DNA of 35,640 nt from Candidatus Poribacteria bacterium (GTDB taxonomy: Bacteria; Poribacteria; WGA-4E; WGA-3G), in contig JAJECK010000090.1 of NCBI GenBank assembly GCA_022822085.1, positions 1 to 35,640 of the forward strand, written 5' to 3'. A program made the position numbers and the translations under genes. The notes below the pieces were generated by a model. The model searched no databases. It was not told the DNA's origin and was given only the letters and a program-made list of their open reading frames with translations. This document shows positions 1 to 35,640 of this stretch, piece by piece; the stretch's first letter is position 1, and the number at the start of each line of letters is the position of its first letter.

Positions 1-61
1 GTGAGCGAAACCCGACATTCACGGCACGTGTCGGGTTTCGCTCACGCTCTACCCGACCTAC
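1..61. repeat. Palindromic dispersed repeat, left-truncated by the window edge
   Basis: Positions 1-17 and 29-45 are a perfect 17-bp inverted repeat around an 11-nt loop, followed by GCTCTACCCGACCTAC (46-61). A fuller copy at 35224-35298 also carries the complement of that arm at its left end, so this copy probably continues beyond position 1. A half copy lies at 3312-3345. It is an intergenic hairpin family, not a gene. Confidence 0.85.
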
Positions 62-215
62 AATATAACTACCAGTAATAATCATAAACTGAATATTCTT
101 AAAACTAAATAACCCTGAACTTCTACAACAAAGGTTTGTAAAATCTGTATTAATATGTTACTATAGAAGGTAGATACTAAAACATCATAAAGGCTTATTT
201 AAATCAACTAACCAC

Positions 216-992
216 ATGTCAACACCTGCCTATATTGCATTATTTAAACTAACGCTCCGTCAATTGTTTTGGTCAAAGCGAGGGATCCTGATCCTTTCGG
301 GATGTATTCTGCCCCTTGTCATCGCAATTATATTTCGCTTCTATATGGACCGTGCGTCAACCGTGAACACCTTTATTCCTTACATTACCTTCTACTTATA
401 TGGGTTTTTGACCAATATATGTGCGATCTTTTACGGCTCGGCAATCGTTTCTGATGAGGTGGATGGCAGAGGATTGACATATCTTCAGATGCGTCCCATA
501 AAAAAGTCTATGTTACTGCTAACCAAATTTGCAGCATACATGATTGGGGCTGTTGTTCTTGTTACTATTTCTCATCTACTATTGACGGGGATTGTTGAGA
601 CACATCCTAAACTCAGAGATCGGTGGTTGGTCGTAGGTATGAGTTTTGTGTATACCGGTTCTTTATCGTTAGGATTGTTAGCTTATGGTGCATTAGCCGT
701 GCTCATGTCCACCCGGTTTCGGCAACCGGTGATATGGCTGCTGCTCTTCGTGTTCGGATGGGAGCTGATAACAGCAATTCCTAACATGCCAGTCGGTATC
801 AAGCGATTGGCATATAAACATTACCTGATGACGTTATTTCCAGAGTTTAAATTGGGACGAGACATACTTGAAAATCACTTAGGAGATACACCCCCTGAAA
901 TATGGGTTGCTGCGTTAGCGGTTGGCTTGCTAACGGTGGGCGCGATGTGGCTTGCGATCCGTATTTTCAAGGAACGCGAGTATTTGATGTAG
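216..992 (+). CDS. ABC-2 type transporter permease
   Basis: Integral membrane protein of 258 residues with about six hydrophobic segments (roughly 23-41, 52-78, 100-125, 138-165, 170-188, 229-250). After the second segment, residues 81-94 (E-D-G-R-G-L-T-Y-L..R-P) match the cytoplasmic coupling stretch usual in ABC-2 permeases (E-x-G-T-x-x-x-L-x-x-x-P). It would form the membrane channel of an exporter with an ATPase encoded elsewhere; no ATPase gene is visible here, and the partner could lie left of the window. The ATG at 216 has no clear ribosome binding site. The downstream gene is convergent, so this is the last gene of its transcription unit. The substrate cannot be told from sequence. 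Confidence 0.8.
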   Translation: MSTPAYIALFKLTLRQLFWSKRGILILSGCILPLVIAIIFRFYMDRASTVNTFIPYITFYLYGFLTNICAIFYGSAIVSDEVDGRGLTYLQMRPIKKSMLLLTKFAAYMIGAVVLVTISHLLLTGIVETHPKLRDRWLVVGMSFVYTGSLSLGLLAYGALAVLMSTRFRQPVIWLLLFVFGWELITAIPNMPVGIKRLAYKHYLMTLFPEFKLGRDILENHLGDTPPEIWVAALAVGLLTVGAMWLAIRIFKEREYLM

Positions 993-1023
993 AAACTCTG
1001 GAACTGATGCGTGTAAAATAGAC

Positions 1024-2220
1024 TTATTCAGACAACACACGTGCTGTTTCGCGTGATACGATAAGTTCCTCATTTGTAGATACAACCAATATTTTTGCGC
1101 GACTGTTTTCTGCTGAAAGGTCAACTTCTCCAGTTAATTTTTCATTTTTTTCAGTATCTAAATGGATACCGCACCATTCAAGTCCATCACAAATTTTTGC
1201 ACGTGTTGTAGCACTTTTCTCACCGATACCGCCAGCAAATGCAATTACATCAACACCACCGAGTGCAGCGATATACGTTCCGATATACTTTTTCACCCCA
1301 TAACAATATGTCTCTAATGCCAAACGTGCGTTGTCGTTCCCCGCTTTAATTGCTGCTTCCACATCCCGCATATCACCACTGGTCCCAGATATGCCTTTTA
1401 CACCCGATTCCTCTATCAATTGCCGACGGATCTGATCAGTAGAAAATCCCTCTTTGTCCATCAGATATAGAACAGCAAAAGCATCTAAATCACCGCAACG
1501 GGTGGACTGAATCATGCCGTATTGTGTTGATGCTCCCATTGATGTATCAATAGATTTTCCATCTTTAATGGCGCAGATGGAGGAACTCCCACCGAGATGG
1601 CAGGAGATAATCCGAAACCCTTCCGAGCTTTCACGACCAAGCATTTGCGGTACGCGTTCGGAGATGTAACGGTGTGATGCGCCGTGGAATCCGTATTTAC
1701 GGATGCCATGTTTTTCTACCCAGAAACGCGGAACACCGAATTCATAAGCGTAATCAGGGATAGTTTGGTGAAACCATGTCTCAAAAACAGCGACGAGTGG
1801 GGTTGTTGGGAGGAGTTCTTGGAAGGCACGGATTGAGGCTATATAGAATGGATTGTGCATCGGTGCAAGCGGCGTAGATGCTTCCAGTGCAGCGATAACG
1901 TCTTCTGTAATCCGCGCTGAACGCCAGTATCCTTGGGCGAGAATGGTTTTGAAACCGACACCGTCCAACCCGTTTAGGTTAGTTAAACAACCAACTTCAG
2001 GATCAGTGATGAGTCGCATAGCATGTGCAATCGCATCAATATGTGATGGCGCGTCAATTTCGCCTTCGCGGGACGGTTTGCCTGGGACCACATGCGTGAA
2101 TGCAGATGGTGAATTGCCGATACGTTCTACACCGCCTTTGACGAGGGAGGTGGTTGTTTCCATATCAATGATTTGGTATTTGAATGAGGTGCTTCCTACG
2201 TTTGCACAGAGTATACGCAT
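1024..2220 (-). CDS. Acetate kinase family protein, divergent active site
   Basis: Acetate and propionate kinases interconvert acyl phosphate plus ADP with carboxylate plus ATP. The 398-residue length fits the family, and numbering runs almost in register with the Methanosarcina thermophila enzyme. Asn7, the His of A-P-M-H-N-P (122), the His of Y-G-F-H-G-A-S-H (179), Arg241 and Glu384 of T-N-E-E-L are kept. Three key positions differ: Lys91 for the substrate-binding Arg91, Glu147 for Asp148 in F-E-T-W-F-H-Q, and H-L-G-G-S-S-S (208-214) for the phosphate loop G-N-G-x-S. It may be a lineage-specific acetate kinase or a related acyl kinase with another substrate. The start has a TAGGA-type ribosome binding site and lies 9 nt after the PIN gene, so the two are probably co-transcribed. 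No phosphotransacetylase is nearby. Confidence 0.85.
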   Translation of the reverse strand: MRILCANVGSTSFKYQIIDMETTTSLVKGGVERIGNSPSAFTHVVPGKPSREGEIDAPSHIDAIAHAMRLITDPEVGCLTNLNGLDGVGFKTILAQGYWRSARITEDVIAALEASTPLAPMHNPFYIASIRAFQELLPTTPLVAVFETWFHQTIPDYAYEFGVPRFWVEKHGIRKYGFHGASHRYISERVPQMLGRESSEGFRIISCHLGGSSSICAIKDGKSIDTSMGASTQYGMIQSTRCGDLDAFAVLYLMDKEGFSTDQIRRQLIEESGVKGISGTSGDMRDVEAAIKAGNDNARLALETYCYGVKKYIGTYIAALGGVDVIAFAGGIGEKSATTRAKICDGLEWCGIHLDTEKNEKLTGEVDLSAENSRAKILVVSTNEELIVSRETARVLSE

Positions 2221-2229
2221 GGTGGTTTC

Positions 2230-2730
2230 CTACGGTGGATCGATGAGTACATCTAAGGCGGCTTGACTGTCGGTTTCAGGATTAAATGTGAACAATCCTT
2301 CAATCATTGCTGCTCTCATAAGGCGTTTGTCGGAACTTACGAGAACCAGATTATCTCCTTCTATCCGTAGTTCATGAGTTCTATCAAGTGCACATTGTAG
2401 GAGGATAGCGTCGGGACTGTTGATAGAATGCTTTTCAATAAGATCCCACGAATCGGTCACTTGCTCCTTGGTTTGGAATACTTGCTCTATCTCATCGCGA
2501 TCAACAAATTCAGTTTCAAAATGTTCTCGGAGGTGATTGAAATGCGTTGTGGTAATTTTACCCTCATTTCTCCGGCGTACGAAGACGAAAATAACCTCGC
2601 CTCCACCGTCAAACAAACAGATCATACGTTCTAAAGGAACCCGTGTGAAGAGGTAGTTAACTAATTGTGTCCCTTTTTCTGCAACGTGCCTTTTGGCATA
2701 CGCGCTTGCATCTAACCAGAAGAAATTCAC
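2230..2730 (-). CDS. PIN-domain protein, probable VapC-like toxin
   Basis: A 166-residue PIN-fold ribonuclease candidate. The acidic residues expected of the metal site are visible: Asp7 in F-W-L-D-A-S-A, Glu45 in G-E-V-I-F-V-F, Asp107 in S-P-D-A-I-L-L and Asp134 in S-S-D-K-R-L. Translation most likely starts at a GTG (2730) that overlaps the TGA of the upstream gene as GTGA, typical of translationally coupled toxin-antitoxin pairs. The family cleaves RNA, often tRNA or rRNA, when its antitoxin is lost. The acetate kinase gene starts 9 nt downstream. The PIN fold is fairly secure; the toxin role comes from gene arrangement. Confidence 0.75.
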   Translation of the reverse strand: MNFFWLDASAYAKRHVAEKGTQLVNYLFTRVPLERMICLFDGGGEVIFVFVRRRNEGKITTTHFNHLREHFETEFVDRDEIEQVFQTKEQVTDSWDLIEKHSINSPDAILLQCALDRTHELRIEGDNLVLVSSDKRLMRAAMIEGLFTFNPETDSQAALDVLIDPP

Positions 2731-3056
2731 TCGCTTCGTTTCTCCCGTTCTTCTATGATGGCACTGCTAAAAAGATTGTCCTCTGGGTTTATCCCATCCT
2801 CCAGAGAAAGCCGCTGAAGTTCCTCTGCTGTGGGGATTTCAGCGTCTGGATCGGGTTTTCCGAATGTCTTTTCAATTAAAGGTCGCAGTCTCTCATTTTG
2901 TGCTTGGACTCGTGCGGAGCGTGCAGCTGCGCGCTCCTCGGGTGTGAGCGACTTCATGACCGGCACTTGAAGTTTTTCCAACTCCTTTTTTACCTCTTCT
3001 AAATCCCACTCAAGTTGATCAATTTTTATGAGTAGTTTTGTGATAGGGGGAATCAT
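2727..3056 (-). CDS. Small charged coiled-coil protein, possible antitoxin of the PIN toxin
   Basis: A 109-residue, highly charged protein with a predicted coiled coil at about residues 5-30 (heptads of Leu/Ile) and an Arg/Ala/Glu-rich helix at about 38-65. No DNA-binding fold of a known antitoxin class is recognised. The start is well supported by AAAGGAG 7 nt upstream of the ATG. Its stop overlaps the GTG start of the PIN gene by 4 nt, so it is the first gene of a probable three-gene unit with the PIN protein and acetate kinase. The antitoxin call rests on position and size, not on homology. Confidence 0.55.
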   Translation of the reverse strand: MIPPITKLLIKIDQLEWDLEEVKKELEKLQVPVMKSLTPEERAAARSARVQAQNERLRPLIEKTFGKPDPDAEIPTAEELQRLSLEDGINPEDNLFSSAIIEEREKRSE

Positions 3057-3263
3057 AAGTTTTCTCCTTTCTATATTAGCATTTTAACGCATAAGAAAGT
3101 AGATGTCAAATCGTTTTCTGGATTTTATCCGATGAATCGGGCTTATATAGTGTGAACTTTGAAATTATTGAGACACTTTGATAAACCTGTTTTGGAGACA
3201 TAACGGAGAATAGAAGTTGTCCCGAAAACTGTCTGAAGATTAAATAAATATTTTGGTACTTTC

Positions 3264-3287
3264 TTTAGTCCCGTAGGGACGATATGT
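3264..3287 (+). repeat. 24-nt palindromic intergenic repeat (TAGTCCCGTAGGGAC core)
   Basis: The core GTCCC-GTA-GGGAC is self-complementary. The same 24 bases occur at 12864-12887 and, inverted, at 12911-12934, with a degenerate copy near 34427-34480. It behaves as a short REP-like element in intergenic DNA. Confidence 0.75.
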
Positions 3288-3311
3288 TTATTGAAACTCT
3301 GTCTAACCCTA

Positions 3312-3345
3312 CGTGTCGGGTTTCGCTTCGCTCTACCCGACCTAC
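3312..3345 (+). repeat. Half copy of the ACCCGACCTAC hairpin repeat
   Basis: It carries GTGTCGGGTTTCGCT followed by CGCTCTACCCGACCTAC, matching the right half of the elements at 1-61 and 35224-35298. The left arm is absent, so it is a truncated copy. Confidence 0.7.
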
Positions 3346-3478
3346 AAAATAATGCTACATCATCATTTAGAAATGGTATTACTTAATCTTCATTTAGTTT
3401 GTCCATTTTAGCCGAAAACTAACAGTTTGCTCTACAGAAGCGTCCCATTAATTGTCCGTTTTACTCTATATATATGCC

Positions 3479-6400
3479 TTACTCCACTTTCGGTAAGGTT
3501 GGCAGCGTGAGGCGTGGACGGTCACCGAAATCGGGGAGTTCGGGTGGGTTCTCTTCCATCTCTTGCAGAAGAATCTCTATCGCCTTGTCGAGCTGCGGAT
3601 CACCTTCTGCTATATAGTCCTGCGGACGGTAATCCACTTCAACATCGGGATCGGTGCCGTAGTTCTCAACGCTCCAACCAACATCAACAAACCAGAAAGA
3701 GTACTCAGGTTGAGTCGTGGAGCCACCATCAACAAAACCTTGATGTGGAGAGATACCGATGACACCACCCCACGTCCGTTTGCCGATTAGTTTTCCTAAC
3801 TCCATCAACTTGAAGCAGTGCGAGAAAATATCTCCATCAGAACCAGCATTTTCATTCGTAACAGCGATCATTGGACCTAACACCGAGGCAGTAGGATATG
3901 AATTCGGTGTGCCCCAGCGTGGTACGGCATACCCGATACGGCGGCGAGACAACTTCTCCAAAATCAACTGCGAAACATTGCCACCCCCGTTGTAACGAAC
4001 ATCCACAAGGAGACCGGGGTAGCTAACTTCTGTAAGGAAACCACGATGGAACTCGGCATATCCACGTCTTCCCATATCAGGAATGTGGACGTATCCCACT
4101 TTTCCATCTGTTTTTTCGTGAACATACTTCCGGTTCTGTGCAACCCATTCACGATACCGTAAATCACTTTCACTCTTAAGAACTTTGATCGTGACAACCC
4201 GTTTTTCACCATCACTGGCATTTTTGAAGGTGGTTTGCACCTCTTGCCCGCCCAGATTGACCAGTAGTTCGCCGGGGGGGACATTTTCACGGACCTGTTG
4301 CCCACCGATAGAAAGTAGAATGTCATTCTCTCGGACATTAATACCAGGTGCGTTCAGCGGTGAGTCTCTGCGTTCATTCCAAGTATCCCCGCGAACGATA
4401 TGAGTGATACGATAGCCGTTGTTTTCTGGATCGTAAATAAAATCAGCCCCCAGGAATCCCTGTCCGTAGTTTGGTGAACTGCGGTAATCACCGCCAGATT
4501 CATACGCATGCGATGTGCCGAGTTCTCCTTGCATCTCCCACATAAGGTCAGAAAATTCGCCACGGGTGGCAACCCGATCAAGCAATGGTAGATAGCGTTC
4601 ATAGACATCTTCCCAATCAACGTCGGACATATCTTCTGTCCAGAAATAATCGCGTTGCAGTCTCCATGCTTCCCGATACATCTGCTTCCATTCTGCAGTG
4701 GGGATGACAGAAGGTCGGATGCGGTTTAAGTCTATCCAACCGGTGTGTCTATTAGACCCACCTTTGTTATCCTTTTGACCTTCATCAACCTTTTTACCGG
4801 CTTTCACAACCCGTAACCGATCTCCCGTACGATACAGAAGCGTTTTGTAATCTCTTGAAAGTGTGAAAGAAGCAATGTCTGAGACGAGGACCTCTTTCTT
4901 CTGTTCTTTGAAATCATAAGCGTGAAGTTTACCTTTATCACTGGGTTCTTCTTCACCAGGCGCATTAGTGGCATGTTTAACGGGATAAGTGGTGAAAATC
5001 GCTTTCCCCTCAACACCATCAATTTGTCCGTACATACCGTGTGAATATGGAAAAGCAACGATACGTTGTTCAATACCATCCAACTCAATGTTGATCGGTT
5101 TTATCTTTTTCTTCTCTTCTTCCTCTTTAGATTTATCATCTTTCTCATCAGATTTTTCTTCGTCGTCCTTATCCTCATTTTCTTTCTTTTCTTTCTCTTT
5201 TTCATCTTCAGGTGATGGTGTAGCAGGTATGAACGGATTCGGCAATTCTTTCTGCAATGTTACCAACAGTGGACGAGTAGCGACAGGAAAACTTAGTTCA
5301 AATTGTAACGCATCTCCGATAGGATCATATTCGCGACGTGATAAAAAATATAGATATTTACCATCAGGATCCCACGCAGGAGCGAAATCTTTGAATTCTG
5401 GTTGCGTGACAAAAGTCGTTTCACCGGTTTCAACATTACACAGTTTGATTGAAGATGTCGTCTCTGTAACAGGAAAACTGTAGGCGATCCATTTTCCATC
5501 GGGTGACCACCGAGCACCTTGGATGCGATTGTACACGCTTTTGTCAAGCACTCGCAGTCCAGGTGTTTCGAGTTCTATATGCAACAGTTCAAAACGTTGG
5601 TTAACGATGAGGAGTTGGTCTTTTAAATCATCTCCTTTAGGACACACAGCAAATTGTCGTACGTGTCCTATATCAAGTTCGTCAAGTCGACGAATCTCCG
5701 AGCTTCCATCACATGTATGGATTTCTAAAGCTTCTTCACCTTCTGAATCGGAAAGCACTACAATGCGTTTTCCATCGTTAAGCCAACGTGGGGATCGGTA
5801 TCGTGTTCCGTTACGGTCTCCGTGCTGCAGAACAGCACCATCCCAATTTGCCATCGTAAATAATTTTCCTCGGGATGTAACGGTAATAGATCTTCCATCT
5901 GCAGATGGCATCCAATCATGGAGGTATTGCGAGGCGTTAACGAATTTGCGCTGTCTTTGGATGCGCGGACTACGGAAATCAATATCGACTTGATTGTTCG
6001 TCCCATTATCTAATTCGTAAATCCACAAGTCACCACCTGCATGGTAAACAATCCGTCTACCATCAGTTTGCGCGGATCTGCAATAGTAGGTTTCCTGATG
6101 CGTGTGACGTTGCATATCTTCCCCATCAGTTAGGCAAGAGTATATGTTTCCAACGCCTTCATGGTCGGAGATAAAGTAGATACGATCGTCAATCCACATT
6201 GGCGTGGTAAAATTACTTTCTACGGGTGTGAACGGCTCAAATTGGCCGTCTCCATTTTCGTCTATCCAGAGTTGTCCGGCTGTGCCGCCGCGATAGCGTT
6301 TCCATCGTGCCGGTTCTCGTGTCAACCTGCCGAGGACGACACCGCCATTATCACCGAATGAAATATGGTTTGCCGGCCCGTAAGGTAGCCGTTGCGGTTC

Positions 6401-6763
6401 TCCCCCTTCAGAAGCAATACGCCAAAGCCATGCGCCAAATGCTGATCCAGCCCCGCTGGAATATAGGATATTTTCACCGTCAGCATCCCATCCGACGATG
6501 CTGGCGTTGCTGCCTTGATAGGTAAGTCTTTTTGCCTCACCACCGAGAGCGGGCATGATATATACTTCTGCTGGACCTTCTTCACGTCCAGCAAAGGCGA
6601 GATGTTCACCGTTCGGTGATAATTGGGGTGAACCTGTTGCCCCGAGGTTTGATGTTAACCTTCGGGCAACACCGCCACTGATTGGGACTGCCCATAAATC
6701 ATCTTCACAAACAAAAACAATGGTTTCATTAGAAATAGTAGGAAATCGATAGTATCCTGACAT
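3479..6763 (-). CDS. Tricorn protease homolog (S41 family, propeller plus PDZ)
   Basis: A 1,094-residue serine protease of the Tricorn type, which in archaea cuts proteasome products into short peptides. Residues 1-510 contain beta-propeller repeats with TolB-like L-S-P-N-G and W-S-P-D-G motifs. An acidic, Lys/Glu-rich linker (about 516-553) precedes the second propeller and catalytic part. The catalytic set is intact: Ser751-His752 (T-S-H-A-Y-E), nucleophile Ser975 followed by Asp976 (N-A-G-S-D-G-D), and Glu1033 (V-E-N-Y-G). The Ser-to-Glu spacing of 58 equals that of Thermoplasma Tricorn. A PDZ domain covers about 765-865. No signal peptide is seen, so it should be cytoplasmic. TGGAGGTG precedes the ATG. 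It is transcribed alone, toward the PIN genes. The protein family is secure; cooperation with the nearby proteasome is inference. Confidence 0.93.
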   Translation of the reverse strand: MSGYYRFPTISNETIVFVCEDDLWAVPISGGVARRLTSNLGATGSPQLSPNGEHLAFAGREEGPAEVYIMPALGGEAKRLTYQGSNASIVGWDADGENILYSSGAGSAFGAWLWRIASEGGEPQRLPYGPANHISFGDNGGVVLGRLTREPARWKRYRGGTAGQLWIDENGDGQFEPFTPVESNFTTPMWIDDRIYFISDHEGVGNIYSCLTDGEDMQRHTHQETYYCRSAQTDGRRIVYHAGGDLWIYELDNGTNNQVDIDFRSPRIQRQRKFVNASQYLHDWMPSADGRSITVTSRGKLFTMANWDGAVLQHGDRNGTRYRSPRWLNDGKRIVVLSDSEGEEALEIHTCDGSSEIRRLDELDIGHVRQFAVCPKGDDLKDQLLIVNQRFELLHIELETPGLRVLDKSVYNRIQGARWSPDGKWIAYSFPVTETTSSIKLCNVETGETTFVTQPEFKDFAPAWDPDGKYLYFLSRREYDPIGDALQFELSFPVATRPLLVTLQKELPNPFIPATPSPEDEKEKEKKENEDKDDEEKSDEKDDKSKEEEEKKKIKPINIELDGIEQRIVAFPYSHGMYGQIDGVEGKAIFTTYPVKHATNAPGEEEPSDKGKLHAYDFKEQKKEVLVSDIASFTLSRDYKTLLYRTGDRLRVVKAGKKVDEGQKDNKGGSNRHTGWIDLNRIRPSVIPTAEWKQMYREAWRLQRDYFWTEDMSDVDWEDVYERYLPLLDRVATRGEFSDLMWEMQGELGTSHAYESGGDYRSSPNYGQGFLGADFIYDPENNGYRITHIVRGDTWNERRDSPLNAPGINVRENDILLSIGGQQVRENVPPGELLVNLGGQEVQTTFKNASDGEKRVVTIKVLKSESDLRYREWVAQNRKYVHEKTDGKVGYVHIPDMGRRGYAEFHRGFLTEVSYPGLLVDVRYNGGGNVSQLILEKLSRRRIGYAVPRWGTPNSYPTASVLGPMIAVTNENAGSDGDIFSHCFKLMELGKLIGKRTWGGVIGISPHQGFVDGGSTTQPEYSFWFVDVGWSVENYGTDPDVEVDYRPQDYIAEGDPQLDKAIEILLQEMEENPPELPDFGDRPRLTLPTLPKVE

Positions 6764-6823
6764 TCACACCTCCAGAATTGGAATTAGTATTTCGTATATG
6801 AGAGGTTAAAAGTAAATATGATA

Positions 6824-6897
6824 GGCGAGGTGCCGAATTACATCAAATGATGGCAAAAGCACACATGACTTTTGCCATCATTTGATGGGACCTCGCC
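6824..6897. repeat. Long nested hairpin in the gap before Tricorn
   Basis: Positions 6841-6859 and 6869-6887 form a perfect 19-bp inverted repeat with a 9-nt loop. An outer pair, GGCGAGGT (6824-6831) and ACCTCGCC (6890-6897), encloses it. The outer motif recurs in the elements near 23.8 and 34.1-34.4 kb. It could be a mobile palindromic element or shape the Tricorn leader transcript. Confidence 0.75.
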
Positions 6898-6909
6898 CAA
6901 ACAGAGTTC

Positions 6910-6943
6910 ACGGTAAGGGTGATGTGTATGCGGACCTTACCGT
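6910..6943 (-). terminator. Possible terminator of the PPC/WD40/DUF1501 cluster
   Basis: ACGGTAAGG (6910-6918) pairs perfectly with CCTTACCGT (6935-6943). It lies 22 bp past the PPC-protein stop in the direction of transcription. There is no U-run, so an intrinsic terminator is only one reading. Confidence 0.35.
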
Positions 6944-6965
6944 TTGCTAAATAACCGGTTTAGTG

Positions 6966-9959
6966 TTAATTATCGTCTAAACTTGCCTGTTCGTCAGTAT
7001 TTGGAGGGTTTCCAAGCCAAAGTTCAACTGCCGGACTGCTTGCAATGCGACGATTTCCAACAGAAGCGTTAATAACGAAGGTATGAGGTCTTGTCTGCTG
7101 ATTTCCAATGAACGGATTTCGTCGTAATTCATCCCTTCCACTTGAAACGATATTGGGAACAAGTGTTATTGTCGCTTCGGATGTGCCTCTACGGAGTACA
7201 GTAGTTTCTCGTTGGAGTCTCACCCCAAACGGCAACCCGACAACTGTTAGGTTCATATTTTGCCTGTTTCCTCTGCGTCGATCAACCTTTACGGTAATAT
7301 CAACGGGGCCATCTGGTGTTACGATTACCTCATTGGGGGTTGCAGTAACGATGATGGGTGTAGCCTCCGTCACGCTCACAACGGTGCTCTGGCGTTGCAC
7401 AGTCTGATTATTGTTCCGAATTTGGTACACTTCAATTGGCGAAGCAGCCCGTCGTATCTGATGTCCAGAGGCTGTTGTGACGGTACCGACTACCTGAACA
7501 ACGCTATGTGCTAATTCAGCGTCGGGGGCAGCTGTAAGTGTTAGAAAGCCTTGATTATTTCCACCTTCAGAGAGGATGGAACTCTGGCTTGCTGTGATAC
7601 CTGGCGGAAGATTTTCAACGGAGAGTAGTATCGGTTCTGTAAATCCGACTCGACGCCGCAATGTAACTTCCATCAACACTGTCCCACCTCGCCCGATGTT
7701 CGGGTTGTCTGGTGTCACAGAGATAGCGAAATTTGGTACTGTTGGACGAACGTCTAAGTGGTAGACATAACCGTCGCCCCCCTTACCAGAGATGTCCTCA
7801 ACGCGGAGTGCATATTCACCCGGGCGCGCAAAACTGTAATCAATAATTGCGTTCCGTCTTCCACCTCTGCCAGCGTTATTTCTCAATACGCGACCTTCAT
7901 CATTCAATAAGGTAAGTGAGGGGCTCAAAGGTGAATTTAGTTTTTCTGCGGATAGATCGATGGAATACCCACCGATGTCAGCGAAAAATCCCCACGGTCC
8001 ATATCCGTTTGTAACCTTGACGAGAATTTTGTTTCTGCCTTTGGTAACTGGCAGCTCGATGACATCATCGCCTCGGTTCAGCGGTCTATGCACATATTTG
8101 CTGAAGATGAGTTTATCGTTGACCCAAATTTTAATCGCATCATCTGATCCGAGAGAAAGGATGTATTTCTGGTCTCGTTCAGACTGGAAGTAGGTCAAAG
8201 CATACCCCGTGACATCGTCTTCTGGGACGCTGGAGAAGACGTTCTCACCTCGGCTATTGGTTCTATACCATTTTATTCTCCGTCCCTCTTTTCCAACATA
8301 TTCTTTTTTAAGATCGATTTCAACTTCAGGGGGATAGACGGCATCGTAGCCTTTTTCGTCTGTGTTGTCGAAGGGGTGGATAACCCACCAGGGACCGAGG
8401 CGTGATCCTTCTAAAATGGTAAAGCGGTAATAGTCCACTTCTCCCGGTTCAGAAATACGGCCGCTGATGGCACCGGGAGTTGTGATTTGTTGTGCCGAAT
8501 CAATCCGTTTGGCAATCAGTTGTCCCATACGGACGACTTCCTCTCCAATAAATGCTATAATACGATCGCGCTCAGTGTCAGTAATATCAGCGTTTTCTTT
8601 ACCTGCCATACGGGTGATAGTATCTTCCCACTGTTCAGAAGTTAGGGCACGGTTATCTGGTGATCGGAGTTCATGGCATGCGGTGCATTTAGTTTGGAAA
8701 AGTATCGCAACCTCAGCGTTTTTTGCGTGCGTGTCGTTTCCGTCCGCAGTACCTGCGTTGTTTCCTACGGCTTCTATAGAACGTTCAATATCTTCATGAA
8801 ATTCGTTTGCAAAAAATGGGAAGATCCCATAAGGAGTACGGATTAGCGTAACACCGGGTTGTTGATTGCTCGGAAGTTGGACTTCAAATTCAGTTGCGGG
8901 TAGATTTTCACCACCAATTGTGGTTTTAATTACGCTCCCGATTTTCCCACCTGTCGGGTAAATATATGTATTGTAAGGCACAACCCCCATTGTTATTCTA
9001 TATACGGAATCTGGATTTCCACGATAGAGTAGATCACGGATACGGAGGTAATAAGTGCCATCCTCGGGTAATATATAGTCAATCAGCGGATCGAGGCTAT
9101 AAAATCCGTTGCTGCGTACGAGTTCTTTTCCTTGTGCATCAAAAAGTGTGATCGTGGGGTTGAAGAATTGCTGACTGATGTTGTTATATCGGTATGCTTT
9201 CACGTTGAAAACACAACGTTCACCTTTTAATCCTTCAAAACTAAAATAATCTTCATCCCCGCCTGAATTGACAACACCATTGACGATGGTAGGTATTTCT
9301 ATGGAAGTGGCAGCTTCCATGTGATTATTTGATTCGGTCTCAACCGTGTCGGCTACATCTGTGATTTCAAATGGCCATGCAGTGGAAGCCCCATTCTTAC
9401 CGACAATACGAATTTCTCGAACACCGATCTGAGCATCTGTGGCAATTTCAAACTCGGCAGTCATACCACCAGTTGCTTTTGCAGCGGACTTTAGGTAGTG
9501 GGATATTTTTGTTTGGTCCTCTTCACTGATTTCTGCCCCCTTATCCCGAACCATACGCTTAACGACTGCCTCCCACTGTGTTCCTGTCATAGAACGGTTG
9601 CTTGGAGAACGTAGTTCATGACACTGTCCACAATTTGCTTCAAAAACGGGTTTATGTGTTTCGTCAACTTCACCCCCGCCTACGTTGAGTTTTCCTGTAA
9701 TGCCGGGGTCGCCTTCAATGATAAGGGTGTGAGCTCCATCTAAATCAGAACCTTGAATTTTCACCTCAACGGTTTTTCCTGTTTGCGCCCCAGCGGGAAA
9801 GAGAGAATTCAGGCGTGGTGTGGCTTGTGCAAATAATGAAATCGGTGTACACATTAAAAGAAGTGTACAGAAGAGCGGAATATGTAATAAACCCCACCTT
9901 GATTGTAAATCGAGGCGTTGATTTAGACATGAATATTTTTTTTTCTTATTGACACGCAT
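6966..9959 (-). CDS. Exported PPC-domain protein with two cytochrome c motifs
   Basis: A 997-residue protein with an N-terminal hydrophobic export segment (about 25-45, cut probably after S-L-F-A-Q-A). Two c-type haem sites are present: C-G-Q-C-H (110-114) and C-T-A-C-H (425-429). Both are followed by the same pattern, E-L-R-S-P-x-N-R and then Q-W-E and R-M, so they look like duplicated mini-cytochrome modules. A pre-peptidase C-terminal (PPC) beta-sandwich covers about 205-325, a second is likely near 500-540, and Ig-like repeats fill the C-terminal half. It would act in the periplasm or on the cell surface. GGAGGT lies 8 nt before the ATG. It follows DUF1501 and WD40 genes on the same strand, an arrangement familiar from planctomycete-like genomes. 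Its exact function is unknown. Confidence 0.75.
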   Translation of the reverse strand: MRVNKKKKYSCLNQRLDLQSRWGLLHIPLFCTLLLMCTPISLFAQATPRLNSLFPAGAQTGKTVEVKIQGSDLDGAHTLIIEGDPGITGKLNVGGGEVDETHKPVFEANCGQCHELRSPSNRSMTGTQWEAVVKRMVRDKGAEISEEDQTKISHYLKSAAKATGGMTAEFEIATDAQIGVREIRIVGKNGASTAWPFEITDVADTVETESNNHMEAATSIEIPTIVNGVVNSGGDEDYFSFEGLKGERCVFNVKAYRYNNISQQFFNPTITLFDAQGKELVRSNGFYSLDPLIDYILPEDGTYYLRIRDLLYRGNPDSVYRITMGVVPYNTYIYPTGGKIGSVIKTTIGGENLPATEFEVQLPSNQQPGVTLIRTPYGIFPFFANEFHEDIERSIEAVGNNAGTADGNDTHAKNAEVAILFQTKCTACHELRSPDNRALTSEQWEDTITRMAGKENADITDTERDRIIAFIGEEVVRMGQLIAKRIDSAQQITTPGAISGRISEPGEVDYYRFTILEGSRLGPWWVIHPFDNTDEKGYDAVYPPEVEIDLKKEYVGKEGRRIKWYRTNSRGENVFSSVPEDDVTGYALTYFQSERDQKYILSLGSDDAIKIWVNDKLIFSKYVHRPLNRGDDVIELPVTKGRNKILVKVTNGYGPWGFFADIGGYSIDLSAEKLNSPLSPSLTLLNDEGRVLRNNAGRGGRRNAIIDYSFARPGEYALRVEDISGKGGDGYVYHLDVRPTVPNFAISVTPDNPNIGRGGTVLMEVTLRRRVGFTEPILLSVENLPPGITASQSSILSEGGNNQGFLTLTAAPDAELAHSVVQVVGTVTTASGHQIRRAASPIEVYQIRNNNQTVQRQSTVVSVTEATPIIVTATPNEVIVTPDGPVDITVKVDRRRGNRQNMNLTVVGLPFGVRLQRETTVLRRGTSEATITLVPNIVSSGRDELRRNPFIGNQQTRPHTFVINASVGNRRIASSPAVELWLGNPPNTDEQASLDDN

Positions 9960-10017
9960 CGAATAGTACCTCCAAAATGGGTGGAATTAAATCACAACTC
10001 CGCCCACAATAATTACA

Positions 10018-11073
10018 TTAGAATTCGTGGGTTAATTTATTGTCTTGAATATTCCAGATTCTCACTTTTCCATCGCGGCTTCCAGCAGCCACCTGAGTGC
10101 CATCAGGGCTCATCTTAACGGCATAAACGGCATCTGTAGGTTCGTTAAAGGTCCTTCGGCGGTTGCCCGAAAGAATATCCCAGATAATCACGGTTGAATC
10201 TGCACTGCCAGATGCTACAACTTCTTGATTGTTCCATACACCGCTATCTACACTATAGACAGCACCTTGATGACCATTAAATGTACGGACTTGAGCCCCT
10301 CGTGTGTTCCCGTCGTTATCTTGTGTTACGCGCCAAGAACGGACTGTGCTATCAGCGGAACCGGAAACAATTTGTTCTGTCCGTGTTCCATAAGCCAGTG
10401 AATAGACTGCATCATCATTACCATCAAAACTGACAAGCACTGTATAGGTCTCAGGGTCCCATACTTTTAGGGTTTTATCTTCACTGCCTGTGACAAAATA
10501 ATCGCCAGTTGGATGATAAAGTGTGCATAACACTCTACCGACGTGCTGCGTTAACCATTTCGCTTGATCGTCTAATGGCGTATCATCATCAAGATTGTTC
10601 AAATCAATGACGGCACTAAATTCGTCCATGCTTGCGGTGAGTAATTTCGCATTATTTGGACTGATTGCTATTGATTCGATGGTATCTGCATGAAGTTCAA
10701 ATGTGTTGATGAGTTCTTCCGTTGCAACATCCCATATACGGATTTCCCCGCTTTGTGCTGCCTGTCCACCGCTTGCGTACAACACTTTACCATCTGTGGA
10801 AAACTGGATGCATCGGACTCTGCCGACATGGGGTTCATAGGCGTGGCTCATTTTCTGTGTTTCTAAATCCCAGAGTTCCACCCACTGATATTTTCCCACT
10901 GCCAGTGATTTCCCATCCGGACTAAATTCAAGTGCCCAAATAGGCGATAAGGTTACCTCTTTTTTTTCTGAGTGTTCATCAGCTTGGATGAAACTCCCAA
11001 TCAGAACAATGATCCCAAACATTAGGACTGTGAATAAAGAGATCGTTATATATTTACGGATGATCATGTTCAC
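10018..11073 (-). CDS. Exported WD40 beta-propeller protein
   Basis: A 351-residue protein with an N-terminal membrane or signal segment (about 8-28) followed by about seven WD40 repeats. Typical blade ends are V-E-L-W-D, I-R-I-W-D, L-K-V-W-D, V-R-S-W-R, V-I-I-W-D and V-R-I-W-N, with S-P-D-G or G-S-A-D-S turns between. It is probably a periplasmic protein-interaction scaffold. The start is uncertain: GTG at 11073 or ATG two codons later (11067), neither with a strong ribosome binding site. It lies between the DUF1501 gene and the PPC/cytochrome gene on the same strand, which suggests a shared exported complex. Confidence 0.8.
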   Translation of the reverse strand: MNMIIRKYITISLFTVLMFGIIVLIGSFIQADEHSEKKEVTLSPIWALEFSPDGKSLAVGKYQWVELWDLETQKMSHAYEPHVGRVRCIQFSTDGKVLYASGGQAAQSGEIRIWDVATEELINTFELHADTIESIAISPNNAKLLTASMDEFSAVIDLNNLDDDTPLDDQAKWLTQHVGRVLCTLYHPTGDYFVTGSEDKTLKVWDPETYTVLVSFDGNDDAVYSLAYGTRTEQIVSGSADSTVRSWRVTQDNDGNTRGAQVRTFNGHQGAVYSVDSGVWNNQEVVASGSADSTVIIWDILSGNRRRTFNEPTDAVYAVKMSPDGTQVAAGSRDGKVRIWNIQDNKLTHEF

Positions 11074-11202
11074 AACTCATTATTAAGTTTGTGAGGGTAG
11101 GGACAACTGTGATGAGAAAATAGTAGAGGAATATAGTAAGATGTACATATAGTTCTGCTACTACAAGTCAAACGAAATGTCCCAACCTCAGTTAGCAGCA
11201 GA

Positions 11203-11240
11203 TAGCGTGAGATTAACACCTAACTGTTAATCTCGCGCTA
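11203..11240 (-). terminator. Strong hairpin after the DUF1501 gene
   Basis: Positions 11203-11218 and 11225-11240 form a 16-bp stem with one mismatch and a 6-nt loop, starting 24 nt past the DUF1501 stop. No U-run follows on the minus strand, so it may act as an mRNA-stabilising or attenuating hairpin between DUF1501 and WD40. Confidence 0.4.
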
Positions 11241-11263
11241 TAAGGATAGAATAGTAATTCTGC

Positions 11264-12577
11264 CTAAGCCAAAACACCTCGGATTGGGCGGCCACCTCGT
11301 GAGAGGACGATACGGACACCATCAGGTGATTCAATGCTCTGATTATAGTCAATACCGAGACTATGATAGATAGTAGCAGACAAATCTTCAGGTCGGACGG
11401 GAGTTTCAGCAGGTTCTATGCCGAATGGATCGGATGCGCCGACAACCTGTCCACCTTGAACACCGCCACCCGCTAACATCATAGAGAATACGCGTGAGTG
11501 GTGGTCGCGTCCACCGTTTCGGTTGATAACCGGGGTTCTACCGAATTCACCCATAGCAAGAACTAAAGTGCTTTCGAGTAAACCGCGCTGTGACAGGTCA
11601 TTTATCAGAGTCGCCATTGTCTGGTCAAATGCATTGAGTTTCCCCGGTAGTGAGGAGAAGATGTTGTTATGATTATCCCAACCACCGTTACTGACAGTGA
11701 CGAAGTTAACACCTGCTTCAACGAGCCTTCTTGCAAGGAGGCAGCTTTGTCCGAATGTGTCCCGTCGATATGCATCACGCATCTCTTTAGGTTCTTTTGA
11801 TAGGTTAAATGCAGCGCGTGCATCTTTAGAACTCATCAGGTTGTATGCAGCACTATAGAAGTTATCCATTGCTTCAACCTTTGGATTCCCTGCTTCATAT
11901 TTCTTGAATGCATTGTCAACCGCTTGCCGCAAGTTTTTCCGACTTTCAACGCGTTCATAAGTGACATCTTTCGGTGGCTCTAAATCACGCACTTTGAAAT
12001 TGTTGCTGGCGGGGTTGCCATCTGGTGAAAATGGATCAAGCGAAGCACCTAAGAATCCACCGCCTGCATAAGCAACAGGTGAGGGTATAGCGATATATGG
12101 TGGCAAAGCACTACGTTGTTCTTTGAGTTCTGCTACAACAGAACCGTGACCAGGAACTGCAAAACCGGGTAATGGCTGATAACCTGTTATCATATAGTGT
12201 GTGCCGCGTTCATGTGCAGCTTCAGGAGATGTCATTGAACGGATAATACACAGTTTATCTGCCTGTTTTGCGAGTCTGGGCATGTGTTCACTAATTTGAA
12301 TACCGTTGACGTTTGTTGATATAGGTTTGAACAGGCCACGTATCTCTTCGGGGGCATTGGGTTTGAGGTCCCACATATCCAAATGACTTGGGCCGCCACC
12401 TAACCAAACAAGAATAACTGATTTGGCAGAGGCAGGTTTGGCTGTGGGTTGTGCTTCAGCTTTTAGGCGAAAAAAGTCTGTAAGACCTAATCCAAAAAAT
12501 CCGAGGACACCAGCCTTTATAAGATCTCTGCGATAAAAACCTTCGCAGTCTGTGTTTGTACAGTCTCTTTGTGGCAT
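11264..12577 (-). CDS. DUF1501 family protein with Tat signal
   Basis: A 437-residue DUF1501 protein, a sulfatase/phosphatase-fold family common in planctomycetes and related bacteria. The N-terminus has a twin-arginine signal: R-R-D-L-I-K-A-G (from about residue 16) and a short hydrophobic stretch, so export of a folded protein is expected. Family-like segments are W-L-G-G-G-P-S-H-L-D-M-W-D, G-G-W-D-N-H, M-G-E-F-G-R-T-P and G-R-D-H-H-S-R-V-F. I placed the start at the ATG at 12577, which has AGGAG upstream; an in-frame ATG 27 nt earlier lacks this. No DUF1549/DUF1553 cytochrome partner is present; the downstream PPC protein with two CxxCH motifs may take that place. Its reaction is unknown. 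Confidence 0.88.
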   Translation of the reverse strand: MPQRDCTNTDCEGFYRRDLIKAGVLGFFGLGLTDFFRLKAEAQPTAKPASAKSVILVWLGGGPSHLDMWDLKPNAPEEIRGLFKPISTNVNGIQISEHMPRLAKQADKLCIIRSMTSPEAAHERGTHYMITGYQPLPGFAVPGHGSVVAELKEQRSALPPYIAIPSPVAYAGGGFLGASLDPFSPDGNPASNNFKVRDLEPPKDVTYERVESRKNLRQAVDNAFKKYEAGNPKVEAMDNFYSAAYNLMSSKDARAAFNLSKEPKEMRDAYRRDTFGQSCLLARRLVEAGVNFVTVSNGGWDNHNNIFSSLPGKLNAFDQTMATLINDLSQRGLLESTLVLAMGEFGRTPVINRNGGRDHHSRVFSMMLAGGGVQGGQVVGASDPFGIEPAETPVRPEDLSATIYHSLGIDYNQSIESPDGVRIVLSRGGRPIRGVLA

Positions 12578-13139
12578 AGTTGTTCTCCTAAAATGGGTTA
12601 GCAATTATCACATGTTGAACTATTTCTTACACATTACATCAGAGGATTTACCATGTTAATGATGCGGAATGTAGAGGGAAAACCTCCCTAACCGCACTTC
12701 ACGACTTAAATTTATTAAAATTTATTTAATTATATCCTATTAAAACGTTGATGTCAAGGGAAAAATAGATTAATGCGGGGTTATTTAGTTTTATGAATAT
12801 TTATTGAATGGGTGTAGCAAGGAGTTTATATCATATTAAGGAATTTCAATTTTAGTACTCCTCTTTAGTCCCGTAGGGACGATATGTGTCTAACCATCAA
12901 CAAACTATAAACATATCGTCCCTACGGGACTAAATACGGGGCAATATCAATAATCATGTGTATTTAGAGGTGTTCACAATACCCCAGATTCTTCCTTAAG
13001 TTGACACCTATGGGTTTCACAGGCTCAACACGACCTAAAAACAGTGCTACATAATTATATAGAAATGGTATTACTAAATTCGCATCCGCGAAATCTGTGA
13101 TAATCCGTGATCCTAAAAATACAAAATTGCGAAGATTGC
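12578..13139. other. Intergenic region with an inverted pair of palindromic repeats
   Basis: About 560 bp, AT-rich, between pafA and the DUF1501 gene. It holds the repeat pair at 12864-12934 and, near 13079-13114, a CGCGAAATCTGTGATAATCC tract of the kind found in dispersed intergenic repeats. The DUF1501 promoter should lie here but no convincing boxes were found. No gene was seen. Confidence 0.55.
12864..12934. repeat. Inverted pair of the 24-nt palindromic repeat
   Basis: 12864-12887 and 12911-12934 are exact reverse complements (24 bp), separated by 23 bp. Each half is itself palindromic around GTCCC-GTA-GGGAC. The same unit is found singly at 3264-3287. The arrangement resembles a REP-pair (BIME-like) unit. 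Confidence 0.8.
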
Positions 13140-14600
13140 TTACAATCTCTGCCGAAGTCTGAGGGTTTTGATCCATCTTTGTGCTTTAGGTACCGAGGTG
13201 TCGAAAGGTTCTTTCATTTCATAACACTCGGTTTGTCCGGCATAGATGTGGTGCCAGTCAACGATGCACTGCATTTTATGTTTTTTGAGGTTTCGCATGA
13301 GGTATCCACGAACTTTGGCACGAGTGTCGCGTGGTGCGTTGCTGATGGCATGACTAATCTGTTGGTCTGTGATGACGCGTCTGATACATCCTTCGTTTTG
13401 AAGTGCGTAGAAGATACCGTTATCGGGGTCAATATTGTGGTATTCTAAATCAATGCTTTTGAGCCACGGGTCATCCCAGGTGAGTTGTTCCTCTTCAATT
13501 AACGCCTCAAGAAACCATTTTTTTGCAGCCCAATCAATCCGGGTTGTCAGTCGTGTCCAATCAATTTCAAGGTCATCAAGTACAGATTCCCATTCAGTGA
13601 GAACCCATTCTTCAGTTTCGTTCAGTTCAGGCACCATTTCTCGGACAAAGTTTACATATTCGCGTTGAATATCAATAGCAGTGACAATTCTTCCATTCTG
13701 CATCTCGACATTCCATTCAAGGGTAGTATCTCGTGAAATATGTTTGATAGCAGCGATGGGGTCAAGAAGATCAATATTAAGGATCGGTAGTTTTTCACCA
13801 TAAATATCATAATGTTTCTCAATGGCATCCAGAACGAGAGCAGTGGTTCCGACCTTCAGGGCGGCTGCATATTCTGACATATTCGTGTCCCCGACAAGCA
13901 GATGGAGTCGGCGATATTTCGTATAATCACTGAGCGGTTCGTCTCGTGTGTTGATGATTGCTCGACTAAACTGAATCCATTCATATATTTCAGTGACGAT
14001 GTGGTCAGCTCTTTGTGATATTTGGTATCCTACAAAGTCGTCAACGCTGTATTGTCCATCGCCGAATTCAAAGATATCATCATATCCACCGACCCTGCCT
14101 GCGCCAGCGAAAATTTGCCGTGTTACGAAAAACGGCAGTAAGGTAGGAATAACAATTCTATAGAATGGCACATCGCGGCGTGCTTGAAAGTTTTCGTGGC
14201 ATCCGAAAGTCGCACCGGTGTAATGATCTATATTGTTTTTGTAGAAGGCGACGTGTGCGGATCTACCCGTTTCTTGTAGAATTGCTGTAATGACCTGTTC
14301 TATTGCCTTGTCATAGGCAATGAGATCAAGTAGGTTGGCACATTCTGGCGTGGCATATTCAAGGTGCCCCATATCAATGTAGAGCCTGCCACCGTTGAAG
14401 AGGAAACCACCATTGCCAGGAGGTTCACCCCAGTCACGATAATGGAGATCGGGAATACCGAGTTCAAGCACTTTGAAGGTATAATCTCTTACATTTGCAG
14501 CGACACCTTCAGGTGAAATCTTGATACGTTGCGTCTGCTCCGCTTGAGGCTGTATCAGGCACCCAAATTCAGTTTCGATTCCCATTATTCTGTATGTCAT
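13140..14600 (-). CDS. pafA: PafA, UBact/Pup-protein ligase
   Basis: PafA joins the C-terminal glutamate of the modifier to lysines of target proteins, using ATP. The 486 residues begin with the family signature M-G-I-E-T-E-F-G (6-13; metal-binding Glu9 and Glu11). The catalytic Asp76 lies in N-G-G-R-L-Y-I-D, followed by M-G-H-L-E-Y-A-T-P-E, where actinobacterial PafA has H-P-E-Y. Other shared blocks are Y-K-N-N-I-D, F-V-T-R-Q-I-F-A-G-A-G and N-M-S-E-Y-A. It lacks the long insertion after the first strand that marks Dop, which separates it from its paralog at 16502-18022. It is the last gene of the proteasome operon, 14 nt after proteasome alpha, with AGAGGA before the ATG. This order (modifier, beta, alpha, ligase) is the same as in actinobacteria. 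Confidence 0.93.
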   Translation of the reverse strand: MTYRIMGIETEFGCLIQPQAEQTQRIKISPEGVAANVRDYTFKVLELGIPDLHYRDWGEPPGNGGFLFNGGRLYIDMGHLEYATPECANLLDLIAYDKAIEQVITAILQETGRSAHVAFYKNNIDHYTGATFGCHENFQARRDVPFYRIVIPTLLPFFVTRQIFAGAGRVGGYDDIFEFGDGQYSVDDFVGYQISQRADHIVTEIYEWIQFSRAIINTRDEPLSDYTKYRRLHLLVGDTNMSEYAAALKVGTTALVLDAIEKHYDIYGEKLPILNIDLLDPIAAIKHISRDTTLEWNVEMQNGRIVTAIDIQREYVNFVREMVPELNETEEWVLTEWESVLDDLEIDWTRLTTRIDWAAKKWFLEALIEEEQLTWDDPWLKSIDLEYHNIDPDNGIFYALQNEGCIRRVITDQQISHAISNAPRDTRAKVRGYLMRNLKKHKMQCIVDWHHIYAGQTECYEMKEPFDTSVPKAQRWIKTLRLRQRL

Positions 14601-14614
14601 GGGTTGTTCCTCTT

Positions 14615-15385
14615 TTAGTTTGTATCGCGCGCTGCCTGAATTTCATCCTGTGTAAGAATACGAAATTTGGTATCTGAAGGTAGGGAAGCATCTAATATAC
14701 CTACCTCTATTTCTCCGTCTTCTAATTCTGTTTGAATTATTTCCTCTATCTCTTCATCTGTAACTTCAGTGTTGTCTTCAGCATCTTCAGAACGTTGACT
14801 TAATTCTCTACCGACAGCCCACGTTTTGAGTGCTAACTGAAGTGCGGAAGCGATATCACCATTGGTTTCACCTTGTGCAGCATCAAGATATTCTTGCATT
14901 GCATTTTCAATTTCCAAAGTGCCGCCGATAACTGCTGAGTCGTGATCTACTTTAACGTTACCATCGTAGTTTATATGTGTAAATTGTGTGTTTTCATCAC
15001 CGTTACCGATTTCAACGAGAAGCATTTTGATAATGTATGCTTCGCCGACAATCGCTTCAAACGCTTGTTTGAAGGTGTGTGCTAAAACATAATGGGTTAA
15101 ACGGTGTAGGTTTACATCTTCGGTCGCACTTTGGAAGGCTTGTACGCTGGCGGTGTCCGTCACAAGCATGCGGAGACGTTCAATGTCAGCGGGGTGACCG
15201 ATGGCAGAGAGTGCAATGCGATCATGAACTTCAAATATCTTTTGAGCACCTTTTGTAACAGTCAATAGGAGGCTGCCTTGTTCGTAGGGTAGTCCGACAA
15301 CAGGACTCCCGAGTCTGAGTTGGTCTTCAATATAGTCGCGCCGGTCCTGAATTGCTTCAATCCAACGATACGGCAGATCGCGCAT
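14615..15385 (-). CDS. prcA: Proteasome alpha subunit
   Basis: The alpha subunit forms the outer rings and gate of the 20S core. The 256 residues follow the bacterial PrcA pattern: an N-terminal helix with Y-R-W-I-E-A-I-Q-D-R-R-D-Y (6-18), G-S-P-V-V-G-L-P-Y (26-34) and K-I-F-E-V-H-D-R-I-A-L-S-A-I-G (49-63). There is no N-terminal catalytic Thr, as expected. The C-terminal 60 residues are strongly acidic, with several Glu/Asp runs, and may be a flexible tail. Its ATG overlaps the TAA of the beta gene as TAATG, so alpha and beta are probably made in equal amounts by translational coupling. Confidence 0.9.
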   Translation of the reverse strand: MRDLPYRWIEAIQDRRDYIEDQLRLGSPVVGLPYEQGSLLLTVTKGAQKIFEVHDRIALSAIGHPADIERLRMLVTDTASVQAFQSATEDVNLHRLTHYVLAHTFKQAFEAIVGEAYIIKMLLVEIGNGDENTQFTHINYDGNVKVDHDSAVIGGTLEIENAMQEYLDAAQGETNGDIASALQLALKTWAVGRELSQRSEDAEDNTEVTDEEIEEIIQTELEDGEIEVGILDASLPSDTKFRILTQDEIQAARDTN

Positions 15386-16242
15386 TATGTAGCCTCCGCG
15401 TAGCAGTCTTTTAAGAAATCTTCAGGGAGTGTTTGTACTCCTTGTTGTGTTATAGTTTTGATGGTAGGGAAAATCTCGGCTTTTGCGTTGTACCCGCTTG
15501 TCGCTGCATCGTATTCGCTTGCGGTGTCAAGGAGTCGTAAAATAGTGATAGTCGCTTGCTGTTGATCCATGTCTTCTAATCGAGATTCACCCCATCGGTC
15601 AAGGTAACGTAACACACCGCGTATCCAGATGGAACCTGAGCCGGTAGTGGCGAAATCCACGTTCTCAAAGTGTGCACCGAGTGCATCATAGAAGTAAATT
15701 TTACCGCCATGTTCCGATTCGTCTGTCTGTGGTGTATACAAAGCAAAAATAGGAATAACCGCGCCTATTCCCTGCATTGCCATCGGCAGATTTTCACGGA
15801 TAAGTCGGGAAAGGGTGCGGAGTTTTCCTTCAACGCTAAGTTCCTGGAGTTGGCTCCGCCTGAAATACTGGAATGAATGTTTTAAAACCCGTGCGATCTC
15901 ATACGCCATAGCGGGCGCGCCAGAGATAGCAAGAACGGAATACGTATCAATTGGAAGGACTTTCTCAGCACGGTCATGAACAACGGAGGTGCCTGCAGTT
16001 GCACGTCGATCCCCTGCGATGATTATACCATTGCTATAACGCATAGCGACAACCGTTGTGGCTTCGGGAATTTCCACCATTGTGCCGTGAGTCGCTTTCC
16101 CTTGCAATGGCTTTTTGGTGACTGGGAATATTTTAGGTGATGCGTTTCTATCAAGTTCCGATGATGCGACATCCATTTCATGCTGACCTTGCATGGTGTC
16201 TGCATGTTTTAATAAACTGAGAAAGTCACCTTTATGGTTCAT
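15385..16242 (-). CDS. prcB: Proteasome beta subunit with long propeptide
   Basis: The beta subunit carries the protease sites inside the 20S core. In this 285-residue precursor the catalytic threonine aligns at Thr62 (T-T-V-V-A-M-R-Y). Asp78 (A-G-D-R-R-A-T) and Lys94 (R-A-E-K-V) fall exactly at the +16 and +32 positions expected for Asp17 and Lys33, so the mature enzyme should be active and start with Thr62. The propeptide is 61 residues, similar to actinobacterial PrcB. The residue before Thr62 is Ala, not the usual Gly, and an H-G-T motif sits eight residues upstream, as if about eight residues were inserted at the cleavage site. Its ATG overlaps the UBact stop (TAATG). Confidence 0.93.
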   Translation of the reverse strand: MNHKGDFLSLLKHADTMQGQHEMDVASSELDRNASPKIFPVTKKPLQGKATHGTMVEIPEATTVVAMRYSNGIIIAGDRRATAGTSVVHDRAEKVLPIDTYSVLAISGAPAMAYEIARVLKHSFQYFRRSQLQELSVEGKLRTLSRLIRENLPMAMQGIGAVIPIFALYTPQTDESEHGGKIYFYDALGAHFENVDFATTGSGSIWIRGVLRYLDRWGESRLEDMDQQQATITILRLLDTASEYDAATSGYNAKAEIFPTIKTITQQGVQTLPEDFLKDCYAEAT

Positions 16243-16439
16243 TATTCCCCCGTTCTTTGACGGTATCGCCGGGATTGGTCTTTGTCAACGCGGCGCATAC
16301 GTTTCAGCAGTTCTTGAGTGTCCGGTCTGTTGACATCTGGACGTTTGGGTGCGTTGTTATCGTCACCATCATCACCGGGTTCAAACGGTTTTACCGGTTT
16401 CTGTTTGCGTTCGGGATAATTGACAATTTGGTCTTTCAT
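16242..16439 (-). CDS. ubact: UBact, Pup-like ubiquitin-like modifier
   Basis: A 65-residue, very polar, probably disordered protein that ends in Arg-Thr-Gly-Glu. It fits UBact, the Gram-negative counterpart of Pup, which tags proteins for the proteasome. Shared features are a charged N-terminus, a Pro/Asp-rich middle (18-40) and the block R-P-D-x-x-x-L-L-K-R-M-R-x-V-D (38-52) leading to R-Y-R-Q-R-T-G-E (58-65). The final residue is an encoded Glu, so it should not need deamidation before ligation by PafA. The start is well supported by AAGGAGA 8 nt upstream. It lies between dop and prcB, the position of pup in actinobacteria, and its stop overlaps the prcB start. Confidence 0.93.
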   Translation of the reverse strand: MKDQIVNYPERKQKPVKPFEPGDDGDDNNAPKRPDVNRPDTQELLKRMRRVDKDQSRRYRQRTGE

Positions 16440-16501
16440 CAGAATTTCTCCTTAATTGGCTTTAATATAAGCAATTCTATACTTAACCTCATATATAAAG
16501 G

Positions 16502-18022
16502 TTAATTCAATCCAAGTTTTTCAACGAGAGTTTGTGGGTTTGGGGATAAGTCAAGAGCTTCATTATATTTTTGTGCAATTTCAGGATTCGCGAGTGAGTT
16601 CATATTAACTGTAACGGGTTTTCCTTTGATGTCAAATGTAATGCTATCCCACTGCACTGTTTTAACTGAGTCTTCAAACTTGTTGAGCGACCTGCCACGG
16701 AAATAAGCACGCGTGTCAAGTGGAGGCGTGTGTATAGCAGTCTGAACTTGTTCGTCTGATATAATCCGTTGCATCTGTAACCCGTAGAATAAACCATCTT
16801 CAAGGTTGATGTTGTGGTATTCCAAATCAATGCTTTGCAGCCACGGGTCATCCCATTCAATGCCCTCCGATTCGACAAATGTTTCCAGCAACCATTTTTT
16901 GGCAACCCAATCTATGCGATCTGTAAGCCCCATCGGATCATCTTCAAGAGCATTGAGCGTTTCCTCCCACTCCGTCAAGACCCAATCTGTCTCATCATTT
17001 TGATGTGCTAAATGTTTCTGTGCAAGTGCAAGATATTCACGTTGATGATCAATTGCGGTCATCATCTTGTCATCAGCTTTTTGAATCATCCAGCGATATG
17101 TCTGATCATGTGAAATAACTTTGATAGTATCAATCGGGTTTGCAATCGCGAATGATTTCGGAATTAGCCGTTGTTCAATTAGATCTATGACAAGTGCGGT
17201 AGTTCCAACTTTGAGTGCTGTTGCGTATTCGGACATATTTGCATCACCGACAATGCCGTGTAGTCTGCGGTATTTTGCAGGGTCAGCGTGTGGTTCGTCC
17301 CGGGTATTGACAATAGGACGTTTGTGCATCGTATCCACACTCGCTTCTACATGGAAGAAGTCGGCACGCTGCGTCAGTTGATAATGTCCCGGTGTTGCAA
17401 GTCCAGCTTCTGTTTCTATACCTATTTTACCTGCCCCCGCAAATATCTGTCGCGTAACAAAAAACGGCAGAATACAGGATTTAAGGTAATCGAAAGGCAC
17501 TTCGCGTGCCATGAGATAGTTATCGTGGCATCCGTAACTATGTCCATAAAAATCAGTATTGTTTTTGTATAGAAGGACACGTTGTCCCAGTTCTTCACTT
17601 CGTCTTTCTGCACATTCTTGAAGTATTCGTTCGCCTGCTTTGTCGTGCGCGACAAGGTCAAAAAGGTTTTGACATTCTGGCGTTGAATATTCGGGATGCG
17701 CATGATCATTATAAAGACGTGCACCGTTGATTAGAATACGGTCACTTTTGATCTCACGAAAGGAACGTCCTGGTTGATCGGCAAATCGTTCTTTGTCTTT
17801 TTTTTCTTCCTCAACTTCGTCTGGATGATTGTTTAGATGCTCCGCTCGAAACCCGCGTTCATCACGAAATGGGTCTTCACCATCATAATCCCATTGCGGT
17901 AAAAATTTGTGGTCACATCGATAATGCTTGATTAACTCTATGGATTCCTTAACAGGATCAATCTGTTCAGCATTCTCAAGCGTAATGCCGTATTCGGTTT
18001 CGATGCCAAATAGTCTATGCAT
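16502..18022 (-). CDS. dop: Dop, deamidase/depupylase-type enzyme
   Basis: Dop removes the modifier from tagged proteins and, where the modifier ends in Gln, also deamidates it. The 506 residues start with F-G-I-E-T-E-Y-G (5-12). The long segment after W-D-Y-D-G-E-D-P-F-R-D (44-54) to about residue 88 corresponds to the Dop-loop region that PafA lacks. The catalytic Asp106 is in N-G-A-R-L-Y-N-D-H-A-H-P-E-Y-S-T-P-E. Further shared blocks are K-N-N-T-D, S-Y-G-C-H-D-N-Y-L and F-V-T-R-Q-I-F-A-G-A-G. Since UBact here ends in Glu, its main role should be removal and recycling of UBact. It is the second gene of the operon, 63 nt after the ATPase gene. The ribosome binding site is weak. Confidence 0.92.
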   Translation of the reverse strand: MHRLFGIETEYGITLENAEQIDPVKESIELIKHYRCDHKFLPQWDYDGEDPFRDERGFRAEHLNNHPDEVEEEKKDKERFADQPGRSFREIKSDRILINGARLYNDHAHPEYSTPECQNLFDLVAHDKAGERILQECAERRSEELGQRVLLYKNNTDFYGHSYGCHDNYLMAREVPFDYLKSCILPFFVTRQIFAGAGKIGIETEAGLATPGHYQLTQRADFFHVEASVDTMHKRPIVNTRDEPHADPAKYRRLHGIVGDANMSEYATALKVGTTALVIDLIEQRLIPKSFAIANPIDTIKVISHDQTYRWMIQKADDKMMTAIDHQREYLALAQKHLAHQNDETDWVLTEWEETLNALEDDPMGLTDRIDWVAKKWLLETFVESEGIEWDDPWLQSIDLEYHNINLEDGLFYGLQMQRIISDEQVQTAIHTPPLDTRAYFRGRSLNKFEDSVKTVQWDSITFDIKGKPVTVNMNSLANPEIAQKYNEALDLSPNPQTLVEKLGLN

Positions 18023-18085
18023 TTTTGTGTCTTTCTGTGTTCTATAGTATTAGGACAAATGTGATATGCCACTGCAAAAATATGA

Positions 18086-19861
18086 CTAAATAACCGGACT
18101 CGGAGTTTTACGAGGTTCTCTCTTTTCAGACTGAATAGGTGTAACTTTGACGACGTTCACCGGATCGTAATCTAATAGTTTGAGCCAATCCTCTGTAGCT
18201 TCTGTCGGTGGAAAAATATCATTTTCGCTAAATTCTGCTTGGAGCGCGTCTAATAGGTCGTCTATGTTTATACCTGTATCTGTCCCAGGGGCTGCGATGG
18301 CCCGTTTCATGGCAGTTTCTTTTGCCCTTTGAACAATAGACTCAATAATTGCACCGCTACAGAGATGTCCACGGTAGAGAATGTCGCGTCTCCCACTGCG
18401 GAGAGCAACTTCAAGGAATCGGTTTTCAGTTGATTCGCGAAACATTTCATCAATGACTTGTGTAATTAAGTTGTCAACAACCTCTTTGTCTGCAATTTCC
18501 CCAGGTTCAGTTTCAATCGGAAGATCAGGCGTTAGGTAGATGCTGAATATATCTTTAGCAGCTTCCTTATTTGGACGTGTTACCTTTATTTTTCTATCAA
18601 TTCGTCCAGGACGGAGAATTGCCGGATCTATCAAGTCGGGACGGTTCGTCGCCAGAATAATGACGACCTCTTGTAGGGGTTCAATACCATCCATTTCCGC
18701 ACAGAACATCGGAACTAACGTGTTAGAAATGCTGTGTGATCTCATAGCACGCCGCGTACCCAAGATAGACTCTGCTTCATCAATAAAGACAAAGGCAAGT
18801 TTACCTTCATCCCGTTTTTCGCGTGCAGCCAAAAAGATTTCTCTGACTTTCCGTTCCGATTCACCAAGCCACATATTGAGAATTTCCGGGCCTTTAATAT
18901 GTAGGAAAGTGCCTTCAATCTCTTCTCCTGATTCTGTCTTAAGACGTTCTGTTAGGTTGTAAGCGGTGGCTTTTCCAATAAGGGTTTTACCACAACCTGG
19001 AGGTCCGTGAAGCAGAAACCCTTTCGGTACAGTGTACTGAAACTTCTTAAATAGTTCCGGATGCAAAATCGGTTGTTCAATTGTGTCCTTAATACGCTGG
19101 ATAGTTTCGTCAAGACCACCGACTTTTGCCCACGGAATTTCTGGCACTGCCTCAAGCGCATAGTCGTTCCGTTCTTTTGAAGCAATACGTTCAAGGGCAA
19201 CCCTTAAACTGGCATCAAGACGGACTTCGTCGCCTGATTTCAACTTCACATCTGCTAAATCTGCTGCCCGTTCTATGATAACAGATTGTAGACTCGGTTC
19301 AGAACCGACCCGAAGTCTGCCATCCGGAAGCACATCCGCAATTGTTGCGATTGGGCCCGATTCATTATAACCAAGATCACCTACTACTACGAACGCTTCG
19401 TTCAGGAGGACGCTAACTCCTTTTTTGAGATTTTCCCTTTCCAGTTGTGGGTCAACATTGGCATAGTATTCCGACCCACCAACGGTGACGCGCGCGGTAT
19501 CGTCTTCAGGGACTGCCAGGAGAGTTCCAATACGGTTCGCGGGTGCTGTCAGTTTTTCAATTTGCTCTTCCATCTCAGTGTGGATACGCATTGCTTCTTG
19601 TTCAATCGCCCGGACTCTTTGCCGGAACTCGCCTTCATCGTTGATGATTTGACGTCGTAATTCAATAAGCATGCGTCGTTTCTGGTCTTCCACCGGAGTA
19701 TCAGAGATAATTTGATGGATAAGGTGTAAAGAATAGCCGGAACTCAATTCTTCTTGTATATCCTCAACTTCATCAAGGTCCAACTCATCCTCGTCTTCAA
19801 AAAATAATTTGTGATCATCAGGGCCAATGCCAGCATTGTTTCGGTTCTTCTTATCGTACAT
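18086..19861 (-). CDS. arc: ARC/Mpa-type proteasomal AAA ATPase
   Basis: A hexameric unfoldase that should bind UBact-tagged proteins and feed them into the 20S core. I chose the ATG at 19861 (591 residues) because GAGGAG lies 9 nt upstream; an in-frame ATG 102 nt earlier has no such site. In order: an acidic N-terminus (14-40), a coiled coil (about 60-105) for modifier binding, two OB-type domains (about 108-235) and an AAA module with Walker A G-P-P-G-C-G-K-T (286-293), Walker B F-V-F-I-D-E (357-362), sensor A-T-N (404-406) and arginine finger R-P-G-R-I-D (417-422). The C-terminus ends S-P-V-I, without the Gln-Tyr-Leu tail by which Mpa docks on the core. It is the first gene of the operon. 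Confidence 0.93.
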   Translation of the reverse strand: MYDKKNRNNAGIGPDDHKLFFEDEDELDLDEVEDIQEELSSGYSLHLIHQIISDTPVEDQKRRMLIELRRQIINDEGEFRQRVRAIEQEAMRIHTEMEEQIEKLTAPANRIGTLLAVPEDDTARVTVGGSEYYANVDPQLERENLKKGVSVLLNEAFVVVGDLGYNESGPIATIADVLPDGRLRVGSEPSLQSVIIERAADLADVKLKSGDEVRLDASLRVALERIASKERNDYALEAVPEIPWAKVGGLDETIQRIKDTIEQPILHPELFKKFQYTVPKGFLLHGPPGCGKTLIGKATAYNLTERLKTESGEEIEGTFLHIKGPEILNMWLGESERKVREIFLAAREKRDEGKLAFVFIDEAESILGTRRAMRSHSISNTLVPMFCAEMDGIEPLQEVVIILATNRPDLIDPAILRPGRIDRKIKVTRPNKEAAKDIFSIYLTPDLPIETEPGEIADKEVVDNLITQVIDEMFRESTENRFLEVALRSGRRDILYRGHLCSGAIIESIVQRAKETAMKRAIAAPGTDTGINIDDLLDALQAEFSENDIFPPTEATEDWLKLLDYDPVNVVKVTPIQSEKREPRKTPSPVI

Positions 19862-20340
19862 TGTGAACGTCTCCTCAGACAGATAGGGTGACTTACGATA
19901 AAGTGTACCACATTTACAACTTAATATGCGAATTTTAATACATCTTAGCAAATTATTCAACAATTTTGTTTTTTATAGTTATTGTTTAAAGTTTGCTTAA
20001 TTGTGGCAATTGTCATTAGTTTATCATATTTCTTACAAAATCTGCAAGTTAAATAATGTGAGCTCGGTGTATGAGGGACAATTTGTAAAATTTCAGAGTT
20101 TTCAAAAGAAAAGGTATGAATGCTTGGAAGAAGAAAATAAGAAAGGAAGGTAGGAACCCGCAGCCAAAAGATAGGCATACCGTTCTTAGTCCCACCGCTT
20201 GCAGGGGGTTGGGGCGGGTTAGGCAATTGTAGGGTGAGTCTCTGTGCTCGCCATTTCTAATCTGTTTAAGTCAAGAGAAATAAAAAAAAGCAGATACCCA
20301 AAATGGATATCTGCTTGTGCGTTAGAAAGATAAATTAGCG
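19862..20340. other. Intergenic region upstream of the proteasome operon
   Basis: About 480 bp between the ATPase start and the Cys-rich gene at 20341. The part near 19970-20110 is AT-rich and probably holds the proteasome operon promoter, but no convincing -35/-10 pair stands out. The stretch 20190-20260 resembles dispersed repeat DNA (G-rich GGGGGTTGGGGCGGG). A terminator for the neighbouring gene is at its right end. No gene was seen. Confidence 0.5.
20281..20315 (-). terminator. Intrinsic terminator of the four-gene membrane cluster
   Basis: Read on the minus strand, AGCAGATATCC pairs with GGGTATCTGCT around a short loop, followed directly by a run of seven or more T (20282-20288). It begins about 25 nt after the stop at 20341 and is the clearest rho-independent terminator in the window. 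Confidence 0.85.
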
Positions 20341-21033
20341 TCAGTGTCCACTTGCATTTGGACAATAATCGCTGCTGTCCATGCAATCATCACAATTCGG
20401 CGACTGATCTATCAGATCACCAATGTCCATTGAAGGACGTTGAACTGCCCCTGATGGCACATTTGATGTCCCATTTCCACACTTCGTTTGAAAAACATAT
20501 AATGGTGTATATCCACTTATATAAGACCCACCATTACGAAATACAATTTCATAAACATACGTATGATCTCTTTTTGATGTCGTACACTTCCGGTAACCAG
20601 AACCGCAAACACCTAACTTTTTGTTTGGGCGGTAAGCGGAAACAATCCAAACATTTTTACCACAATATTGGGGCGCGTGCTTCTTGACCTGATCCGGTTG
20701 ACACGTATAATATTTCTTACCGCACCCCATAACATCTGTATCATCACTTATACCACATTTCTGCATGTGAGGTGATACGGGACTTAGCGATTCCTCATTA
20801 CATTCAGGACACGGGAATTTAGGCGTGTCGGTAGGGTATTGATAAGTGTGATAAACAGGGACGAGGTGATCTGTTTCGGAGGGTGAAGAATGGTTTCCGT
20901 TGTGGTTTGTTACAGCTGATGATGCATTCATCCAAGCAGTATAATAATCACCTTCTAAATTATATACTATCCACAACTGTTCATGGAAAAGACTTATCGC
21001 TTCTTTCATATATGAATTGGCACTGCGTTTCAT
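20341..21033 (-). CDS. Cys-rich protein of unknown function, possibly part of a split gene
   Basis: A protein of 230 residues from the ATG at 21033 (242 if the ATG at 21069 is used). It has a predicted helix at the N-terminus and a Cys-rich body with C-P-E-C, C-G-K-K-Y-Y-T-C and C-D-D-C pairs, which could bind zinc or form disulfides. I do not recognise the family. The 21033 start follows the TAG of the upstream gene by 2 nt. The same reading frame stays open for at least 16 more sensible codons (F-Y-K-Y-H-N-T-V and on) upstream of 21069, inside the neighbour. This suggests that the two were once one protein separated by a frameshift. It ends at a strong terminator. Confidence 0.55.
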   Translation of the reverse strand: MKRSANSYMKEAISLFHEQLWIVYNLEGDYYTAWMNASSAVTNHNGNHSSPSETDHLVPVYHTYQYPTDTPKFPCPECNEESLSPVSPHMQKCGISDDTDVMGCGKKYYTCQPDQVKKHAPQYCGKNVWIVSAYRPNKKLGVCGSGYRKCTTSKRDHTYVYEIVFRNGGSYISGYTPLYVFQTKCGNGTSNVPSGAVQRPSMDIGDLIDQSPNCDDCMDSSDYCPNASGH

Positions 21034-21035
21034 AT

Positions 21036-21377
21036 CTATCTGATTTTCAGTCCGACCTGCGATTTCCATAACTGTATTATGATATTTATAAAATCCGTTT
21101 GAAGTACATCGGATAAAGCGTTGATCCCCGCATCTCGTAACGCCGCGTCAACGTGTCCCCACTCATGTCGTAATAGCCACATCTGGGTGTTTAAGTTAGT
21201 TAAAACTGTTATCTTTATCCCTAAGTCCTCTTCAACATCTTCCATCGCCTTTTCGAGATTATCTGTTTCGGTACTGAGAGCTCCGGCGAATGCGAAAGTT
21301 GCAAGCGTTAGCAATACGAAGATTGCTAAGATAGCAGCACAGTGTTGTCCCAAACCTGAAAATTTGAATAATTTCAT
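21036..21377 (-). CDS. Small exported protein with HEWGH motif
   Basis: A 113-residue protein with an N-terminal signal or membrane segment (about 12-32, ending A-F-A-G-A). H-E-W-G-H, near residue 70, matches the zinc-metalloprotease pattern HExxH. It is too short for a complete known metalloprotease, and the third ligand may be encoded in the next frame. Its ATG overlaps the stop of the upstream gene as ATGA, so it is translated in the same operon. The last 20 codons look less natural than the alternative frame, as noted for the following gene. A metal-dependent role is possible but unproven. Confidence 0.55.
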   Translation of the reverse strand: MKLFKFSGLGQHCAAILAIFVLLTLATFAFAGALSTETDNLEKAMEDVEEDLGIKITVLTNLNTQMWLLRHEWGHVDAALRDAGINALSDVLQTDFINIIIQLWKSQVGLKIR

Positions 21378-22075
21378 TGACTGCCTCCTTGATTATTAAA
21401 GTTTGAGGGGATTAAATCCAATCTGTCTGCTGCTTTCGGTAATGAATCGCGATCTGCCCAATTTAACTTCCATAGATCATAGTGTCGCGCATCGGGCATC
21501 TGCCCCGTTTCTGCGAATTTGCCGCGTGCTTTATTTCGCGCGAGAAAATTATCCCTTATAATTTTTCTTGCTGCTCGGATTGCGGGCATTTTCGTTTCAG
21601 GATCATCGTCTGTAAATCCTTTGATGTCAAAATGGTCTATATATATATAGAGTGCCCTTGCAAGTTCATTGGCTCCCACGTCATCAGGTGGAAATGGCGG
21701 AATATACTTTGCACTCCAATGTCCACGATCTCTTGCTTGTGCACGCAATGCTGCAACTGGATGCGTATCTAACAACTTTTGGTGCGGATAAATCACTATT
21801 TCAGGCACAGTGCGGGGCGTTGGATTTTCTGGCACGTTTGCATGTTCTGCATGTGTACCTTCCTGCCAAGTGCCATCTGAATGATAATGTCCGTTGGGTT
21901 TGGTTGTTTGTTCTTTGTCAACGCGTTTCACAGGTTTTTGAGAAGGTTCTACGTCACCTCTGTAGACCCGTTTCGGTTCGGTGTCTGTATTCCGCATTAG
22001 CAAAACTGCGGATACGCCAACGAGCCCGATGATTAAAATGAGAGCACCAAACCCCCATATCATTTTTTTTCTCAT
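21374..22075 (-). CDS. Membrane-anchored protein of unknown function
   Basis: A 233-residue protein with a single N-terminal transmembrane segment (about 5-27), then a polar linker with a His-rich patch G-H-Y-H-S-D-G-T-W (about 62-70), then a soluble domain of about 120 residues. The bulk is probably periplasmic. No family is recognised. TAAGGAGA lies 7 nt upstream of the ATG. It is the second gene of the small cluster, 11 nt after the 111-residue gene, and overlaps the next start by 4 nt. Confidence 0.6.
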   Translation of the reverse strand: MRKKMIWGFGALILIIGLVGVSAVLLMRNTDTEPKRVYRGDVEPSQKPVKRVDKEQTTKPNGHYHSDGTWQEGTHAEHANVPENPTPRTVPEIVIYPHQKLLDTHPVAALRAQARDRGHWSAKYIPPFPPDDVGANELARALYIYIDHFDIKGFTDDDPETKMPAIRAARKIIRDNFLARNKARGKFAETGQMPDARHYDLWKLNWADRDSLPKAADRLDLIPSNFNNQGGSQ

Positions 22076-22086
22076 AAGATTTCTCC

Positions 22087-22422
22087 TTATTTATCAGTTA
22101 TCCCATATTCCGCTGCGTCCAGCGGGCAAGTTGTGTTAAAATTCGGAATCGATGGACAAATCGGTCTATCTTCACAGGGAATACATTCCACGCCTATCCG
22201 ATTCAGATCAGGACACTGAAAGAACGGTGCCTGTCCACCAGGGGGACACTCCGATATGATCCGGTGATTATCACAAACTGACGGACCTATCTGTGTCGCA
22301 TCAATCATTTTGATGGCACCAAACAACATTCCGCCGCCCATGAAAACAATCAGGCCTGTGGTAATAGCTGCTTTTTGCCATCGTCTCATTTTCGGTTGTA
22401 GTGTCCAAAATTTCGTTTTCAC
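22087..22422 (-). CDS. Small membrane-anchored Cys-rich protein
   Basis: I place the start at a GTG (22422) because GAAAGGAGGT, a near-perfect ribosome binding site, lies 8 nt upstream; this gives 111 residues. The in-frame ATG at 22551 would begin inside the upstream repeat and has no such site. A transmembrane segment covers about residues 18-38. The outside part has about eight Cys in pairs (C-D-N, C-P-P-G-G, C-P-D, C-I-P-C, C-P), suggesting disulfides. The function is unknown. It is the first gene of the four-gene set ending at 20341. Confidence 0.6.
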   Translation of the reverse strand: MKTKFWTLQPKMRRWQKAAITTGLIVFMGGGMLFGAIKMIDATQIGPSVCDNHRIISECPPGGQAPFFQCPDLNRIGVECIPCEDRPICPSIPNFNTTCPLDAAEYGITDK

Positions 22423-22490
22423 AATTATACACCTCCTTTCAAAATTTATCAAAATATAACTAAACAGCTCATGTAAAAAATGAGTGCTAA

Positions 22491-22602
22491 TAAAAACATT
22501 GTGAAATTTGCAGAAAAAGTGGAATCGGTGATTTTTATCTTGCTTTCTCATGCATGTGCAATCGCCTCTAAAACTGAGGCATGATTATTTCAAAATAGAA
22601 TG
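22491..22602 (-). repeat. 112-bp direct repeat, copy A, upstream of the membrane cluster
   Basis: Matches 23408-23519 with only about nine differences. It contains the palindrome GCCTCtaaaacTGAGGC (22564-22580) and, on the minus strand, TTGCAC-N16-GATAAA. It lies between the sigma-like gene and the start of the 111-residue gene. Confidence 0.9.
22534..22561 (-). promoter_or_regulatory. Candidate promoter for the four-gene membrane cluster
   Basis: On the minus strand, TTGCAC (22561-22556) and GATAAA (22539-22534) are separated by 16 nt and conserved exactly in the second repeat copy, while several bases between them differ. It would start transcription about 100 nt before the GTG at 22422. 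The small palindrome just upstream (22564-22580) could be an operator. Confidence 0.4.
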
Positions 22603-22647
22603 CCTCTACGCTTTGTTATAGGGATTATGAGTAAGCCGCTCTAAGTC

Positions 22648-23310
22648 CTATTCAATTAACCTGAATTTTTGGCACGCCTCGCGCAATTTTCGTTCTATAT
22701 TTCGTACTAACTGACTGATTCGCGGTGGGCTGAGTTTCAACATTTTAGCGATGTCACAATTTGACATATCCTCGCGAATGCAGGCGAAAACCTGTTGTTC
22801 ACGGTGAGTTAGTGTTTCAAGGAGTTGAGGTAGGACTTTCTCAAAATTAGCAACGGATATCTCCCAAACAAGTTCATCCACAAAACATTCCGCATTAGGA
22901 TCAGGGGCATTTAGAATAAGATCTATATCTTCCTCGTCTGCAACATTTAATACCTCGTTGGCATCTGAATTCATATAGGATTCAGGGCGTTCACGTACAT
23001 AGTGTTTGAGTTCTTTGTGCTTTGCATTTATCAAACTTCCGCAAATCTTTGGGCGTATGAAAGTTCCAAAACTTGCCCCACTTTTATGTGTAGGATTGAA
23101 CGCGGGTCCTTTTTTTGTGAGCGTTACGGAAGCAATTTGTATCAAATCGTCTCGAACCACGGGGATCGATGGCGGTTCATACGCTATACAGTTGGCACAC
23201 CGCCGTAAATCAGGTAAAAGACCGGTAATTGTTGCGTTGTTCGGTTGGAATTCACCCTCATGTGAGTAAGGTGGACATTTCGCATCTGTCAAGTGACATT
23301 TCAATTTCAT
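22648..23310 (-). CDS. Sigma-70 region 4-like transcription regulator
   Basis: A 220-residue protein with a C-terminal helix-turn-helix of the sigma region 4/LuxR-like type at about 165-215: L-T-H-R-E-Q-Q-V-F followed by I-A-K-M-L-K-L-S-P-P-R-I-S-Q-L-V. The N-terminus has Cys pairs (C5/C12 and C37/C40), perhaps a zinc site or redox sensor. A clear region 2 (core binding, -10 recognition) is not seen, so it may be an atypical sigma factor or a DNA-binding regulator. I chose the ATG at 23310, which follows GGGAGGG; the ATG at 23328 lies before that site. The gene is bracketed by both copies of the 112-bp repeat, so it may regulate itself and the membrane cluster. Confidence 0.65.
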   Translation of the reverse strand: MKLKCHLTDAKCPPYSHEGEFQPNNATITGLLPDLRRCANCIAYEPPSIPVVRDDLIQIASVTLTKKGPAFNPTHKSGASFGTFIRPKICGSLINAKHKELKHYVRERPESYMNSDANEVLNVADEEDIDLILNAPDPNAECFVDELVWEISVANFEKVLPQLLETLTHREQQVFACIREDMSNCDIAKMLKLSPPRISQLVRNIERKLREACQKFRLIE

Positions 23311-23407
23311 GAGATCCCTCCCTTTCAAAGCATTTGTCTCTTAACCTTATATCAACCTTAAATAGAAAAAGTTAATAGCAAATTGCAGATTTTTCTTCCA
23401 AATTTTC

Positions 23408-23519
23408 TAAAAACATTGTGAAATTTGAAGAAAAAGTGGAAATCGGTGATTTTATCTTGTTTTCTCGTTTATGTGCAATCGCCTCTAAAATTGAGGCATG
23501 ATTATTTCAAGATAGAATG
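23408..23519 (-). repeat. 112-bp direct repeat, copy B, upstream of the sigma-like gene
   Basis: Second copy of the 22491-22602 unit, in the same orientation. It holds the palindrome GCCTCtaaaatTGAGGC (23481-23497). It overlaps the tail of the frameshifted ECF remnant and lies about 100 nt before the sigma-like start. Confidence 0.9.
23451..23478 (-). promoter_or_regulatory. Candidate promoter for the sigma-like regulator
   Basis: TTGCAC (23478-23473), a 16-nt spacer and GATAAA (23456-23451) on the minus strand, the same as in copy A. Transcription would begin about 135 nt before the ATG at 23310. Confidence 0.4.
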
Positions 23520-23777
23520 ACCTCACACTTTTGGCAATGGCGAAGAGCCCTCCTCGAAACTTTCTGGTTTGCGAATTTTGTGTATCTGTTCCATCGCTTC
23601 AAGGAGTGTCCCTTGAACGAGGTCTTGGACATCCGTTGGGTTTCTGATTCCTCTTGTGTAAAAAAATCGTGCAATTCTGGGTCCATATTTTGAACAGAGA
23701 GCATCCCACGCAGTTTTGTCCCCAGATTGAAAAGATAGCACAAGTTCTGCATCGCTCTTATCTTTATCAGCGTTCAC
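23485..23777 (-). pseudogene. Frameshifted ECF sigma factor remnant
   Basis: From a GTG at 23777 the frame encodes a normal ECF region 2 start: D-A-E-L-V-L-S-F-Q-S-G-D, then W-D-A-L-C-S-K-Y-G, then D-V-Q-D-L-V-Q-G-T-L-L-E-A, to K-P-E-S-F. It then reads nonsense and stops at 23523. Shifting by one base just after K-P-E-S gives F-R-G-G-L-F-A-I-A-K-S-V, which is the expected ECF continuation (G-W-L-x-x-I-A). A single-base deletion therefore broke the gene. Region 4 is missing altogether: the restored frame runs into the 112-bp repeat and stops at 23485. The GTG has no well-placed ribosome binding site. Confidence 0.7.
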
Positions 23778-23779
23778 TA

Positions 23780-23898
23780 CGAGGCAGGTTTCCCTCCTCC
23801 GCTGGCGAGGTTTCCTAACCTCGCCAAATTACCGATTTATTTTCTTAATCTTCATTAGGCATTCCCCGCCTCGCCAGCGATGGAGTGCACCTGCCTCG
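23780..23898. repeat. MITE-like nested palindromic element
   Basis: Ends are perfect 10-bp inverted repeats CGAGGCAGGT (23780-23789) and ACCTGCCTCG (23889-23898). Inside, GCTGGCGAGG (23801-23810) pairs with CCTCGCCAGC (23869-23878), and GGCGAGGTT/AACCTCGCC (23804-23825) forms its own hairpin. The inner half recurs nearly unchanged at 34373-34430. It has no coding capacity. Confidence 0.75.
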
Positions 23899-24024
23899 TC
23901 CGAATAGAAAAGGACCGAATAGGAAACCGCGCGAGAAAAGGATCGGATTTATGCGGTTAAATGTCTGTTGATTACTGCAGAAAATAGGAAACTTTAATCT
24001 ATTGTAGGCGTTAATAATTTTGTA

Positions 24025-25263
24025 ATGAATCCTAATCAAAAAATTGAAAAACTGACCACACTTCTCAATAAACATCATGAATATCGCGATACCTGCTTGA
24101 ATCTAATTGCCTCAGAGAATGTGCCTTCCGCGTTGGTAGAAGAGTTATTTGACGAAAAATTAGCACAGCGATACGGAAATTACAACGGGACTGACCTATA
24201 TAATCGGCATTATAAAGGCAATCGTTATATTGCTGAAATAGAAACATATACGCAGGAATTGGCGAAAGAATTATTCAATGCAGCGTTTGTGGATTTGCGT
24301 CCGTTATCTGGGAACATCGCTGGGATCGCAGCAATCTTTGCATTGGCCGACCCCGGTGATATTGCATTAGAGGTAGATAACGGTCACGGATATGCCAATA
24401 AACTGGCAACGTCACCGCTAAAGATAGACCTGCACTCTATTCCGGTCCCTTGGGATGGTGTCCGTTCAAATATTGACCTTGCAGCAACAATTAAACTGAT
24501 TGAGCAACACAAACCGAAAATCGTGAACATCGGTTCTGCTGTATTTCTTTTTCCGCAACCTGTCGCAGAACTTAAAAGCGCGATGCGTCAAGCAAATCCA
24601 GAGTCCTATCTAATTTACGATGCTGCACATGTAATTGGACTCATTGCAGGTGGACGTTTTCAATCACCGCTTGAAGAGGGCGCGGATGTTATTATTTCCA
24701 GCACACATAAAACGTTGGCAGGACCGCAAGGTGGTATGATCCTAACAAACGATGAATCTATTGCGGAACGAATTGCATCAACACTCTATCCATTACTGAT
24801 GAGCAATCATCACCTGAGTCGATTACCCGCGTTAGCAGGGACATTTGTGGAGTGGATGACGTGCGGTCCGGCGTATGCGGATGCAATCGTTACGAATGCA
24901 AAAGCGTTGGCACAAGCATTGTCGGATCGAGGTGTCCCCGGACTTGGTGCTGAACTCGGTTTCACAGAATCGCACACATTGATACCGATTGTAGACGCTT
25001 ATGGACAAGGCGGAGAACTTGCGGATCGACTGGAAAGTTGTCATATCATTGCAGGTGCTGCAAGTTTATCACCTGAAGTTGGTAGCTCTGGGTTGCGGCT
25101 TGGTGTGCAGGAGGTAACACGTTGGGGAATGACACCAAAGGACGCACCAGATATAGCAGATGTTATCGTTGATGCGCTTTCCGGTGAAGACCCCGAAAAG
25201 GTCAAACCAAAAGTGGCACGATTAGCCGCACGTTTTGATACAGTTCAGTTCACGTTAAAATGA
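24025..25263 (+). CDS. Serine hydroxymethyltransferase-like PLP enzyme
   Basis: A 412-residue fold-type I PLP enzyme close to GlyA, which moves the serine hydroxymethyl group to tetrahydrofolate. N-L-I-A-S-E-N (26-32) matches the SHMT L-I-A-S-E-N-F motif, Y-D-A-A-H (198-202) gives the PLP-binding Asp and His, and Lys229 in S-S-T-H-K-T is the Schiff-base lysine. It is divergent: the P-H-S-G block of standard GlyA is R-P-L-S-G (92-96), with Leu for His. It may be an SHMT paralog with another aldol-type substrate, and a standard glyA may exist elsewhere. The ATG lacks a good ribosome binding site. The gene stands alone, with a 106-bp gap before the first Rieske gene. Confidence 0.8.
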   Translation: MNPNQKIEKLTTLLNKHHEYRDTCLNLIASENVPSALVEELFDEKLAQRYGNYNGTDLYNRHYKGNRYIAEIETYTQELAKELFNAAFVDLRPLSGNIAGIAAIFALADPGDIALEVDNGHGYANKLATSPLKIDLHSIPVPWDGVRSNIDLAATIKLIEQHKPKIVNIGSAVFLFPQPVAELKSAMRQANPESYLIYDAAHVIGLIAGGRFQSPLEEGADVIISSTHKTLAGPQGGMILTNDESIAERIASTLYPLLMSNHHLSRLPALAGTFVEWMTCGPAYADAIVTNAKALAQALSDRGVPGLGAELGFTESHTLIPIVDAYGQGGELADRLESCHIIAGAASLSPEVGSSGLRLGVQEVTRWGMTPKDAPDIADVIVDALSGEDPEKVKPKVARLAARFDTVQFTLK

Positions 25264-25369
25264 ATTTATAATTTTTTATTTTATATTGTAAATCTGTTTT
25301 ACACCTCTACCAATTGTATGGGTAGTTGAAATCCTAACTGATAAACCTAAACTAAAAAGGAATAAAACT

Positions 25370-27106
25370 ATGCAAAATCAAACACCCGATTGGGTGAAGG
25401 TTGCAACATTAGCCGAAGTGCCTGAAGGCAAACCGAAGGCAATCAAGATGGGAGAAGGACGTAGTATTGCCCTCTTTAACGTTGATGGCAAGATTTATGC
25501 TACTGATAACCAGTGTCCGCACATGGGGTACCCATTGACCCGCGGCACAATCCGAAATGGTATTTTGACGTGTGATTGGCACCGCCGCAGTTTCGATTTA
25601 GAGGGTGGCGGTTGTTTCCACGTTGAATGTGATGATTTGAAGGTTTTTCCGGTGGATATCCGAGGCGAAGAGATTTGGATTGAACCTGGAGATATGATAT
25701 ATCGCCGTGCGGAAGAACACAAGCAACTGCTCCGCGAAGGTCTCTTGAGTGAAGACCGATGGACAATGTCCAAAGCAATCGCACTGTTACTTAAAGGGGG
25801 TGTCCCTGAAGAAGAGGTGATGGGCGCAATTCTTGAACACGTCGCCCGGCACATTCCCAGTGAACACGGGTCAGAAGGTGGGGAAGATGTCTCAAGACTC
25901 ATTAATGGCCTCAGAGTAGGCAGCCAGTATGAAGGTGAAGATAGACTGATCGCTGTGACTACCGCTGCATGTTCTGCTGCAGGTGAAGCACGTCAACGAC
26001 TTGAAGTCGTACCATTGCCGGAACCTGTCAGTTGGGAAAAGATTGAACGATGGGTACGCATCTTCTCTTATGAAGGACAAGCCGGACGCATTGAACGGTG
26101 CTTGTTCACTGCTTATCATAAAGGTGATGAAGACAAATTGCGTCCACTTATGTTTGAATGTGCTGTAGAACCCAACTTTATTGACAACCCGCAAATCCCA
26201 CTTTATGTGAGTTACCTTTCTGAAGTGGTTGATGAATTTGGATGGGATCGCACTGCGGACCTGTTTTTCTATCTGGGGGCAGACCTTATTGGGCATCATC
26301 CCGCTGATCCAGAACGGTATCGTAGAGATGCGATCAATCTGATGAGAGAGATGCTGCCGACTATTGAAAATGTTGCCTTAGAACGCACAAACAAATTTAA
26401 TGAAGATGCGTTTGTTGAAGCACTTACCAGTGTCGATCTCCAACGATCATTTGAGGAAGTTCAAGCGGTCCTGGTTGATGGTGTCAAGTTAGATAGAGTG
26501 ATTACTTCACTCGTCCTGCTTGCTGCAGATCGTATGGCGAATACACCTGTAAATGTAGATGCGGGTTGGTGGAACTTAACAATGGAACTTAACCTTGCGT
26601 CTGCTCTGAGAAGTGCACAACAGGTTGGTGGTAGCCTTGTCGCCGCAAAAGGTTTATTCCACGTTGCATGGCAAATCTTTGCTGATCGCTGGATCAATAT
26701 CACCTCACGACCGCTCAGTGAACCGCTGAGTGATGAAAAGTTGGATGTCGCTAATGAAGAAGAAGGCATCAAACGTATTATTGGAACAATTGAATCGCTC
26801 AATGTGCCAGATGTGGGACCGCAGGTGCTTGGTTACCTAAACGCTGGTTATTCAGGTGAGCGGTTGATTAAAGAGATCGGTCATTCTGTGCTGTGGGATG
26901 ATACGGGAAGTGAAGTGTTGCCGACATTACGCACCGTCCTTGAAGAATGGAAGCACGCCGATGGACATCCGGCACAACCTCAACTTCTTGTCGGTTTGGC
27001 ACGTTATGTTACGGATATCCGTTCCAATACAGATAACAAATCCGCCGCAACAACAGCGATGAATTTTGCTGAAGGAAGAACAACTATTGAGGTGTTTGAG
27101 GAGTAA
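25370..27106 (+). CDS. Rieske [2Fe-2S] domain fused to a large helical domain (copy 1)
   Basis: Residues 8-107 form a Rieske ferredoxin domain with both cluster motifs: Cys49-His51 (C-P-H-M-G-Y-P-L) and Cys68-His71 (C-D-W-H). It lacks the extra disulfide cysteines of cytochrome bc1 Rieske proteins, so a low-potential ferredoxin-like centre is likely. The remaining 460 residues are mostly helical and I do not recognise them. Blocks shared with the paralog at 29164 include A-D-R-M-A-N-T-P-V-N, G-W-W-N-L and V-G-L-A-R-Y-V-T-D. No signal peptide is seen, so it is probably cytoplasmic. AAGGAA precedes the ATG. The ankyrin gene follows after 6 nt, with its ribosome binding site inside this gene's end. 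It may be an oxygenase or reductase component. Confidence 0.8.
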   Translation: MQNQTPDWVKVATLAEVPEGKPKAIKMGEGRSIALFNVDGKIYATDNQCPHMGYPLTRGTIRNGILTCDWHRRSFDLEGGGCFHVECDDLKVFPVDIRGEEIWIEPGDMIYRRAEEHKQLLREGLLSEDRWTMSKAIALLLKGGVPEEEVMGAILEHVARHIPSEHGSEGGEDVSRLINGLRVGSQYEGEDRLIAVTTAACSAAGEARQRLEVVPLPEPVSWEKIERWVRIFSYEGQAGRIERCLFTAYHKGDEDKLRPLMFECAVEPNFIDNPQIPLYVSYLSEVVDEFGWDRTADLFFYLGADLIGHHPADPERYRRDAINLMREMLPTIENVALERTNKFNEDAFVEALTSVDLQRSFEEVQAVLVDGVKLDRVITSLVLLAADRMANTPVNVDAGWWNLTMELNLASALRSAQQVGGSLVAAKGLFHVAWQIFADRWINITSRPLSEPLSDEKLDVANEEEGIKRIIGTIESLNVPDVGPQVLGYLNAGYSGERLIKEIGHSVLWDDTGSEVLPTLRTVLEEWKHADGHPAQPQLLVGLARYVTDIRSNTDNKSAATTAMNFAEGRTTIEVFEE

Positions 27107-27112
27107 TTTCTG

Positions 27113-28402
27113 ATGAGTCAAAGCGGTTGGCACTTGCAGCGAACAGCATTTATTGATGCAGTGAATAATGGGCACGCGGATCAGGTAAAATCTTTGTTGG
27201 CAAATAACAGTGAACTAAAAACCTACATTGATGCCCCTTGGTTCTCCTTTGATGCTCCAGCAATTGTCCACGCAGCCGGCAGAGGTGATCGTCCGCTCAT
27301 TGATGTGCTGCTGGATGCAGGTGCGAACATTGATGTCAAAAGTTCTTGGTGGGCAGGTGGTACGTCAGCATTAATGCACGCAACAGGTTCGATGCTCCGT
27401 TACAATAAGGAAATAGCGGAACATCTAATTGAACGCGGTGCAACAGTTGATGCACATGCTGCTGCCGGATTAGACATGCTTGATAAACTTGAAGCGTTGA
27501 TAAGTGATAATCCGGATAGTGTTAATCAATTAGGTAGTGACGGCATGGCTCCGCTGCATTTCTCTGCTACACCTCGAATCGCAGAACTACTCCTGAAACA
27601 TGGTGCCGACATCAATTTACGCGATCGTGACCATAATGGAACTGCTGCGCAATGGACAATGAGTAGACGTCCAGAGGTATGCAAATATCTACTTGAACAG
27701 GGTGCCGAAGCCGATGTTGTTGTCTATTGTGCAATGGGTGATGTTGAACGAGCAAGAGAGCAATTTCAAAAGAATCCTGATCTTCTCAGACTTCGGATTA
27801 ATGTAAAAGCTCCGGAAGGTTACATTATACTCTCGGACAACGCATCCAAGGTAAATGCTGAGCAGAAAAATGAAGTTCCGGGTGGACACGTCTATGCGTA
27901 TCAGGTCGGACCAACCATGCCGCTACTTGAGATGGCACTGATGTATAAGCAGCCATCAATCGTTGATCTGCTTATAGATTTAGGTTATGAGATCAACTTA
28001 CGTGATTGGTATATGCTTGTTGGTCAGGGACCTAAGCGATTTGATCGATTGCTGAAAGGTTTCATAGCAAAAGGTCGGGATATCAACGCGCATCAAAAGC
28101 ATAGACGTGGTATGTGGACACCGTTACATTGGGTCGCACAACGCGGCCTGACAGCCGGTGTTGCTACTTTATTGGAAAATGGTGCTAATCCAAATGTGAC
28201 GGATGATAAAGGACAGACACCGTTGCACTTTATCGCACAGAAGGGGGTTGGCAAAAACCAAGCTGCGTTATTGATTGAGCACGGCGCGGATGTCAATGCC
28301 CGGGATGATGCTGGACTAACGCCACTTGATTATGCAAGGAAGGCGAAGCGGAAATCGGTTTTAGATTACCTTGACAATTTAGGGGCAAAAAGCGGTAAGT
28401 AA
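27113..28402 (+). CDS. Ankyrin repeat protein (copy 1)
   Basis: A 429-residue protein with about seven ankyrin repeats in two blocks (about 10-200 and 265-425). Typical units read A-I-V-H-A-A-G-R-G-D, V-L-L-D-A-G-A-N-I-D, L-L-K-H-G-A-D-I-N-L-R-D, T-P-L-H-W-V-A-Q-R-G and L-I-E-H-G-A-D-V-N-A-R-D. A less regular stretch in between may hold a different fold. No export signal is seen. GAGGAG at the end of the Rieske gene serves as ribosome binding site, so the two are co-translated. Ankyrin proteins bind partners; here the obvious candidate is the Rieske fusion. Confidence 0.88.
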   Translation: MSQSGWHLQRTAFIDAVNNGHADQVKSLLANNSELKTYIDAPWFSFDAPAIVHAAGRGDRPLIDVLLDAGANIDVKSSWWAGGTSALMHATGSMLRYNKEIAEHLIERGATVDAHAAAGLDMLDKLEALISDNPDSVNQLGSDGMAPLHFSATPRIAELLLKHGADINLRDRDHNGTAAQWTMSRRPEVCKYLLEQGAEADVVVYCAMGDVERAREQFQKNPDLLRLRINVKAPEGYIILSDNASKVNAEQKNEVPGGHVYAYQVGPTMPLLEMALMYKQPSIVDLLIDLGYEINLRDWYMLVGQGPKRFDRLLKGFIAKGRDINAHQKHRRGMWTPLHWVAQRGLTAGVATLLENGANPNVTDDKGQTPLHFIAQKGVGKNQAALLIEHGADVNARDDAGLTPLDYARKAKRKSVLDYLDNLGAKSGK

Positions 28403-28464
28403 CTGGGACCTGCTTAAATATCTATTCAGCGTATTTTGGGTTAATTAAATGTTCGGAGTTTTTT

Positions 28465-29025
28465 ATGCAATACGATAATAATTCACCTTTCTATAGATTA
28501 CTCGCTACGAAATATAAGCAAGAAGGGGAAGTGTTAGGCATTGCGATTGTTGAAGCACATCCAGAAATTGCAAAACTCGCCTGGCCTGGACCGGATGAAA
28601 AAGGACAACCTTTTGTTAAAGGCAGTACCGCATTGCATTATGCTGCCAATGATGGTAAAGACCAACTTGTGCTTAAACTTATTGAATGCGGTTCGGATGT
28701 CAATGCAAGTAATGCAAATTGGTACCGATCAGTGCTTTCTTGGGCAGCTAACAATGCACAGACTTCAACGATACGCTTACTTCTTGCAAATGAAGCAGAG
28801 CCTACGTCTTTAGATGCAGTTCATGCCGCTGCGTTTGGCGGCTCTTCATGTGGTGAAGGTCGAGAAAAAGAATACGCTGAAACACTGCAAATACTGATTG
28901 ACGCTGGTGCCGATATGAATGACCGACGTCATTATCAGAACCAAACCCCACTTGGCATTGCATTAAAGAGTGGCAACAAAGGGGCAATTGAATATCTGCA
29001 GAGCATCAATGCAGCGGAAGTATAG
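28465..29025 (+). CDS. Ankyrin repeat protein (copy 2)
   Basis: A 186-residue protein with about four ankyrin repeats: T-A-L-H-Y-A-A-N-D-G-K, L-I-E-C-G-S-D-V-N-A-S, L-S-W-A-A-N-N-A-Q and L-I-D-A-G-A-D-M-N-D-R. CGGAG lies 6 nt upstream of the ATG. It follows the first ankyrin gene by 62 nt and precedes the second Rieske fusion, so it probably belongs to the same module. No signal peptide is seen. Confidence 0.85.
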   Translation: MQYDNNSPFYRLLATKYKQEGEVLGIAIVEAHPEIAKLAWPGPDEKGQPFVKGSTALHYAANDGKDQLVLKLIECGSDVNASNANWYRSVLSWAANNAQTSTIRLLLANEAEPTSLDAVHAAAFGGSSCGEGREKEYAETLQILIDAGADMNDRRHYQNQTPLGIALKSGNKGAIEYLQSINAAEV

Positions 29026-29030
29026 AATAA

Positions 29031-29085
29031 ACCGAATTTATCGGTGCACCTAACAGGGTGTAAGTTCGGTGGAACCGAGTGAACT
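29031..29085 (+). promoter_or_regulatory. Structured leader or terminator before the second Rieske gene
   Basis: ACCGAA (29031-29036) can pair with TTCGGT (29065-29070), with CACC/GGTG inside. TTCGGT can instead pair with ACCGAG (29074-29079). Two exclusive hairpins could act as an attenuator or end the ankyrin transcript. There is no T-run. The evidence is weak. Confidence 0.25.
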
Positions 29086-29163
29086 CAAGAGATTAAATTT
29101 ATTAGATTATGTATTATTCTCGGTAAGAGCATCTGTCTCGGACCGATATAGGAGATAAACACA

Positions 29164-30912
29164 ATGTTATCAGAAAATGGAAATTACGTAAAGGTCGCTG
29201 CCCGAAGTGATATTGCAGAGGGTAAGCCGAGGGCAGTCAGAGTTGAAGGTCATAGTATTGCCCTCTTTGAACATGAAGGAAATGTCTACGCTACAGACAA
29301 CCAGTGTCCGCACATGGGATATCCACTTATAAGAGGGCATGTCAAGAGAGGTGTTCTGGCGTGTGACTGGCACGGTTGGAGTTATGACATGGAAGGCGGT
29401 GGGTGTTTCACTGGTGGTTGTGATGATCTTGCCACGTTCCCCGTTGAAGTCCGAAATGGCGACATCTATATAGATGTAGAAAAAGGTGGAAAAAAACGGG
29501 ATGATGCGCATTTTCTATTGTTAAAAGAGGGATTATTCTCGCACGATAGTTGGACGCTTTCTAAAGCAATTGCCATTATGTTAGCAAAAGGTGTCTCAGA
29601 AGAAGAGACCTTAGAGATTATGGTGAAACACATGGTGCGTCATATTACAACAGCTGAAGGATTTCGAAGCGGTGGAGGTCGTGTTGCAACACTGATGCAC
29701 GGAATCAAGGTCGCGCACATGTACGAATCAGACGACCGACTTATTCCTTTGATGATGGCTGCGACGCATGCTGCAGGTGGACATAATGATCGTCCTGACC
29801 GCAGACCGCTTCCACCCCCAGTGGATTGGGAAAAACTTGAAAATTGGATTAGAGTTTTTACTTATGACAAAGAGTGGGAAGGTATCGAAAAGTGTCTTAT
29901 CACAGCGAGAGAATTAGGTGGACATGAGGATAAATTCATACCGCTCTTCTTGGATTGTGCGTCTCAATGGTTCTTTCTCAGCAGTTCCAGAAATCTCATC
30001 GACCTATGCCATCTTGCCGAATTACTTGAAAAATGGGGTTGGGAATTGACTGGGGAGTTGGTGTGCAACCTCGGCGCAAAGATACTTGGACAAGGGCGCG
30101 GTAGACCCGGTGAACGGCTTCGTGAAGCACTGCAAAAACTGGAAGAAATAGATCCTATCTTTGATGACCTTCCGCAGGTGAAATCACCTGATTCAGATGT
30201 TGGCTTTGACGAAGATGAATTATCCGCTGCTTTGGTTAGTGGGGATATAGACACAATTTTTGACGCGCTAACAAAAGTGCTCACAGCTGGGGCTTCTATA
30301 GACAAGATTGCTACAACTATGGTCATGACCTCTGCTGATAGGATGGCAAGAACACCTGTTAACATGAGTCCCGGTTGGTGGGATTTACAAGAAGAGATGG
30401 AATTAGCAGCCAACATCAGAAAAGTCCTCCGTTTTGGTGGCACTAAAATTGCCGCAAGAGCACTCTACCACTGTGGATGGAGGTTCTACTCAAACCGTTG
30501 GCTAAACATACGTCATCAACCGATTTCAGAGGCGAGAACGACTTCAACTGCTAAAGTCCTTGATGAAGATATAGCACTCGACGCAATTATTGATGGGATT
30601 GAATCCGTCCGTATCCAAGAGATCGGTCGACAGACTCGCGAATATCTGAACTCAGGATGCTCTGCAGAAAAATTGATGGCTGAAATGGGGCAATGTATCC
30701 TAAAGGATGATAACGGTGATAACCTTCTCAGCACAATTCACATTGTGGATAGAGAGTGGCATTACTGTGAAAACCATCCCGCAAGAAATCAACTGATTGT
30801 TGGATTAGCACGATGGGCAACGGATGTCCGCAGAAACGCAGGAAACGATTCGGCTGTTCAAACTGCACACCGTTTCGCCAAAGGTGAAACCGCTACGGAA
30901 CTCTACGAGTAA
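29164..30912 (+). CDS. Rieske [2Fe-2S] domain fused to a large helical domain (copy 2)
   Basis: A 582-residue paralog of the gene at 25370, similar over its full length. Cluster ligands are Cys48-His50 (C-P-H-M-G-Y-P-L) and Cys67-His70 (C-D-W-H-G-W-S-Y), the latter closer to the usual C-x-W-H-G-W motif of Rieske oxygenases than copy 1. The helical C-terminal domain (about 110-582) keeps A-D-R-M-A-R-T-P-V-N, G-W-W-D-L, N-R-W-L-N-I-R-H-Q-P-I-S-E and V-G-L-A-R-W-A-T-D. No Rieske-oxygenase mononuclear iron domain is recognised. TAGGAGA lies 8 nt before the ATG. A strong hairpin follows the stop. The retained pair with two ankyrin genes suggests related but distinct roles. Confidence 0.8.
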   Translation: MLSENGNYVKVAARSDIAEGKPRAVRVEGHSIALFEHEGNVYATDNQCPHMGYPLIRGHVKRGVLACDWHGWSYDMEGGGCFTGGCDDLATFPVEVRNGDIYIDVEKGGKKRDDAHFLLLKEGLFSHDSWTLSKAIAIMLAKGVSEEETLEIMVKHMVRHITTAEGFRSGGGRVATLMHGIKVAHMYESDDRLIPLMMAATHAAGGHNDRPDRRPLPPPVDWEKLENWIRVFTYDKEWEGIEKCLITARELGGHEDKFIPLFLDCASQWFFLSSSRNLIDLCHLAELLEKWGWELTGELVCNLGAKILGQGRGRPGERLREALQKLEEIDPIFDDLPQVKSPDSDVGFDEDELSAALVSGDIDTIFDALTKVLTAGASIDKIATTMVMTSADRMARTPVNMSPGWWDLQEEMELAANIRKVLRFGGTKIAARALYHCGWRFYSNRWLNIRHQPISEARTTSTAKVLDEDIALDAIIDGIESVRIQEIGRQTREYLNSGCSAEKLMAEMGQCILKDDNGDNLLSTIHIVDREWHYCENHPARNQLIVGLARWATDVRRNAGNDSAVQTAHRFAKGETATELYE

Positions 30913-30929
30913 CACAATTACCCACTATT

Positions 30930-30973
30930 GTAGGGCAAGGTTTTGTGCCTTGCCCTACTTTGCTTATTTTTAG
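30930..30973 (+). terminator. Probable terminator after the second Rieske gene
   Basis: GTAGGGCAAGG (30930-30940) and CCTTGCCCTAC (30948-30958) form a perfect 11-bp stem with a 7-nt loop, followed by a T-rich tract (TTTGCTTATTTTT). The stem begins 17 nt past the stop codon. Confidence 0.65.
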
Positions 30974-30980
30974 AGCGTAT

Positions 30981-31104
30981 CTCATAAATCACTTGTAGGG
31001 GCGGGGTCTCCCCGCCCGTTTAGAAGAATTCTTTCTTATAGGGACGAGGTAACCTCGCCGTAACCTCGCCCGGACGATGAAGGTGTCATATTATGATTTA
31101 TGAG
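30981..31104. repeat. MITE-like element with 11-bp terminal inverted repeats
   Basis: CTCATAAATCA (30981-30991) and TGATTTATGAG (31094-31104) are perfect inverted repeats 124 bp apart. Inside are the hairpin GGGCGGGG-TCT-CCCCGCCC (about 30999-31018) and GACGAGGTAACCTCGCCG, related to the GGCGAGGT palindromes elsewhere in the window. It has no coding capacity. Confidence 0.6.
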
Positions 31105-31152
31105 CCATACTGTAGTTGGATCACCCCTCTTGTCCCTACCAAAGGAGAATAA

Positions 31153-32262
31153 ATGATAATAGCAAAAACGTCTATTCTCATATACATCACTTTTGCGCTC
31201 TCTGTGCTGGGATGCAGCCGTGATATAACATCAAATGTTATCAGCACATCTGAACCGAAAACCTATACAGCCGATGAATTAGACATGGCACAACGAAAAA
31301 ACGTGATCTATGCTGAAGCATATATCACCTCGGACGGTCAGGTTTACACTACACCCGGCGCGCACGTTGCTGACCGGCAATTGCAATATAGGTCTAACGA
31401 AACCCGCACTTTGTCGGTTTCAGGCTGGGAAGTTGTCTATGTTTCTGGGTTAACAGAAGCTATTTACGATACCCCACCAGCGAACGATAAGATATATCAT
31501 ACTGCCATAGGCGATAGTTCTTGGGGACCTGGAATTTATATATATCAGCGTCCAAAGGAGTCAGACACCGCAATTATTAAGAAGTCTAGTACTTTTCGTC
31601 CTATTGTAGAATTACAAGGCACACAGGCAGCCCTCAACGTCCTTTTACGGATGTATATTGAGCAGAACGAACTACCCGATTACTATTTCTCTGGGATTGG
31701 AGGACCTAACGTTAGTGGCGATACCGACATTATAACAGACGACTATTTGATAGGTCACCTATTAACCACCCAGCTTCCTGAACCCGTTCACCCTACCCCG
31801 CAAGAAGGGGCACAATGGATAATGGATAGGGTCAATGAGAGAAGAACAAAGGCATACAACGATGCGAAAGCAGCAGACGACTTTACAACTTTGCCTGATG
31901 CTTCTGATGAAATCTTCAAAGAGGTTATCCTTGGGTTTGGATTCGAAGAAAAGGGTTTCGCAATGAAGTTAATAACAATATGGGAGGAAACTTTGTTTGC
32001 TCGCCATCAGGCAGGTGTAATAGATGATGCTGCTGCTGTCGAAAAGTATAACAATTTCCGTACTATCTACCACGAAAAATTGGAAGCGGAGCGGGGAGAA
32101 CCCTATTTTGAGTACATCCGCGCCTATGATAATATCATTTCCGAGTATTTACGGATCGCCCTTGAATTGGAAGGATTGGTATCTAAGGAAGAGCGTATTG
32201 AACGTTTTAGAGAATCTATGATGCAGGGAAAAACAGATATAATTTATCCTGAAGGTTTTTGA
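31153..32262 (+). CDS. Lipoprotein of unknown function
   Basis: A 369-residue protein with a type II signal peptide ending in the lipobox L-S-V-L-G-C (Cys21), so it should be lipid-anchored in the cell envelope. The middle is beta-rich (Y-I-T-S-D-G-Q-V-Y-T-T-P-G and on) and the C-terminal third (about 215-369) is helical and charged. I recognise no family. AAAGGAG lies 6 nt before the ATG. It follows the MITE-like element and is followed by 147 bp without genes. Confidence 0.65.
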   Translation: MIIAKTSILIYITFALSVLGCSRDITSNVISTSEPKTYTADELDMAQRKNVIYAEAYITSDGQVYTTPGAHVADRQLQYRSNETRTLSVSGWEVVYVSGLTEAIYDTPPANDKIYHTAIGDSSWGPGIYIYQRPKESDTAIIKKSSTFRPIVELQGTQAALNVLLRMYIEQNELPDYYFSGIGGPNVSGDTDIITDDYLIGHLLTTQLPEPVHPTPQEGAQWIMDRVNERRTKAYNDAKAADDFTTLPDASDEIFKEVILGFGFEEKGFAMKLITIWEETLFARHQAGVIDDAAAVEKYNNFRTIYHEKLEAERGEPYFEYIRAYDNIISEYLRIALELEGLVSKEERIERFRESMMQGKTDIIYPEGF

Positions 32263-32409
32263 TCGCCATGGCTTGTGTTCAAGCTGGGTCTTGAAAATGG
32301 CTTAGACTTGCTGACAACGAGCAATCGACGCGTCAAGTCAACACATATTGGTTTGGCCTCCACTCAAACTAACCTTTAACATAAAATTGTAACCTACTCC
32401 CGTTAACAA

Positions 32410-33564
32410 ATGAAAAAAATTATACCATCCCTTCTTTTTAGTCTATTATGCTTGTCAGCTCAGGGGGCATCGTTAGAGTTTGCTTTTCAACTGGGTGAAA
32501 AGCAAAACCCACGACTTGACAAGTTACTGCCTAATGTGGCAAGCCGTATAACTTTCAATAAAGACAGCACAAAGTTGATTGCACATGAAATGGGAGGCAG
32601 CATAGTAGAATGGGACCTTAAAAAGCGTCAAAAACGAGTGATTTGCACTCTTGAAGAAGGTCAGTGGTCTGCTTATACTCCCAGATTGAATTATCTTTTG
32701 ATCCCAAAAGCGGATGGAATTGCAGTTATTGACGTTGCAACCAGAAAGGAGATTCAGTTAGTAAAGAATAAATTTGAAATAAGAGGTCCGTATGAGAATG
32801 GATGTTATTCACCAGAAGATGGCCGACTTGTAGCATTGACAAAAGGGGATAATGAATTTGAAGTATGGCAATTTTCACTCGTAGGGATTGCTACTGGTAC
32901 AAAGCCATTGACTCTAAAGCAAGGAATAAAGACTATTAAAATTCATGATTCCAAAACACAATTACCTGTGCGAAACGGTATCACTATTTCAGAGGAAAAT
33001 AGCTATCTCGCTACAGCAGAAGGCACTTACCGAGATGGTGAGGGACATCGAACGATTATTGAGGTTTGGTTGAATTTTCAAGAAAAACCTTTCCGTGTTT
33101 TCGATACTGGCGAAGTACTCGGTGTGTGGAATCTTGTTTTTTCAGATTACGGAATGATGCTTGCTGTTGACACACAACTCAATGGTAAATCAGGAATTCG
33201 CGTTTGGGAAATACGCACTGGTAGACAACTTCTCAACAAATCTGGGTTTGAAGCATATTGGGTCCGGGCCCTTGCTTTCACACCAAACAAACAAAACTTA
33301 TCTACAAACGAAATGACTGAGAACTTAAGGACAAAAGGTTATCTTCATATCGACTACCTTGCCTCTGGCGACGAGAAAGGGAATCTTCGAGTGTGGGGGA
33401 TCCCCTACCATACGTCAAAGATACTTGATACCAAGTCAGTCATTTGGGAAACCTACCCAACCGGCATCCAAGCGTTAGCCTTCTCACCTAACGGTGAGTA
33501 TTTGGCAGTCGCATTGTGGGATGCCACAATTCAGATTTTAAGGTGGAAAAGAAATGAACAATAA
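32410..33564 (+). CDS. Exported beta-propeller (WD40-like) protein
   Basis: A 384-residue protein with a Sec signal peptide (1-20, cut likely after S-A-Q-G-A) and degenerate WD40-type blades: I-V-E-W-D-L, F-E-V-W-Q, I-R-V-W-E-I-R-T-G-R and L-R-V-W-G, with a last blade L-A-F-S-P-N-G-E-Y-L-A-V-A. It is probably a periplasmic scaffold. No ribosome binding site is seen before the ATG. Its end overlaps the next gene by 11 nt, although that product looks cytoplasmic, so co-transcription need not mean interaction. A decayed last blade of a similar gene precedes the second helix-hairpin-helix copy. Confidence 0.75.
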   Translation: MKKIIPSLLFSLLCLSAQGASLEFAFQLGEKQNPRLDKLLPNVASRITFNKDSTKLIAHEMGGSIVEWDLKKRQKRVICTLEEGQWSAYTPRLNYLLIPKADGIAVIDVATRKEIQLVKNKFEIRGPYENGCYSPEDGRLVALTKGDNEFEVWQFSLVGIATGTKPLTLKQGIKTIKIHDSKTQLPVRNGITISEENSYLATAEGTYRDGEGHRTIIEVWLNFQEKPFRVFDTGEVLGVWNLVFSDYGMMLAVDTQLNGKSGIRVWEIRTGRQLLNKSGFEAYWVRALAFTPNKQNLSTNEMTENLRTKGYLHIDYLASGDEKGNLRVWGIPYHTSKILDTKSVIWETYPTGIQALAFSPNGEYLAVALWDATIQILRWKRNEQ

Positions 33565-34060
33565 TAATGAATCTTATACAGACGAAAAAGGACGTACCCG
33601 ATGGCACGTTAATGATGAAATAGCGTTAAGATTAATGGAACTGCATACCTTCCTGATAATAGCAGATTATCCTGAAGACCATGCTTCACGATATCCTCGC
33701 TTGGCGCATTCCATTTCACGTTTTCCAGAATCAGTTGCAGATCTTGTTGAACAAGACCGGTTGATTGAGGAAATTGGTGGGGTTGGAGACATCGTCTCAA
33801 CTATTATCACGCAATATCTTGAAACCGGAACGTGTTCAAAAATAAATGAATATGCTGGGAACATACCTCAGTCAATTACGGAACTTGTCCCTATCCCTGG
33901 GCTTGGCGCAAAGACAATCAAACGCTTATATGAGGATATAGAGGTTGATAGTCTTGCTTCCCTCAGAACAGCAATTGACGAAGGTAAACTCAAAGGCTTT
34001 AAAGGCATCGGCAAGAAAACTATGGAAAAAATTGAGGAATATCTTGCTGAAAACTTGTAA
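33554..34060 (+). CDS. Orphan PolX-type helix-hairpin-helix protein (copy 1)
   Basis: The 168 residues match the N-terminal DNA-binding part of family X DNA polymerases (8-kDa and fingers HhH domains) without the polymerase palm or PHP domain. Three HhH hairpins are visible: I-G-G-V-G-D-I (74-80), I-P-G-L-G-A-K-T (114-121) and F-K-G-I-G-K-K-T (149-156). The first is followed by the PolX-like I-I-T-Q-Y-L-E-T-G. It probably binds nicked or gapped DNA without synthesising. The start lies inside the end of the beta-propeller gene, so it may be translated by coupling. A close paralog lies at 34730. Confidence 0.85.
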   Translation: MNNNNESYTDEKGRTRWHVNDEIALRLMELHTFLIIADYPEDHASRYPRLAHSISRFPESVADLVEQDRLIEEIGGVGDIVSTIITQYLETGTCSKINEYAGNIPQSITELVPIPGLGAKTIKRLYEDIEVDSLASLRTAIDEGKLKGFKGIGKKTMEKIEEYLAENL

Positions 34061-34111
34061 CAGGTGTATTTTGTGTTAATGTTTTATAGCAGTATCATGT
34101 CCATGTCTTTA

Positions 34112-34434
34112 GTCTCAGATGAAGATTAAGAATTTAATCGGGTAATGTGGCGAGGTTAGGAAACCACGCCAGCAGGAGGAGGGGAACCTTGTGTGTCTGT
34201 AGCATAAACTTACAGTTTGTGCGTCAAACACCGCAATCTGGAAGATTACGGTACAAAGATTTGTGTGTCTGTAGCATAAACTTACAGTTTGTGCGTTAAA
34301 GAGCGCAAACTGGATGAAGATTAACTTATTAATTGGGTTCTTTTCCTTCTGGCCGAGGGCAGTTGTACCCCTGCTAGCGAGGTTTCCTAACCTCGCCAAA
34401 TTGCCTAATTTATTTCTTAATCTTCATTAGGGAC
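34112..34434. repeat. MITE-like element with long imperfect inverted ends
   Basis: The left end (about 34112-34176) is an imperfect inverted copy of the right end (about 34370-34434). The best part is 28 nt with two mismatches: 34149-34176 against 34370-34397, containing GGCGAGGTTAGGAAACC. The right end resembles 23802-23858 closely. No transposase is encoded, so it would need one in trans. Confidence 0.65.
34189..34296 (+). repeat. Two exact 36-nt direct repeats
   Basis: 34189-34224 and 34261-34296 are identical and 72 nt apart (start to start). Each contains an imperfect palindrome GCATAAACT-TAC-AGTTTGTGC. Two units only, with a 36-nt gap; not a CRISPR array. Confidence 0.85.
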
Positions 34435-34481
34435 GATATGTTTGTAGAAAACGAATTCTGTCCGTGTCTTTAGTCCCGTGC

Positions 34482-34559
34482 GTATCGTTCAGTCCCGATG
34501 GAAGCAGACTCATCAGTGGGAGTGGGGACGGGACCATTCGTCTCTACGACGAACGTTAA
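34482..34559 (+). pseudogene. Remnant of the last WD40 blade
   Basis: Twenty-five codons and a stop encode V-S-F-S-P-D-G-S-R-L, then S-G-S-G-D-G-T-I-R-L-Y-D-E-R, a textbook WD40 blade end. Upstream the frame runs into repeat DNA (TTTAGTCCCGT), so the rest of the gene is gone. It precedes an HhH gene just as the intact beta-propeller gene at 32410 does, pointing to a duplicated gene pair whose second propeller decayed. Confidence 0.75.
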
Positions 34560-34729
34560 TGTCAATTTATACGTTGGTATCTGCATGTTCACCCCAGAGA
34601 TGTCAATTTAGAATGTTCTTGTTGTGAACATGAATCAACACTAATGCCAGTTGCTGTTAAACAATGATCTGAAGCAGTCTTTGATGTTCTTCATATTGCA
34701 TAAAAAATTAAAATGAGGATAATACCAAA

Positions 34730-35212
34730 ATGGAACTAAATGAACATACAGATAGACCGAGCAACGATGAAATCGCACAAAAACTGATGGAACTTCACAC
34801 CATTCTGATTGTCGCTGATTATCCGGAAGACCACGCATCGCGCTATCCTCGTTTAGCATATACTATTTCTCGTATGGAGGAATCTGTGTCAGAACTGGCA
34901 AAGCAAGGAAAATTACAGGAGGCAATTCCGGGTGTTGGAGACATCGTCTCAACTATCATCACTGAGTACGTTGAAACTGGAACGTGCTCAAAATTACAGG
35001 AGTACGCAAGTGACATACCAGATAGTATTGTTGAACTCATCCCTATACCTGGTCTCGGTCCTAAAACAATTAAACTCCTATATCAGGAAGTAGGTATTGA
35101 CAGTCTGTTATCACTCCGTAGTGCAATTGACGAGGGTAAGCTAAAAGGGATCAAAGGCATTGGAAAGAAAACTATAGAAAAATTTGAGGAATACCTTGAA
35201 GAAAAATTGTAA
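34730..35212 (+). CDS. Orphan PolX-type helix-hairpin-helix protein (copy 2)
   Basis: A 160-residue paralog of the gene at 33554, about two thirds identical along its length. It keeps the three hairpins I-P-G-V-G-D-I, I-P-G-L-G-P-K-T and I-K-G-I-G-K-K-T and the T-E-Y-V-E-T-G stretch. The N-terminal tail differs and is shorter. No catalytic polymerase domain is present. GAGGAT lies 9 nt before the ATG. Unlike copy 1, it does not overlap a propeller gene. A DNA repair or DNA-end binding role is likely from the domain, but untested. Confidence 0.85.
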   Translation: MELNEHTDRPSNDEIAQKLMELHTILIVADYPEDHASRYPRLAYTISRMEESVSELAKQGKLQEAIPGVGDIVSTIITEYVETGTCSKLQEYASDIPDSIVELIPIPGLGPKTIKLLYQEVGIDSLLSLRSAIDEGKLKGIKGIGKKTIEKFEEYLEEKL

Positions 35213-35223
35213 TAGTTTACATT

Positions 35224-35298
35224 GTAGGTCGGGTAGAGCGTTAGCGAAACCCGACAGGGGCTAAACGTGTCGGGTTTCGCAAGCTCTACCCGACCTAC
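35224..35298. repeat. Full copy of the ACCCGACCTAC palindromic repeat
   Basis: The outer arms GTAGGTCGGGTAGAGC (35224-35239) and GCTCTACCCGACCTAC (35283-35298) are exact reverse complements, with inner arms GCGAAACCCGACA and TGTCGGGTTTCGC. It is the most complete of three copies (also 1-61 and 3312-3345). It lies directly before the MORN gene. Confidence 0.9.
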
Positions 35299-35315
35299 AG
35301 GGACTGAGGTGAATC

Positions 35316-35510
35316 ATGCCAAGTAAACTTGATACAGGTGAAATGGTCAACGGCAAGAAGCATGGATATTGGATTACCTATTACGCGAACGGTGTAAAGC
35401 GAAGCGAAGGAAACTACATTCACGGCAAAAAGGATGGGCCTTGGATCAATTATCACAAAAATGGGAACATATCGGGTAAAGCCTCCTTTCGCGATGGAAA
35501 GAACTCATAG
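35316..35510 (+). CDS. Small MORN/YwqK-like repeat protein
   Basis: A 64-residue protein made of two to three MORN-like repeats: N-G-K-K-H-G-Y-W-I-T-Y-Y-A-N-G and H-G-K-K-D-G-P-W-I-N-Y-H-K-N-G, the pattern found in proteins annotated as YwqK-family antitoxins. It has no signal peptide. GAGGTGA lies 5 nt before the ATG, so it looks translated. It is short for the family and may be a truncated derivative; no partner toxin is visible. The left side is the palindromic repeat, the right side a transposase remnant. Confidence 0.6.
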   Translation: MPSKLDTGEMVNGKKHGYWITYYANGVKRSEGNYIHGKKDGPWINYHKNGNISGKASFRDGKNS

Positions 35511-35520
35511 CGAGTACGAT

Positions 35521-35640
35521 TTAAGAATCGTTGAAAGTCACACGAAAGTTAATCATAGAACCTGCTAAATATCGAAACCCTAAACGAGTTTCTTTGAGTT
35601 TATCGTAGCTAAGAGCGAGTTTCCGGTAGGTATCTTGCCA
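35521..35640 (-). CDS. C-terminal end of an IS5-like transposase (partial, runs off the window)
   Basis: On the minus strand the last 120 bases are open from the window edge to a TAA at 35521: W-Q-D-T-Y-R-K-L-A-L-S-Y-D-K-L, then E-T-R-L-G-F-R-Y-L-A-G-S-M-I-N-F-R-V. This matches the C-terminal tail of IS5-group transposases (R-R-L-x-x-x-Y-x-x-L-x-x-T-x-x-x-F-x-Y-L-A). The start and DDE residues would lie to the right, outside the window. The terminal inverted repeat cannot be defined from one end. Intact or broken state is unknown. Confidence 0.65.
   Translation of the reverse strand, partial: WQDTYRKLALSYDKLKETRLGFRYLAGSMINFRVTFNDS

Follow-up and report, generated by a model that had tools for sequence, protein, structure and literature searches.

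Does the DNA studied here encode a complete UBact-proteasome route, and is that route the only one of its kind in the genome? The stretch that we analysed (the window, 35,640 nucleotides) is contig C126 of G000, a draft genome of 5.6 Mb in 158 contigs from Candidatus Poribacteria, a sponge symbiont. UBact systems have been deduced from genome sequences, and to our knowledge little biochemistry has been done on them. An initial annotation had described the window as holding a complete UBact-proteasome operon in a non-actinobacterial host. That description held for the window itself, but as a picture of the genome it was incomplete: a full Pup-proteasome operon is also present.

Gene content of the UBact operon

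All six reading frames (ATPase, Dop, UBact, beta, alpha, PafA) were found where the annotation had placed them, in one direction on the minus strand, and each was assigned by Pfam and NCBIfam profile searches (Table 1). Neighbouring genes are separated by no more than 63 nt and overlap by 1 nt at the UBact/beta and beta/alpha junctions, and the gene order is, as claimed, that of the actinobacterial operon. The modifier passed both UBact family cut-offs (PF20513, 67.9 bits against 27.8; NF033388, 75.3 bits against 35). Its C-terminal half is basic and ends in RRYRQRTGE, which contains the UBact-type tail read earlier; neither the Pfam nor the NCBIfam Pup model matched this tag, whose end is TGE and not GG[EQ]. 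The NCBIfam scores of alpha (TIGR03691), beta (TIGR03690) and the ATPase (TIGR03689) were under the curated cut-offs, and that of Dop (TIGR03688) was 490.9 bits against a cut-off of 492.3.

Table 1. Coordinates of the operon genes and of nearby pattern matches. Positions refer to the window unless another locus is named.
Feature	Position	Strand	Length	Profile matches and remarks
PafA-like ligase	13140..14600	-	486 aa	PF03136 (Pup_ligase) 2.2e-137
20S proteasome alpha subunit, divergent	14615..15385	-		Pfam Proteasome 2.3e-05; TIGR03691 4.3e-19; PrcA structures 1e-8
20S proteasome beta subunit	15385..16242	-		PF00227 7.1e-22; TIGR03690 2.1e-49
UBact modifier	16242..16439	-	65 aa	PF20513 6.2e-19; NF033388 75.3 bits
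Dop-like depupylase	16502..18022	-	506 aa	PF03136 (Pup_ligase) 8.5e-167; TIGR03688 490.9 bits
UBact-type proteasomal AAA ATPase (ARC/Mpa homologue)	18086..19861	-	591 aa	PF00004, PF17758, PF16450; TIGR03689 4e-135
Terminator-like hairpin	20288..20316	-		13 pairs, T run; pattern match only; would close a transcript upstream of the operon
Exact sigma-70 consensus TTGACA-17-TATAAT	12729..12757	-		pattern match only; precedes the next downstream gene (DUF1501)
Second complete operon (ATPase, Dop, Pup, beta, alpha, PafA)	L005 (G000 C95:50001-65000) 5505-12017	-		same order as in the window

The catalytic residues named in the annotation were all in place: Asp76 of PafA, Asp106 of Dop, the Walker A and B motifs of the ATPase (residues 286-293 and 357-363), and Thr62, Asp78 and Lys94 of the beta subunit. 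The last three correspond to T1, D17 and K33: a 61-aa propeptide precedes Thr62 as mature N-terminus, the alignment to solved mature beta chains starts at this residue, and the catalytic motif is conserved in an alignment of 76 homologues. The alpha subunit retains a Lys where its alignment meets QKISELYDR of M. tuberculosis PrcA, and this pocket-region Lys is conserved in the second alpha subunit of the genome as well. The ATPase has an acidic N-terminal region followed by OB domains and an AAA domain, with the AAA domain and both proteasomal-ATPase OB domains matched in Pfam; it ends in PSPVI, without a GQYL-like tail.

Which of the two Pup_ligase-family enzymes is the ligase was less obvious from profile scores, as the PafA-like protein scored almost equally against the NCBIfam models of PafA (359.6 bits) and Dop (357.3 bits). 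It has no Dop-loop, its Asp76 lies within LYIDMGHLEY, and its conserved alpha-loop, IVTEIYEWIQFSR, follows a pattern of its own, Y[EQ]W..F. At positions published as discriminating PafA from Dop (PMC7947786), some of its residues are PafA-like and many are of neither type. From its place in the operon, the absence of the Dop-loop and its clade (see below), it is likely the ligase. The other enzyme carries a Dop-loop, WDYDGEDPFRDERGF, with the conserved Trp, and about half of 20 discriminating positions are of the Dop type.

The hairpin upstream and the promoter match downstream, both pattern matches only, are consistent with the six genes being read as one transcript, and the promoter match suggests that the operon ends at PafA. 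Of 67 Poribacteria loci, 27 have homologues of the DUF1501 and WD40 genes close to the operon. Homologues of the genes upstream of the window operon were near it in none of the 67, and no accessory gene was found. Elsewhere in the window, two separate long reading frames (25370-27106 and 29164-30912) each combine a NirD/Rieske-ferredoxin-like N-terminus with several hundred more residues.

A Pup operon in the same genome and the distribution of both tags

G000 encodes four Pup_ligase-family enzymes, not two. The other three are 37-43% identical to the window PafA, and two of them belong to the second operon, on contig C95 (Table 1). Its tag is a true Pup ending in QRGGQ, and its ATPase ends in GTYL. 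Pup (TIGR03687), Dop, alpha, beta and the ATPase all exceeded their NCBIfam cut-offs, with PafA, at 519.6 bits, just under its own of 551.3. A RecA-like gene lies upstream of this operon.

The C95 operon is thus a close member of the actinobacterial Pup-proteasome type (Mpa/ARC, Dop, Pup, PrcB, PrcA, PafA). The window operon shares the gene order and enzyme families of that type, but its tag is basic and ends in Glu, its alpha subunit is divergent, its PafA and Dop are acidic and its ATPase lacks GQYL. It matches instead the UBact-proteasome system (PF20513, NF033388) known from Verrucomicrobia, Nitrospirota and others, in tag family, R-Y-R-Q-R-T-G-E tail, gene order and possession of two Pup_ligase-family enzymes, alpha, beta and ATPase. 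Nothing basic sets it apart from that system, except that sampled Verrucomicrobia lack Pup while the window genome has the complete Pup system.

When GTDB contigs were scanned with the window ATPase, the top matches were from Candidatus Poribacteria, at up to 94% identity, which bears out the non-actinobacterial host; Verrucomicrobia, Nitrospiria and a few others followed at 53-58%. The annotation had made its reading depend in part on conservation of UBact among relatives. In a sample of 71 Poribacteria genomes of at least 85% completeness, UBact is present in 64 and Pup in 68; 63 genomes have the two together, and two deep members lack both. Among 296 Nitrospirota genomes, UBact occurs in 103, Pup in 140 and both in 100 (the overlaps in both phyla were tallied by hand from lists). 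By contrast with these two phyla, UBact exceeded the cut-off in 8 of 241 Verrucomicrobiota genomes and no credible Pup was found in any of the 241; one match, in G440, was rejected as spurious because it sits within a 963-aa frame. Of 22 genomes reached through UBact-type ATPase loci, 19 lack Pup, 16 of them Verrucomicrobia-type; Pup occurs in the remaining three, one from Nitrospiria and two from Poribacteria.

The count of Pup_ligase-family enzymes tracks that of tags: genomes with both tags have four, most genomes with a single tag have two, and those without tags have none. G022, G051 and G236 are among the exceptions; in these, a tag could have been overlooked or lost. We went through the whole operons of several Poribacteria relatives and of one Nitrospirota genome, G069, which has both complete. 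In five near-closed Nitrospirota genomes (loci L187, L189, L191, L193 and L195 compared with L198, L203, L204, L215 and L217), the UBact operon is intact, but within ~7 kb of pup there is no other gene of its set; the Pup-side Dop/PafA/proteasome operon is 44 kb to 1.4 Mb away, so that neighbourhood searches would miss pup.

In Candidatus Poribacteria KatS3mg115 (L149, 12970-14237) the UBact-side PafA is broken over several frames, by decay or assembly error, and the remaining UBact genes are uninterrupted or almost so. Another Poribacteria genome, G393, carries two Pup genes, on C56 and C184.

Phylogeny, selection and set-specific signatures

We built a maximum-likelihood tree of 63 PafA and Dop proteins. 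It contains four clades: UBact-PafA (support 100/100), Pup-PafA (100/99), Pup-Dop (97/91) and UBact-Dop (98/93). C. glutamicum falls in Pup-PafA, and A. cellulolyticus and M. tuberculosis, solved Dop proteins included, in Pup-Dop. The UBact-PafA and UBact-Dop clades each contain Poribacteria, Nitrospirota and Verrucomicrobia, so the grouping of PafA and Dop, the other point on which the annotation had rested its reading, came out as well-supported clades of the Pup-ligase family shared with UBact enzymes of the latter two phyla. Poribacteria UBact enzymes cluster with UBact enzymes of other phyla and not with the Pup enzymes of their own genomes, which rules out a recent duplication within Poribacteria as the source of the two sets. 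Branching within both sets largely mirrors the Poribacteria families. Together, the grouping by set and the family-like branching indicate that both sets are old, and vertical inheritance of both within Poribacteria is the most likely history. The tree supports the four clades themselves and not their branching order, and PafA is used here for the window enzyme as a name, with no claim of orthology to canonical PafA.

Both operons are also kept by purifying selection. Between the window genome and G010, its closest single-contig genome, dN/dS over the twelve genes is low: the UBact operon has values of 0.05-0.12 and the Pup operon values of 0.02-0.16. Dozens of relatives repeat the gene order and sequences of the window operon, and this recurrence, with the dN/dS values, excludes a chance origin. 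In the same comparison dS was 0.26 for the UBact gene and 0.21 for the Pup gene (L005 8394-8591), against 0.54-0.86 for the other ten genes; as both tag genes are short, the lower values are possibly noise.

The two sets differ in charge. In Poribacteria, the net charge per 100 residues is +9.5 for UBact and -29.5 for Pup, and that of PafA is -5.3 on the UBact side and +0.1 on the Pup side. The corresponding gap for Dop is small (-5.1 and -2.6), and the proteasome subunits, taken as controls, differ little (alpha, -7.1 and -6.9; beta, -3.0 and -2.1). Summed over 425 shared columns, the charge is -25.8 for UBact PafA and -17.4 for UBact Dop, against -2.2 and -4.7 for their Pup counterparts. A strict single-site charge swap was rejected: few columns reverse in both enzymes, and the signal is mostly one of whole-protein acidity. 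The acidic columns correspond to positions 342, 375, 377, 392 and 397 of A. cellulolyticus Dop. Over the 75 residues that precede the OB fold, ATPases of the UBact set have a mean charge of -7.0 and those of the Pup set one of -0.2. Outside Poribacteria the charge gap of the ATPase disappears or reverses, on few sequences.

The ATPase tails also separate the sets. All 80 distinct UBact-type tails end in -[VI][VI], and all 11 Pup-type tails in -Gx[YF][LF]. Further Nitrospirota loci fit this rule, with one exception, the UBact ATPase of G100 (L219), which ends in QIE. Core opening in M. tuberculosis depends on the GQYL tail of Mpa (PMC8142254).

Two probable tagging pathways in one cell

We consider it probable that a working UBact-proteasome pathway operates beside a complete Pup-proteasome pathway in one cell, and that the two are kept apart. 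From gene content, conservation, phylogeny, selection, residues, charge and tails, we infer that each step would be active and that there would be two separate core particles with insulation between them. On the UBact side, PafA would use ATP to attach UBact, by its C-terminal glutamate, to target lysines; because UBact already ends in Glu, its deamidation would be unneeded. Dop would take UBact off again. The UBact ATPase would recognise the tag through its N-terminal region, unfold the target and feed it into its own alpha/beta core, where the beta subunits would cleave with Thr62. The C95 operon would provide an equivalent route with Pup, in which Dop would first have to deamidate Pup, since this tag ends in Gln. 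Insulation would come from two sources: the tags have opposite charges, with the UBact enzymes more acidic to match, and the two ATPases would dock by different C-terminal tails. The charge and tail signatures fit two insulated pathways with a proteasome each, as agreement and not as proof.

More tentatively, and with somewhat less than even confidence, we extend this reading to Poribacteria and Nitrospirota as a whole: both phyla may have two insulated pathways with tag and enzyme charge swapped, in which the UBact ATPase docks to a 20S core of its own by an aliphatic tail of two residues, -[VI][VI], not described before, in place of GQYL/HbYX. Dual genomes make the question of interchangeable or separate systems directly testable, as two each of the tags, ligases, depupylases, ATPases and cores can be taken from one organism. 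If the pathways are insulated, they would form a natural orthogonal pair of bacterial protein-degradation tags, useful in engineering, and docking by -[VI][VI] would be a new mode of ATPase engagement with the 20S proteasome.

Could both tags instead be served by one shared machine? Either enzyme pair, ATPase and core would then handle UBact and Pup alike, and the second operon would serve dosage or stress-specific expression. The homologous enzymes, their conserved catalytic residues, the identical gene order and the pocket-region Lys retained in both alpha subunits would all suit such an arrangement. We nevertheless think it unlikely, given that the tags are unlike in charge and sequence, that enzyme charge matches the tag, that ATPase tails are set-specific across phyla, and that the other three enzymes are so distant from the window PafA and lie in separate clades.

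It is less probable still that the window holds an ordinary, vertically inherited UBact operon whose coexistence with Pup is functionally meaningless. A lone UBact locus is of an already known kind, catalogued as Pfam UBact and NCBIfam NF033388. Pup had been reported beyond the actinobacteria by 2008 (PMC2588565), and two pupylation systems in Leptospirillum ferrooxidans, L1 and L2, were noted in 2012 in a figure legend (Fig. 2 of PMC3511204): two entire systems with the same order and very different sequence, one of them with a tag lacking the terminal GGE. That legend is a passing mention of one Nitrospirota species, and the passage contains neither signatures nor a wider distribution. In the open literature, with the original UBact paper outside the search, we found no report of coexistence across a phylum, of the charge pattern or of the ATPase tail, and nothing on dual systems in work on Poribacteria with pupylation, UBact or a proteasome. 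Against a meaningless coexistence stand the phylum-wide retention of both operons under purifying selection and the finding that 100 of the 103 Nitrospirota genomes with UBact have Pup too, which speak for use of both.

That the second operon entered this metagenome-assembled genome by a binning error is hardly credible: G000 is a draft whose operons are on separate contigs, with GC of 0.44 and 0.40, but the nearest relative of both the C95 and the window enzymes is the same genome, G010, and in six single-contig Poribacteria genomes (G010, G024, G044, G394, G395 and G396) both tags are on that one contig, which rules out mis-binning as a general cause and refutes it for the clade.

The UBact tail is the same across relatives except at three loci, L011 and L018 in Poribacteria (G056 and G057) and L188 in Nitrospirota (G364), where UBact ends in RTGQ and not RTGE; in these, deamidation would be needed.
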